Shown here: positions 1 through 49,811 of the stretch, piece by piece | Position numbering within the stretch: the stretch's first letter is position 1 | Layout of the letters: each line of letters opens with the position of its first letter | Source: Sulfurimonas paralvinellae | Lineage (GTDB): Bacteria > Campylobacterota > Campylobacteria > Campylobacterales > Sulfurimonadaceae | DNA: 49,811 bases | NCBI RefSeq assembly: GCF_014905135.1 | Contig: NZ_CP041407.1 | Location: 1 to 49,811, forward strand | Reading direction: 5' to 3' | Program-made: the position numbers and the translations under genes | Notes under the pieces: generated by a model | Database searches by the model: none | What the model saw: only the letters and a program-made list of their open reading frames with translations | Told to the model about the DNA's origin: nothing

Positions 1-15
1 TTTTGCAAATTATTC

Positions 16-64
16 CATGAACATAATTACATTGTTTGCATTTTTATAATTATATGTATATAAT
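16..64 (+). promoter_or_regulatory. Promoter and operator half-site upstream of the helicase gene
   Basis: A -10 hexamer TATAAT lies at 59-64 with a weak -35 (TTGCAT, 36-41) at 17-bp spacing. The SD GAGGGA precedes the ATG at 91. CATGAACATAATT (16-28) repeats the right arm of the perfect palindrome at 49762-49783, with a degraded left arm (AAATTATTC). If the molecule is circular, the two sites are about 65 bp apart in one divergent promoter region. ParA/ParB autoregulation or parS function is inferred. Confidence 0.5.
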
Positions 65-90
65 ACAACAACTAATAAGTATGAGGGAAG

Positions 91-1311
91 ATGCAAGAAC
101 AAACATATGATATAAATATTGAAGCAACAGTCATATCAAGTATAATATACAACCCTGCCCTGCTAGACAAGTATGCTTCAAAAATCACTGAAAAGCTATT
201 TTTCCTTCCTTTGCACGCTAAAATTATCCATATTATTTTAGATTTTTACAATACTGAAAAAGTCATAGACGAAGAACTTATCCGAAATAAACTTGGACGA
301 GAGTATGAAGATGATTTTATTTATATTCTTACAAAAAACCCTGTAAATCATTTAGAAGACTACTTAAAAATACTTCAGGATTATTCAATAAAAAGAGAGA
401 TGCAGGCAGTAGCCTTTGATATTACCAAGTCTCTTCAATCAAATATTACAGGCCTTGAACTTCAGGCCAAGGTCTCCAACCTTACTCAGGAAATAGCGAG
501 TGCCAATACATTAGACATTTTTGAGATCAACAATATAGAGTCCATAGAGGATAAAGAAGTTGATTTCATATGCAGATCATGGCTCCCTATTCCAGTTAGA
601 ACTGTCTCACTTGTTACAGCACCGGGCGGTACCGGTAAATCCTGGTTCGTACAACAGTTGGCTATTCGTGCCATTAATGAAGGCATTATAAAAAAAGCAT
701 TCCTTTGGCTAAGTGAGGATCCAAAAGAGATCAGTAAAAATCGCTTTACTAAAGTTTTTGAAAAAGTATTGAAATTAAAAGATAATTCTATTAAAAGCAA
801 GATAGACATCAGTGACTCCCCTACTATTCAATTTCTGTATGATGATCAAAGAAAAGTAGAAGTATCTCCCCTCTTCTCTCATTTTAAAGCGAAGCTGCAA
901 TCCTATGATCTTATAATACTTGATCCACTAATTGCATTTTACGGTACTGATGAAAACAATAACTCGAGCGCAAGAAGATTTATGCAGCTCTTTACTGATT
1001 GGGCTAATAAAGAGAATAAAACTATTATCTTTATTCACCATAGCACAAAGAACACGACACAGAGTAGGGGAGCATCTGCGTTTGTAGATGCCGTAAGAAC
1101 TGTATATGAAATTGATAAGATACGGGATAAAGAGGGCAATGAACAAGATACCCATAAACGTATTATAAAACTTACTAAAGACAATTATGGAATAAGTAAT
1201 ATTCTTGAAAGTTTCAGTGTACAGCGAGAACTTTTCCCGATAAAGATCCAACACAAAGAAGTCTCATACAAAGATGACTCTTTAGCGTTTGGGATACCAA
1301 CGGATTTTTAA
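91..1311 (+). CDS. RepA/DnaB-like plasmid replication helicase (AAA ATPase)
   Basis: 406 aa. The first ~110 residues look like a DnaB N-terminal helical domain (INIEATVISSIIYNP). A RecA-type ATPase core follows, with Walker A APGGTGKS near residue 176, Walker B LIILDPLIAF near 278 and a sensor-like IIFIHHSTK near 315. This is the layout of hexameric plasmid helicases of the RepA/AAA_25 type, which unwind DNA at the origin. It is shorter than chromosomal DnaB (~460-490 aa). The gene is divergent from parA across the presumed circular junction, which fits a replication role. The start is supported by the SD GAGGGA. Exact subfamily is uncertain; an AAA_25 protein with another role is possible. 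Confidence 0.75.
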   Translation: MQEQTYDINIEATVISSIIYNPALLDKYASKITEKLFFLPLHAKIIHIILDFYNTEKVIDEELIRNKLGREYEDDFIYILTKNPVNHLEDYLKILQDYSIKREMQAVAFDITKSLQSNITGLELQAKVSNLTQEIASANTLDIFEINNIESIEDKEVDFICRSWLPIPVRTVSLVTAPGGTGKSWFVQQLAIRAINEGIIKKAFLWLSEDPKEISKNRFTKVFEKVLKLKDNSIKSKIDISDSPTIQFLYDDQRKVEVSPLFSHFKAKLQSYDLIILDPLIAFYGTDENNNSSARRFMQLFTDWANKENKTIIFIHHSTKNTTQSRGASAFVDAVRTVYEIDKIRDKEGNEQDTHKRIIKLTKDNYGISNILESFSVQRELFPIKIQHKEVSYKDDSLAFGIPTDF

Positions 1312-1332
1312 AAGAGAGGAGGGTAGTAAATA

Positions 1333-1407
1333 ATGCTGTCACATATAGTAAAACTCATTAAACAGATCTTCTCCAAACGTAAATGGGGAGAGAATCCAAG
1401 ATTCTGA
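1333..1407 (+). CDS. Possible 24-aa small protein
   Basis: A short ORF opening MLSHIVKLIKQIF and ending KWGENPRF, preceded by an SD-like GAGGAGGG about 9 nt upstream. It could form a basic amphipathic helix. It lies between the helicase and yjbQ with 25 nt to the helicase stop. No homologue is recognised, and only the good SD and the amphipathic pattern support it. Confidence 0.3.
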   Translation: MLSHIVKLIKQIFSKRKWGENPRF

Positions 1408-1424
1408 TATTATAAACCATACCG

Positions 1425-1841
1425 ATGCAGATATATCAAACAACTATCCGTCTCAAACCTTATAGAAGAGGGTTCCACCTCATTACAGAACATATCGAAG
1501 AAGCCCTATCCCTATCAAATATCCAAACAGGTCTTTTGAATCTTTTTATAAAACACACCAGTGCATCACTCACCATCAATGAGAACTGCGATCCAAGTGT
1601 CAGAGAGGATATGAAAAATTTCTTCAGTGACATTGCGGATAACAAGTCCTATTACATACATACCTATGAAGGAAGTGACGATATGCCGGCCCATATCAAA
1701 ACTTCACTCCTTGGCAACTCGCTAACCATACCTGTAACTGATGGAAAGTTGAATCTTGGAACATGGCAGGGTATCTATTTGGGAGAGCACAGAGAGAGTG
1801 CTCATGCAAGAGAGATCGTTGTGACCGTTCAGGGAGAGTAG
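1425..1841 (+). CDS. yjbQ: YjbQ/UPF0047 family protein
   Basis: 138 aa, the usual length of the family. Family signatures are visible: FIKHTSASLTINENCDPSVREDM in the middle (conserved HTSASL and N-D-V residues), then HIKTSLLG and the C-terminal GTWQGIYLGEHR block with the conserved Gln and His. YjbQ proteins form a trimeric fold and have weak thiamine-phosphate synthase activity in vitro; their cellular role is not settled. It stands alone downstream of the helicase with no clear plasmid function and looks like captured chromosomal cargo. The convergent Nudix gene ends 13 bp downstream. Confidence 0.85.
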   Translation: MQIYQTTIRLKPYRRGFHLITEHIEEALSLSNIQTGLLNLFIKHTSASLTINENCDPSVREDMKNFFSDIADNKSYYIHTYEGSDDMPAHIKTSLLGNSLTIPVTDGKLNLGTWQGIYLGEHRESAHAREIVVTVQGE

Positions 1842-1853
1842 GGCAGGGCAGAG

Positions 1854-2288
1854 TTATTTGATAGTAGAGTGAAACTTCTGAAGATAATCTCTCAAGATTT
1901 CCCCATGATCAAATACCAATGAATCAAGCTTGAGATCTTTTATAGGTACAAGAAAAGCTTCCTTGGCATCATCTGCACCTTGCGGCTTGCCATATGCTTT
2001 ACAGACATAGACGACACTTACTGTATGAAACCGCTTGTCTCTCATAGGATCCGAATATACGCCAAGCAGCTCTTTGATCTCTACATCCAAAGAGATCTCC
2101 TCTTTCATCTCACGAACACAGGCATCCTCTACACGCTCACCTATCTCTACGAACCCTCCTGGAAGTGCCATACCTATTGGCGGATACTTTCTTTGTATGA
2201 GAACGATACCTAAGAGCTCCTCAGAGCTGTTATATACTTCGACTATACCATCGGTTGTTAGATAGGGTGTTTTTGGTGTGAAAGCCAT
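1854..2288 (-). CDS. Nudix hydrolase
   Basis: 144 aa with one Nudix domain. The Nudix box starts at GGFVEIGE and runs through REMKEEI near residues 45-66, matching GX5EX7REUXEEXGU, so the metal-binding glutamates are present. Such enzymes hydrolyse nucleoside diphosphates linked to a moiety X, for example oxidised nucleotides or ADP-ribose; the substrate here cannot be read from sequence. The start ATG has an SD AAAGG 8 nt upstream. It is followed upstream by the zinc-ribbon and SprT-like genes on the same strand and may be their operon partner. Confidence 0.85.
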   Translation of the reverse strand: MAFTPKTPYLTTDGIVEVYNSSEELLGIVLIQRKYPPIGMALPGGFVEIGERVEDACVREMKEEISLDVEIKELLGVYSDPMRDKRFHTVSVVYVCKAYGKPQGADDAKEAFLVPIKDLKLDSLVFDHGEILRDYLQKFHSTIK

Positions 2289-2311
2289 TTATGAGCCTTT
2301 TATGATAGTTT

Positions 2312-2596
2312 TTAGAGTCGTCTTGTACTCTTGTCGTGGAACTTGTACCATTTGCATCTCTTCTTATTCTTTATCGCATAGATATTGTAGGTGAACTTTC
2401 TGCCGCACTCCTGACACATGAAGGTGGCTCTGTTTTTTGCTTTGTTGTAACGGACAAAGAGAAAATTGCCAAGCTGGTCACCCTCTTTGTAGGGAACCTT
2501 TTCATTTTTGTTGTAAGCCTCTTCTGCAAGTTTGGCATCTTCTCTTTGTTTGACGAGCCATGGCGGCTCGATATCCTCTTCGAATTCGTAATCCAT
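2312..2596 (-). CDS. Small zinc-ribbon protein
   Basis: 94 aa from the ATG at 2596, which begins 4 nt after the stop of the SprT-like gene. A longer open frame extends upstream, but its extra 62 residues lie inside the upstream gene and are Ser/Met/Arg-rich, so the short start is chosen. The acidic N-terminus (MDYEFEEDIEPPW) is followed by a basic C-terminal half with FMCQECGRKF and a later Cys, a possible single zinc knuckle or ribbon. Function unknown. Tight coupling to the metallopeptidase suggests they act together; SprT proteins often carry a zinc ribbon in the same chain. Confidence 0.6.
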   Translation of the reverse strand: MDYEFEEDIEPPWLVKQREDAKLAEEAYNKNEKVPYKEGDQLGNFLFVRYNKAKNRATFMCQECGRKFTYNIYAIKNKKRCKWYKFHDKSTRRL

Positions 2597-2600
2597 AACG

Positions 2601-3101
2601 CTATTGTACCTTAAAGGGCATCTTGGAGAGAATGATCTCCTGCTGGTCGACATACTGTCTGCAATCTTGACCGCCAAGTTTTTGGCATGTCTCTTTCCAT
2701 AACTCTGAGTGGCCGCTCTTTTCATTGGAGTTCTTATGAAGATAGAAGAGCAGGGCATGGGCATACTCATGAGGGATAACACTCTCTATCATATAGTCCA
2801 TACTCTCCTGCATCACTTTCTTATTCAGTAAAATAGTGATACGGCCATTCTCATAAGAGGTAAGGCCGTAGAGTCTGCCGGGTATCTTGTCTGTTATGAT
2901 GATGGGGAACTCTATTCTAAAGCCGAAGTTCCGTTGCATATGTTCAAGTACATCCTGCTCTTTGTTATGGATCCTTTGAAGATACTCATTAGGCAGTGGA
3001 TTATGTTTGAAGCTGTAGGACCTGTAGTAGTTCACTCCAAGGATAGAGACTGCAACGAGTATGAGTGAGAGGAAAAAGAGTTCCAGTCTTTTTTGCAGCA
3101 T
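2601..3101 (-). CDS. Membrane-anchored SprT-like zinc metallopeptidase
   Basis: 166 aa. An N-terminal hydrophobic segment (about residues 6-26) suggests a signal anchor. The SprT-like core has the zincin motif HEYAH near residue 110 and a downstream HSELW, where a third ligand is expected (SprT: HExxH...H). Known SprT/Spartan proteins are cytosolic and act on DNA-protein crosslinks; the membrane anchor here is different and suggests activity outside the cytoplasm. The next gene (zinc ribbon) begins 4 nt after the stop. Confidence 0.7.
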   Translation of the reverse strand: MLQKRLELFFLSLILVAVSILGVNYYRSYSFKHNPLPNEYLQRIHNKEQDVLEHMQRNFGFRIEFPIIITDKIPGRLYGLTSYENGRITILLNKKVMQESMDYMIESVIPHEYAHALLFYLHKNSNEKSGHSELWKETCQKLGGQDCRQYVDQQEIILSKMPFKVQ

Positions 3102-3289
3102 ATTTTTAGAAGCCTTTATTCATTCAACAGAGTAGTTTGGTTTAGCCAAGATCTTTAATATTTCCCATATTGAGGAGTATATTATACACCGCTTTTTATA
3201 AAAATGAAGAGCAGGGATAAGAGCGCAATGAAACTCTAAGTTGTATATTATTACAATACATGCAACTATAGCAACAAAGGCAAAGAGTA

Positions 3290-3652
3290 ATGGTGGAAGT
3301 AAAAGAGCTCAGTGACAAGAACTATGTACCCTTTATAGAGTCGACCGATGCAGTCGTCTTTATAGATTTCTACAGTGACACCTGCCCGCCTTGTCAAACA
3401 CTCCTGACATATCTGCCTAATCTTGCTCAGCACTATAAAGATGAAGATGTCGTGATAGCCAAGGTAAATGCCGCTGACAATCCAAAACTCTCCAACAAGT
3501 TCATGGTAAGAAGCGTACCGCTTACTGTAGTTATCGGAAAAGATAAAGTTGTCAAACAGGCCGAAGTAGGGCTGCTAGGACTTGAAGGATATATCAAGAT
3601 GATAGACAAAGCTCTTGGTAAGGGCGGATTCTTCAAGAAGCTCTTTGGGTAG
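3290..3652 (+). CDS. Thioredoxin-like protein with CPPC active site
   Basis: 120 aa, one thioredoxin fold. The redox motif is CPPC (FYSDTCPPCQ, about residue 31) instead of CGPC, followed by RSVPLTVVIG with the conserved cis-Pro. There is no signal peptide, so it is probably cytoplasmic. CPPC changes the redox potential and is seen in several atypical thioredoxins. It heads a run of plus-strand genes (LETM1-like, 100-aa, endonuclease I, protease) at short spacing, probably one transcript, although the functional link is not obvious. Confidence 0.8.
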   Translation: MVEVKELSDKNYVPFIESTDAVVFIDFYSDTCPPCQTLLTYLPNLAQHYKDEDVVIAKVNAADNPKLSNKFMVRSVPLTVVIGKDKVVKQAEVGLLGLEGYIKMIDKALGKGGFFKKLFG

Positions 3653-3662
3653 AGCATAGGCA

Positions 3663-3938
3663 ATGATTCATAAACTAAAGAAGTTCTCAAAACAGATGGG
3701 ACACGGACTCAAGCAGGAGTACAGAGAGACAAAAGATATTCCTAAACATATCAAGAACAGAGAATATAAAAAAGCGGCAGAGCAGGTGGGTGATATCGGT
3801 AAGATGACCTTTCTCTCGGCCTTGTGGATCCTTCCCGGAGGAGGGGTTGTGAGTGCTACGATCGTGAAGTTCTTTAAAAAGATGCGGCCGAGTGCTTTTA
3901 GGGAAGATGAAACCAATAAGAACAATGAAATTGCATAG
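3663..3938 (+). CDS. Small LETM1-like membrane-associated protein
   Basis: 91 aa. A basic N-terminal half (residues 1-45) leads to a hydrophobic segment FLSALWILPGGGVVSATIV and then FFKKMRPSAF. The pattern hydrophobic core - KxFxxMxPSxF is like the LETM1/ribosome-binding region of mitochondrial and bacterial LETM1-domain proteins, though much shorter. The gene starts 10 nt after the thioredoxin stop. Function is unknown; the LETM1 likeness is by eye. Confidence 0.5.
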   Translation: MIHKLKKFSKQMGHGLKQEYRETKDIPKHIKNREYKKAAEQVGDIGKMTFLSALWILPGGGVVSATIVKFFKKMRPSAFREDETNKNNEIA

Positions 3939-3956
3939 CAAACAGGAGGATGATAG

Positions 3957-4259
3957 ATGAGTGTTGAAACAATGCATATTCCGACAAAGGATCTGCTAAA
4001 AAGTTTAGAAGAGGGATATAAAGAGTATAAGAAAGCTATGGAGAGTGGCCATGATGATGAAGACCTTGGACATATTAAAGGGTTCTGTACAACACTCGAA
4101 CAGATATTAGCTGCATACGGCAAGGTAACATTAACTGAAATGATGGAGATAAAGCGACCGATCATAGGCTCGATTTCCTTAAGAAGGAAAAAACCTAAAG
4201 AGGATTATGATATCCCGACATTCATTCGTAAAAAGAGTTCTGTCGATGATGCAGAGTAG
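3957..4259 (+). CDS. Hypothetical protein, 100 aa
   Basis: A hydrophilic protein beginning MSVETMHIPTKDLL with a helical, acidic first half (LEEGYKEYKKAMESGHDDED) and a basic tail. There is no signal peptide, membrane segment or cysteine pair; the only Cys is in KGFCTTLEQ. A clear SD (AGGAGGAT) precedes the ATG. It sits in the thioredoxin-to-protease run and no family is recognised. Confidence 0.55.
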   Translation: MSVETMHIPTKDLLKSLEEGYKEYKKAMESGHDDEDLGHIKGFCTTLEQILAAYGKVTLTEMMEIKRPIIGSISLRRKKPKEDYDIPTFIRKKSSVDDAE

Positions 4260-4265
4260 GGCAGT

Positions 4266-5000
4266 ATGATATCAAAAATACTATTACTGTTTCTTGCAGC
4301 GGCTATAGGAGTGTTCGCAGGCAGCAATGACTCCTTCTCGAGATCGAAAAAAGAGCTGCGTAAAATATATGCCGATCATCAAAGAACGATTTATTGTGAC
4401 TGTAAGTACAACTATAAGAATAAAAACAATATGATCGATAGAAGATCATGTGGTTATGTGCCGAGAAATGAATACACGAAAAAAGGTAAGAAGAATATCC
4501 GTGCAAGACGCATTGAGTGGGAACATGCTATTCCTGCCGAGAACTTCGGAAGACAATTCAGCTGCTGGAGAGAAGGGGATGCGAAGTGTGTGAATTCCAA
4601 AGGGAAACACTATAAAGGACGAAAATGCTGCACGAAAGTCAATAAGCAGTATAGGATCATGCAGGCCGATATGCATAATCTTTTCCCTTCCATTGGTGAG
4701 CTAAATGCTGACAGGAAGAACTATAGGTATGATTTTGAGGTGGGTGAAAAAGGGCAGTATGGAGAGTGTAAGTTCAATGTGCTCTTTAAACAGAGAAGGG
4801 CGAGGGTGCGTGAAGAGATACGAGGTGTTATAGCGAGAGACTATCTCTATTTCCACCAACACTATAAAATGAAACTCTCAAAACAGGAACTCAAGAAATA
4901 CCAAAAATGGAATGAAGAGTATCCACCATCAGAGTGGGAGAAAGAGCGTAACAGACGTATAGCCAAGTTACAGGGAAATTTAAATCCCTTTATCAAGTAG
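4266..5000 (+). CDS. endA: Secreted/periplasmic endonuclease I (EndA/Dns family)
   Basis: 244 aa with an N-terminal signal peptide (ISKILLLFLAAAIGVFAGS, cleavage near 20). The endonuclease I core is visible: RIEWEHAIPAENFG (catalytic His region), then QADMHNLFPSIGELNADRKNYRY, matching the family D-HNL-P-G-N-R pattern. Several Cys in between fit disulfides in an exported protein. Family members cut double-stranded DNA non-specifically in the periplasm or medium. The C-terminal ~45 residues are charged and extra. It starts 6 nt after the previous gene and is followed by another exported protein. Confidence 0.88.
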   Translation: MISKILLLFLAAAIGVFAGSNDSFSRSKKELRKIYADHQRTIYCDCKYNYKNKNNMIDRRSCGYVPRNEYTKKGKKNIRARRIEWEHAIPAENFGRQFSCWREGDAKCVNSKGKHYKGRKCCTKVNKQYRIMQADMHNLFPSIGELNADRKNYRYDFEVGEKGQYGECKFNVLFKQRRARVREEIRGVIARDYLYFHQHYKMKLSKQELKKYQKWNEEYPPSEWEKERNRRIAKLQGNLNPFIK

Positions 5001-5009
5001 GATGATGTA

Positions 5010-5819
5010 TTGCGATATCTTTTAATCCTTCTTTTACTGATCATTCCTCTTTGTGCCAAAGACAGTGGCGGGTTTCATGTTCAAAAGGCAGAGGCTGTGA
5101 CCTATAAAGTTGTCGTCGAAAATAAAGACAATACACTTTCATACGGCAGTGCCGTTGCGATAAGTTCCAAAGGGAAGTTGATAACGGCTTATCATGTCAT
5201 AGAGGGTTATGTTGGTGAGATAATTGTCCAACACGCTAAAAAGCGCTATAAAGCAAGAGTAGGGCAGGTGAGTGTCGCAAATGATCTGGCATTTTTATAC
5301 ATTCCTGCAGACAATATTCCTTATGCAAAACTCGATACAAATGTAACGCTGGGTGATGAACTTTATCTTTTAGGTGGGGAGAATATCTTATTAAAAGGGA
5401 TGGTCTCAAAAAATGATCCAAGTGAGTTGCTTATCGACTTGAATACAAAGCCTGGTATGTCAGGTTGTGGAGTGTTTGATGCGAAAAACAGATTGGTTGC
5501 TGTATTGTCAAGAGAGAATATCCTAAAACACACCTCTGTTGCCATCAAAACAAATGCATTACAAGAGATAAACGAGAGTTACAGCAACAAACCATCTATC
5601 GATTATCAGAGAGATGCCAAGAATTATGATACTTCCTATTGCACCAATAAAGACGATCTAAAAGTATGGGAGAAATTGAGAAGATCGAAAGATCTAAGGA
5701 TACAGCGATTACATGCTCTGTTTTTAGGTCTTTGCCAAAAAGTGAAAAATAGAGATCTCACTACAGATGCAGCGCAGTATATATTTGAACAGGAAAGACA
5801 AAAGTTTGTAGATGAGTAG
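5010..5819 (+). CDS. Exported trypsin-like serine protease (S1C/DegP-like, no PDZ)
   Basis: 269 aa. The start is a TTG (5010) with an AGGAT SD 6 nt upstream; ATGs at 5002 and 5005 are in another frame and stop quickly. A signal peptide (RYLLILLLLIIPLCA) is followed by a chymotrypsin fold: GSAVAISSKGKLITAYHV (catalytic His near 59), VANDLAFLYI (Asp) and GMSGCGVFD (Ser). The Ser motif is GMSGCG where GNSGG is usual. No PDZ domain; the last ~80 residues are helical and charged. Probable periplasmic protease in tandem with endonuclease I. Confidence 0.75.
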   Translation: MRYLLILLLLIIPLCAKDSGGFHVQKAEAVTYKVVVENKDNTLSYGSAVAISSKGKLITAYHVIEGYVGEIIVQHAKKRYKARVGQVSVANDLAFLYIPADNIPYAKLDTNVTLGDELYLLGGENILLKGMVSKNDPSELLIDLNTKPGMSGCGVFDAKNRLVAVLSRENILKHTSVAIKTNALQEINESYSNKPSIDYQRDAKNYDTSYCTNKDDLKVWEKLRRSKDLRIQRLHALFLGLCQKVKNRDLTTDAAQYIFEQERQKFVDE

Positions 5820-5957
5820 AATCTATGTATAGATTATTAGGTTTTATTTTATGAATAATTGTCTAGTTTGTAGGAATACTTCAGTTGTAGGTCTTACTAT
5901 AATGTTTATATTTGTTTTACACAGACAAGATATTTTTCTCAACATAACATACTAAAA

Positions 5958-7127
5958 CTATTCTTCAAAAAATGGCAGCACAGGCCTGATAAGCCTTTCC
6001 TCTTCGCTCTTAACGACTTCTTTATGCTGCTGAGCTTGTTCATTCTTAAAAACACCAGTTTCATTTTCTTTGGCTTTGTCTGAATAGATATATATACTTT
6101 TTGATGGTTCTATTGATGATATAAGTTCAGAGTCTACTTCATACTCTTTACATCGTAAAGCATCATTTTCAAAAGCTCTTTTGTTTAATATATTGCAGTG
6201 CAGTAGACCGCTTCCTCGACCGCTCACATGGCGACATAAATTGCAATTTGAAATCTCTATACCTTGCTTATATGCATTAAAAATATTGTTCTCGTAGTTC
6301 ATCATGCCTTCGTATATTTCAGAATCAATAATTAGACACTGAAGATCTCTTCTTTTTGTAATATCTTCCAGGTTGGACATCTTAATATTATCCCTCCCAC
6401 ATATATTGCTTTTATTGACGGTAAAAATTGACACATCCCTTGAGCACTCAATCTCACATTCTGTTTCAATTGTTTTTTTCTGAAAATTATAAATACTTAC
6501 AGCAGGATCGGAGGTGTCTATTTCATGTTTTTTTAGTCCAAAAAGTTCACCTTCAGAGGATATGTTTAGCTCAATAATTCTGCTTCCGCTCTCTATTTTT
6601 TTACTATCACACTTGTGAGTGACTGCGATCTCGACAAAGACAACATCTTTGCTATAGGAGGACGAGAGTAAAATATCAGGAACGAAGCCATCATGGGGTT
6701 TCTCAATATCTACTGTGTCAAAAACTTTGCTAATATCAAATAGCTCTAAATCATCAGAAACACATATTGCACCATCGATGAGCTTACTATACTTTATGCA
6801 CTTCTTTTCTACTGGAAGCAGAAGACCAAAAGGTATTCCTTCCTGTATACACTGTTTGTAAGTAGAAGCAAATATCTCTTTCGCGACATAGTGTAGGTAT
6901 CCTTCATAGGAGCAGTTTGTAGTGTTGGAAATATGATAAAAATGCCATGTGTTCTTACTCCCCATTCTCGTACCCATTCTTGATCCGCATGAACAACAGA
7001 AAAAAGGAGTGCTTTGACCTCTGTTTTTATCAGATAGTGAAAACACATCTATTAATAAACCATTTTCATCTAATGCATATCTGTGATTGTGTTGATTTTT
7101 CAATTTTGTTTCCTGGGGCTCTTCCAA
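5958..7127 (-). CDS. CoiA-like zinc-finger / restriction-fold protein
   Basis: 389 aa. Near residues 44-75, CCSCGSRMG...HFYHISN resembles the N-terminal zinc finger of CoiA-like competence proteins (C-x2-C...H-F-x-H). It is followed by a restriction-endonuclease-like core with FVPDILL (Asp151) and FVEIAV (Glu166), a D...ExA version of PD-(D/E)xK. A second Cys cluster (NCNLCRHVSG...C) is near residue 300. CoiA proteins assist DNA uptake and recombination; the role here is inferred from fold only. The gene stands alone between the protease (convergent) and an intergenic debris region. Confidence 0.5.
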   Translation of the reverse strand: MEEPQETKLKNQHNHRYALDENGLLIDVFSLSDKNRGQSTPFFCCSCGSRMGTRMGSKNTWHFYHISNTTNCSYEGYLHYVAKEIFASTYKQCIQEGIPFGLLLPVEKKCIKYSKLIDGAICVSDDLELFDISKVFDTVDIEKPHDGFVPDILLSSSYSKDVVFVEIAVTHKCDSKKIESGSRIIELNISSEGELFGLKKHEIDTSDPAVSIYNFQKKTIETECEIECSRDVSIFTVNKSNICGRDNIKMSNLEDITKRRDLQCLIIDSEIYEGMMNYENNIFNAYKQGIEISNCNLCRHVSGRGSGLLHCNILNKRAFENDALRCKEYEVDSELISSIEPSKSIYIYSDKAKENETGVFKNEQAQQHKEVVKSEEERLIRPVLPFFEE

Positions 7128-7247
7128 ATAATACTATTTAATTCGAAAGAAATAATAATACCATTTTTGTATGTTTTTATGAAGTTCTATATTTACTATA
7201 CTCTATATTATGTAGATTGTTTCATATATTTTTTATAGGGTACAGAT

Positions 7248-7328
7248 ATGTCAAGAAGAAGATATAGCTATTTGAATTATTTGTTACCAAAAGAGCTTGT
7301 TGAAGTCTTCCTTTGGGGTGTTTTTTAG
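7248..7328 (+). pseudogene. Possible 5' remnant of an IS transposase
   Basis: ATG at 7248 with an AGGGTA SD opens a 26-codon frame ending TAG (MSRRRYSYLNYLLPKELVEV and six more residues). The LNYLLPKELVEVF stretch is reminiscent of the N-terminus of transposases that begin with an L-L-P-x-x-L-x-x-F block, and the rest of such a gene is absent. The match is from memory and weak; it may be an unrelated small ORF. Confidence 0.25.
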
Positions 7329-7557
7329 GTGTTTAAAGAATGCTTTTTCTGTATCTTTATTTGCTCTCAATCATGAGTCCTTGCTCTTTTGTTAAAACTT
7401 TATTTTGTAATTTTAACTAATTTTGCAGTGTTGCTATAACTTATTGTTCCATAAAACAAATCTAAATAATATATATTATTATTTAATGTTCATTTAAACT
7501 CAATAGATATACAATGTGTCTAACTATTATGAAAAAGCTAAGTTTTAAAAATGATGT

Positions 7558-7591
7558 GATCCGTGCGCTATGGAAGTAGCAAGCACGGTTA
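7558..7591 (+). ncRNA. Group II intron domain V-like hairpin (fragment)
   Basis: A 34-nt fold has the geometry of group II intron domain V. The lower stem is CCGTGC (7561-7566) with GCACGG (7583-7588). The upper stem GCTAT/GTAGC (7567-7571/7576-7580, one G-T pair) is closed by a GNRA loop GGAA (7572-7575). A 2-nt AA bulge (7581-7582) lies on the 3' side between the stems. The expected AGC triad near the 5' end reads ATC here, so catalysis is doubtful. No intron-encoded reverse transcriptase and no clear domain VI are present; it is probably a relic. Confidence 0.45.
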
Positions 7592-7636
7592 ATAGGAGAA
7601 GAGATATATGAAATTATATTCTTGTTCGACTAAATT

Positions 7637-8608
7637 CTACTGATAAAAACCAGCGTCAGGTAGTTTACCGCCTATGATCTTTGGATTGTTTTGTTTTAAG
7701 ACATTGAAAAAGAATTCGAGATCTTTTTTTGCATCTTTTGCAGCAACATCATTGAGTTGGACATGGCTTATACTGTCTGCTACAGCTTCTGGTGTTAGCA
7801 TCGGAATATATTTATTCACTAATTTTCCTGCTTCTTCTGGGTGAGTTTTGTACCATTTTAAAGCTTTTGCATACTCTTGGTTAAAACGTTTTACGATGTA
7901 AGGATCTACTTGACCGACAGTTGCCATGCCTGCTTGTGGAATCTTGCCATCTACATGAAAAACTTCTCCCCACTCTTTTTGCAGATTAGCACTTCTGTAT
8001 AAGTCAGGTGCTATCAGTTTGAGCGGGAAAGAGTGTGTTTTTCTTAAAGCCATAGAGATAGCAGGTTCTACTAAAAGTGCATTGTCAACTCTTCTCATAA
8101 TGAGCATCTGCATTGCATCGATAGGGGAACTTACATACTGAATTTTAAAATCTTTTTTAGGGTCAAGTCCCTCTTTTTTAGCGATCTCTTGAAATACGAT
8201 ATCCGGCATATCTCCGCGAAAAGGCATAACAATCTCACATCCTTTAAAATCAGCTAATGTTTTTTTATTTTTATCACGTGTCAGCATGCCTAAGATACCC
8301 CAAATAGAAACATTTTGAAGTTTTATATCAACACCTTTGTTGTAAAGGTTGGCAGCTACATTTGTAGGTACAGCTATAAAGTTCGCTTTACCTCTGAGTG
8401 TCAAGGCTCTAAGCTCATCGGGTGATTTCCATAAAACGAACTTAACATTTTTGGCAACATCATTTAGGGCACCGCTCTCTATTATTCGTAAGAGTGGATG
8501 AGAAACACTTGCCATTGGACCACTTAAAGTAAGCGTGTCAACCTTTTTAAAATCACCTGCATGAAGTGAAAGTGCAACGAATACACCTAAAACTAATTTT
8601 TTTAACAT
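7637..8608 (-). CDS. ABC transporter periplasmic substrate-binding protein (NitT/TauT type)
   Basis: 323 aa with a signal peptide (LKKLVLGVFVALSLHAGD). The body follows the SsuA/TauA/ThiY-like fold: LRGKANFIAVPTNVAANL, LADFKGCEIVMPF and LIMRRVDNALLVEPAISMAL. It supplies the binding component for the permease and ATPase encoded divergently at 9977-11493. The substrate is not readable. Nitrate, sulfonate, pyrimidine and other ligands occur in this family; the Fur-like sites and NnrS in the same locus favour something linked to iron, haem or NO stress, but that is inference. Confidence 0.8.
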   Translation of the reverse strand: MLKKLVLGVFVALSLHAGDFKKVDTLTLSGPMASVSHPLLRIIESGALNDVAKNVKFVLWKSPDELRALTLRGKANFIAVPTNVAANLYNKGVDIKLQNVSIWGILGMLTRDKNKKTLADFKGCEIVMPFRGDMPDIVFQEIAKKEGLDPKKDFKIQYVSSPIDAMQMLIMRRVDNALLVEPAISMALRKTHSFPLKLIAPDLYRSANLQKEWGEVFHVDGKIPQAGMATVGQVDPYIVKRFNQEYAKALKWYKTHPEEAGKLVNKYIPMLTPEAVADSISHVQLNDVAAKDAKKDLEFFFNVLKQNNPKIIGGKLPDAGFYQ

Positions 8609-8693
8609 TTTTCTATCCTGTTTTTGTAAATGTAATAATTCCCGTTAAGTTTAGAACTCTCAAGTATTATTTGATGAAGATGGAGTAAAAATT

Positions 8694-8858
8694 TTAGCAT
8701 AGTAACTCTTTTAAAATCCCATGTATCTGTTTACTAGGTACATCTTTATGCCTCATTGAGACAACTCTCATAAGTGGGCAGAGCAGATCTTTTGATCTGC
8801 TGTAACCCGATTTTTTTATGATTGTATTGATCTCTGATTTTAGCTCTATATTAGACAT
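8694..8858 (-). CDS. Small 54-aa protein in the ABC/OMP operon
   Basis: ORF with ATG at 8858, SD AAGGA 7 nt upstream, and TAA at 8694-8696. The protein starts MSNIELKSEINTIIKKSGYS and ends KQIHGILKELLC; it has two Cys (27 and 54), is basic and predicted helical. It lies in the gap between the outer-membrane protein gene (11 bp before) and the substrate-binding gene (85 bp after) on the same strand, so it is probably co-transcribed. No family is recognised. A palindrome at 8782-8801 (AGCAGATC-TTTT-GATCTGCT) lies inside its reading frame. Confidence 0.55.
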   Translation of the reverse strand: MSNIELKSEINTIIKKSGYSRSKDLLCPLMRVVSMRHKDVPSKQIHGILKELLC

Positions 8859-8869
8859 TTTCTTTCCTT

Positions 8870-9817
8870 TTAAAATAGATAACCAAGCCTACAAACAAAT
8901 CTCTGTTTTTCTAATGGTTGATACTCTGAGAGATTGTAGTGTGCAAGAAAACTCATACCAACGCCAAGATGAATCTTTGGTTTACCAAACGGTAAAAATT
9001 CAACTTCTGGTGTTATGTATCCAACTGTTCCACTGAATGCTTTAAATGGCAGTCTTTGGCGAAGAGCAGGAGTCGTATCATTTCCCATATCTGTTTTAGA
9101 GTTATATTTCCCGTTATATTCGATACCTAAGTTAATTTTATCTGTAACAGCACTTGTAAATGATAGATCATAACTGAGTTCATTTCCAAAGTCATAATCA
9201 TGTTCTGCTTTTGGTCTATAGGTGTACATAGTATTGAAATCAACTCTCATTGTGTCATTTATAACTTTTGAAACACCAAGTTCTGCTTTATATTCATACT
9301 CACCGGTTCCCATTTGTGTAGGAAGCGGTGTATTGGTAGTTGCAGCAAAAGGAGGTGCTTTTTTAAAGCCGTCATCTGTTGAACCCGTTGGCAGTTTTAC
9401 CCCTGCACCGACTGAAACTTGATAGCCATACTCTTTCATAGGTAAAACAACATATCTTCCCATTACTACCATATCACCTACACCTTGATTGTCAATCGCC
9501 ACATCATTTGGACCTAGTTTGGCCGTTGCCTCAATATGTTTATATGGAAGAACAACTCTTACATCAAAGTTTTTACTTACACCATATTTTGCGACAAGCA
9601 GTGTGGCATTTGCTGTTGCATCAAGATGCTCTCTGTTAGTTACTTCATGTGTGCCATCAAACATATGGTCTCTTTTCATATAGATATTTTTAATACCCAT
9701 CTTAAATTTACCCTCGGGAAGCGTCATAGCACCGCCTTTAGAGTTAATGCCTGGAATTACTTGTGCATTGAGTAGTGTCGCTCCAAGTAAAGAGAGTGTT
9801 AATAGTTTCTTCTTCAT
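8870..9817 (-). CDS. Outer-membrane beta-barrel protein
   Basis: 315 aa from the ATG at 9817 (SD AAGGAA at the right distance); a longer start at 9838 adds seven residues with no better SD. The signal peptide KKKLLTLSLLGATLLNAQ is followed by alternating amphipathic strands rich in Gly/Tyr and a terminal Phe (RLGYLF), the outer-membrane assembly signal. It resembles the family of outer-membrane 'transporter' proteins found next to uptake systems. It heads the minus-strand operon with the 54-aa protein and the ABC binding protein, so it may be the entry pore for the same substrate. Confidence 0.7.
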   Translation of the reverse strand: MKKKLLTLSLLGATLLNAQVIPGINSKGGAMTLPEGKFKMGIKNIYMKRDHMFDGTHEVTNREHLDATANATLLVAKYGVSKNFDVRVVLPYKHIEATAKLGPNDVAIDNQGVGDMVVMGRYVVLPMKEYGYQVSVGAGVKLPTGSTDDGFKKAPPFAATTNTPLPTQMGTGEYEYKAELGVSKVINDTMRVDFNTMYTYRPKAEHDYDFGNELSYDLSFTSAVTDKINLGIEYNGKYNSKTDMGNDTTPALRQRLPFKAFSGTVGYITPEVEFLPFGKPKIHLGVGMSFLAHYNLSEYQPLEKQRFVCRLGYLF

Positions 9818-9829
9818 TATTTTCCTTAT

Positions 9830-9844
9830 TGATATCAATTATCA
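9830..9844. promoter_or_regulatory. Fur-box-like operator (site 1)
   Basis: TGATATCAATTATCA matches the 7-1-7 Fur consensus TGATAATnATTATCA at 12 of 14 positions, with the right arm perfect. It lies 13 bp upstream of the outer-membrane protein start codon, overlapping the likely transcription start. Assignment to Fur is from consensus only. Confidence 0.5.
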
Positions 9845-9858
9845 TAGTTGATTGTGAA

Positions 9859-9893
9859 AGTTTATCGATACTTTTCTTAAGTATAGATAAACT
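9859..9893. promoter_or_regulatory. 13-bp inverted repeat in the divergent promoter
   Basis: AGTTTATCGATAC (9859-9871) and GTATAGATAAACT (9881-9893) are inverted copies with one mismatch and a 9-nt spacer. The repeat is centred between the two divergent units and is a candidate binding site for a dimeric regulator. A 12-bp palindrome AAACTTAAGTTT follows at 9918-9929. Confidence 0.45.
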
Positions 9894-9894
9894 T

Positions 9895-9913
9895 GAAAGT
9901 CATTATCATTATT
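9895..9913. promoter_or_regulatory. Fur-box-like operator (site 2)
   Basis: Read on the minus strand, this site matches the 19-bp Fur consensus at 15 of 19 positions, including an 11-base run ATAATGATAAT. It lies about 65 bp upstream of the permease start (9977). With site 1 it brackets the shared promoter region. Confidence 0.4.
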
Positions 9914-9976
9914 AACTAAACTTAAGTTTTTAAATACTATACTTCGATAGTAATAATTATTATAAGGAATAGTTTT

Positions 9977-10759
9977 ATGAAATTCTTTCTAAAAATACTC
10001 AAAGATTTTCCGGCTTATTTATGGAGTGGGTGGGGTGCTGTTGCTTCCATCTTACTCTTTATAGCTCTGTGGGATGTTGGAAATCAGCTCTATGGCAATT
10101 TAGTCCTGCCATCTCCATTAGAGACATTTAAAACACTCTATACGATGCTGCATAGTCCAGATGTTTGGGAACAGATAGATATTACACTCTATCGTGCTTC
10201 AGTCGGTTTTGGACTCTCTTTACTTTTTGGTTCTGTTTTAGGTCTTATTGCAGGTTTTTTCGCCACAGCTTCCATGATGAGTCGTCCTATTGTTACGATA
10301 CTTGTGGGTATGCCGCCGATTGCGTGGATCGTTCTTGCTATGATCTGGTTTGGTATGGGGGATGAGACGGTTATCTTTACTGTAGTAGTTGCCTCTTTCC
10401 CTATTATCTTTGTTGGCGCGCTCCAAGGTACGAGAACACTTGATGGTGACTTAAAAGAGATGGCAGAGAGCTTTCATTTTCCATGGCACATGAAGTTTAT
10501 AGATGTCTATTTTCCACATATATTTTCTTACATTTTTCCTGCGTGGGTAAGTGGGCTTGGCATGGCTTGGAAGATAGTTATCATGGCTGAATTATTAGCG
10601 ACAAGTGATGGTCTGGGTGCTGAACTTGCTATTGCCCGTAGTCAGTTAGACACGCCTACGGCTTTAGCGCTTGTGACAATTATGATAGGTTCTTTGATGT
10701 TTATCGAGTACATAATATTAGAGCCGATTAAAAGAGAGGTAGAGTTATGGAGAAGTTAG
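9977..10759 (+). CDS. ABC transporter permease (NitT/TauT type)
   Basis: 260 aa, six hydrophobic segments, BPD_transp_1 fold. The EAA-like coupling loop is visible at EMAESFHFPWHMKFIDVYFPH (about residues 162-182). A start with SD AAGGA is clear. It forms the membrane channel with the ATPase that follows, overlapping it by 13 nt. The matching binding protein is divergent at 7637. This is the first gene of the plus-strand permease-ATPase-NnrS-YnfA unit. Confidence 0.85.
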   Translation: MKFFLKILKDFPAYLWSGWGAVASILLFIALWDVGNQLYGNLVLPSPLETFKTLYTMLHSPDVWEQIDITLYRASVGFGLSLLFGSVLGLIAGFFATASMMSRPIVTILVGMPPIAWIVLAMIWFGMGDETVIFTVVVASFPIIFVGALQGTRTLDGDLKEMAESFHFPWHMKFIDVYFPHIFSYIFPAWVSGLGMAWKIVIMAELLATSDGLGAELAIARSQLDTPTALALVTIMIGSLMFIEYIILEPIKREVELWRS

Positions 10760-11493
10760 AAGTTAAACACTTAACACACCATTTTGGATTTACAGAGATC
10801 CTTCACGATATAAACTTTACTCTTAAAAAAGGGGAAGTTTTAAGTATTGTAGGTCCAAGTGGTGGAGGGAAGACAACACTTTTACATCTGTGTGCGGGGC
10901 TTTTGGATGTTGAAGAGGGTTCTATTTACAACAGTTTTCAGAGCAGTGCTTTTGCTTTTCAAGAAGGCAGACTTCTTCCTTGGAAGAATGTCATAGATAA
11001 CATCGCAGTAGGCCTTTTGGCTAGAGGAGACAAAAAAAGTGAAGCTTTGCAAAAATCAGAAGAGATAGCACTGAAATTTGGACTTGAAGAGGATGATTTT
11101 GAAAAGTTTCCAAAAGATCTAAGCGGTGGGATGAAACAAAGGGTAAACTTTGCAAGGGCCTTAGTGACAAAGCCATCACTTCTGTTTTTAGATGAACCGT
11201 TTTCTGCTTTGGATATAGGGTTAAAAAGGGAGTTGTATACCCATCTTTTAGAGAGTTGTAAAGAAGATAATATGAGCATACTTTTTATTACGCATGATCT
11301 GATGGAAGGAATCCGCTTGAGTGATGAAATTTTACTTCTTGAAGCAGACCCTGGCCATATAGTAAAAACCTTTACATATGACACACCAAAAGATAAAAGA
11401 GATGATACCTTTGTTTATGAAGAGAGTGCAAAGATACTTCAAGACAAAGAGATTATCCAAACATTTGAATTAAACACTCTGGAGTTGAAATAA
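10747..11493 (+). CDS. ABC transporter ATPase (NitT/TauT type)
   Basis: 248 aa. All ATPase motifs are present: Walker A GPSGGGKTT (about residue 38), Q-loop AFQEGRLLPW, signature LSGGMKQRV, Walker B LLFLDEPFSALD and switch His in LFITHDL. The C-terminal ~40 residues (DTPKDKRDD...) are family-like. It overlaps the permease by 13 nt, and its stop shares one base with the start of nnrS, so the three are translationally coupled. It energises the transporter; the substrate is unknown. Confidence 0.88.
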   Translation: MEKLEVKHLTHHFGFTEILHDINFTLKKGEVLSIVGPSGGGKTTLLHLCAGLLDVEEGSIYNSFQSSAFAFQEGRLLPWKNVIDNIAVGLLARGDKKSEALQKSEEIALKFGLEEDDFEKFPKDLSGGMKQRVNFARALVTKPSLLFLDEPFSALDIGLKRELYTHLLESCKEDNMSILFITHDLMEGIRLSDEILLLEADPGHIVKTFTYDTPKDKRDDTFVYEESAKILQDKEIIQTFELNTLELK

Positions 11494-12734
11494 TGCAAAA
11501 CAAAGAAGAGAAACTACACGCAACCAATCATTATCTATATTATCCGGATGAAGAGAACATACCTCCCTATCTGGCTTACGGATTTCGTCCTATATTTTTA
11601 CTTTTAGCTCCTTATCTGATACTCTCAATGGTACTTTGGGGATTTGTCTGGAGTGGCGTTATCAATATACCTTTTATGGACAATGTATTAGTCTGGCATG
11701 TCTATGAGATGCTCTTTGGCATACTCACCGCCGGTGTTATGGCATTTTTAACGACAGGGCTTCCTGAACTCTTTCCAGGAACGGTGCCTTTGGTTGGAAA
11801 AAAATTAAAGTATGTCATGCTTCTTTGGATAGCAGGACGCATAAGCTTTTGGTTCATAGATATTACCGGTGTTTATCTAGCTGCCATTTTAAACCTTGCA
11901 ATACTAGGTTGGCTTATCTGGTTTGCAAAAGATGTTGTACTCGATAAACTTCAAAGACACGCCTCTTTAGGATATGCTTTAGTCGCTATTTTTGGTATTG
12001 AGAGTTGGTTTTTTGCTTCTATGGCAGGTTTTGCGACAACTGATCCTGTGATGATCTTAAGAGTGGCACTTGGCGTTATTGTAATACTAATTTTACTTGC
12101 TATGCGACGCGTCAATATGGAAGCAGTCAATGAACTTATGGAAGATAAAGGGATTGATGATATCTATATCTCCCGTCCACCGCTTACAAATTTAGCAATT
12201 TTTTGTGTTGCTCTTTTTACTGCTGTTGAATTTTTCTATCCTAACAACTCTGTTCTTGGATGGATAGGTTTGGCGAGTGGTGCTGCCGTTTTAGCTATTA
12301 CAAGTGATTATAATCTTAAAGATAAGTTTATATTGAATCAACCTTATGTTATCTATCTTTATTGTATTTATGTTTTGATGGCGCTTGGATATGCACTTAT
12401 GGGATGGGATATACTCATAGGAGAACCGTACGATATAAATAGTTTTAGACACTTTATAACTGCAGGTGGTTTGGGGCTGGCTTATCTGATGGTCATGGTA
12501 ACGATAGGATGGATTCATACAGGAAGACATCTTACATCCAACATCTATACGCATCTGATGGTCTTTTTTATTGTACTCGCTACTTTTATGAGGGGAATGA
12601 TCCCATTTTTTGAAGAGTATTCTATGCAGCTCTATTTTTGGTCTGCCATTGTATGGACTTTGCCATTTGTACTTTTTATAAAAGTGTTTTTTAAGTTTTT
12701 GCTTACTCCTAGAGCAGATGGGATTAAAGGATGA
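11493..12734 (+). CDS. nnrS: NnrS family haem/copper-type membrane protein
   Basis: 413 aa with about 12 membrane helices. The family signature YGFRPIFLLLAPYLILSM is near the N-terminus, followed by WHVYEMLFG with a conserved His and FLTTGLPELFPG. NnrS proteins are haem- and copper-containing inner-membrane proteins linked to protection from nitric oxide during denitrification. Its start overlaps the ATPase stop by one base (TAATG). Placement with an ABC importer and Fur-like sites suggests metal or haem supply together with NO tolerance; this is inference. Confidence 0.85.
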   Translation: MQNKEEKLHATNHYLYYPDEENIPPYLAYGFRPIFLLLAPYLILSMVLWGFVWSGVINIPFMDNVLVWHVYEMLFGILTAGVMAFLTTGLPELFPGTVPLVGKKLKYVMLLWIAGRISFWFIDITGVYLAAILNLAILGWLIWFAKDVVLDKLQRHASLGYALVAIFGIESWFFASMAGFATTDPVMILRVALGVIVILILLAMRRVNMEAVNELMEDKGIDDIYISRPPLTNLAIFCVALFTAVEFFYPNNSVLGWIGLASGAAVLAITSDYNLKDKFILNQPYVIYLYCIYVLMALGYALMGWDILIGEPYDINSFRHFITAGGLGLAYLMVMVTIGWIHTGRHLTSNIYTHLMVFFIVLATFMRGMIPFFEEYSMQLYFWSAIVWTLPFVLFIKVFFKFLLTPRADGIKG

Positions 12735-12771
12735 GTTATAATAATTTACTCTTTGTATGGGGAGAGAAACA

Positions 12772-13098
12772 ATGATAACGAACATAGGTCTTTTTTTTAC
12801 AGGAGCATTTTTTGAAATTTTTGGATGTTATTCTTTTTGGCTTTATTTTAAAGAAAATAAGCATTCTTTTTGGCTTGGTATAGGACTTATATCCTTGGTA
12901 GTCTTTGCCTATGTTTTAACAAAAATAGATCTTACACATGCTGGAAGGGTATACGCTACTTATGGAGGTATATACATTTTTTCTTCATTGCTCTGGCTCT
13001 ACTTTGTTGAGAATGAAGTATTAAATAAGTGGGATATTATTGGTTCAATAACTGCATTTATTGGTGTTTTGATAATTTATGTTGGAAATAAATCTTAA
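12772..13098 (+). CDS. ynfA: YnfA/UPF0060 family small membrane protein
   Basis: 108 aa with four membrane helices. The ATG at 12772 has a strong SD (GGGGAGAG, 5 nt away); an in-frame ATG at 12757 overlaps that SD and is not preferred. The family blocks GRVYATYGGIYI and the final WDIIGSITAFIGVLIIY match YnfA well. YnfA is SMR-like and has been proposed as an efflux protein, but function is unsettled. Last gene of the nnrS unit, 37 bp after it. Confidence 0.8.
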   Translation: MITNIGLFFTGAFFEIFGCYSFWLYFKENKHSFWLGIGLISLVVFAYVLTKIDLTHAGRVYATYGGIYIFSSLLWLYFVENEVLNKWDIIGSITAFIGVLIIYVGNKS

Positions 13099-13142
13099 GT
13101 ATATTATCTAATATACTTTAATTGGACTATTGTCTTAAATTA

Positions 13143-13159
13143 ATTAACATAAGGTATAT
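13143..13159 (+). repeat. Left 17-bp inverted repeat of the toxin-antitoxin cassette
   Basis: ATTAACATAAGGTATAT is exactly the reverse complement of 13882-13898, the other side of the PIN/RHH operon. The repeat ends 3 bp before the -35 box. It may be an operator, a cassette end or both. Confidence 0.7.
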
Positions 13160-13162
13160 GAT

Positions 13163-13191
13163 TTGACTTATAAAATCATATTGTATATAAT
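13163..13191 (+). promoter_or_regulatory. Strong sigma70 promoter giving a near-leaderless toxin mRNA
   Basis: TTGACT (13163-13168) and TATAAT (13186-13191) are separated by exactly 17 bp, a near-perfect housekeeping promoter. Transcription should start about 7 bp after the -10, at about 13198. The toxin ATG is at 13197-13199, so the mRNA would have essentially no leader. No SD precedes this ATG. Confidence 0.65.
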
Positions 13192-13196
13192 ATGAC

Positions 13197-13631
13197 ATGA
13201 AAATAGTAATAGATACAAATGTTGTTCTTGCAGCCTTAATGGCAAAAAAGGGTATTTCCAATAAATTTATGATTTGGTTATTTGAAAACCCAGAGAAAAT
13301 AAATGTTGTATCTAATACACTTGTAACTGAGTTTGAAGATGTACTTTTAAGAGAAAAAAATAGAAAACTCTATGAGCACTTTTCAAAAGATGATCTTCAT
13401 TCTTTTATTGATGATATCTGTCTCATATCGCATCATCAAAAGATTAATTTTCTTTGGAGGCCATTTTTAAAAGATATCAAAGATGATATGGTCTTAGAAA
13501 CTGCATTTAATGCGGGTAGTGAGTATATCATCACATATAATACAAAAGACTTTGTAGGTGTAGAAGATAAGTTTTCTATAAAGATCATTACACCAAAAGA
13601 GTTTTTAAAAATAACAGGAGTGTTAACATGA
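13197..13631 (+). CDS. PIN-domain ribonuclease toxin
   Basis: 144 aa, a single PIN domain of the COG1569 type. The acidic site is visible: VIDTNVV (Asp6), TEFEDVL (Glu), IKDDMVLETA (Asp near 97) and ITYNTKDF near the end. PIN toxins cleave RNA, often tRNA or rRNA; the target here is unknown. The antitoxin gene overlaps its stop by 4 nt (ATGA) and is downstream, the reverse of the common antitoxin-first order. The likely leaderless start would keep toxin translation low compared with the antitoxin, which has a good SD. Confidence 0.82.
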   Translation: MKIVIDTNVVLAALMAKKGISNKFMIWLFENPEKINVVSNTLVTEFEDVLLREKNRKLYEHFSKDDLHSFIDDICLISHHQKINFLWRPFLKDIKDDMVLETAFNAGSEYIITYNTKDFVGVEDKFSIKIITPKEFLKITGVLT

Positions 13632-13855
13632 ATTATGCATTACGAATACCAGATTATTACAAAGATGATATCGAGAGCGTTAAAGGCAATGTTTCTTTAA
13701 ATCAGTTTATTGTTAATGCGATTGCTGAAAAAGTTGCATCATTAAAAACATTGGATTATCTTGAGCAAAGAGCAGCTAGAGGTTCAAGAGAACATGCACT
13801 TAAAATGCTAAAAAATGCTTCAAATAAACAACCAAATGATCTAGATAGTTTTTAA
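13628..13855 (+). CDS. Ribbon-helix-helix antitoxin
   Basis: 75 aa. The N-terminal NYALRIPDYYKDDI, then SLNQFIVNAIAEKVASL, fits a ribbon-helix-helix DNA-binding fold (strand, two helices). The C-terminal tail (residues ~45-75) is charged and flexible, as expected for a toxin-binding region. A strong SD (AGGAG) lies 8 nt before the ATG. It partners the PIN protein with a 4-nt overlap. It probably represses the operon by binding near the promoter, perhaps at the 17-bp inverted repeat. Confidence 0.78.
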   Translation: MNYALRIPDYYKDDIESVKGNVSLNQFIVNAIAEKVASLKTLDYLEQRAARGSREHALKMLKNASNKQPNDLDSF

Positions 13856-13881
13856 AAGAATAGAGTATTATTTTCAATAGA

Positions 13882-13898
13882 ATATACCTTATGTTAAT
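13882..13898 (-). repeat. Right 17-bp inverted repeat of the toxin-antitoxin cassette
   Basis: Exact reverse complement of 13143-13159, located 27 bp after the antitoxin stop. A further 7-bp TCAAATC (13898-13904) is the inverse of GATTTGA at 13160-13166. It is not followed by a T-run, so it is not a simple terminator. Confidence 0.7.
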
Positions 13899-13919
13899 CA
13901 AATCAATTTGTTTTCCTTG

Positions 13920-14143
13920 ATTCACTCCTGTTAAGTTTTAAAGCATCTCTTAATTCATAGTACTTTTTTAAAGAGTTTTTATAAATTGTATTTTGGATTA
14001 TATTTTATAATCTCGATCTTCCTACCTGAAATCAAATCAATACTTCGTCCTCTTCTAGTGCATTTAGTTACTTGCCTATCTGTAAAGAATTTAAATTATA
14101 TTATCAACTCTTTATCTTTTGAGCCTAATAAAACTTTTAGCAT
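13920..14143 (-). pseudogene. Decayed copy of the winged-helix regulator at 41065-41427
   Basis: Starting from ATG at 14143, the frame reads MLKVLLGSKDKEL, identical to the start of the intact gene at 41427. About 60 bp of the intact sequence is then missing. The rest continues with clear nucleotide similarity (AGTGCATTTAGTTACTTGCC against AGTGCATCTAGTTGTTTGCC; the GATCTTCCTAC block is shared), but in shifted frames with stops. The partner nucleotidyltransferase gene is absent here. This is a relic of a second copy of that toxin-antitoxin module. Confidence 0.75.
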
Positions 14144-14179
14144 ATAAACTATTTTGTATTTACAGCTGGAATATCTACT

Positions 14180-14932
14180 TTATGTTTTTACTAGAGAACA
14201 TTCCCATCCATCATACATTCCATTACAACTTGTGCTTATTTCAATAATCTTCATAGTAAGTTCATCAATATTATAAAAGAATGGGCTGTCTATTCGGTAA
14301 AACTGTACTCCATGCATTGTTTCATTGTTAAATGGTACTTCAAACTCTTTTTGGCATTGAAATCCTTCATTTTCAATTTTTAGTTTGAAATTTTGGCGTT
14401 CTTCATCATTCTTAAAATATGCTTTATGCTCAATCGCACGTTCCATATGTAAGTTATCACCTTTCTCTTGTAACGCATTGCAAGTATGATGGTTGGTTAT
14501 TATCTGCCACTCAGCAACTGTTGGAAAAAGAAGTTTTTGGTAAACTTCCCATTCCATATCCATTCGAGAACCAAATTCATAAACGTACTCTGGAAAATGT
14601 TTCATGGCTGTAGATACAGTATCACTCCATTCAAAGTCCATTTTTAAATAATATATAAAAGTTACTTCTCCTTGAGAGATAATACGTCCTATATATTTGC
14701 CACTGCGCCAGCGGAGTGATTCCAATTCAAGTCTATCTTCTATAAAACCAACATCATTACTCTCTTCATCAGTGACCAATCCATTCTCTTTAGGATCATG
14801 TAACTTGATTTTCACAAATGCTACATATATAAATTCAGGATTTGGTACCCCATCAGCTACGCCCGCATTAAAAGAGATCATTGCCGGATGCCCTTCAATT
14901 GGTTTCATATACGCTTCCCAATATTCTTGCAT
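14180..14932 (-). CDS. DUF695 / RraB-like protein
   Basis: 250 aa. The first ~140 residues (from WEAYMKPIEGHPAMISFN) look like DUF695. The C-terminal ~100 residues (HMERAIEHKAYFKNDEERQNF...VQFYRID...YDGWECSLV) resemble RraB, the inhibitor of RNase E. No signal peptide. It starts 12 nt after hypA stops, so it is the last gene of the hyp operon, although no role in hydrogenase maturation is known. The family assignment is by eye. Confidence 0.6.
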   Translation of the reverse strand: MQEYWEAYMKPIEGHPAMISFNAGVADGVPNPEFIYVAFVKIKLHDPKENGLVTDEESNDVGFIEDRLELESLRWRSGKYIGRIISQGEVTFIYYLKMDFEWSDTVSTAMKHFPEYVYEFGSRMDMEWEVYQKLLFPTVAEWQIITNHHTCNALQEKGDNLHMERAIEHKAYFKNDEERQNFKLKIENEGFQCQKEFEVPFNNETMHGVQFYRIDSPFFYNIDELTMKIIEISTSCNGMYDGWECSLVKT

Positions 14933-14944
14933 AGTTTTTCCTTT

Positions 14945-15286
14945 TTATTCCATTTCTAAACTCATGAGGAACATATCTTCCCCATCAATTACATTTACAT
15001 CAGTTGAGCCGCATTCTTGGCAACAATAGTGAATTTTTTCAAGTTCATTTTCTTTTTTACATTGGTTACACACTATTTTCAAAGCTTGTATATTCATAAT
15101 AAACTCTGCTCCATCACACACAGTCTTCTCTTTAAAAGTATTAAAAGCAATCTCCAAAAGATGTGCTTCAATACCGCTCATAACACCAATTTTGACAACT
15201 ATCTTTGTGACTTTCTGAGCATCATTTTTTTCCGCTACATCTTCTATCTGTTCAAGTAAAGCTTGAACAACACTGTACTCATGCAT
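14945..15286 (-). CDS. hypA: Hydrogenase nickel-insertion protein HypA
   Basis: 113 aa, normal length. MHEYSVVQALLEQIE carries the N-terminal Met-His-Glu nickel site. The zinc domain has two CxxC pairs, CNQCKK (about 71-76) and CQECGS. HypA hands nickel to the hydrogenase large-subunit precursor together with HypB. The start overlaps the end of hypX by 8 nt. The gene lies at the end of the hypB-C-D-E-X-A run. Confidence 0.93.
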   Translation of the reverse strand: MHEYSVVQALLEQIEDVAEKNDAQKVTKIVVKIGVMSGIEAHLLEIAFNTFKEKTVCDGAEFIMNIQALKIVCNQCKKENELEKIHYCCQECGSTDVNVIDGEDMFLMSLEME

Positions 15287-16940
15287 CTTCTCTTCCTTTT
15301 TTAGCTGCTATTTTCAATCTTTTAGGTGTCACCAATGGACAGACTTTATATACAAACTCATATCGCAATTTGTGAAAATTACTCTCTTTGTCCCAAAACT
15401 CAGAATGCATAACAGCTATCTCATTTTCTCTAGCCTGTTCAATCAATTGTTTATTTTCTTCTAAATAGTCCTCTTTTTCCCAAAGAAAATCACCACATTG
15501 ATCTTCATTCGAAACTATCTTTTTACAAAATCTTTGTAAATTATCCATATAATCTGCATGAGAAAAGACTTTATCAACCATACCAATACGTTCAGCCTCT
15601 TTTGCTCCAATAGGCAAACAAGCATCTAAAAGTTCCTGTGCTTTTTCTTCTCTCACCCGTTTAGGCAATGTATATGTGTGATATTCACTACCACTGAGTC
15701 CCAATGTTTTATAATGAGGGTTAAGAATTACTATCTCATCAGCGATGACATAATCACATGCTAAAGCCAAAAAGACTCCTCCTGCTCCAGCATTTTTATG
15801 GAGTGAGGCGACAGTAACAACATCATCTGCAAAAAGTATACTTTTTACAAGATCATTCATTGCATTGATATTGCTCCATCCATCCTCACCATTTTTCTTG
15901 CTGTCTTCAAGGAGATTGAGATGAATTCCATTACTGAAAAAATCTTGCCCACCCATAAGTACGACAACTTTTGCTTCTGTTTTTATATATTCAAAAGCAT
16001 ATTTCAATTTCATACATTTATCACTGCTAAAAGCACCGTTATGAAAATTGAAATGTAAATACGCGATTTCATCTTTAATGTTACAGCTTATTTCATAAAA
16101 AGTTTTATAACTTTTATCAAATATAAGAGGCAGTCTCTCCTCTTTAACGCCTTTAAGTCTATCTTTAAGAACATAAGTTGCCGGAAGTTTAAACTTTGTC
16201 TCTTCTTTAAGATGTGTTATCCAAATGGCACCGTCTATTGTACTCAGACATATAGCACCATCTCTCTTTGCTACTATTTCTTTGGGGAAATTCCCTCGTA
16301 AACGCTCTTCTTTCCAAGCTCCGTATAATCTAACTTTGAGTCCAAGTATTTCATCTTCTATACCAGGAAAACTATCATAGGTATATACTTTTTTCACTAT
16401 CTCTTCAGTTGTGTCATTATCCCAATCTATCTGATAATTTGGATCTTTGTTTAAAGCTAAAGAAACATCTTGTTGTTCTTTTTTATTGGCGATTACATTT
16501 TCAAAAAACAAATCTAAAACTGATGCATAACTGCTGAGGACTTCATTACGATATAAACTGGCTTTATAGGTATTTCGAACTTCAAAATTTTTCTGTACAT
16601 AAATATCTCCACCGTCAAAAAGGGCATTGGCTTTTAAAATAACAACTCCCCATTCTTTTTTTCCAAGAGCATTTTCCAGACTGTAAGCACCTCTGTCACC
16701 AAGTGGACCCGGATGAAAAATATAAGTCGGATAATTTTCATAAATTGATTTTGGAATATAATCTCTTAGATAGGGAGAAAGTATAATCTCAGGAGAAAAA
16801 CTTTCAATCTCTTCATCACGAGAAGCAGAATTTGCATACACAACATCAACAATATCCCCTCTTTCACACAAGTAAGTATATACTAACTGAGAGAGCGAAT
16901 TAAATGTTGAAACAAGCAATGTGATTTTCATATACGACAA
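15279..16940 (-). CDS. hypX: HypX (HoxX), CO-ligand-forming maturation enzyme
   Basis: 553 aa with two domains. The N-terminal formyltransferase-like domain has FHPGPLGDRGAYSLENALG near residues 73-92 and a hydrolase-like C-terminal part. An enoyl-CoA hydratase/crotonase domain follows, with VLMGGQDFFSNGIHLNLLE and NAGAGGVFLALACDYVIA. HypX turns the formyl group of formyl-tetrahydrofolate into CO for the Fe(CN)2CO centre and matters mainly when O2 is present. It is missing from strictly anaerobic hyp sets, so its presence points to oxic or microoxic H2 use. It overlaps hypA by 8 nt. Confidence 0.9.
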   Translation of the reverse strand: MSYMKITLLVSTFNSLSQLVYTYLCERGDIVDVVYANSASRDEEIESFSPEIILSPYLRDYIPKSIYENYPTYIFHPGPLGDRGAYSLENALGKKEWGVVILKANALFDGGDIYVQKNFEVRNTYKASLYRNEVLSSYASVLDLFFENVIANKKEQQDVSLALNKDPNYQIDWDNDTTEEIVKKVYTYDSFPGIEDEILGLKVRLYGAWKEERLRGNFPKEIVAKRDGAICLSTIDGAIWITHLKEETKFKLPATYVLKDRLKGVKEERLPLIFDKSYKTFYEISCNIKDEIAYLHFNFHNGAFSSDKCMKLKYAFEYIKTEAKVVVLMGGQDFFSNGIHLNLLEDSKKNGEDGWSNINAMNDLVKSILFADDVVTVASLHKNAGAGGVFLALACDYVIADEIVILNPHYKTLGLSGSEYHTYTLPKRVREEKAQELLDACLPIGAKEAERIGMVDKVFSHADYMDNLQRFCKKIVSNEDQCGDFLWEKEDYLEENKQLIEQARENEIAVMHSEFWDKESNFHKLRYEFVYKVCPLVTPKRLKIAAKKGREDA

Positions 16941-16944
16941 TTAC

Positions 16945-17943
16945 CTAGCAGATACGAGGTAATAATTCTCCTGTAGGTGTATCTAAAAATCTTTTTGTAC
17001 CATATGAGCTTAAAAGCAATACTTTACCAAGATAAGCATCACTGACATTTGCAATTTGTACGGCATTATCTGAGTTTTCAAATCTATGAAGTACTTCAAG
17101 TGCTTTTTGCTCATCCTCTTTCTTAACGGCTAGGACAAAAGTCCCCTCATTTGCCAAATTCACAGCTTCAAAGCCTAGCATTTCACAAATTCCATACACT
17201 TCTTGAGAGACAGGCAAGGCATCTTCTTCTACTTCTATACATATATTTGACTGTTTTGCCCATTCGTTAAGGACTGCACTTACGCCACCTCTAGTTGCAT
17301 CACGCAATGCAGTTATATTTACATCTGCTTCAATAAGAGCCTGCACTTGATGTGTTAATGAAGCACAATCACTTTGAAGATCTGAAGAGAGTTCAATACC
17401 CTCACGCGCAGCAAAAATAGTCGCCCCGTGTCTTCCTAAATCACGAGATACCAAAATGACATCTTTTTCAGAAATATTGTTAGAGCTAATTCCTTTTTTT
17501 TGAATCTCTCCAATACCTGTTGTATTTATAAAAATTTTATCTACACTACCTCGAGGGACCACTTTTGTATCACCACTGACAATAACAGCACCATTATTTT
17601 CAAGTTCTTTTTTCATACTGCGAACAATTTTTTCCAACTCTCTTGTTGCAAATCCCTCTTCAATAATAACACTACACGTAAGATATTTTGGTTTTGCACC
17701 CATCATAGCCAAATCATTACATGTACCGCAAACTGCAAGTTTTCCAATATCACCGCCAGGAAAGAAAAGTGGACTCACTGTAAAACTATCAGTACTAAAC
17801 GCAAGTTCTCCATTTTGAATCACTGCGGCATCTTCAGATTTTTCTAATATATCATTTTTAAATGCTTTGTAAAATATTTTAGAAATGAGTTCATTATTCT
17901 CTTCCCCGCCATTTCCCATAGCTAATGTTATCTGCTTATTCAT
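16945..17943 (-). CDS. hypE: HypE, cyanide-ligand-forming enzyme
   Basis: 332 aa, AIR synthase-like fold. The N-terminal region has MGNGGEENNELI and AFSTDSFTVSPLFFPGGDIGKLAVCGT. The protein ends in PRIC, the C-terminal cysteine that receives the carbamoyl group from HypF and is dehydrated to thiocyanate. The start overlaps the end of hypD by 4 nt (ATGA). HypE works with HypF (22764) and the HypC-HypD complex. Confidence 0.95.
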   Translation of the reverse strand: MNKQITLAMGNGGEENNELISKIFYKAFKNDILEKSEDAAVIQNGELAFSTDSFTVSPLFFPGGDIGKLAVCGTCNDLAMMGAKPKYLTCSVIIEEGFATRELEKIVRSMKKELENNGAVIVSGDTKVVPRGSVDKIFINTTGIGEIQKKGISSNNISEKDVILVSRDLGRHGATIFAAREGIELSSDLQSDCASLTHQVQALIEADVNITALRDATRGGVSAVLNEWAKQSNICIEVEEDALPVSQEVYGICEMLGFEAVNLANEGTFVLAVKKEDEQKALEVLHRFENSDNAVQIANVSDAYLGKVLLLSSYGTKRFLDTPTGELLPRIC

Positions 17944-19088
17944 TTTAATAAATTCCCGTATTTATAATATGCTGCACACGCACCTTCACTACTGACCATG
18001 CATGAGCCTAAAGGCGTTTGTGGCTTACATGCTGTACCAAAAATTGTACACTCATTCGGCTTTGCCATACCTCGTAAAATATCACCGCAGATACATAGTT
18101 TATGATCCTCTATCTCCTGACGAGGTAAAATATCTGCATATATTTTCTCTGCATCGATATGTGAGAACTCTTCTTTAAGTTTATACCCACTCTCTGGAAC
18201 ATTTCCTAGTCCACGCCATTTAAACAAAGATGCTTTTTCAAAATACTTCTCTATAAGAGCCTGTGCTTTGAGATTTCCATCGAAAGAGACCAAACGCTTA
18301 TATTCAATTTCCAATTCACAACGATTTTCATTAAACTGACGCACTATCATTAAAATGGCTTCCATAATATCCACAGGTTCAAAACCTGCTACAACAACAG
18401 GACGACCATAATCACGTGGAAATTTTTCATAAATCTTACTACCCGTTATTACACTTACATGGGAAGGCCCAAGAAATGCATCAATTCTATTATTATAACT
18501 ATCTACATGTTCATCTCGTGAATCTATAAGTTCAACCATAACTTCAGGAACAGTCACATGGTTTATATGAAAATAGATATTAGTAATATTACGTTTGAGA
18601 ACAGTTTCAATAAGTGCTGTTGTCATAGGAGTGGTTGTTTCAAATCCTATAGCAAAAAATATAATTTTTTTATCCGGATTTTCTGCCGCAATTTTGAGAG
18701 CATCCAAAGGAGAATAGATAAAACGTACATCTGCGCCTTTTGCTCTTGCATCTTGAAGACTTCCCTTACTTCCCGGTACCTTTATCATATCACCAAGTGT
18801 AACAAGGATTACATCTTCCTGTTCCGCCAAGATATATGCATGATCAATACGTTCTTTTGGCATAATACAGACAGGACAGCCTGGCCCATGTATGAAATTG
18901 ATATTTTCAGGTAAAAGCTGTGGCAGACCAAACTTCATAATAGAGTGTGTATGTCCACCACATACTTCCATAATATTTATAGGATGAGGAAGTTTTTTTG
19001 CCTCTTCATGAATAAGTTTTGCAAAGCCTTCAATGACCTGGGGGTTTCTAAAGCCTTCATACAAATCTTTTAATTGCAGTTCCCCCAT
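17940..19088 (-). CDS. hypD: HypD, Fe(CN)2CO scaffold protein
   Basis: 382 aa. Family motifs are visible: EVCGGHTHSIMKFGL (about residues 41-55), HGPGCPVCIMP, IIFFAIGFETTTPMT and the C-terminal Cys cluster (CICGDILRG...CTIFGTACKPQTPLGSCMVS) that holds the [4Fe-4S] cluster. HypD with HypC carries the Fe that receives CN and CO ligands. Its start overlaps hypC by one base, and its stop overlaps hypE. Confidence 0.95.
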   Translation of the reverse strand: MGELQLKDLYEGFRNPQVIEGFAKLIHEEAKKLPHPINIMEVCGGHTHSIMKFGLPQLLPENINFIHGPGCPVCIMPKERIDHAYILAEQEDVILVTLGDMIKVPGSKGSLQDARAKGADVRFIYSPLDALKIAAENPDKKIIFFAIGFETTTPMTTALIETVLKRNITNIYFHINHVTVPEVMVELIDSRDEHVDSYNNRIDAFLGPSHVSVITGSKIYEKFPRDYGRPVVVAGFEPVDIMEAILMIVRQFNENRCELEIEYKRLVSFDGNLKAQALIEKYFEKASLFKWRGLGNVPESGYKLKEEFSHIDAEKIYADILPRQEIEDHKLCICGDILRGMAKPNECTIFGTACKPQTPLGSCMVSSEGACAAYYKYGNLLK

Positions 19089-19378
19089 TATGCATCTCTA
19101 TTAGGGCAGTTATCATCTTCTTCCACTAAGTGCCGCCTCTCTTCTTCATCAAGTTTTTCAAGAATTTCACTATATACTTTTAAAGATTCAAGTGCATCGG
19201 ATTCATCAATCTTATTCATAATGAATCCAATATGCAGTAAAACATAATCTCCAATCTGAACATCGCCATCTTGCATCAACTCCAATCCAGCTTCACGTTT
19301 CACACCCATAGTATCTACAGTGGCAACATTTCTCTCTAAATCTATCTCAACAACTTTACTAGGTATGGAAAGGCACAT
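19088..19378 (-). CDS. hypC: HypC/HybG-type hydrogenase chaperone
   Basis: 96 aa. It begins MCLSIPSKVVEID; Cys2 is the functional residue exposed after Met removal. The conserved GDYVLLHIGFIMNKID (His near 51) is present. HypC binds HypD and the large-subunit precursor. The C-terminal ~15 residues (HLVEEDDNCPNRDA) are an acidic extension. It lies 4 nt after hypB and overlaps hypD by one base. Confidence 0.94.
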   Translation of the reverse strand: MCLSIPSKVVEIDLERNVATVDTMGVKREAGLELMQDGDVQIGDYVLLHIGFIMNKIDESDALESLKVYSEILEKLDEEERRHLVEEDDNCPNRDA

Positions 19379-19382
19379 AAAA

Positions 19383-20171
19383 TTAACTCCTCATCTTTCT
19401 TTTAAATTCAATCCAATCAATTACTTTTTGAATTGAATCTTTGTCTTTAATATTCACTTCTAAAATATCAACACCAGGTTTAATTTTACGAGCCTCTTTT
19501 TTCTCATGTTCCAAATCGTAATCAAAATATGGCAATAAGTCTGTTTTTGTAATCAAGATTAAATCGGCTTGACGAAACATTACAGGATACTTTTCTATTT
19601 TATCACTTCCCTCTGGTATGGAAACAAGAACAATATTGAGGTGACTTCCGACATCATAACTTGCAGGGCATACAAGGTTACCAACATTTTCAATAAAACA
19701 AATATCAATATCTTCCAAAGGCATATCATGTAGGCCTTTATGCACCATAAATGCGTCTAAATGGCATGCTGAACCTGTTTGTATTTGATAAGCAGGAATT
19801 CCCTTAGCTTTTATTCTATCTGCATCTCGAGCAGTTTCCAAGTCTCCTTCAATAACACCGAACTTAAACTCTGCCATATCTGCCATATGCTCCAGTAGTG
19901 TTGTTTTTCCACTACCTGGACTGCTCATAAGATTAATACTCAAAACATTATGATTATCAAAATGAGTACGGTTGTGTGATGCTTCATGATTGTTTTTATC
20001 CAAAATTTTTGTAATAACATTAATTGTTTTTGTATCATTGAGCTGTGGGTTATGATGTAATGTCTCATGCGCAGCCTGATGTTCATGAGAATGATCATAA
20101 GTATGTTCATGATGATGGTGTTCATTTCCTAAAGTTGTTCCTGTTATACTGCATCCGCAATCTGCACACAT
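19383..20171 (-). CDS. hypB: HypB, nickel-binding GTPase
   Basis: 262 aa. The N-terminus MCADCGCS is the high-affinity Cys nickel site. A His-rich stretch (residues ~18-42, about a dozen His) may store nickel. The GTPase core has NLMSSPGSGKTTLLE (P-loop), the metal site SACHLD at the dimer interface and TKTDLLPYFD. It acts with HypA in nickel delivery. It starts 22 nt after the nickel permease, and the pair suggests coupled Ni uptake and insertion. Confidence 0.95.
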   Translation of the reverse strand: MCADCGCSITGTTLGNEHHHHEHTYDHSHEHQAAHETLHHNPQLNDTKTINVITKILDKNNHEASHNRTHFDNHNVLSINLMSSPGSGKTTLLEHMADMAEFKFGVIEGDLETARDADRIKAKGIPAYQIQTGSACHLDAFMVHKGLHDMPLEDIDICFIENVGNLVCPASYDVGSHLNIVLVSIPEGSDKIEKYPVMFRQADLILITKTDLLPYFDYDLEHEKKEARKIKPGVDILEVNIKDKDSIQKVIDWIEFKRKMRS

Positions 20172-20193
20172 ATATATTCCTTCTTTTTGATTT

Positions 20194-20838
20194 TTATGCT
20201 AATAGCATATCTGTTCCAACAGCAATAGAGATCAACCCAGCTGTTGCAAACACTCTTCTTACATTAGTTTTGCTGGTTAAAAATTCTTTATTAATATATA
20301 AGATAATACCACCAAAACTAATAAATACAACACTAACACCTGCAACAAAAGCAAGAACCATAGTCAGATCTACAGTTTTACCATGAAGCATGCCTAGTGT
20401 AACGAGCATACCCCGTACTCCTCCCATGCCCATTAAAGCACCCATAGTCCATGCAGATGTTGAAGCTATCTTTGTATCATCATGAACATGCTCTTTTCCA
20501 AAATAAATGTGAATATGTTCTTTGCCCTCATGTTTATGTTTATTAAGATGTATCTTATCCTCATACACCATATAAAGTAAATACACACCCATACCAATTA
20601 TAACCGTAGAAGAGATTACATCTCCGTAATCTGTTACATTTTGAGGTAAATGATATATTTCTAAAATTTTTGCAAAAATAAATAGTGTCATCCCATGACC
20701 AAAAGCGAACGCAAGTGTTATAAACATAGTTTTCTTCATTGACTTTCCAATTGAAAAATCGGTAATTGCAGTTAAATGATCTGGGCCGAATGCATGCAAT
20801 ATTCCATACCAAAAAATTATAAGATAGCCTAATTCCAT
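20194..20838 (-). CDS. NicO/NiCoT-type nickel permease
   Basis: 214 aa with about six membrane helices. The nickel signature HAFGPDHLTAITD is at residues 15-27, and a His-rich cytoplasmic loop (KHKHEGKEHIHIYFGKEHVHDD) follows near residues 100-125. Transporters with this motif import Ni2+ at high affinity. It is the first gene of the hyp operon. The start has SD AAGGA, and the palindromic operator TGAATGTTTATTCA lies 19 bp upstream. This would supply Ni for the hydrogenase encoded on the same replicon. Confidence 0.85.
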   Translation of the reverse strand: MELGYLIIFWYGILHAFGPDHLTAITDFSIGKSMKKTMFITLAFAFGHGMTLFIFAKILEIYHLPQNVTDYGDVISSTVIIGMGVYLLYMVYEDKIHLNKHKHEGKEHIHIYFGKEHVHDDTKIASTSAWTMGALMGMGGVRGMLVTLGMLHGKTVDLTMVLAFVAGVSVVFISFGGIILYINKEFLTSKTNVRRVFATAGLISIAVGTDMLLA

Positions 20839-20857
20839 ACAAATCCTTTTTAAATGG

Positions 20858-20871
20858 TGAATGTTTATTCA
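20858..20871. promoter_or_regulatory. Palindromic operator upstream of the hyp operon
   Basis: TGAATGTTTATTCA, a 5-4-5 inverted repeat. Its reverse complement matches the site at 30782-30795 upstream of hydA at 13 of 14 positions. It is 19 bp before the start codon of the nickel permease, downstream of a -10-like TATAAAAT on the minus strand. Candidate binding site of the TetR-family protein encoded at 33051-33647. Confidence 0.55.
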
Positions 20872-20956
20872 GTTTTAAAAGATTTTATACTACATTATGT
20901 AAAAGAAAGATAAAATAATTTAATTCTTATATGTTTTTTGGACTAAAAGGGAAAAG

Positions 20957-21640
20957 ATGCAGTGGCTAACAGAGTGCCTTTTTTGCGGCAATTATGTATA
21001 TAGACTCAAAGACAACAGAATTAAATGCTCTTCTTGCCATAAAAAAATTTCTTTACAAAAACTCAACAAAATTATTTTTTTAATTGAAGCTTTTATAGAA
21101 AATGAAAATGCTTTACATATTGCCAAACGAATGCATATGGCATACAGTTCAGTACATACATACTTTGAGGAGTTTCGTTTGCTGTGCGCGAAAATAGCAG
21201 AAGAAGAGTATGAACTCTATCGTGAAAAAAACTGTGAATATGAAGAGTATTTTTATCTTGAAAAGTCTAAAAAAAATAATCCAAAAGCCATCTTTGATGC
21301 ACATAATTTTCTTACTTTTGATTATGATGGACATATATATACGCTGCTAATGCCTTCTCTACAGCCATATAAGCAACAATTTTTACAAGATAATTTACAA
21401 AATCCCTATTTAGCCGAGTTTAATAAATTTAAACGAATTAGTAGAATTGCTAAAGTCTCAAAACGCTATAATCAAATAGTAAAATTTTGGGAATATTTTG
21501 AACAAGAGATTCTTAAATACAAGGGGGTCAAAAGTGAAGTATTTATCTACTTTTTAAAAGAGTTTGAATTTAAGTTTAATCATGAAAATTCTGAAGCAAT
21601 AAAAATTTTAATGGAAAAATATGTTAAGGAAAAATTATGA
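20957..21640 (+). CDS. Zinc-ribbon/HTH protein related to transposase N-termini
   Basis: 227 aa. The first 35 residues form a zinc ribbon, CLFCGNYVYRLKDN...CSSCHKK, followed by FIENENALHIAKRMHMAYSSVHTYFEEF, a helix-turn-helix region. This order resembles the DNA-binding end of IS1595/ISXO2-type transposases. The remaining ~150 residues show no visible DDE catalytic core. It overlaps the HydD-like protease gene by 4 nt, is transcribed away from the hyp operon, and so is conserved in a hydrogenase context here. Probably a transposase-derived regulator or chaperone; the function is unknown. Confidence 0.55.
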   Translation: MQWLTECLFCGNYVYRLKDNRIKCSSCHKKISLQKLNKIIFLIEAFIENENALHIAKRMHMAYSSVHTYFEEFRLLCAKIAEEEYELYREKNCEYEEYFYLEKSKKNNPKAIFDAHNFLTFDYDGHIYTLLMPSLQPYKQQFLQDNLQNPYLAEFNKFKRISRIAKVSKRYNQIVKFWEYFEQEILKYKGVKSEVFIYFLKEFEFKFNHENSEAIKILMEKYVKEKL

Positions 21641-22173
21641 AGAAAACTGCAGTACTAGGAGTAGGCAATATACTTGAACTGGATGATGGTATTGCTGTAT
21701 ATGCAACAAAGTATCTTGAAAACAATTATAGTTTTAAACCATCCATAGATATAATTAATGGTGGTGTTGAAGGAATTAATCTCTTAAATCTTTTTATGGA
21801 GTATGAACATATTCTTATTCTTGATGCTATTGAAATAGATGATAAACCCGGTTCCATATATCATATTCCTGCTCATGAATTAACGGGATACGGATTAAAT
21901 TCCGGTGGTGCACATGAGATTGGAGTATTGCAATGTTTTGATATTTTGGAGCTTATGGGTAAGGATATTCCACAATCAAGCGTAGTTGGAATTATTCCTG
22001 AAAAAATTGATGTATTTATTGGACTAAGTCAAACAATGAAAAAAAATTTTCATACCTATATTAATACTGTACTCAATATTTTAAAAAAAGAGAATATTAT
22101 ATATAAGAAAAATCAACAGACTATTAGTATAGAAAATATTATTGATATGTTTAAAAACCCTTCATCTAAATAG
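21637..22173 (+). CDS. hydD: HydD-type hydrogenase maturation endopeptidase
   Basis: 178 aa. VLGVGNILELDDGIAVYA, DIINGGVEGINLL, LILDAIEIDD and SGGAHEIGVLQCFDILELMG follow the HybD/HydD fold. The nickel-sensing residues are an acidic residue in LDDG (Asp where HybD has Glu16), Asp in LDAIE and His in GAHEIG. Such proteases remove the C-terminal tail of the large subunit after nickel insertion; the HydB precursor here has a ~20-residue tail. It overlaps the zinc-ribbon gene by 4 nt and ends 17 bp from the convergent paralogue. Confidence 0.85.
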   Translation: MKKTAVLGVGNILELDDGIAVYATKYLENNYSFKPSIDIINGGVEGINLLNLFMEYEHILILDAIEIDDKPGSIYHIPAHELTGYGLNSGGAHEIGVLQCFDILELMGKDIPQSSVVGIIPEKIDVFIGLSQTMKKNFHTYINTVLNILKKENIIYKKNQQTISIENIIDMFKNPSSK

Positions 22174-22189
22174 AGTATTTATAGCTTAA

Positions 22190-22747
22190 TTAAAACCCTC
22201 TAGAGTGTTCAATGCTTGGGTTTGCAAAAATCTCTAATATCTCTTCTAAGCTAACATAGTTGTCTTTTTTTTCAATCTTAATACCAAGGTTTTCGATTTT
22301 TTCTATTATTGTTTCAATGTAGACGCTCCATACAGCTCTTAATGATTGGGTTAAGCCAACTTCAACTGCAATAATATCTTCAGGAACAATACTAATTACA
22401 ATGGTTTCAGCCATCTGCTCTGTCAGAGAACATATTTGAAGCATTTCAGCTATTTCAACTTCGTTTGCTGTTTTTTTTATAAGATCACCATTTAAAAACT
22501 CTTCTGTTGTTTTTATGGTGATATCCCCTACTTCTTTAGTATCATCTGAAGCAGTATTAATAATTATCACTTCATCATATTCCTGTATCAAGGGCATAAG
22601 TTTAAAACCTAATGTCCCTCCATCAACAATATCTATTGCAGGAGAGAACTTATAATTTTCCTTAAGATACTTTGCGCCGTAGAGACCTATACCTTCATCT
22701 TTAAAAAAGGCATTACCTGAGCCAATAAGTGCAACTTTTTTTTCCAT
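22190..22747 (-). CDS. HydD-like paralogue with altered metal ligands
   Basis: 185 aa. It follows the same fold as the protease at 21637 (LIGSGNAFFKDEGIGLYG, DIVDGGTLGFKLMPL). Glu of KDEG is kept. The second ligand Asp is Asn (IIIINTAS against LILDAIE), and the His is Asn (ANEVEIAEM against AHEIGVLQ). Two of the three nickel-sensing residues are therefore changed. It is the last gene of the hydE-hypF line, 16 nt after hypF. It could be a pseudo-protease or chaperone that senses nickel-free precursor, or a protease with different metal use. Function is inferred. Confidence 0.7.
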   Translation of the reverse strand: MEKKVALIGSGNAFFKDEGIGLYGAKYLKENYKFSPAIDIVDGGTLGFKLMPLIQEYDEVIIINTASDDTKEVGDITIKTTEEFLNGDLIKKTANEVEIAEMLQICSLTEQMAETIVISIVPEDIIAVEVGLTQSLRAVWSVYIETIIEKIENLGIKIEKKDNYVSLEEILEIFANPSIEHSRGF

Positions 22748-22763
22748 AATTTCCTCTTTGTTT

Positions 22764-25037
22764 TTATATATGCAATGCGTAATACGCTTGACCTAGCGAT
22801 ATTCCACCATCATTAATCGGAGTTTGATGCTGAATATAGTATCTCATACTATTTTTCTTCAACTGTTCAATACACTTTTGCAATAAAAGCTTATTTTGAA
22901 ATACTCCGCCACTTAACACCACTGGTAATTCTCTATACTCTAAACAGATATCAATTACTATTTTAGCGACTGCATTAATAAACTTAGCAGCTATTTTTTG
23001 TACATCATTTTCACTCATTATCTCTTCAAGCATTATTTTACAATCTATAATACCCTCATTCATTGTATAATGATATGAATCATGAGTCATAATTTTCTCG
23101 GCATAACTCTCAAGCACCAAACCACTTTGTCCTTCATAGAAAACTCCTTGGAGATTGTCGCATAAAGCATAAACTGCATCAAATAACCTTCCAATAGAAG
23201 TGCTTTTAGGGGAGTTAATTGCTCTTTCTCTCATTAAATAAAAAGTTTCTATTTCATTCTTTGTAAAAGATTTTACAAGACTATGATCCATTTGCAGAAT
23301 TTCTGTGATGCTAAAATACTCAAACAACAATGATAATGCTATTCTTCTAGGTTCTTTAATAGCCTTTTCACCTCCAAGAAGAGTAAATTCTTTTAAATGA
23401 ACAATGCGTTCATATTCAGTAGGTGTTGCTAACAAAACTTCACCTCCCCATAATGTGCCATCATCTCCATAACCGGTTCCATCAAAGCAAAATGCTAAAA
23501 CTCTTTCATTTAAATTATACTCTGCCATAACTGAGAGAGCATGAGCATAATGATGTTGCACTTGAATTAACTCAATATGAGTATATTTTTGTATATACTC
23601 TTTTGCCCATTTAGTTGTTTCATATTTTGGATGCTTATCACAGACTAAAATATCTGGTTCAAAATCATAAAACCTTTTAAAAGTTTCAACAGTCCGTAAA
23701 AAATAATCAAATGCCTCTAAGGAGTTCAAATCTCCAATATGTGGAGAAACAATTATATTATTATCAAACGCTAATGTAATTGTATTTTTTTGATTAGCTC
23801 CCAGAGCAAGTACTTTTTTCTTGCTCTTATTTTGCAAATAAAAACTTTTAGGAGTATATCCGCGTGAGAGTCTTAAAAATATAGGTTCTCCATAAACATC
23901 CATAACTACACTGTCATCACAAGCGTTAATGATCTCTCTATTATGCGTTAAAGAAGTTTGTGCAACTAAATGCAGTTTTTTAAACAGTTCTTTGTCGTCC
24001 CTGATAATTGGTTCATCACTTAGATTGGCACTTGTTGCTACAAGAGGTTTTTTAACCTCTTGTAAAAGTAACTCATGCAAAGGTGTATAAGGTAAAAAGA
24101 CACCTATCCTATCAATCTCAGGTGCTATAAATTTAGATAAATATCTACTCTTATTTTTTTGAACAACAACAATTGGACGCTCTTTTGCAACTATCAATTT
24201 TTCTTCTGTTTTAGATAATTTTGTTACTTTCTTTATACAACTTATACTTGGAAACATTACAGCTAAAGGCTTTTTTTGTCGATGCTTATGCAATCTCAAT
24301 GCTAGTACGGCAGCATCATTTGTCGCATCACAAATAAGATGAAAGCCTCCCATACCTTTTACTGCAATTGTCTTTCCATCATTTATATATTGCACGGCAA
24401 TTTTTACAAGACCTTGGTCATTTTCAAAATCATCTTCCATTAAATTTATGATTTTTAAATTTGGACCACAATCAAAACAGCCTATTGGTTGAGCATGATA
24501 TCGTCTATTAGTCGGATCATTATACTCTTCTGTACAAGCCTCACACATATTAAAATGCTCCATCGAGGTGTTATGTCTGTCATAAGGAAGATTATCTATT
24601 ATTGTATATCTAGGACCACAATTCGTACAGTTTATAAAAGGATATTTATATCTTCTGTTGTGGACATCATTCATCTCTGCTCTACACTCGTCACAAAGTG
24701 AAATATCAGGAGAGACCATTGTTTGCAATGTTGTAGTTTCAGAATGAATGATAGAAAACATTTCATCATTTACAAGATCTATATCCTGTTGTTCTATATA
24801 ATCAATACGAGCTAATGAGGGGCTATTTAATTTTAAATCATTGATAAATTGCGATAATTTTGCATTCTTTCCTTCTACTTCAATAACAACGCCCCTACCA
24901 TCATTAAATACGAAACCTTTTAATGAATACTTTATTGCCAACTGATAGACAAAAGGTCGAAATCCAACGCCTTGAACTATTCCAAAAATATGAAGCTTTA
25001 CTCTTTTTTTAGATGTAGACTCCACCGACAACGGCAT
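22764..25037 (-). CDS. hypF: HypF carbamoyltransferase
   Basis: About 757 aa. Domains in order: acylphosphatase (GIVQGVGFRPFVYQLA), two zinc fingers with four CxxC pairs (CDECRAEM...CTNCGPRY...CEACTEEY...CFDCGPN), a YrdC-like domain (LHKHRQKKPLAVMFPS), and the carbamoyltransferase/Kae1-like part with QVQHHYAHALSVMAE, FDGTGYGDDGTLWGGE and GGVFQNKLLL. It supplies carbamoyl groups for cyanide ligands via HypE. The start is uncertain: ATG 25037 has the SD AAGGAG only 1 nt away, while TTG 25031 has ideal spacing; an in-frame TTG also lies at 25049. It overlaps hydE. Confidence 0.93.
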   Translation of the reverse strand: MPLSVESTSKKRVKLHIFGIVQGVGFRPFVYQLAIKYSLKGFVFNDGRGVVIEVEGKNAKLSQFINDLKLNSPSLARIDYIEQQDIDLVNDEMFSIIHSETTTLQTMVSPDISLCDECRAEMNDVHNRRYKYPFINCTNCGPRYTIIDNLPYDRHNTSMEHFNMCEACTEEYNDPTNRRYHAQPIGCFDCGPNLKIINLMEDDFENDQGLVKIAVQYINDGKTIAVKGMGGFHLICDATNDAAVLALRLHKHRQKKPLAVMFPSISCIKKVTKLSKTEEKLIVAKERPIVVVQKNKSRYLSKFIAPEIDRIGVFLPYTPLHELLLQEVKKPLVATSANLSDEPIIRDDKELFKKLHLVAQTSLTHNREIINACDDSVVMDVYGEPIFLRLSRGYTPKSFYLQNKSKKKVLALGANQKNTITLAFDNNIIVSPHIGDLNSLEAFDYFLRTVETFKRFYDFEPDILVCDKHPKYETTKWAKEYIQKYTHIELIQVQHHYAHALSVMAEYNLNERVLAFCFDGTGYGDDGTLWGGEVLLATPTEYERIVHLKEFTLLGGEKAIKEPRRIALSLLFEYFSITEILQMDHSLVKSFTKNEIETFYLMRERAINSPKSTSIGRLFDAVYALCDNLQGVFYEGQSGLVLESYAEKIMTHDSYHYTMNEGIIDCKIMLEEIMSENDVQKIAAKFINAVAKIVIDICLEYRELPVVLSGGVFQNKLLLQKCIEQLKKNSMRYYIQHQTPINDGGISLGQAYYALHI

Positions 25038-26934
25038 TCTCCTTACCAATTGGATAATTTTTACTCATATACGGAGGTGCTACTTTTAAATTTCTTTGCA
25101 TTCTTGAAAATAGTGACTGATTTGCAAAATGAGTACCGCATAATATTGTTTCTGTCGCTTTTGTTTTTGATTTCAATTCACCAATTATTTCAGAAAAGTA
25201 ATCCCCAAAACTTTCAAAAATCGAATACGCTAATATTGGAGTACTAACGTCTGCAAGCTGATAAGAGATAATACTTGAAATAAAGGCAACATGATCGAAA
25301 CGATTATCTTTTACATGTGTGTCAATTTGTATGCCTCCCTTACCAACAAACTTCATGGCCTCTTTGATAACTCCTCGCATTGATTGGTCGTCAAGTCCTA
25401 AAACAATTGCTACCGATTCAAAAAGTTTAACATCGTCTCTATCTTGCAATGCTTCAAGTTGTGCATAGATATCAGGTATTTTATTCTTGAGATTATTTAC
25501 AAGCCTGTCTGATCCTTCGCGAAGTTCTGCCATGTTTTGAAGAAGGTTTTCACTACTAAAGTGTTTTGGAGGAACAATTCTAAGCACATTCTTTCCATCA
25601 TAATATAAAAAAGACGGCTCTTCATCAAAATAGGCCCCAACACATTTTTTATTAAAAAGATTATGCTCAGCAATAACAGACATAAAAGATGCTTCATCTT
25701 CAGAGTAATATTTTTGATTATTATGATATTTTTCAGTAGTACCTTCCAAAACATTGGCACTCATAACTTCAACACTATTAAAATGCTCCATTCTATCAAA
25801 AAACATCATATCGCCTTGTGGTATACCGGCGAACTCATTAGCAATACTAACTACATTTTTTGCTATAAGATTATGTGAAGGAAAGGATACTCTTTCCCCT
25901 TCCGCAATAAATTGAATATCTTTGTTGATAAAGAAACGCATATCTTTTTGAGACTTTACATTCAAATCGTAATCCATAAGCATATCAGCATCACAGTTTT
26001 CATCAACATCTTCATAAGCTATAAAATCAACACCTAGTTTTTGTAGTTCTGCTCCGAGTAAAATAGTGAAACCATCATCAGGATACTTTACATAGCATGT
26101 ATTAGCATTACTTAATGTTTTGAGTTCTTCATTTTTCAGTGTTACATGTAGTATCGGCCTTTCAATGCTTAGCAGTGCTTGAAACTCTTCTGTTATCAAA
26201 GAGAGGTGATCTGTAATTTTAGATGCATTTATCATTATCAAAATAGAATCATTATTTAACTGTGTATGCTTATAAAATATACGATATCCAAAAGTTGTTT
26301 TCATAAGTAATTTTTTATCATCTAGTATTGCTTTTGCTGCCACTTCAAACATTGTTCTAAAACTACCGGGGTCATTTGCATATCGCTCTGTTGTTTTATT
26401 TACAAGACGAACAGGAACGCCACATGAATGGCATGAATTTAATGAATGAGACTCTCTTAAACCGACTTGATCCATTTCTGCTTCGCATTCGCTGCATGGA
26501 CGCAAAAATTTAAAAGATGTATTTTCTCTTGTATATGGATACTCAGTTAAAAAGCTGTAATTTCCGCCACAACAACTACATGAAATGAAAGGATAATAAT
26601 ATCTGCGTGAACTTACATCAAAAAGCTCTTTTTGACAACTCGGGCAAAGCCCTAAATTCAGTGGATATTTTAAGTCAAATTCCGGCAATTTTTCAACTTT
26701 TTCATCATTTTCACTATAGGAAGATGACTTTAAAAAAAGTGAAGCGGGTAACCTCTGTGCAAGTGAATCAAGACACGCTTGAAGTTTTTCATGTTCTGAG
26801 TCAAAAGCACATATTATTTTACCATTATCCATCGATATGTCGCAAGGAATATTAAATTCACGACAAAACGCTGTAATATAATTAGAAATATATTTTTGTT
26901 TTGTTGTAATGCGAAGTTCGAGTATGAAAGCCAT
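25009..26934 (-). CDS. hydE: HydE: HypF-like pseudoenzyme of the hyd operon
   Basis: 641 aa. Full-length alignment by eye to the neighbouring HypF is possible. Both zinc fingers are kept (CPSCQKEL...CSCCGGNY...CSECEAEM...CHSCG). EDEASFMSVIAEHN aligns with HypF HHYAHALSVMAEYN, so the metal-binding histidines are lost. CGTHFANQSLF aligns with SGGVFQNKLLL. The acylphosphatase-like N-terminus and the YrdC part are also degenerate. The gene position after hydC and its length suggest the epsilonproteobacterial HydE, whose exact role is not known. It probably binds HypE or precursor without carbamoyl transfer. Overlaps hypF. Confidence 0.65.
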   Translation of the reverse strand: MAFILELRITTKQKYISNYITAFCREFNIPCDISMDNGKIICAFDSEHEKLQACLDSLAQRLPASLFLKSSSYSENDEKVEKLPEFDLKYPLNLGLCPSCQKELFDVSSRRYYYPFISCSCCGGNYSFLTEYPYTRENTSFKFLRPCSECEAEMDQVGLRESHSLNSCHSCGVPVRLVNKTTERYANDPGSFRTMFEVAAKAILDDKKLLMKTTFGYRIFYKHTQLNNDSILIMINASKITDHLSLITEEFQALLSIERPILHVTLKNEELKTLSNANTCYVKYPDDGFTILLGAELQKLGVDFIAYEDVDENCDADMLMDYDLNVKSQKDMRFFINKDIQFIAEGERVSFPSHNLIAKNVVSIANEFAGIPQGDMMFFDRMEHFNSVEVMSANVLEGTTEKYHNNQKYYSEDEASFMSVIAEHNLFNKKCVGAYFDEEPSFLYYDGKNVLRIVPPKHFSSENLLQNMAELREGSDRLVNNLKNKIPDIYAQLEALQDRDDVKLFESVAIVLGLDDQSMRGVIKEAMKFVGKGGIQIDTHVKDNRFDHVAFISSIISYQLADVSTPILAYSIFESFGDYFSEIIGELKSKTKATETILCGTHFANQSLFSRMQRNLKVAPPYMSKNYPIGKENAVVGGVYI

Positions 26935-26983
26935 GAGTAACCTTTATGATTTTTTAAATAAAGAAAAGATAAAAAAGAAATGA

Positions 26984-27022
26984 AACAAAAAAAGAGGTAA
27001 AGCCTAAGCTTTATCCTCTTTT
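26984..27022 (-). terminator. Rho-independent terminator at the end of hydC
   Basis: On the minus strand, a 14-bp stem with one bulge (plus-strand arms 26990-27003 and 27008-27022, loop CTAA) is followed by a run of seven T. It spans the hydC stop codon and lies 50 bp before hydE. It would lower expression of hydE-hypF-protease compared with hydABC. Confidence 0.65.
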
Positions 27023-27735
27023 ACAAATTTACTACCACCGACAACAATGGCAATATCACCTTCTTTCCAATAAATAGTACGCCATACCTGATAATATATA
27101 TGGAAAACTACCCATGCAATAATCCACCACATTGTGTAATGGTGTACAATTCTTACATCCATAATAGTTGCAGTTGGTCCTCCACCAGCTATCCAAGCTG
27201 ATACTGGTATTGTCCAATCAGTTACCAGATGCAGCATGGCAGGCCACCATGTACCGATTGAACTCTCACCAGATTCTAAACCATGTACATACAACTGTAA
27301 CCCGGTAAAGAGCATCCATGCTAAAAGCAGATGAAAAATTGAAAAATATACAGTATTAAAACTATCACTATGTGTAGAATCAAATTTCTTACGGCGATTG
27401 AGTGTAAGAAGATTTAAAAAAACCTCAATAAACTCTTTTATATTCTTAGCTGTCGGCAAAACCTTTTTATATGGCTTTTCAAAGCGTGAAAAGAAATAGA
27501 GGTATGCTACTATTATTGATGTCACATCAAATATAATCGCAACCATAAAGTGTCCCCATCGATTCCATGCCATAACATACTTATCGACTGCACCATCAGC
27601 CATAAATGTTTCATAATAAGGATGCCCAATATAAAGTCCTGTAATAACAGCGACTATCATTGATATGACATTTATCCAATGGATTATACGCATTGTACCT
27701 GTCATACGTTTAACTTGTCTGTGACCAGCTTTCAT
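27004..27735 (-). CDS. hydC: Hydrogenase cytochrome b subunit HydC
   Basis: 243 aa, four membrane helices at about residues 14-34, 61-82, 128-151 and 200-218. Conserved His residues in IIHWINVIS, GHFMVAIIF, FHLLLAW, VHHYTMWW and WVVFHIYY fit two b haems. It anchors HydAB on the periplasmic face of the inner membrane and passes electrons from H2 to the quinone pool. It lies 11 nt after hydB. The stop codon is inside a terminator hairpin. Confidence 0.92.
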   Translation of the reverse strand: MKAGHRQVKRMTGTMRIIHWINVISMIVAVITGLYIGHPYYETFMADGAVDKYVMAWNRWGHFMVAIIFDVTSIIVAYLYFFSRFEKPYKKVLPTAKNIKEFIEVFLNLLTLNRRKKFDSTHSDSFNTVYFSIFHLLLAWMLFTGLQLYVHGLESGESSIGTWWPAMLHLVTDWTIPVSAWIAGGGPTATIMDVRIVHHYTMWWIIAWVVFHIYYQVWRTIYWKEGDIAIVVGGSKFVKEDKA

Positions 27736-27746
27736 AATAGACTCCT

Positions 27747-29525
27747 TTAGATACTACATTGCGTATCTATCTTATAGACACCTAATTCTTTACCCTTAGT
27801 ATCTACTACATGCACAGCACAAGCGATACAAGGGTCAAAACTATGAATTGTACGAATAATTTCTAAAGGTTGTTCAGGTTCTGCGACTTTTGTACCTATC
27901 AATGAAGCTTCATATGCACCTAAACGCCCTTTATAATCACGAGGTGCTGCATTCCATGTTGAAGGAACAACCGCTTGATAATTAACAATTTTTCCATTCT
28001 CAATTTTCACCCAGTGACCTAATGCACCACGAGGTGCTTCTGCAAGTCCCATTCCCTTAGTTTTAACACTTACTTTGTCAAAATCAAATTCTGTCCAAGT
28101 GCTTAAATCTCCTGCAGCAACATTTGCTGCCAATTCATCTGCCCACTCAACCATTACATCAGCCATTAACTCAGTCTCTATAGCACGAGCTGCCGTACGA
28201 CCGACTGTACTAAAAAGAACACTTATAGGAAGATTTCCTCGTTTAAGGAAATTTGTTACATATTTAGTTATTCTTTCATCTTTACGTGCTACGCCGACAA
28301 CCATACGGGCTAAAGGTCCTACTTCAACACGCGTATCATTATATATAGGTGATTTAATCCAAGAGTATTTCTCATTTGTTTTTAAATACGCTATTCCATC
28401 TTCACGTTTATCTAAACCTGTATATTTTGGAATTGTTTGTCCATCATATGGGTGTAAAGGATTTTTCCCTTCATACCAAGAGTGTGTCACATCTTCTGCA
28501 ACCTTCTCAGGATCAACATCTTCAACTTTAGAAATATCTCCTCCATAAACTATACCACTTGGGAAAAGTAAAGCTGATTTATAAAATCCAGTGTCATCTA
28601 AACGGAAATCACCATAACTCATATAGTTAAGGAGACCACCACCTGTTCCACCTACACCTTTACCTTGCATAAGTTCTGTAAATGTAGCTTTGGAATCAGT
28701 CGCTTCATCCGCATACATGGTACCTGCCATATATACATCCGGTAAATAGGCTTTTTTAACAAATTCTGTTGATTCTTTAAGAAGATTTTTAAACAGAGCG
28801 ATACGCGCAGGATTTTGGATATCTTGAACACAAGTTACACCACCAACAACAATAGACTGTGGATGTGGATTCTTACCACCAAAAATTGCCTGCATTTTTG
28901 CCATATCACGCTGGATGTCAAGTGCTTTTAAATAATGAGCCACACCAATAAGGTTTTGTTCTGGTGTCAATTTATAGTGTTTATTCCCCCAATATCCATT
29001 TCCAAAGATTCCTAAGCGTCCTTGTTTGACAAATTTGGCTACTCTCTCTTTAATCTCTGCAAAATGTCCTTCACCTTCTATATAAGGTGTAGTTCCTGCT
29101 ACTTTTGCCCACTTTTGAGCTTCTTGTGCTGTTTTTGCAGGATCAGCAGAAAGTGCAGATACAACATCAACAAAATCAAGCGCATGAAGATGGTAAAAAT
29201 GTACCAAGTGGTCATGTACATATAAAGAACCTTGGATAAGGTTACGAACTATTCTTGCATTTTTAGGAATTGTAATGCCAAAAGCATCCTCTACACCCTC
29301 AATTGAACGCTGATAGTGGGTTCCTGTACAAACTCCACAAATACGCATAGCTAAAAGTCCTGCATCTCTTGGATCTCTTCCTTGAAGAATAGTTTCAATT
29401 CCTCTAAACATTGTAGAAGAACTATATGCATCGACAATTGTATTGTTCTCATCAATCATTGCTTCTATTCTTAAGTGACCTTCAATTCTTGTAATAGGAT
29501 CTACTACTATATGTTTCTTTGCCAT
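27747..29525 (-). CDS. hydB: [NiFe] uptake hydrogenase large subunit HydB
   Basis: 592 aa. The N-terminal site motif RICGVCTGTHYQ (about 61-72) and the C-terminal DPCIACAVH supply the four nickel cysteines. After the final His comes a ~20-residue tail (VVDTKGKELGVYKIDTQCSI) that an endopeptidase must remove. EAPRGALGHW, a conserved active-site region, is present. It is the catalytic subunit of the membrane-bound, quinone-linked group 1 hydrogenase. Its start overlaps the hydA stop by one base. It probably travels folded through Tat with HydA. Confidence 0.95.
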   Translation of the reverse strand: MAKKHIVVDPITRIEGHLRIEAMIDENNTIVDAYSSSTMFRGIETILQGRDPRDAGLLAMRICGVCTGTHYQRSIEGVEDAFGITIPKNARIVRNLIQGSLYVHDHLVHFYHLHALDFVDVVSALSADPAKTAQEAQKWAKVAGTTPYIEGEGHFAEIKERVAKFVKQGRLGIFGNGYWGNKHYKLTPEQNLIGVAHYLKALDIQRDMAKMQAIFGGKNPHPQSIVVGGVTCVQDIQNPARIALFKNLLKESTEFVKKAYLPDVYMAGTMYADEATDSKATFTELMQGKGVGGTGGGLLNYMSYGDFRLDDTGFYKSALLFPSGIVYGGDISKVEDVDPEKVAEDVTHSWYEGKNPLHPYDGQTIPKYTGLDKREDGIAYLKTNEKYSWIKSPIYNDTRVEVGPLARMVVGVARKDERITKYVTNFLKRGNLPISVLFSTVGRTAARAIETELMADVMVEWADELAANVAAGDLSTWTEFDFDKVSVKTKGMGLAEAPRGALGHWVKIENGKIVNYQAVVPSTWNAAPRDYKGRLGAYEASLIGTKVAEPEQPLEIIRTIHSFDPCIACAVHVVDTKGKELGVYKIDTQCSI

Positions 29526-30760
29526 TATGCTTCTCCTCCATCTTCTTTTTTACCTGCAAAGGCACTTGCTGCTGCATGAATACCAATTCCTATACCAGCT
29601 GCTGTTAACAGCCCTAGGCCAAATTCGTCAACAGTTTTCTCTACACCACCTGTAGGTGCTTTTATTTTTGCATCTGCCATTGGTCTTTCATAGGCATATT
29701 TATCCCAGAAATCTGGCTCAGAACATCCTATACAACCACGACCAACACCAATAGGCCAGTTTACACCTTCATTGTAACGAACGATTGAACAATTATTAAA
29801 TGTCATAGGTCCCTTACAGCCCATTTTATAAAGACAGAAGTTATTTTTTGCACCCTCATCACCCCACTCTTCTACATACTCACCAGCATCAAAGTGTGCA
29901 CGTCTTTCACAGTTATCATGAATTCTATAGCCAAATGCAAATTTAGGGCGCAATAGAGAATCAAGTTCAGGCACCTGACCAGTTAGAATATAATGGATAA
30001 TTACTCCAACCATGTTAGCAGGGTTTGCCGGGCATGCAGGAATATTAATAAGAGGTTTCCCTTTTATAACATCCATTACACCAACGGCACCAGTTGGATT
30101 AGGAGCTGCTGCTGGAACACCACCAAATGTAGCACAAGAGCCAACCGCAACAACAGCTGCTGAATGCTTCGCAACACGGACAAGGTGATCATGCATTGTT
30201 TCGCCACTTGCTCCAATTGTACCAAATTGACCATTCATGCCTAAAGGAACTGATCCTTCAACAAAAAGTAAATATTTGTCTTTGAAATGTTCAATTGCTT
30301 CTTCAAGTTGTTTCTCTGCCTGATGCCCCGAAGCAGCTTGTAATGTTTCATGAAATTCAAGTGAGATGATATCTAAAACAATTTCATCAATTTTTGGTCC
30401 ATCTGAACGTAGTAATGCTTCTGAATTTCCAGCACAATCTTGGAGTTCCAGCCAAATAACCGGAGCCCTGTTCATCATCAATGCCGCATCAGCCACTAGA
30501 GGAGTAAAAGAAGCCGGCAACATCAGCATACCTGTCACAGCACTAGCCCACTTTAAAAAGTCACGTCTTTCTATTCCTTGTGTTTCCAACACATCACCTA
30601 TGTCTAAACGGTTATTTATAGGTTGTTGTGTTTTTAGTTCTTCTATACGTGCCTGACAAGTTTGAAACAACTTGTCATAATAAGCATCACCTTTGTTCGT
30701 CTCAACACGTGCGCTTTTAGATGTAAAAAGCTTTTTCACGCCTTCAATTCTATCTGACAT
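29525..30760 (-). CDS. hydA: [NiFe] uptake hydrogenase small subunit HydA
   Basis: 411 aa from the ATG at 30760, which has SD AAGGAG; a GTG at 30796 lies over the operator and lacks an SD. A long N-region leads to the Tat motif ERRDFLKW (about 64-71) and a hydrophobic stretch. Cluster ligands are visible: GSCATFGG, PACPANP, HDNCERRAHFDAGEYVEEWG, MGCKGP and GCIGCSEPDF. The proximal-cluster motif reads CAGN (residues 109-112) where CxGC is usual. A C-terminal membrane helix (GLGLLTAAGIGIGIHAAASAF) anchors it. It transfers electrons from HydB to HydC. Confidence 0.94.
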   Translation of the reverse strand: MSDRIEGVKKLFTSKSARVETNKGDAYYDKLFQTCQARIEELKTQQPINNRLDIGDVLETQGIERRDFLKWASAVTGMLMLPASFTPLVADAALMMNRAPVIWLELQDCAGNSEALLRSDGPKIDEIVLDIISLEFHETLQAASGHQAEKQLEEAIEHFKDKYLLFVEGSVPLGMNGQFGTIGASGETMHDHLVRVAKHSAAVVAVGSCATFGGVPAAAPNPTGAVGVMDVIKGKPLINIPACPANPANMVGVIIHYILTGQVPELDSLLRPKFAFGYRIHDNCERRAHFDAGEYVEEWGDEGAKNNFCLYKMGCKGPMTFNNCSIVRYNEGVNWPIGVGRGCIGCSEPDFWDKYAYERPMADAKIKAPTGGVEKTVDEFGLGLLTAAGIGIGIHAAASAFAGKKEDGGEA

Positions 30761-30781
30761 TGCCAACTCCTTTTTTAATAA

Positions 30782-30795
30782 TGAATAATCATTCA
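30782..30795. promoter_or_regulatory. Palindromic operator upstream of hydA
   Basis: TGAATAATCATTCA, a 5-4-5 inverted repeat, 13 of 14 identical with the reverse complement of the site upstream of the hyp operon (20858-20871). It begins 21 bp before the hydA start and adjoins a -10-like TACTAT on the minus strand, so a bound repressor would cover the transcription start. Confidence 0.55.
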
Positions 30796-30891
30796 CTATA
30801 GTAGCGGCTAATAACTTAAAGTAATATTAGTTTTATTAATATAAATTGAAATATGAACTTTCTTATATTGATTTCGGACTAAACGTAATAT

Positions 30892-32190
30892 TTAATGCGT
30901 TGTACATACTGAGCAGACATCAAAAGTGCGGAAAATGAAAAGGGCATCTTTTTTAGCGAGACCTTGCATTGCTTGCTGTACAGGTGTAGGGGTTTGTGGT
31001 GTAGAACTTCCAATATTAAATTGTGTAGGCGTTGTAATATGGTATTGACTTATCATACCATTTTTTAATTCAATTTTATGAAGTAACGGACCACGTGGCG
31101 CCTCTACAACACCTATACCTGTTGCTGATATTTGTTTTATATCAGTAACAGTAACAACTGAGTCTTCATCTATATCAAAATTATCTAAAAGTATTTTTGA
31201 ATACTCCAACAAGTAACCAATCTCAAAAACTCTTGCCATCACTCTTGAGTATGCGCTGTCTTTATATCGTCTGTGCATATTCTTTATAAGGGGAACAGAC
31301 TGTGATAACATACGTCCAAGCGGTCCTGCTTCATAATATTCATTTTTATAGAGAGCATTTTTAGCATAAGTAATTTCCTGTGGAGAATACGCATCAGTAT
31401 CAGAAACATATTTGCTATTAATTCCAAAAGTTCTGGTCCCTTTTAATTTTGACGAATTCGTAAACCCATGCTCTCCAAGTACAATAAACTGATCTTTTGC
31501 AAAACCTTTTGTATGCATACCTGTTTCAATTAAACCTTTTTCCAAGTTTGTCAAATCAGAAGAAAAACCATTAAAATCTTTACAGGATTCAAGTGTAAGA
31601 AATTTATCTAAGCTTATACCTAAAGTTTCCTTTTCAAAAAACTTTATCAATTCTTCAAGTTGACTACGTGCCTGCATTATTTCTATAAATGTTGGATCAC
31701 TTGTCACACCACCTGGTATCATATAAGAGGAATGTGGCCATTGTCCACCGAACACTGCGATCGCTTTTGCAGATAAGGATGCAGCATAAGCCCCTTTGAG
31801 TGGTGTTTTTTCCAGTTTAATACTTATTAGCTTTACAAGTTCTGGAATAATGACCATGTATAACCACTTAAAGTGATTTTGAATCATCTCCATTATCAAA
31901 GTAAACTCACGTATTTTTTGTGCTTTTTGTGTTAATTTTATTTCAAACCCTGCATTTTTATAAGCATCTTCTATTGCTCGTACTGCCGCCATGAGGTGGG
32001 CATGTCCACATATTCCACATACACGAGGAGTAATTACAAGTGCATCAAGTGCATTTTTGCCTTTTAAAATAGATTCCATCCCTCTAAAATGAGGAAATGT
32101 TATCGTTGCAAAATCAACTTTATCGTCTTTAATATCAAAATATACAGAGGCTTCACCTTCAATATGTTCAAGGAGTTGTTTTGTAATCAA
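30892..32190 (-). CDS. hupV: Cytoplasmic group 2 (sensor-type) [NiFe] hydrogenase large subunit
   Basis: 432 aa, shorter than HydB. RVCGICGHAHLMAAVRAIEDA and the C-terminal DVCSVCTTH carry the nickel cysteines. The protein ends at that His, so there is no tail to remove; regulatory hydrogenases (HupUV/HoxBC) share this trait. Pro in the usual DPC motif is Val. EAPRGPLLH is kept. It overlaps its small subunit by 23 nt and follows the tetR gene in one operon. H2 sensing is the likely role. A group 2 uptake enzyme is the alternative, so the symbol is tentative. Confidence 0.82.
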   Translation of the reverse strand: MITKQLLEHIEGEASVYFDIKDDKVDFATITFPHFRGMESILKGKNALDALVITPRVCGICGHAHLMAAVRAIEDAYKNAGFEIKLTQKAQKIREFTLIMEMIQNHFKWLYMVIIPELVKLISIKLEKTPLKGAYAASLSAKAIAVFGGQWPHSSYMIPGGVTSDPTFIEIMQARSQLEELIKFFEKETLGISLDKFLTLESCKDFNGFSSDLTNLEKGLIETGMHTKGFAKDQFIVLGEHGFTNSSKLKGTRTFGINSKYVSDTDAYSPQEITYAKNALYKNEYYEAGPLGRMLSQSVPLIKNMHRRYKDSAYSRVMARVFEIGYLLEYSKILLDNFDIDEDSVVTVTDIKQISATGIGVVEAPRGPLLHKIELKNGMISQYHITTPTQFNIGSSTPQTPTPVQQAMQGLAKKDALFIFRTFDVCSVCTTH

Positions 32191-33073
32191 TAAGTTTTCC
32201 TTCTAATCGTTTAATATGAAATGTTTTAGCAATTCCCGCCATTGTCAAGTAATTGCGTTTAGGGACTCCAAGTGGGACATCTTCAGGGATAGACATATTT
32301 GTTTTTGTATTAAAAAAATTCTGCTTTGGAAAATCTGGTTCAGTACATCCAAAACAAGGCGTACCACTTCGAGTTTTTGAGCTCACTTCATTCCACAAAA
32401 TTTTATTACAAGATGCATGTGTCATAGGACCGCGACAACCTTGCTCGTAAAATAGACAACCCTCCTTAAGTCCAAATCCTTTAGCATCAACTTTCCATTC
32501 AAAATATTCATTTCTAGTACATCCATGGTGTGCCAAGTTACTGTAGAGTTCACGTGGGCGATGCATCTCATCGAGTAAAATTTTTTGATGGTTAATAATC
32601 ATATTAAGTGTATATCCTAGCCACTCTGGATGTATTGGACAGCCTGAAAGATTAATTATTTTTTGATCCACCTCTAACATAGGACCTGTTCGTTCAGATT
32701 CATTAAATAATAAGCCACTATTTCTCTGAGGTGCTGACGCTTTAAATATCCCCCCAAAACTTGCACAACTTCCCACTGCAATAACATACTCTGCATTTTT
32801 TGAATAATGTTCTAACATTGTTTGTATCAAGATATCATTGCGTTTGAGCTCTGGATCAAAGGCTCCTTCAAAAACTAAGATGTCACATGAAAGTTTACAC
32901 TCTGAAATTTCTTCAAACGTATATAGTGCTTCCATTGTTGGAAAGTAAAGAAGTTCAATCTTAGATAATAGAAGAGGAAGATACGGTAGATTTAAGAAAG
33001 AGTGTGTATTACCATTGCATGTAACACCTTGAAGCCATAATAACTTTTTTTTATTGTCTTTTTTTGAGTGCAT
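32168..33073 (-). CDS. hupU: Cytoplasmic group 2 (sensor-type) hydrogenase small subunit
   Basis: 301 aa with no Tat signal and no C-terminal anchor, so the enzyme stays in the cytoplasm. LLWLQGVTCNGNTHSFLN, AVGSCASFGG, LSGCPIHPEW, HHGCTRNEYFEW, YEQGCRGP and CFGCTEPDFP mark the Fe-S cluster sites. As in HydA, the fourth proximal ligand position is Asn (CNGN, residues 19-22). It overlaps tetR by 23 nt and the large subunit by 23 nt, so the three are translationally linked. Probable H2 sensor; the symbol is tentative. Confidence 0.82.
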   Translation of the reverse strand: MHSKKDNKKKLLWLQGVTCNGNTHSFLNLPYLPLLLSKIELLYFPTMEALYTFEEISECKLSCDILVFEGAFDPELKRNDILIQTMLEHYSKNAEYVIAVGSCASFGGIFKASAPQRNSGLLFNESERTGPMLEVDQKIINLSGCPIHPEWLGYTLNMIINHQKILLDEMHRPRELYSNLAHHGCTRNEYFEWKVDAKGFGLKEGCLFYEQGCRGPMTHASCNKILWNEVSSKTRSGTPCFGCTEPDFPKQNFFNTKTNMSIPEDVPLGVPKRNYLTMAGIAKTFHIKRLEGKLIDYKTTP

Positions 33074-33647
33074 TATATATATTTTGAGAAATAGATTCTT
33101 GATACCATTCTAATGGATGAGGAAGAATTTTCTCACCAAAAAGAAATGCCATACCACCAAGATATCCCATAAATAAACCAAAGGCAGAAAAGAAATCTTG
33201 ATCATGTAAATCTCCTTTAGCAACACCATCATTAAAAAACATCATCATTTCCGTAACAAATGGTGAAACACAGACCATTCCCTCACACCCTTCACCAAAT
33301 ACCTCTCTATTTGACAAGTAAACTCTCAGAAAATACTCAATCATCTCAGGTTTTTTTGTAGCCATCTCGAAATACATGACAACAATTTCATGTATTTTTT
33401 CTTCAGTAGAAATGTCTTTTTCATTAATTAACAAAATCTGATTTCCAAGATATTCTGAGATATATAAGACAAGTTCTTTAGCTAGAATATCTTTAGACTT
33501 AAAATAATTATAAAAATTACCAACACTCATACCTGCTTCTTCTGCAATATCTGGTATAGTTGTTACATAAAATCCTTTTTTTGAAAAAAGTTTTAATGCG
33601 ACATCAATAAGCCCAGTTTTTCGTTTTTCTTTAGAAATTCTTGCCAT
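33051..33647 (-). CDS. TetR-family transcriptional regulator, likely of the hydrogenase genes
   Basis: 198 aa. The N-terminal HTH is typical TetR: ALKLFSKKGFYVTTIPDIAEEAGMSVGNFYNYFKSKD (about residues 17-53). The C-terminal ~140 residues are helical and contain Cys in GEGCEGMVCVSP. It is the first gene of the operon with the group 2 hydrogenase and overlaps it by 23 nt. It is the only classical regulator in the island, so the shared palindrome at 20858 and 30782 is its most likely target. How H2 or redox state would reach it is unknown. Confidence 0.85.
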   Translation of the reverse strand: MARISKEKRKTGLIDVALKLFSKKGFYVTTIPDIAEEAGMSVGNFYNYFKSKDILAKELVLYISEYLGNQILLINEKDISTEEKIHEIVVMYFEMATKKPEMIEYFLRVYLSNREVFGEGCEGMVCVSPFVTEMMMFFNDGVAKGDLHDQDFFSAFGLFMGYLGGMAFLFGEKILPHPLEWYQESISQNIYNALKKRQ

Positions 33648-33742
33648 ATATATCCATTTAATTAACTATATCAAAGATAAAGTATATCACATTTTAAATT
33701 AGTTTATAAAATCTTTCAAAAGCCGTTTAGTAAATACCCAAT

Positions 33743-34675
33743 TCATAACACCGCCTCAATCATCCCCTTCTCATCACTTCTGGCATAGATCATGGTAGTC
33801 TGTATATTCTCATGTCCCATAAGTTCTTTGATAGTTGAAAGATTGACATTCTTTTTGACCATTCTCTTTCCGAATGTATGTCTTAAAATATGTACACCTC
33901 TCTTTTTGATATATAACTTACTATATAGTTTATCAAGCATACTGTAAAGTTCAGCTCTATGCATCACCCTTCCCTTTTGTGTGACGGCAATATATTTCTG
34001 TGGATTTTTTGTATGCAGCGTTTCATCTTCTAAAAAATGCTCTTGTAGAAACATAAGTTCATCAGTAATAAGATCTACTGGTATATAGACATATCTGTAT
34101 TTATTTCCTTTACCCATAATATAGATCTTATAGACACCCTCCTCTTCCAAGGGTGTTATATCTTCAAGTTTAATGCTCAAGAGTTCACTTGCTCTTATAC
34201 CTGTATAGTAAAGCAGTTTTACAAGCAGTCTGTTTCTTATATTTAAAAAGTTCTTTTTATAACGCTTTTCTTGTAGATACTTCTCCAACAGCTCACTTTC
34301 ATACTCAGAGAGTGATTCACTCTCACTCTTTACATTCTTTGCACTCAGACCTTTAAGTTTTGCAGTGAGATCGATATTATCTTTATTGTGTTCAGAGATA
34401 TAAGAGAGAAATGACTTTATGACAGTGATATGAAGATTCTTTGTATTGACAGACTTATTGCCAAGATTGTTTAGATATTCAAGTATAAATTCTCTGTTGA
34501 TATCATAAATTGAGTTTATACAATTTTCTTCATCTTTTAAAGCATAGAACCCATAAAAACTATCTAATACTCTTTTATAGTTCAATATTGTATTTTTTGC
34601 AAGATTTAAAGTTTTTTTCTCATTCAGGTAACTTTTTATCCATTTATCTAAAATAAACAACTGGTCTTTCTCCAT
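33743..34675 (-). CDS. xerH: XerH-like tyrosine recombinase
   Basis: 310 aa. An N-terminal SAM-like core-binding domain (residues ~1-115) is followed by the catalytic domain with YYTGIRASELLSI (Arg), MGKGNKYRYVYIP (Lys), HILRHTFG (His, Arg), GHENIQTTMIYA (His, Tyr). It resembles the single-recombinase XerH of Campylobacterota. A plasmid copy could resolve multimers or have carried in the hydrogenase island, which it adjoins. No dif-like site could be named with confidence. Confidence 0.85.
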   Translation of the reverse strand: MEKDQLFILDKWIKSYLNEKKTLNLAKNTILNYKRVLDSFYGFYALKDEENCINSIYDINREFILEYLNNLGNKSVNTKNLHITVIKSFLSYISEHNKDNIDLTAKLKGLSAKNVKSESESLSEYESELLEKYLQEKRYKKNFLNIRNRLLVKLLYYTGIRASELLSIKLEDITPLEEEGVYKIYIMGKGNKYRYVYIPVDLITDELMFLQEHFLEDETLHTKNPQKYIAVTQKGRVMHRAELYSMLDKLYSKLYIKKRGVHILRHTFGKRMVKKNVNLSTIKELMGHENIQTTMIYARSDEKGMIEAVL

Positions 34676-34889
34676 ATTTTTTGTCCTGTTCTCTTGAAAA
34701 TTCTTGTTTATTATAACACAATGTTGGATTATGTAATACTTTTAAGGGGTAGAATGGTATTAAATCACTTCCTTTTTAAGGTTTAGCATACATGCACTTT
34801 TTTGATATTATTGTTATCTGTCATACTTTTTGTATATTTTTACAATTTTAAATATAATATCTTTAATAAAATTACATAAAGGTTATCAA

Positions 34890-35084
34890 ATGGAAGAAAA
34901 TGAGTATATAGGGAAAAGAGTGAATTTAGATATTAAAAATATCAAAAGAATAAAGATAATAGCTACTCTTCTTGAAAACGAGGTAAAAAACCTCAATGAA
35001 AAGAAAAAGCTGGATTATGTCATCAATAAGGCTATAGAGTCATATTATGGATCCGATGAGATCAAAGAGCTTCTTGAGCTCTAA
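34890..35084 (+). CDS. Small ribbon-helix-helix-like protein
   Basis: 64 aa from the ATG at 34890 (SD AAAGG); a longer frame starts at 34830 but its 20 extra residues are hydrophobic and lie upstream of the SD. KRVNLDIKNIKRIKIIATLL, then LDYVINKAIESYYG, fits strand-helix-helix. Plasmid RHH proteins often regulate partition or toxin genes. The start of the WGR gene overlaps its end. Confidence 0.5.
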   Translation: MEENEYIGKRVNLDIKNIKRIKIIATLLENEVKNLNEKKKLDYVINKAIESYYGSDEIKELLEL

Positions 35085-35331
35085 TACCACTACCTTCCTT
35101 TATCGTGAAGTAAATGGTAAAGTGAGATATTACAAGATTAAAACCTACCTTACCCTTTTTGGAGAGTACCTTTTGATTCGTGAGTGGGGTGGTATTGATA
35201 ATAAAAATGCTACTGGGCAGAAACAAAGCTATTTTTCGAGTTTATCTGACCTTAAAAATACTCTGAATAAGACAGTTCATCTAAAAAGTCAACGAGGGTA
35301 CTCACAAACCTTGAACCAGACAATATCCTAA
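35047..35331 (+). CDS. WGR-domain protein
   Basis: 94 aa. YYKIKTYLTLFGEYLLIREWGGI, then GQKQSYFSSLSDLKNTLNKTVHLKSQRGY, matches the small WGR domain, with WGG where WGR is normal. WGR domains bind DNA ends or nucleic acid in PARPs, and free-standing versions occur on plasmids with unknown role. The exact start is uncertain (ATG 35047 or 35056); it overlaps the RHH gene by about 30 nt. Confidence 0.65.
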   Translation: MDPMRSKSFLSSNTTTFLYREVNGKVRYYKIKTYLTLFGEYLLIREWGGIDNKNATGQKQSYFSSLSDLKNTLNKTVHLKSQRGYSQTLNQTIS

Positions 35332-35466
35332 TTATTTATTAATACTAAAAAGCAGAAAAATAGTTTAATTAAAAATGAAAATACTTAAACAATATATAGT
35401 ACTGTATTATTACCAGTGTTTACAATATAAATATTTTTAATATCTATATTGTATTTCTATTAAAAC

Positions 35467-36582
35467 TTAAGTTATTTGAAGATTTTCATTAATCAATTCA
35501 TCTCGTAAAAAATTATCAATTATCTCATACTCCCCTCTCCTTAGATGTCTCAGATGTCCCATATCTACTAAATACTTCCTTTTTTGCTGTAGTGAACTTG
35601 AATCAAGTACCTGTTTCTGATGATTAGCCATACGGAAAAGTACATCATGTAGATGCTCTTTCATTCTGATTTCTTTAAGATACTCCATCACAAGATCATG
35701 CATCTCCTCTTGCGCAGCTTGATAACATTGATCAATTATAGCCTTTGTTATTGTTTTAATATCTTCCTCCAGCATCTTAAACTCTATCATTTGTAAAACC
35801 AGCATGGTATTTGCAGGATGTCCTCCGCATCGATCAATTAGATGATCCAAAAGTACATCATTTTCAAATATAATTCTCCGACTTTTGAATGCCTGGGATA
35901 CCTCTTTGCTAAGCTCATCCTTATCAAACGGAGCCAGTGTAATTTTTCGTGAAAAATTATAAAACGGTGCACTTTTAGTTTCAAAAATAGTTGTCATCAT
36001 CGTTGTATTGGATCCAGCAAAGATATAGCATATATTCTCATGGTGCTGTATTTCAGCTCGCATCACTTCATAAATATCTATCTCATTACTCATATTCACC
36101 GCATCTTGGAACTCATCAAAAACGATATAGAGTGGATGATGCAACTCTTTGGAGAGTTTTCCTAAAAGCTCTAAAATCATAATAAGCTTATCTTCCTCAT
36201 TTTTATCAGAAGCGAAAAGTTCAACAGATGCCTCAAATAAAGTAACATCAACCTTAACTGTACTGCGATGTTTTTTTAAAAATGTAATGATATTTTCCTG
36301 TATCTGTTTAATGGCACCTCGCAATCCCATTTGTGAATAGATATACTCCATCAGTTGAGTATTAAATAGTTCTAGTCTTGGTATTTTTCTAAAATCCACA
36401 TAAAAGTATTCCTGATTAATATCAAGTAATGTTTGTTTTATAAGTGAAGTTTTTCCATAGCGTCGTGGTGCTTTAAGTGTGAAAGATTGTGTACCTTTTA
36501 AAAGCTGATGGATAGTATTTCTAATTTCATGTCTGTCGTAAAAAGATTCATTTGTTACAACCTTACCATAGGGGAATAGCAT
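35467..36582 (-). CDS. AAA ATPase of the archaeal-ATPase/STAND-like type
   Basis: 371 aa. Walker A APRRYGKTSLI (about residues 38-48), Walker B YIVFDEFQDAV (about 152-162), sensor FAGSNTTMM, then APFDKDELSKEVSQAF and GGHPANTMLV, the usual pattern of the ATPase_2/AAA_14-like family. The C-terminal ~80 residues look like a winged helix (RKYLVDMGHLRHLRRGEYEIIDNFLRDEL). Related proteins are common on mobile DNA; their roles are poorly known. No operon partner; the 970-bp non-coding region lies upstream. Confidence 0.65.
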   Translation of the reverse strand: MLFPYGKVVTNESFYDRHEIRNTIHQLLKGTQSFTLKAPRRYGKTSLIKQTLLDINQEYFYVDFRKIPRLELFNTQLMEYIYSQMGLRGAIKQIQENIITFLKKHRSTVKVDVTLFEASVELFASDKNEEDKLIMILELLGKLSKELHHPLYIVFDEFQDAVNMSNEIDIYEVMRAEIQHHENICYIFAGSNTTMMTTIFETKSAPFYNFSRKITLAPFDKDELSKEVSQAFKSRRIIFENDVLLDHLIDRCGGHPANTMLVLQMIEFKMLEEDIKTITKAIIDQCYQAAQEEMHDLVMEYLKEIRMKEHLHDVLFRMANHQKQVLDSSSLQQKRKYLVDMGHLRHLRRGEYEIIDNFLRDELINENLQIT

Positions 36583-37157
36583 AATATTTCCTTCTCAATA
36601 AAAAGTATTGATTATATATTATATTGATATTTTAATACATACTTTTTATTTATTATACTATATAATGATATAATAATCAATATTTATTATTGATTGAGTT
36701 AAAATTACTTATTTAGCCTGAAATATTTTACATTAAATCTAAATTTTTAAAGACTCCAAATTATATATATTCCATTGTCACGCTTCTTTTAATAAAAAAT
36801 AAGAGACCTACTCAGATTTCAAAAGAGTATTATTTTAATAAAAGCACTACCATGAAAAAATACATTCATTACATAAATTTGAAAAGAAATCGTAAATATT
36901 CACTTAATATTTTAGAGCTTAAATAATTTGAATAAAGCTGTATTTTTACAATAATATACAACTTATATTTTTGTATACTCTCCCTTAATTATTATGCATA
37001 ATGTATAAAACTATCTAATTTGGAATATAGAAAGGAAAGTTAGTTCCTTCAAATAAGATCTTGATAAAAAGTATTATTCTGAAGTAATTATTGATCTATG
37101 TCGGTTATCTATAGGTACGGTTAAGGAATATAAACTATCAAGTGAATTAAAATAGTT
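36583..37157. other. AT-rich spacer before the second iteron array
   Basis: No ORF of note. Extremely AT-rich, with stretches such as TATTATACTATATAATGATA near 36652. It could be an upstream promoter for the AAA ATPase or a DNA-unwinding region for the neighbouring iterons. No repeats of iteron type are seen. Confidence 0.4.
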
Positions 37158-37421
37158 AAAGGTGTGTTAAATTGGAATAAAAAATCTAAAGGTGCGTTAT
37201 TTTGGAGCCAAAGGTGAGCTTTTTTGGAGTAAAAATTGCTAAAGGTGCTCTTTTTTGGAGCAAAAAAAGCTAAAAGTGCTATATTTTGGAGTAAAAGAAG
37301 TATATTTAGTTGTATTTTGTTTATATAAATTATTATATAAACAAAAATTGCACAGTTTGTATGCTTTTTTTTCAAATTGTGCACCTGAAAGTCTAAGAAA
37401 GTCCAAATTGTGCACCTGAAA
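37158..37421. repeat. Second iteron array (5 direct + 2 inverted copies)
   Basis: Direct copies start at 37158, 37188, 37210, 37241 and 37272. The core is AAAGGTGCtcTTTTTTGGAG followed by an A-run. Two inverted copies are at 37373-37390 and 37404-37421 (CAAATTGTGCACCTGAAA, identical, 31 bp apart); their complement reads TTTCAGGTGCACAATTTG, sharing AGGTGC...TTTGG with the direct copies. Most spacings are 30-31 bp, three helical turns. It lies directly downstream of the ParA-like gene. It is probably a second origin or incompatibility region. Confidence 0.65.
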
Positions 37422-37447
37422 CTTTTTTTGCCCCCTATTTAACGGTG

Positions 37448-37520
37448 TTGTGGGGCGTGCTTAATGGGATAGAGTATTAGTGTTATAGCATCTAGCAGAA
37501 GTTCAAATTCTGTCAACAAG
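37448..37520 (+). other. tRNA-like remnant
   Basis: GCTTAATGGGATAGAGTA (37459-37476) resembles a tRNA D-arm (GCTyAAtnGGATAGAGyA). A perfect T-arm-like hairpin CAGAA-GTTCAAA-TTCTG (37496-37512) follows at about the right distance. TCAACAA (37513-37519) pairs with TTGTGGG (37448-37454) except for one mismatch. The anticodon stem is poor and there is no CCA. It is probably a decayed tRNA or chance similarity. Confidence 0.3.
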
Positions 37521-37551
37521 ATGCTTTTATCTGACACAGCACTTTTACTTA

Positions 37552-38433
37552 TTATTTAATTGCCTTTAATTCATCCGCAAAATAATCAATGTCTTCATAC
37601 ACATGCACATAGGTGTACTTTCTAACCAAGTCTTTTTTTGCATCCTTATATTCTGAATCAGTATTTTCATTTGTTTCTGCATCTTCTCCATAAAAAGCAT
37701 TTCCGAGTTCCCTTATTTCTTTTTTATAAGTGATGTCTGAATTTTTTATAACATCAATTACAGAATTAAACATAACTTCTCCGTTGCCTGAGTTTGCAGT
37801 TGCCTCTTTGTATTCTTTTACAACAAGAAGTGGCATTGCTTCTTTTTGAAGATACTCGAAATCTTCTGGTTTTAATCTATCTTCCAAAACTTCTAATGCT
37901 ACATCACTTAGAGATTTATTCTCTCCTCTTGATTTGCTTATCATATATGCACTAATCTTGTTGGCAATAGGACATATTTTAACTTCGCTATCAACCTCTC
38001 TAATAAATTTAACAGTATTTAGCATTCCTCTGATAAAATTATTTTCAAGATAAAAAGGGATTAGAATTATAGCTTTATAAAATGCTACTGATTGGAAAAG
38101 ATATTTAATTGCATTATTTGTATCATCACCACCGCTAACATCAATAATTAGGTATTCATTATCTTTATGAGACCTTGAGAACTTATCAAGACTGTCCGTA
38201 AAATGATCCATGAATGCTTTTTTTCCTGTTTTTATTTTATGTGACAGTTTTAGTTGGCTGTCTCTATCAAATTGGAAATTATTATCATTGTTGTTATCTA
38301 GAAATGCAACTTTTATTTCTATATCTTTCTTTTCTTCTGATGCTTTTAGCAATGCTAGTGGTAGAAATTGAACAGCTATAGTTGTTTTTCCTGAACCACC
38401 TTTTTGACCCATTGTTATAATTATATTTTTTAT
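37552..38433 (-). CDS. ParA-like partition ATPase, second module (AUA start proposed)
   Basis: 293 aa if translation starts at an ATA (38433-38431). The first ATG (38412) gives MGQKGGSGKTT, which lacks the first beta-strand. In-frame codons before it read NIKNIIIT, so the protein becomes (M)KNIIITMGQKGGSGKTTI, a typical ParA start. The SD AAAGGA lies 6 nt before the ATA, which overlaps the upstream stop in ATAA. Deviant Walker A KGGSGKTT, Walker A' AFLDNNND and YLIIDVSGGDD are visible. The last ~60 residues are charged. It is probably a plasmid partition ATPase with an unknown partner, perhaps the upstream protein. Confidence 0.7.
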   Translation of the reverse strand: MKNIIITMGQKGGSGKTTIAVQFLPLALLKASEEKKDIEIKVAFLDNNNDNNFQFDRDSQLKLSHKIKTGKKAFMDHFTDSLDKFSRSHKDNEYLIIDVSGGDDTNNAIKYLFQSVAFYKAIILIPFYLENNFIRGMLNTVKFIREVDSEVKICPIANKISAYMISKSRGENKSLSDVALEVLEDRLKPEDFEYLQKEAMPLLVVKEYKEATANSGNGEVMFNSVIDVIKNSDITYKKEIRELGNAFYGEDAETNENTDSEYKDAKKDLVRKYTYVHVYEDIDYFADELKAIK

Positions 38434-39746
38434 ATTTGTTCCTTTTGAAATTTTATAATATGACTATCAACCGTTTTAAGCCACTTGTTGTTTATTGATT
38501 TTAACAACAAACAACTTTCTTCAAAGTTAATAGTTGTTTCATTTATGTTGTATCTCTTGTGAATTTCATCTATAAGAAATGATAGTTTACTTTTAGCAAC
38601 CATATCGTTATACTCAACCGCTTCTTTTAATTGAGTATAACGAATTAATCTATATCCCTTACCACCAGGTCTTGTATAATCATGTAGGTCTTGCTTTCTA
38701 ATAAATCCCATGTTGAGCCATTCTTTTCCTTCAAGAGTAAAGATTTTAAGATTTTTACAATACATTCCAATCTTTACTTCATCTTTTGGAAGTTCCCACT
38801 CTTGCAGTATCTCATCTATTGTTCTTTCAATATCTGCTTTACCGTTTCCAATACCCTCCTTATATAGTTTTTTTACTATGTATGAAATGTTGTGAGTGAT
38901 ATATCCTCTAGTAGCACTTCCTTTTTTTGCTTCTCTAATCATAGATAGCTTTCTAACCTCTGGGTATCTGTTTCCATACTCATCGTAAACGCAAAACATT
39001 CCGATTTCTGGATAAGACGATTTCCCTCGCTTTAAAATATCTCTGTTTGCACCATGAAACACATAATCAAAATAACCCTCTGCCTCAATCTCTAGATCTG
39101 AAAATATTTCAACTCTTGAAAACTTTTTATATATCTCTTCTTGTTTTGTATCAAAATCATCATAGGTATACCAAAGTTCTTGTTTATATGGATGCTCCAT
39201 ATCAGATGGTACTAATGGTAAGGTTGCATGTTTTGATATTTCAATTTTTCCTTCTTGAGATTTATTGTGATTTTCATGTTGCGTATCAATATAATTTTCT
39301 TCTAAAATTTCATCACTATTATCTAGGATTTTCATTAATTCTTTTTTTTCTTCAACTAAAAGTTTAATTTTTGAAATATTTTCAAAATAGTATTTAGCAA
39401 TATATTTTCTCGCTGTTTTTGTTCTTCTTGATTTCATTACCCGTGAGATATTTTTTATGTTTTTTATTTTTTTGCAGTCAGCTTTGTTTGTTGATTTTTC
39501 AAACAAGAGGCAATAGAGAATCGGAGCAAATTTTAACTCAAATTTTTCACTTAGCCCAATATAATATTCAGAAGCATCAACATTATTTAAGGTCACATAT
39601 TCCTTTATATGTTTTTTCACTTTAGCTTCTAGTCGATTGTAAATCACAAGGTTGTTTTTTTTCTCTTTTATAAAACGATTTCGCAATTCAGTGTTTTTCA
39701 AAACAATAGCATATACAAGTTCTTCTACTTTCATGTCTAAAATCAT
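38430..39746 (-). CDS. Unknown 438-aa plasmid protein, possible replication initiator or partition partner
   Basis: No family is recognised. It is basic and hydrophilic, with helical stretches at residues ~1-140, a central polar linker (ENHNKSQEGK), and a C-terminal half containing YDEYGNRYPEVRKLSMIREA, TRPGGKGYRLIRYTQLKEA and FLIDEIHKRYN, perhaps winged-helix. ATG 39746 or ATG 39734 could be the start; neither has a good SD. Its stop overlaps the proposed start of the ParA-like gene, and the iterons follow the operon, the same arrangement as parA-parB-rep at the other end. By position it may initiate replication at the second array. Confidence 0.5.
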   Translation of the reverse strand: MILDMKVEELVYAIVLKNTELRNRFIKEKKNNLVIYNRLEAKVKKHIKEYVTLNNVDASEYYIGLSEKFELKFAPILYCLLFEKSTNKADCKKIKNIKNISRVMKSRRTKTARKYIAKYYFENISKIKLLVEEKKELMKILDNSDEILEENYIDTQHENHNKSQEGKIEISKHATLPLVPSDMEHPYKQELWYTYDDFDTKQEEIYKKFSRVEIFSDLEIEAEGYFDYVFHGANRDILKRGKSSYPEIGMFCVYDEYGNRYPEVRKLSMIREAKKGSATRGYITHNISYIVKKLYKEGIGNGKADIERTIDEILQEWELPKDEVKIGMYCKNLKIFTLEGKEWLNMGFIRKQDLHDYTRPGGKGYRLIRYTQLKEAVEYNDMVAKSKLSFLIDEIHKRYNINETTINFEESCLLLKSINNKWLKTVDSHIIKFQKEQI

Positions 39747-40350
39747 ACAATTAAGATTATTCTATATAACTTAACTAATTCTAAAATTAAACTTTTATAA
39801 AACTGAAAATAAACTATTTCTAAAATATAATAATACAAATTAATACCTATTTATAGGATAATAAATTCTTTTAGAAATTATCAAATGTATCACTTTTTAT
39901 AGCACTATGTATCATTTTTTGTAACAAAATAAAAAAAACTACAAAGCACTTACATAAATAATATTTATTTTTATTGTAATAATCTACTCTAAAAAGCGAT
40001 ATAGATAAAAAAATAGGAAAAGTATCTTAAAACTTGTTTCATTTTAGCACCTTTGTTCTTTCTACTATTTTATACAAAAAACACCTTGTAATATCGTCAT
40101 ATAGGTACTTATAGCAGATATTTTATAAGAGCATGCCAATTAAGCGTGGGTTAAGACTTCTCTTAAGCAAAAAAATGAGTTTTCTTAAAAAAAACGCCCC
40201 GAATCTTAAGAATTGGAAAAAAGCATCAGATACCCATCAAAAATTTTAATGCTTTTTTCTTAAGAAAAGTACACTATTTTAAAAACTCAAACCTTAAACG
40301 AACAGACACTATAATATTGCCATTATGATTGATTATTTACATAGGCATAA
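39747..40350. other. Long AT-rich intergenic region with CTTAAG motifs
   Basis: Upstream of the 438-aa gene. Very AT-rich to about 40010. TTCTTAAG-like motifs recur at about 40170, 40191, 40203 and 40258. A perfect 11-bp inverted repeat at 40216-40259 is listed separately. No ORF is supported. Confidence 0.4.
40216..40259. terminator. Bidirectional terminator-like hairpin
   Basis: GAAAAAAGCAT (40216-40226) and ATGCTTTTTTC (40249-40259) are perfectly complementary with a 22-nt loop. Both strands end in a T-run inside the stem, so it could stop transcription from the nucleotidyltransferase operon. The long loop lowers confidence. Confidence 0.4.
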
Positions 40351-40421
40351 TTTATAAATAAGGAACTTAATTTTTCCCTATCCTTTTTACTAATTCTTTC
40401 TCATAATAGATAGACATCTCA
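40351..40421 (-). pseudogene. 3' fragment of the 86-aa gene at 41560
   Basis: The segment matches 41544-41614 closely: CTTTTTACTAATTCTTTCTC against CTTTTTACCAATTCATTCTC, and an identical AATAGATAGACAT block. This is the C-terminal end of the 86-aa hypothetical gene plus its downstream flank. The reading frame is lost beyond. It joins the next fragment directly, which points to a deletion in a duplicated block. Confidence 0.65.
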
Positions 40422-40430
40422 TCTCATTTT

Positions 40431-40513
40431 TTAATTCTATTCAAACCTCTCAAGAAGCTCTAAATTTTTATACTCTACCTTCTCATTTAAAAAATAGGTG
40501 ATTGCTAATAGCG
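40431..40513 (-). pseudogene. 3' fragment of the gamma-glutamylcyclotransferase-like gene at 42998
   Basis: Closely matches 42991-43073: ATTCTATTCAAACCTCTCAA against ATTCTATTCAAAACTCTCAA, and the shared CTTCTCATTTAAAAAATA block. It encodes the C-terminal ~25 residues of the cyclotransferase-like protein in the intact copy. The intervening RNase H-like gene is missing between the two fragments. Confidence 0.65.
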
Positions 40514-40523
40514 ATGTTTACTA

Positions 40524-41081
40524 TCAAATACTTTGTGTTATTGTTCTGGATTTATACTGAGATAAAAAATATTCGAACTTTTCAATTTCTCCTTCTTGTT
40601 CACTCCATCGCCTAACATTCTTAAAATCAATATCATTTTTTAATGCTACCAGTATAGCTTGCTCTAAAGATCTTTCATCATCCCAAAAGAAATATGCTGC
40701 CAAACGATCTTTTACACTATCTGTCGGAGTAATAAGTCTTAATACTCCATATTCAGTTTCTATTTCAGAAATCTCTTTTACAAGCTCTTGTCCTATTGCC
40801 AGAGGACTTGCAGGAAACTCTACTGTATATTGCATATCGGAATGACGAAAATGTTTTCCCTCTTTAACAAATCCTAATTCATTCATTTTCTTTTTGATTT
40901 CATTATGCTTAAAGATGCTTTGATCAATCAAGTCTATATCCATTGAAGTATATTCTCCAAAACTATAGATTTCTACACAAAACCCACCGGAGAGTGTCGT
41001 TTTGATATCAATATCCAATAGTTCTTGACAGATGTAAGAGGCAATCTCGATATTGCTCATCTTGCTAAAGTTCTGTTTCAC
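40524..41081 (-). CDS. Nucleotidyltransferase toxin-like protein (AbiEii/DUF6036-like)
   Basis: 185 aa. TTLSGGFCVEIYSFGEYTSMDIDLIDQ (about residues 28-54) contains GG and DxD of the minimal nucleotidyltransferase fold; YTVEFP near 91 may supply the third acidic residue. Similar proteins pair with a winged-helix antitoxin in AbiE-like systems, where the enzyme adds nucleotides to tRNA and blocks growth or phage. It overlaps the winged-helix gene by 17 nt. The family name is a best guess. Confidence 0.65.
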   Translation of the reverse strand: MKQNFSKMSNIEIASYICQELLDIDIKTTLSGGFCVEIYSFGEYTSMDIDLIDQSIFKHNEIKKKMNELGFVKEGKHFRHSDMQYTVEFPASPLAIGQELVKEISEIETEYGVLRLITPTDSVKDRLAAYFFWDDERSLEQAILVALKNDIDFKNVRRWSEQEGEIEKFEYFLSQYKSRTITQSI

Positions 41082-41427
41082 TGCTATCTCCCTTAAGGAT
41101 ATATGGCTTGTTTTTTCTTCTTGGCGCAGTTCTGTTAAATTGTAAACTCTCTTTTAGTTCATCAGGATATGCTTCTAATGCTTTTTTTAAAAGGGTTTTT
41201 AATTCTGGTAAAAAATAGTATCTTGGATTAAATTTATAGAGTCTGGATCTTCCTACTTGAAATCCAATTAACACTCCGCCCTCTTCTAGTGCATCTAGTT
41301 GTTTGCCTATCTGCGAAGGATTTAAATTGAAAAATCTTGCTATCTTGCTTGCATACCCTTCATTTTTTGATAAAAGGTATTGTAGTACTAGCTCTTTATC
41401 TTTTGAGCCTAATAGAACTTTTAGCAT
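41065..41427 (-). CDS. Winged-helix regulator / antitoxin partner
   Basis: 120 aa. ArsR-like winged helix: KDKELVLQYLLSKNEGYASKIARFFNLNPSQIGKQLDALEEGGVLIGFQVGRSRLYKFNP (about residues 9-70). The basic C-terminal tail (RTAPRRKNKPY) may contact DNA or the partner. It lies upstream of and overlaps the nucleotidyltransferase by 17 nt. ATG at 41427 follows an AT-rich promoter with repeated ATAGTTnATATTAACTA-like motifs at 41441-41480, a possible operator. A decayed copy exists at 13920-14143. Confidence 0.65.
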   Translation of the reverse strand: MLKVLLGSKDKELVLQYLLSKNEGYASKIARFFNLNPSQIGKQLDALEEGGVLIGFQVGRSRLYKFNPRYYFLPELKTLLKKALEAYPDELKESLQFNRTAPRRKNKPYILKGDSSETEL

Positions 41428-41559
41428 ACAAACTCCTTTATAGTTTTTATTAACTATATTATAGTTTATATTAACTATTTTGTCAAAAATATATAATTTA
41501 AAGAAGCAATATTAATGTGAGTTTTATTTTTCTGAGATAAATATCTATAAACAAAGAAG

Positions 41560-41820
41560 TTAATTTTCCTCTATTCTTTTTACCAATTCATTCTCACAAT
41601 AGATAGACATTTCATATGGTACAAGACGAAATGCCACTGTTGCTCCATCTGCATTTTGAGCCGTAGTTCTGATTGTATATTCACCCGATGATTGCAATGC
41701 CCCACTTGCGTCAATAATCATATCTGTTGCAAATGGATCGTTGATCTCAGTATAGCCCTCTTCAACAAGATACGCTTTGAGTATCTCTTTTAATCTATCT
41801 AATTCTTTGTCTTTTATCAT
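41560..41820 (-). CDS. Hypothetical protein, 86 aa
   Basis: Helical N-terminus (IKDKELDRLKEILKAYLVEEG) and a strand-rich C-terminal part (GEYTIRTTAQNADGATVAFRLVPYEMSIY). No cysteines except near the end, no signal peptide. It is the last gene of the DUF2130-cyclotransferase-RNase H-like unit, 10 nt after the RNase H-like gene, with SD AAGGAG. Fragments of it remain at 40351. Function is unknown. Confidence 0.55.
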   Translation of the reverse strand: MIKDKELDRLKEILKAYLVEEGYTEINDPFATDMIIDASGALQSSGEYTIRTTAQNADGATVAFRLVPYEMSIYCENELVKRIEEN

Positions 41821-41830
41821 TCTGTTCTCC

Positions 41831-42973
41831 TTATGATGTTTTTAAACTATTTTCAACCATCCCAACATATTTGTTATTAGGATGCATTAGATCAAGTAAC
41901 TTCTTCATGTTAAAACGATTTTTTTGAACATTGAAGAGATCAAGTAATTTTTGATCTTTTTTTAATCTGTTTCTTATAAATCCTAAAAATGATGTTTTTT
42001 GTGCAGCGGGAAGAAGATGGTAGATCAATGCAAAAAGCTCAATGCTTTGAATAGTCATGTTATAAGGGGTTGTCTTTTTTGCAGAGAAATAAAATTCCAA
42101 GAGTTGTTTATCATCACTGTTTTTAGCCAAACTCATAGTGAACTCTCTCAAATCTTTACCGGAGAGCTGCTGTATCTGTGCAATGAAAGGATTTCTAACT
42201 ATTTGGTTCGTCTCTTGCAGACCGGAAGTCCCTATTCTTCTTTGAATAACATCATCTGGATTGCTTAAATTATGAATGATCTTTTTAACGAGAGCCAGAT
42301 AATATTCCTGAGACTTTGGAGTTTGAAATTTTACTTTGTCTACTTTTACTGCATAGTTGTTATAGATAAATTTATAAAATCTCTCTTTACTCTTTTTACC
42401 CCTTAGTATATTGTATATATCACTATAGAAATCCAAACTATGGGAATCTACTAAGACCGATGCATATTTTTGATTGTCTCTGTAGGCCTTTAGTATCCTA
42501 TATTCATTCTCATTGGCAATAGTAAAAAAGGCTCTGATGATTTTATGCTGCGAGTAATTTGTAAATCGCTGCAGAAGTTTATCCTTCGTTATAGATCGAC
42601 GCAAATATTTTTTATGAATGATTTTTTCCTCTAAAAATCTTGCTTTTTTAGCAAGTGCATCTGCATCCTCTGTAAATCCTCGTTTGAGCCAGAGAAATTG
42701 ATAGGAGTGGATCTTATCTTGAAGCCAAATCTTTAAAGAATCAAGCTTTAGCACTTTGTTATCATAAACAAATACAACATTGTTGTACTTATTTTTAATA
42801 GCAATTTGTACACTGAATAAAAGAGCGTAATACTCTGCTAGATATGAATTTTCTATATTAGATACCGAACAAGAATATCTTTGCCCGGTGAAAAGATCTA
42901 TCACACCCAAGCCAGCACATTGTGTTTGATCACAATAGCTTGCATCAGAGATCATAAATACATTATCATTCAT
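41831..42973 (-). CDS. RNase H-like domain protein with unknown C-terminal region
   Basis: 380 aa. The N-terminal ~115 residues fit an RNase HI fold: MISDASYCDQ (Asp10), NSYLAEYYALL (Glu47), VVFVYDNKVL (Asp71) and EDADALAKKA (Asp105), so the four acidic residues are present. The last ~260 residues are helical and basic with no recognised domain. An SD GGAG precedes the ATG. It could degrade RNA in RNA-DNA hybrids; with neighbouring nuclease-like genes it may belong to a defence or DNA-processing set. Confidence 0.6.
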   Translation of the reverse strand: MNDNVFMISDASYCDQTQCAGLGVIDLFTGQRYSCSVSNIENSYLAEYYALLFSVQIAIKNKYNNVVFVYDNKVLKLDSLKIWLQDKIHSYQFLWLKRGFTEDADALAKKARFLEEKIIHKKYLRRSITKDKLLQRFTNYSQHKIIRAFFTIANENEYRILKAYRDNQKYASVLVDSHSLDFYSDIYNILRGKKSKERFYKFIYNNYAVKVDKVKFQTPKSQEYYLALVKKIIHNLSNPDDVIQRRIGTSGLQETNQIVRNPFIAQIQQLSGKDLREFTMSLAKNSDDKQLLEFYFSAKKTTPYNMTIQSIELFALIYHLLPAAQKTSFLGFIRNRLKKDQKLLDLFNVQKNRFNMKKLLDLMHPNNKYVGMVENSLKTS

Positions 42974-42997
42974 ACAGCTCTCCTGTTCTTATTCATT

Positions 42998-43354
42998 CTA
43001 TTCAAAACTCTCAAGGAGCTCTAAATCTTTATACTCTATCTTCTCATTTAAAAAATATGTGATTGCCAATAGATCTATTCCAAGCGAAACTACTTCTATC
43101 TCTCTGCGCGTATAGTGCTGGGGATACCCTTCTAAAATATCCAACATCTCAAGAATCGCTTCATCAATTCTATAGACCTCGCCTTTTACATTGTATCCAT
43201 GACCTTCATTATCAATAAGATATGGGAAATACTCTTCGGTGTTGACCATAGGGTAGTTTTGTTTTGAGGCGGCATTGCAGATAAACTCTGCATCCGCTAA
43301 GAGGTGGTGATTATGAAACCCTTGTTTGAGAGTTCCATAAACAAACAGATACAT
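42998..43354 (-). CDS. Gamma-glutamylcyclotransferase/AIG2-like protein
   Basis: 118 aa from the ATG at 43354 (SD GAGGAGG); an extension to 43393 falls inside the DUF2130 gene. MYLFVYGTLKQG is the phosphate/substrate loop of the family, and GEVYRIDEAILEMLDILEGYP with the catalytic Glu follows. Such enzymes act on gamma-glutamylamine-type compounds. The start overlaps or abuts the DUF2130 stop. Its role with nuclease-like neighbours is unclear. A 3' fragment is duplicated at 40431. Confidence 0.78.
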   Translation of the reverse strand: MYLFVYGTLKQGFHNHHLLADAEFICNAASKQNYPMVNTEEYFPYLIDNEGHGYNVKGEVYRIDEAILEMLDILEGYPQHYTRREIEVVSLGIDLLAITYFLNEKIEYKDLELLESFE

Positions 43355-43355
43355 C

Positions 43356-44762
43356 TTATTCTTCCTCCTCATCTTCAATATATTCCAACTCAAGCGCTTT
43401 TACATTGCCAATCGCATTACCGGCAATCCCCTTGATAGAACCATACATGCCAATGGTATTATCAAGAACTTTCTCTATCTGCTTTTCTCTCTCTTTCCAC
43501 AGTCTAGCCATTGCCCTCTTCTCTTTATCAAGCTGAGACTGCATTGCACTAAAGCCTTCGGTAATCGCTTCGATATGCATGGCAAACTCATTACTTGTTA
43601 AATAGTTGTATAGCAGACTCATCTTGTCACTTTTTCCTTCTTGTGATAGCTTTGATAGTGCAAGCTGTATCAACTGTTGGCGAATAAGTGCGGTGCTTCC
43701 TTTAAACTCATCGAATGTACAGACCCATACACCTTCATAAAATCCCATTCTCTCAAGTTCTTTTGGCAATACTGTAGTTACTAATACTCCAAAGTCAGCG
43801 CCCTTCTCTCTCATATCAGCTTTGAACTTCTCGATCCAGCTCTTTTGAAAATCTTTTGTGCGTTTGGACTCATAGTAGATCTTTGCACAATTGCTCATGG
43901 TCTGTGTATTGATGATCTGCAGACAATCAGCTCCACGTTGTCCTTTTTTGATCTCCTCTATAGTATCGAGTGGATAGTGTGTTGCAAGATACTCCTCGAT
44001 TGCAAGCTCTTGTACTTCACCTTGGGTTTGCATACTTCCCTGCTGTGCCTTTTGTTGAGCGACACTGAGCTGCTCTTGTAATTGACGCATCTTCTCATCG
44101 GCCTCTTTGAGTTTGAGTTCGTTTTGAGAGGTGAGTTCCTGGACTGTTTTTTGTTTCTCGGCAGCGAGTTTTTCATAGAACTCTATTTGAGCTTTTGATC
44201 TGACCTCTGCTGCTATCTCCTCTTTTTCCATCTTGAGTTTTGCGATCTCGGCTTTGGATGCTTCGAGTTCCTGTATCTGTTTGGACTTTTGGCTCAAAGC
44301 GGACTCTAACTCCTCAATACGCGAAGCACTCTCTTTTTCAAGGGATTGTTTGATCTGGGTTTCCAACTCTTTTTTACTTTGCTGCAGGGCTTCTTGTAAT
44401 TTTTGATCCTGTTGGCTCTGTAGAGTAAGGAGTTCTTTGTTCTTCTTTTCGATCTCCTGTTTGAGTATCCCCTCCTCTTGCTCTTTTATCTCCAGTAGCT
44501 CTTTAGAGATAGAGTCACGCATCGCTTTTTCTCTGGCTTTGAGCTGCAGCTGTAGTGATTCTTGCAACTTTTCATCGAATTGTTCCTGCTCTTTTTTCAG
44601 TTGCAGCTCTTTTGCAGCGAGATCGACCTGTGCTTTTTTATAGGCCTCTCTCTTTTGCTGCATATCTTGATTGAACTTTTTTTCATACTCTGAATAGATC
44701 GCCTCTTCCAATTTGATCTCTGTGCCACAGTTTGGGCACTGAATGGTTGTTTGCGTACTCAT
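43356..44762 (-). CDS. DUF2130 coiled-coil nuclease-like protein
   Basis: 468 aa. An N-terminal zinc-knuckle-like CPNCG (residues 9-13), a long Glu/Gln/Lys-rich coiled coil (about 30-235), then a restriction-fold domain with RGADCLQII and KIYYESKRTKDFQKSW, a D...ExK pattern at about residues 275-300. DUF2130 proteins have no settled function; their RmuC-like plan suggests DNA processing. First gene of the four-gene minus-strand unit down to 41560. Confidence 0.75.
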   Translation of the reverse strand: MSTQTTIQCPNCGTEIKLEEAIYSEYEKKFNQDMQQKREAYKKAQVDLAAKELQLKKEQEQFDEKLQESLQLQLKAREKAMRDSISKELLEIKEQEEGILKQEIEKKNKELLTLQSQQDQKLQEALQQSKKELETQIKQSLEKESASRIEELESALSQKSKQIQELEASKAEIAKLKMEKEEIAAEVRSKAQIEFYEKLAAEKQKTVQELTSQNELKLKEADEKMRQLQEQLSVAQQKAQQGSMQTQGEVQELAIEEYLATHYPLDTIEEIKKGQRGADCLQIINTQTMSNCAKIYYESKRTKDFQKSWIEKFKADMREKGADFGVLVTTVLPKELERMGFYEGVWVCTFDEFKGSTALIRQQLIQLALSKLSQEGKSDKMSLLYNYLTSNEFAMHIEAITEGFSAMQSQLDKEKRAMARLWKEREKQIEKVLDNTIGMYGSIKGIAGNAIGNVKALELEYIEDEEEE

Positions 44763-44968
44763 TTTATAGCTCCTTTGCGCTTAGTATATATTTTTTTCAA
44801 TTGAAACTCCTGTTTCTTTTCAAATTGCAATATTTTCATCTTGATCTCTTATTTTATGCTCTATATATTGATAATAGTATGCAGCAGAATCCACTTTTTT
44901 TAAAGCGGGAAGTTCTGCTGCGATCACTATTAAATGACTTCGTTTTTATACTGACCTATTTATAAAAT

Positions 44969-46339
44969 TCAGAGCAATTTACACTGATTGGATTTGAGGA
45001 GTCTTACTTTGTAAGGTTCCAGTTTTCCCTCTTCATAACGTTTTATATTATAGCCCACCCACTTTCTCAATGGTTCTGAAAGTCGCTTATTCTCAGCTAT
45101 GTAAACAAGCACTTCTTTATATCGTTCTCTCCATTCGTCTATAAACTTTATTCTTTTACAATTTGGACAGCCTCCGTTATTTGTATAGATATTTCCTACC
45201 AGTGTATACCAGCTGTGTTTACACCTGTTACACTTCACATAGCTTTTATTATTACGCAGCTCAGGATCTTTTGGATCCAATGAATATCTTCCATTGCTTT
45301 TTTCATCAAGTGTTTTAGCTCTTTTTTCAAAACTCTCTTTTATCTTTTCCTCTTTCCTACATTGAGGACACGGATTTTTATTGCTCTTTACAAAGTAGAG
45401 TGTGTCATTAAATGTATGCCCGCATACTCTATGTCTGAAGGTATGTTTTCTGTCAACACCTGTATAGAAATTATCTACCAGAATATACTCACCATTATGA
45501 TATTTTTTAAGATCTTTATTGATCCTATCAGGTATTTGGGATTGTTTTACCTCTTTTATTTCTGCTGCAGAGACCGATCTCTTTAGCACTTGAGAGATAT
45601 AGGGTTCAATCTCTTCGGGCAGTCGTTCCCACAGTTTTGCAGGTATACGCAGTAAATCTTTTTTATTCTTGGCGACATAGCTATCTTTTATGCTGTCTCT
45701 ATATTTAGAAGATTCAAAAGCTTCTTTTCCGTAACTAGCCCGCTCATGCTGCTCTCCATCCACCTCTATTAACAGATCTATAGATGGAATATAAAAGTCA
45801 AACTTGAGCCTTTTTCCTGTTTGTGGGTTGATACACTCATCATACTCTTTTTCCAGCTCATACTCAATTGTAAAATGATCGAATATATCTTTTAAATAAC
45901 GATGTGTCATAGAATCCATACCTCGTCTGAAACAATTCGGGCATCGCTGTCCTGATTTGAATTTATTCCATTTCTTTTTAAATACAGTCCCACAGGTATT
46001 ATGCTTGTATTTATGGAGTGTATTTGCATTTATATATTCACTATCCACAAACGAGTACTCTTTCTTAGTGCTCTCCTCTACTTTTATCATAATAGCTTCT
46101 CGTGTATATGCAAAATGTTTTCGTAGTTCTACTCCTTTGCATTTGGGACATCTTCTTTTACCTTTTACAAATTCATAGATATCCAATGAATACTCATGCA
46201 TACATTTATTGTGACGGATTTTCATATATCGTTTTTTTCTGGCTGCGGCTTTTTCATCCAACTCAAGAAGTGAGTACTCATTATCCGTTTTTACTTCTAC
46301 TAGTTCTTTCATTACTGGCCATGTGTATTTTTGACTCAT
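44969..46339 (-). CDS. Multi-zinc-ribbon endonuclease with helicase-associated domain
   Basis: 456 aa. Zinc ribbons with CPKC, CPNC, CPQC and CPNC (first Cys about residues 58, 134, 315, 388) alternate with H-x-C/R-x-C-x-H units. A Vsr/DUF559-type nuclease core lies between them: KRLKFDFYIPSIDLLIEVDGEQHE (about 180-203) with D, E and H. The last ~55 residues (WRERYKEVLVYIAENKRLSEPLRKWVGYNI) look like a helicase-associated (HA) domain. It resembles homing- or phage-type DNA-end nucleases. The promoter region has palindromes (46399-46449). Confidence 0.65.
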   Translation of the reverse strand: MSQKYTWPVMKELVEVKTDNEYSLLELDEKAAARKKRYMKIRHNKCMHEYSLDIYEFVKGKRRCPKCKGVELRKHFAYTREAIMIKVEESTKKEYSFVDSEYINANTLHKYKHNTCGTVFKKKWNKFKSGQRCPNCFRRGMDSMTHRYLKDIFDHFTIEYELEKEYDECINPQTGKRLKFDFYIPSIDLLIEVDGEQHERASYGKEAFESSKYRDSIKDSYVAKNKKDLLRIPAKLWERLPEEIEPYISQVLKRSVSAAEIKEVKQSQIPDRINKDLKKYHNGEYILVDNFYTGVDRKHTFRHRVCGHTFNDTLYFVKSNKNPCPQCRKEEKIKESFEKRAKTLDEKSNGRYSLDPKDPELRNNKSYVKCNRCKHSWYTLVGNIYTNNGGCPNCKRIKFIDEWRERYKEVLVYIAENKRLSEPLRKWVGYNIKRYEEGKLEPYKVRLLKSNQCKLL

Positions 46340-46398
46340 AATATAATCCTGGTTTTAAATTTTAAAAAGTATTAGATATAAACTTTTTAGTATTAATA

Positions 46399-46449
46399 GT
46401 ATTATATATAATACCTTATAATTTTATTAAAAGTATCTGATATAATACT
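46399..46449. promoter_or_regulatory. Operator-like palindromes between divergent genes
   Basis: A perfect 16-bp palindrome GTATTATATATAATAC (46399-46414) and a 5-8-5 copy AGTAT...ATACT (46432-46449) lie between the zinc-ribbon nuclease gene (minus) and the small HTH gene (plus). A third AGTATTAGATATA lies near 46370. Candidate binding sites of the 66-aa HTH protein. Confidence 0.45.
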
Positions 46450-46497
46450 ATTTATGCAAATTACTATTAAATAAGCATAAATAACTATAATTACACT

Positions 46498-46698
46498 ATG
46501 AAAAAGAAAGTTACAAATAAAGAGCTGGCAGAATTAATTGGAAAGAGTGAGCAGACAATAAAAGGATGGAAGTCAAGATTTCCTGAACTGTTAGAGATCG
46601 TACGGCTTGGAGCACTTTGTAAAGTCAATGATTTAGACAGTGAACAGATACTTAAACTTTCTGAACTCAAAGATGTAATTAAATCCTCTGATTCATAA
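46498..46698 (+). CDS. Small HTH DNA-binding protein
   Basis: 66 aa. VTNKELAELIGKSEQTIKGWKSRFPELLEI is a MerR/Cro-like helix-turn-helix. The rest is a short helical tail. It ends 2 bp before the first iteron, so it borders the plasmid origin. It could control the divergent nuclease gene or replication genes; it may bind the palindromes at 46399-46449. No SD is clear. Confidence 0.55.
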   Translation: MKKKVTNKELAELIGKSEQTIKGWKSRFPELLEIVRLGALCKVNDLDSEQILKLSELKDVIKSSDS

Positions 46699-46700
46699 AT

Positions 46701-47280
46701 AACGAAGTACTTTAACACTGAATAATTCCCTAAAATAGGGAGTTTTAATAAAAAACGAAGTACTTTAACACCCACTTTCTATTAGATTAAATTCTTGTAA
46801 AATAAGATATTAAAAACGAAGTACTTTAACACTGGATAATTCCCTAAAATAGGGAGTTTTGACAAAAAACGAAGTACTTTAACACCCAGTTTCTGTTTAG
46901 ATGATATCTTTATGACACACAAACTATGACATGTCAATTAAACGAAGTACTTTAACACCACTTCCTGTTTAGATGATATTTTTATAACACACAAACTATG
47001 GCATGTCAATTAAACGAAGTACTTTAACACTGGATAATTCCCTAAAATAGGGAGTTTTAATAAAAAACGAAGTACTTTAACACTAGCACTCCTTTTTAGG
47101 TTAAATTTTTATAACATCAAAAGTTTCAATATGTCAACTGAAAAAATTTATTTTTTTATAAAATAAGATATTAAAAACGAAGTACTTTAACACCCAAAAC
47201 GAAGTATTTTAACACCTCTGCGAAGTACTTTAACACCCAAAACGAAGTACTTTAACACTCTAAACGAAGTACTTTAACAC
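46701..47280. repeat. Main iteron array, 12 copies of an 18-bp repeat (oriV region)
   Basis: AACGAAGTACTTTAACAC begins at 46701, 46754, 46815, 46868, 46941, 47013, 47066, 47176, 47198 (one change), 47219 (two changes), 47241 and 47263. The last five are 21-22 bp apart, two helical turns, like classic plasmid iterons. The first seven are 53-73 bp apart. A 15-bp palindrome TCCCTAAAATAGGGA lies between copies at 46727, 46841 and 47039. The spacer between copies 4-5 is nearly repeated between 5-6. It lies 75 bp downstream of rep and is the likely Rep binding site. Confidence 0.85.
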
Positions 47281-47354
47281 TTATTCGTAGATAATATAGA
47301 TATTTAATATAGAAAATATATCTATTAATAGATGTATCTTTTTGAATACATCCA

Positions 47355-48224
47355 TTAATCTTCAAATTCAGGAAGAACTTTAGTCTTCATATCTATAGGC
47401 ATATTAATGAATACGTCATCTGTACCTTTATAATAAAAGATTTCTTTCTTTGAATCATAAATAATATCAAAGGATTTAAATACATCAATATGCTCTCGAA
47501 GTGTTTTTTTCGCTGTTTGAAGAGTTCTAGTACTTGCTGGAAGAGGAAATCCAACCGTAGTTAAAATATTTTCTAATGATAAATTAATTGCTTTATGAGT
47601 AAAGAAAAATCGTATAATAGATTTGACTAAAGGAGAATCTACTGAAAGTAAATCTGGAATTTTACTTGAATAGTTAATGCTCAATCCTCTTTCATAGAAT
47701 TCTACATAATTTGGATCTAAAACGATACCATATAAATTTTCTTTTGATGAAAAGGCTTTTTTTAAGATAATTCTAAAATCTATTTCATTCCCATTTTTAT
47801 CTTTATACTGAATTCTACAATCTGAAATTTCATCTAGTTTTTGTCTAAACCATCTTAAGTTTTTACTTTTATTTTCTATATCATCACTATAAAATTTAGC
47901 AATTTCTGATTGTGAAAAATATACAGCAATAGTTCCATCTTCTAAGCGTCTTATTTTTTTGTTATAAGTAAAAATAAGATCCATGATATCTTTATGAGTT
48001 TGTGTTAATAATCTATTTCTTATTTCTACATGACCCCATTTTGTTTCAATAATTCTTACATTGTTATTTTTTTTAAAATCTTTTGCAGCAACTGATTGCG
48101 GAGGAAGTTGTTTAACTGGTGCATAGATAGGAACACGTAATTCTTCCACACTACTTGTAGAATATTTTATTTTATCTTCAACAGTTTCAAATAAACTTTT
48201 TTGTATTGGTTTTTTTTGGGACAT
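47355..48224 (-). CDS. Plasmid replication initiator (Rep, winged-helix type)
   Basis: 289 aa. HVEIRNRLLTQTHKDIMDLIFTYNKKIRRLEDGTIAVYFSQSEIAKFY (about residues 65-112) is a winged-helix replication-initiator-like domain; a second one follows near 195-260 (SLENILTTVGFPLPASTRTLQTAKKTLREHI). This two-winged-helix plan is that of Rep proteins of iteron plasmids. It follows parB by one base, and the 12-copy iteron array lies just downstream. It would bind the iterons and start replication. The exact Rep family cannot be named. Confidence 0.7.
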   Translation of the reverse strand: MSQKKPIQKSLFETVEDKIKYSTSSVEELRVPIYAPVKQLPPQSVAAKDFKKNNNVRIIETKWGHVEIRNRLLTQTHKDIMDLIFTYNKKIRRLEDGTIAVYFSQSEIAKFYSDDIENKSKNLRWFRQKLDEISDCRIQYKDKNGNEIDFRIILKKAFSSKENLYGIVLDPNYVEFYERGLSINYSSKIPDLLSVDSPLVKSIIRFFFTHKAINLSLENILTTVGFPLPASTRTLQTAKKTLREHIDVFKSFDIIYDSKKEIFYYKGTDDVFINMPIDMKTKVLPEFED

Positions 48225-48225
48225 T

Positions 48226-49050
48226 TTAAACTTCTTTTTTTTCTAGCAACAATTCAATTTCATGAATATAAGCAATAATTTTTTCTTTTATAGGTTTTGT
48301 AAGACCTTTAGTATTAATAGTTATATTATTGTTACCATGTATAACTCTTTTAACCTTAATATGTTTTTTTCTTGTGTACTCTTTTATTTTAATTAATGCT
48401 TCATTTCTTGGTAAAATTCTAATTTTTTCAAATATATCAATCTGGTCATTTTTTGAAATTTTATTTATCGCAGCTAATACAGTGACATCTTTATATTGAG
48501 TATCTTTTATCCTATCTAAAAGCTCATCAGAAAGTTTTAAAATTGATAATAGCTTAGATACCCTTCCTTGGGAAATACCTAATGAATTTGATAGTTGTTC
48601 CTGGGTTCTTACTATACCCATTTTTAAAACCTTATTTAAAGCCATAGCTGTTTCTAATGGTTCCATATCCTTTCTTTGTAGATTTTCTATTATTGGAGAT
48701 ATAACTAAATCTTTATCTTCTAATGAAGTTAAAATATTCGCTTCAATTTCTTTCTTATTTAAATATTCATATGCAGCTACACGTCTATGTCCAAAAACAA
48801 TCGTATAGGTTGAATCTGAATTTTCCAACACTGTGATTGGTTGTAATAAACCATTTTCAGCGATAGAATTAGCTAAATCTATTACAGCATTTTGTTCTAA
48901 TTCAATTCTCGGTTGATGAGGATTAGTTTTTAGTTGAGTAATCGGAACGGTTGTTTTTCTTGGATGTTTTTCTTGAAAAGAATCTGTTAAACTAGCATCT
49001 TCAAAAACTTCACTTGCTAAATTAAAGTCTACTTTTTTTCTTTTTGCCAT
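48226..49050 (-). CDS. parB: ParB-family partition protein
   Basis: 274 aa. VPITQLKTNPHQPRIELEQNAVIDLANSI, then GLLQPITVLENSDSTYTIVFGHRRVAAYEYL is the ParB/Spo0J N-terminal CTP-binding domain (GHRR present). The HTH is REQLSNSLGISQGRVSKLLSIL (about residues 155-176). A Lys-rich C-terminal region follows. It starts one base after parA's stop and ends one base before rep. It binds parS; the palindrome at 49762-49783 is a candidate. Confidence 0.9.
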   Translation of the reverse strand: MAKRKKVDFNLASEVFEDASLTDSFQEKHPRKTTVPITQLKTNPHQPRIELEQNAVIDLANSIAENGLLQPITVLENSDSTYTIVFGHRRVAAYEYLNKKEIEANILTSLEDKDLVISPIIENLQRKDMEPLETAMALNKVLKMGIVRTQEQLSNSLGISQGRVSKLLSILKLSDELLDRIKDTQYKDVTVLAAINKISKNDQIDIFEKIRILPRNEALIKIKEYTRKKHIKVKRVIHGNNNITINTKGLTKPIKEKIIAYIHEIELLLEKKEV

Positions 49051-49051
49051 T

Positions 49052-49735
49052 TTATTTTTCCTTTTTTCTTTTTATTTTTTTAGCATTTTTTTTAAAATCT
49101 AATATATTGGATATTTCGGCAATTAATGCTTTAATTTCTTTAGAAGAATCTGAATTATTATCAAATTCACAAACACTAAATCCATGAGAAAGAGAAATTG
49201 AAAAATCTGATCGTCGTCTTAATACACTATTTAATAAGTCAAATTGTTTAGATGATTTTTGAATAAAATTTTGAATATCATTAAAGTTTTGTTGAGAGTG
49301 GTGTATTTTATTTAGAATAACATGTGTTTTTATATTTTTTCCAACTTTTTTTGAAACTTCTTTGATAATTGCTTTGTATTTTTCTAAACCTATAACCTCA
49401 AGAAATTCAGTTGATACTGGAGTAATAATTAAATCAGCTGCATACATCGCGACTCTATTTAAACCACTATCAAAACCACCTGTATCTATTACCGTGATAT
49501 TTCTTTCATCATCATTATTTAAAAATTCTACAAAATCTTTTTTATCATCAAAACTTAGTATGTTTAGTTTTTTTTGTCCAAATTTACTTCGAATAACATT
49601 ACACGCAGTTATTGTTTGTTGAACATCTAAATCTACAACATTTACATTATATTTTTTGCTTAGTTCGACAGCTAAATTATAGGCAATTGTACTTTTGCCT
49701 ACACCACCCTTTTGGTGAGATATTGCTATGATCAT
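49052..49735 (-). CDS. parA: ParA-family partition ATPase
   Basis: 227 aa. IIAISHQKGGVGKSTIAYNLAV is the deviant Walker A. VNVVDLDVQQTI (Walker A') and NITVIDTGGFDSGLN (Walker B) follow. There is no N-terminal HTH, so it is a short type Ib-like ParA. It is first in the parA-parB-rep operon and has the SD AAAGG. It moves plasmid copies apart with ParB. A second, unrelated ParA-like gene is at 37552-38433. Confidence 0.92.
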   Translation of the reverse strand: MIIAISHQKGGVGKSTIAYNLAVELSKKYNVNVVDLDVQQTITACNVIRSKFGQKKLNILSFDDKKDFVEFLNNDDERNITVIDTGGFDSGLNRVAMYAADLIITPVSTEFLEVIGLEKYKAIIKEVSKKVGKNIKTHVILNKIHHSQQNFNDIQNFIQKSSKQFDLLNSVLRRRSDFSISLSHGFSVCEFDNNSDSSKEIKALIAEISNILDFKKNAKKIKRKKEK

Positions 49736-49761
49736 ATTTTGCCTTTATTAAAATAAATACT

Positions 49762-49783
49762 AATTATGTTCATGAACATAATT
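49762..49783. promoter_or_regulatory. Perfect 22-bp palindrome upstream of parA
   Basis: Arms AATTATGTTCA and TGAACATAATT meet without a spacer, 26 bp before the parA start. The right arm is repeated near the window start (16-28). It could be a parS site or an operator for ParA/ParB autoregulation; both are inference. Confidence 0.6.
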
Positions 49784-49811
49784 TTAAAGTAGTATATTCT
49801 AAAAATAAAAA

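Follow-up and report, generated by a model that had tools for sequence, protein, structure and literature searches.

The window analysed here, 49,811 nucleotides of Sulfurimonas paralvinellae, is the entire contig C2 of a 2.08-Mb genome in two contigs. On the minus strand, tetR, hupU, and hupV sit directly upstream of the uptake hydrogenase genes hydABC (Table 1), and two hypF-like genes followed by a maturation protease gene lie 3' of hydC. The products of the three upstream genes exceed the Pfam cut-offs, TetR for TetR_N, HupU for Oxidored_q6 and NiFe_hyd_SSU_C, and HupV for NiFeSe_Hases. The ORF coordinates bear out the gene overlaps described in the initial annotation, 23 nt being common to tetR and hupU and another 23 nt to hupU and hupV. 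The same annotation had reported no kinase or response regulator beside these genes, and none was seen when the ORF lists were read by eye and seven ORFs were searched with Pfam. The hydA gene very probably starts at ATG 30760, which is preceded by GGAG, rather than at GTG 30796, and the stretch between the two codons is the predicted operator. The single plasmid record with similar DNA belongs to Sulfurovum mangrovi, and the order tetR-hupU-hupV-hydABC is common to both.

Table 1. Genes and predicted sites of the tetR-hupUV-hydABC region and the hyp operon in the window
Feature	Position	Strand	Basis
tetR, TetR/AcrR-type regulator, 198 aa	33051..33647	-	TetR_N 58.8 bits; AlphaFold mean pLDDT 92.2; orthologue in 114/397 class genomes
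TetR C121 to C126 codons (C-x4-C)	33270..33287	-	Codons checked; both Cys invariant, 122/122
hupU, cytoplasmic [NiFe] hydrogenase small subunit, 301 aa	32168..33073	-	Pfam; nine conserved Cys
hupV, [NiFe] hydrogenase large subunit, 432 aa, TTG start, without C-terminal extension	30892..32190	-	Pfam
Promoter-like elements 5' of the operator: TTTAAGTTA (30812-30820) and TATAGT (30795-30800)	30795..30820	-	Sequence; spacing also frequent among relatives
Predicted TetR operator, palindrome TGAATGATTATTCATTAT	30778..30795	-	Matrix score 17.7, top score of the window; only exact pattern match in the genome
hydA, group-1 uptake hydrogenase small subunit	29525..30760	-	Pfam; start moved from GTG 30796 to ATG 30760
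hydB, uptake hydrogenase large subunit	27747..29525	-	PF00374, 710.8 bits
hydC, cytochrome b subunit	27004..27735	-	Named from position and from how the S. mangrovi relative is annotated
Second, weaker predicted operator, TGAAT-N4-ATTCA (minus strand)	20858..20875	+	Matrix score 10.4; same palindrome in 16/16 first copies
Transporter-like gene, first of the hypB...hypA operon in the window	20194..20838	-	Weak match to nickel/cobalt efflux model; no Pfam family

Linkage of tetR and hupUV

Among 397 Campylobacterota genomes drawn from the class, hupV was found in 113 (E 1e-40 or better) and this TetR in 114 (E 1e-30 or better), and 112 genomes have both. The sole hupV genome without tetR (G336) has its hupU at a contig end; G188 and G387 are the only two that have tetR but no hupV. 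The hydA gene is present in all 113 hupV genomes, compared with 365 of the 397 overall. Gene order was followed in 127 loci, comprising up to about 8 kb on each side of the hupV matches and 11 further genomes, with the window and S. mangrovi included. In 122 of them tetR lies directly 5' of hupU on the same strand; the other five are cut contigs (L070, L075, L084, and L169) and a different hydrogenase (L077). With start codons picked by script, the genes overlap in 92 of 122 tetR/hupU pairs and in 110 of 126 hupU/hupV pairs. TetR is 52 to 85% identical to that of the window and is better conserved than HupV in 121 of 122 cases; the alignments exclude three TetR and four HupU frames, chosen by script, with an internal stop, as well as the truncated L131. 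The linkage of tetR and hupUV, which the initial annotation had suggested looking for, is therefore class-wide, and unless the two are functionally connected, 112 shared genomes with tetR directly upstream are difficult to account for.

A scan of named genome contigs with the TetR alignment, of which 80 of at least 456 matches were kept, extends the family beyond the class. Among the matches listed, the first come from Campylobacterota and from Aquificota at 50 to 58%, the next ones reach 26 to 40%, or 49 to 53% across the DNA-binding domain only, and the more distant ones spanning the cysteine region (L296, L302, L307, and L309) have no Cys at 121 or 126. The complete tetR-hupU-hupV order is present in Persephonella (L281, with hupV as two overlapping frames) and in a Hydrogenothermaceae MAG (L292), and tetR-hupU is found in a Persephonella locus (L280) and a Campylobacterales contig (L260), with no hupV found in the following 1.5 to 1.9 kb. 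At least five Aquificaceae/Aquifex MAG loci have this TetR without hupUV, which together with G188 and G387 indicates that TetR need not depend on HupUV. A TetR gene next to a 2a-type hydrogenase on a Runella plasmid was not counted, its likeness being confined to the DNA-binding domain (38% over 50 residues).

The TetR protein and the HupUV hydrogenase

The regulator belongs to the TetR/AcrR family, with a TetR_N domain and the all-helical TetR fold. Cysteines of this protein had been pointed to in the initial annotation, and the pair C121 and C126 is in fact invariant. The AlphaFold model places both at the start of the helix 122-143, after the least certain stretch of the structure. Eight TetR paralogues at 40 to 49%, which are unlinked to hupUV, have a shifted C-x4-C in four cases, another spacing in one, and no pair in three. 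The FadR-type TetR regulators of Bacillus have a like fold (TM 0.78 to 0.85) but a sequence identity of 15 to 21%, and the FadR model gives 37 of 200 bits, far under the cut-off. This TetR further differs from them in the invariant C-x4-C and in its hydrogenase partner. The FadR operator is of the same palindrome type as the predicted TetR site.

In 125 of 127 sequences, HupV stops two or three residues after the CxxC of the last metal-binding motif and carries no maturation tail; of the other two, one comes from a cut contig and one is a different hydrogenase. In this HupV is like the three 2b references, whereas the 2a-type references carry a tail and a protease gene. In a midpoint-rooted tree of 31 rows, HupV groups with L292 in a separate clade (100/100, stem 1.01) that includes none of the 2b and 2a references; we assigned the group names of these references from their neighbour genes. 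The first of two gas-channel positions, which are presumably those of the two bulky residues of the narrow 2b channel, is Ile in 126 of 127 sequences, and the second varies (Thr in 57, Val in 30, and Phe in 23). The second proximal-cluster position of HupU is Asn in 112, Cys in 8, and Asp in 3 of 123 sequences, and most of the HoxB C-terminal extension is missing. Group 2d hydrogenases are those of Aquificota and Epsilonproteobacteria.

The regulatory hydrogenase HoxBC of C. necator pHG1 (group 2b) and HupUV are both cytoplasmic two-subunit [NiFe] hydrogenases encoded near uptake hydrogenase genes, and both have a large subunit without a maturation tail. HoxBC is accompanied by a kinase and a sigma-54 regulator, whereas HupUV has the TetR gene instead, and the identities are low (HupV 24% to HoxC, HupU 32% to HoxB). 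HupU has nine conserved cysteines compared with the 12 reported for HoxB (PMC5665086). A Sulfurimonas enzyme is labelled 2b in one paper (PMC7952632). The arrangement resembles a regulatory hydrogenase in its working, but HupV forms its own clade, no HoxJ/HoxA partner was found, and nine instead of 12 cysteines are conserved; in view of these three differences from the 2b family, it is not filed in group 2b. The name HupUV rests on resemblance, since HupV falls outside the HoxC (2b) clade.

Predicted operators of TetR

The palindromic motif search in 105 distinct hydA upstream regions yielded TaAATGAATATTCATTtA with an LLR of 755, compared with 64 to 71 in three shuffles. In the gap between hupV and hydA, 103 of 113 regions score at least 15 (shuffles 0.1%) and all 113 score at least 10 (shuffles 1.8%), a result that is partly circular because linked hydA upstreams were also the source of the matrix. 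The regions were taken wide enough to include the sites of divergent hydA genes and include the window, L016, L070, and L077, where L070 and L077 are the hydA contigs of split assemblies; the 14 of 127 loci without a same-strand hydA within 12 kb fall outside this set. Exact palindromes occur in 89 of the 113 linked hydA regions, in 2 of 122 tetR upstreams, and in 1 of 23 hydA upstreams of hupUV-less genomes, and this single case is G188, which keeps a tetR with both cysteines. With one mismatch allowed, the palindrome is found in 24 of 122 tetR upstreams and in 2 of 23 controls. L336, which has no tetR, scores 12.1 and has no exact palindrome.

Independent evidence comes from four sets of regions: unlinked hydA copies, transporter genes, controls, and Aquificota. 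No site was found on any of 22 hydA promoters in genomes without this TetR (scores of 7.3 or less), where the absence of TetR was checked directly for 14 (best 2.6e-11) and the other 8 are outside the 114 tetR genomes. The two genomes with tetR alone both have the hydA site, and in G387, where tetR is directly 5' of hydA, it scores 16.0. The site therefore follows tetR and not hupUV. Of the 17 hydA copies that are unlinked or extra in a hupUV genome, 10 have a site (14.9 to 22.5), 8 of these 31 to 56 nt 5' of the hydA match; the remaining 7 score -0.1 to 9.8, and each of them is an additional copy, the site being present at another hydA of the same genome. In Aquificaceae/Aquifex, four of the at least five hupUV-less loci have the palindrome at a group-1 hydrogenase gene or immediately 5' of it, with nothing between tetR and that gene in L286, a GGDEF protein in L287 and L288, and a [2Fe-2S] ferredoxin in L293. 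In L291, TetR adjoins hypB only.

A second promoter is indicated by the transporter-like gene, which is present in 16 of the 25 hupUV genomes searched and was seen as the opener of the hyp operon in the window. All 16 first copies have TGAAT-N4-ATTCA about 11 to 23 nt 5' of the gene start. The palindrome is absent from 2 second copies and from 3 hupUV-less genomes, among them G188, in which tetR is present.

The spacing of promoter-like words suggests how the hydA site might act. Within 60 nt 5' of the site, the -35-like words TTTAAGT/TTAAGTT occur 73 times in the 113 hydA regions, 42 of them at 24 to 26 nt, and -10-like words are most frequent at 8 to 10 nt. Judged from these words, the palindrome should cover the predicted hydA transcription start, which is the geometry of a repressor. 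Palindromes of the same kind lie just before unrelated TetR genes (L302, L303, L308, L311, L316, and L317, among the matches listed), which fits with a TetR-type site. A generic promoter scan gave no excess (14 found, 13.4 expected).

An operator before tetR itself, for autoregulation or for repression of hupUV as in Kruse 2017, was rejected as the general case, with an LLR of 70.7, which is at shuffle level, and the two exact palindromes mentioned above. The score reaches 10 in 16 of 122 tetR upstreams and 15 in 3 (L108, L114, and L137), which is above shuffled hydA regions and makes some autoregulation possible. In the scoring run on control and unlinked hydA and on tetR upstreams, whose background contained true sites, no tetR upstream (0/122) reached the cut-off of 19.9, which was passed by just 40 of 106 hydA upstreams. 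A minority of tetR genes may thus have their own operator.

Proposed H2 input to TetR and alternative readings

We propose that TetR would bind the palindrome over the hydABC transcription start and repress these genes, and that in many genomes it would also bind before the transporter-like gene. In the presence of H2, reduced HupUV would relieve this repression, so that induction of hydABC would need neither a kinase nor a response regulator. The comparisons behind the proposal are the class-wide linkage, the invariant cysteines, and an operator whose occurrence tracks that of tetR. A role of TetR as regulator of hydABC is well supported and very likely, and we infer repression rather than activation from the position of the predicted site. 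HupUV is likely to be the H2 input of TetR, and the whole proposal, with TetR as repressor of the H2 oxidation genes and HupUV as its usual input in place of a phosphorylation cascade, appears reasonably probable. The likeliest route would be redox, with electrons passing from the HupU clusters to the C121/C126 pair, and direct protein contact would be the alternative; electron transfer to the cysteines is nevertheless a tentative idea. More speculatively, HupUV might oxidise H2 and pass the electrons straight to the C-x4-C of the TetR dimer, freeing the hydABC and hyp promoters, and would then be the principal example of a TetR subfamily whose members, one-component DNA-binding proteins, take their redox input directly from a protein encoded next to them (HupUV, elsewhere a ferredoxin or nitroreductase).

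The arrangement as such is already in print for S. multivorans, where a TetR-like gene directly 5' of hupSL was proposed to encode a repressor of hupSL (Kruse 2017, PMC5357620). That proposal places TetR on hupSL, whereas here the palindrome lies before hydA, and before tetR only in a minority of genomes. In the same study, hydB was expressed under nearly all conditions, its rise with H2 was twofold and non-significant by qPCR, hupL was barely detectable, and the authors suggest that an H2 sensor is missing (PMC5357620). For that species at least, no other evidence speaks as strongly against H2 induction as these hydB data, and we count against the proposal also the occurrence of TetR without hupUV, the G188 transporter-like gene without a site, and the two loci in which no hupV follows tetR-hupU. 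In favour of the proposal, Hyd-1 of Nautilia PV-1 was apparently up at greater H2 availability, which was confounded with pressure (PMC10092268). In one survey, four Sulfurimonas species unable to use H2 carry incomplete clusters, with hupUV absent from three, while S. baltica uses H2 without hupU (PMC10470523).

The enzyme has been called H2-sensing, with the output not named in the accessible text (PMC2628731; PMC10092268), and it is a matter of dispute whether the cytoplasmic group II hydrogenase of Campylobacterota senses H2 or acts as a catalyst (PMC4584964). A catalytic HupUV would supply low-potential electrons, for example for CO2 fixation, while TetR answers another signal and both merely belong to the H2-use gene set. 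This role has been proposed from similarity to the A. aeolicus enzyme (PMC4584964; PMC5357620), and it would agree with the occurrence of TetR with hydABC and no hupUV and with the missing H2 induction in S. multivorans. We consider it unlikely, as it makes the near-complete sharing of the two genes and the position of tetR hard to account for, S. denitrificans transcribes the gene while H2 uptake activity was not found in the soluble fraction (PMC4149538), and the gene-order table, in which not all unnamed ORFs are identified, has no recurrent electron-acceptor gene beside hupUV. It is somewhat less doubtful that TetR itself senses a redox signal or ligand, such as O2, sulfur species, or the general redox state, with HupUV only tuning the local redox state. 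The retention of TetR without hupUV in G188, G387, and Aquificaceae speaks for this, as do some of the neighbours in hupUV-less loci, which are redox proteins (the ferredoxin of L293, a nitroreductase in L250, and a flavoprotein on the other strand in G188). However, just 2 of the 114 tetR genomes of the class are without hupV, and S. multivorans hydB did not fall at 5% O2 (PMC5357620).

A HoxJ/HoxA-like pair elsewhere in the genome might take the HupUV signal as in C. necator, leaving TetR as an additional local regulator, which we regard as highly improbable. The host genome does have histidine kinases and an NtrC-like AAA+ protein, and the 2b scheme is assumed for Epsilonproteobacteria in one paper (PMC4729907). 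Full-length HoxJ and HoxA, the pair that would have spoken against the initial annotation, were not found in this genome: C. necator HoxJ matches only kinase parts (residues 276-440, 52 bits at best), and the best HoxA match is the AAA+ domain of a 383-aa frame, besides receiver domains. No regular HoxJ/HoxA neighbours occur near hupUV in the 127 loci, where HoxJ-like ORFs appear in 5, aligned from residue 162 on, and HoxA-like ORFs in 2, covering the receiver part only; a single locus (L096) has a kinase-like and a receiver-like ORF side by side, on the other strand and within 8 kb. HupU also lacks most of the HoxB extension, and in C. necator the double dimer does not form when that extension is replaced (PMC5665086). 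The idea of another path from H2 to transcription, raised in the initial annotation, thus gains from the linkage, the cysteines, and the missing pair, whereas its likening of the enzyme to the known HoxBC-type sensors is weakened by the position of HupV in the tree.

Returning to TetR as a repressor with HupUV as its input, the likely operators, found at hydA and in many genomes also at the transporter/hyp operon, allow the output of TetR to be named, and this named output, predicted from the promoter sequences, is likely what is new here. We found no paper that ties this TetR family to the hydABC hydrogenase; subscription literature is thinly covered in our search, so an earlier description is possible. 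The predicted output, the operators at two promoters, and the two invariant cysteines make the dispute over sensor and catalyst testable. If the proposal is true, many bacteria that live at vents and in sulfidic habitats would sense H2 without phosphorylation, and the system would provide a compact H2-responsive genetic switch, although one that requires the hydrogenase maturation genes.

The proximal cluster of the small subunits and the maturation genes

The small subunits of both [NiFe] hydrogenases in the window, the cytoplasmic HupU and the group-1 uptake hydrogenase HydA, carry an asparagine at the position of the second cysteine that a proximal cluster would normally have. For HupU, the asparagine is found at this position in 112 of 123 relatives.

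The maturation genes of the window include a second hypF-like gene, which adjoins the hypF gene encoding a 761-residue protein; in many of the loci compared, one of its relatives comes after hydC or the protease gene. The hyp operon also contains a HypX-like gene, and PMC12134894 describes HypX as being required for the synthesis of the cofactor CO under oxic conditions.

Hydrogenase subunit and maturation genes of the window
Feature	Positions	Description
HypX-like gene, in hyp operon	15279-16940	Formyltransferase and enoyl-CoA hydratase domains
Two hydrogenase maturation proteases	21637-22173 and 22190-22747	Opposite strands, end to end
Second hypF-like gene	25009-26934	HypF zinc finger; weak carbamoyltransferase match
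HydA	29525-30760	Motif CAGN
HupU	32168-33073	Motif CNGN

TetR orthologues with other neighbours

Relatives of the window TetR, here called orthologues, are also found beside genes other than hupUV. On an Aquifex MAG (L293, 5971-6869), a [2Fe-2S] ferredoxin gene follows the TetR orthologue in the place where hupUV would be, and is itself followed by the palindrome (the predicted TetR operator) and then by a group-1 hydrogenase. In two Aquificaceae MAGs (L287, 1495-2370; L288, 6625-7500), the TetR orthologue and the hydrogenase are separated by a diguanylate cyclase whose N-terminal part is rich in cysteine. On a Campylobacterales contig (L250, 2726-3931), a nitroreductase gene is located 12 nt downstream of the TetR orthologue; this 6-kb contig has no hydrogenase gene, and the palindrome search yielded no strong match on it.

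Palindromes upstream of tetR and further TetR-hydrogenase pairings

Unlike most loci, three loci (L137, at 10890; L114; and L108) have a strong palindrome 5' of tetR itself, and tetR may be autoregulated in a subgroup of loci. On a Runella plasmid (L323, 139-1908), a 2a-type hydrogenase lies downstream of a TetR gene that is unrelated to the window TetR, which is perhaps a separate pairing of a TetR regulator with a hydrogenase.

In genome G058 (L354, 6071-9633), a TetR paralogue (40% identity) whose C-x4-C motif is shifted is divergent from the operon of a hydrogenase of group 4 type, which resembles Complex I. Between the two lies a strong copy of the palindrome (matrix score 17.3 at 6735), suggesting that a TetR/palindrome switch of a like kind may serve another hydrogenase.
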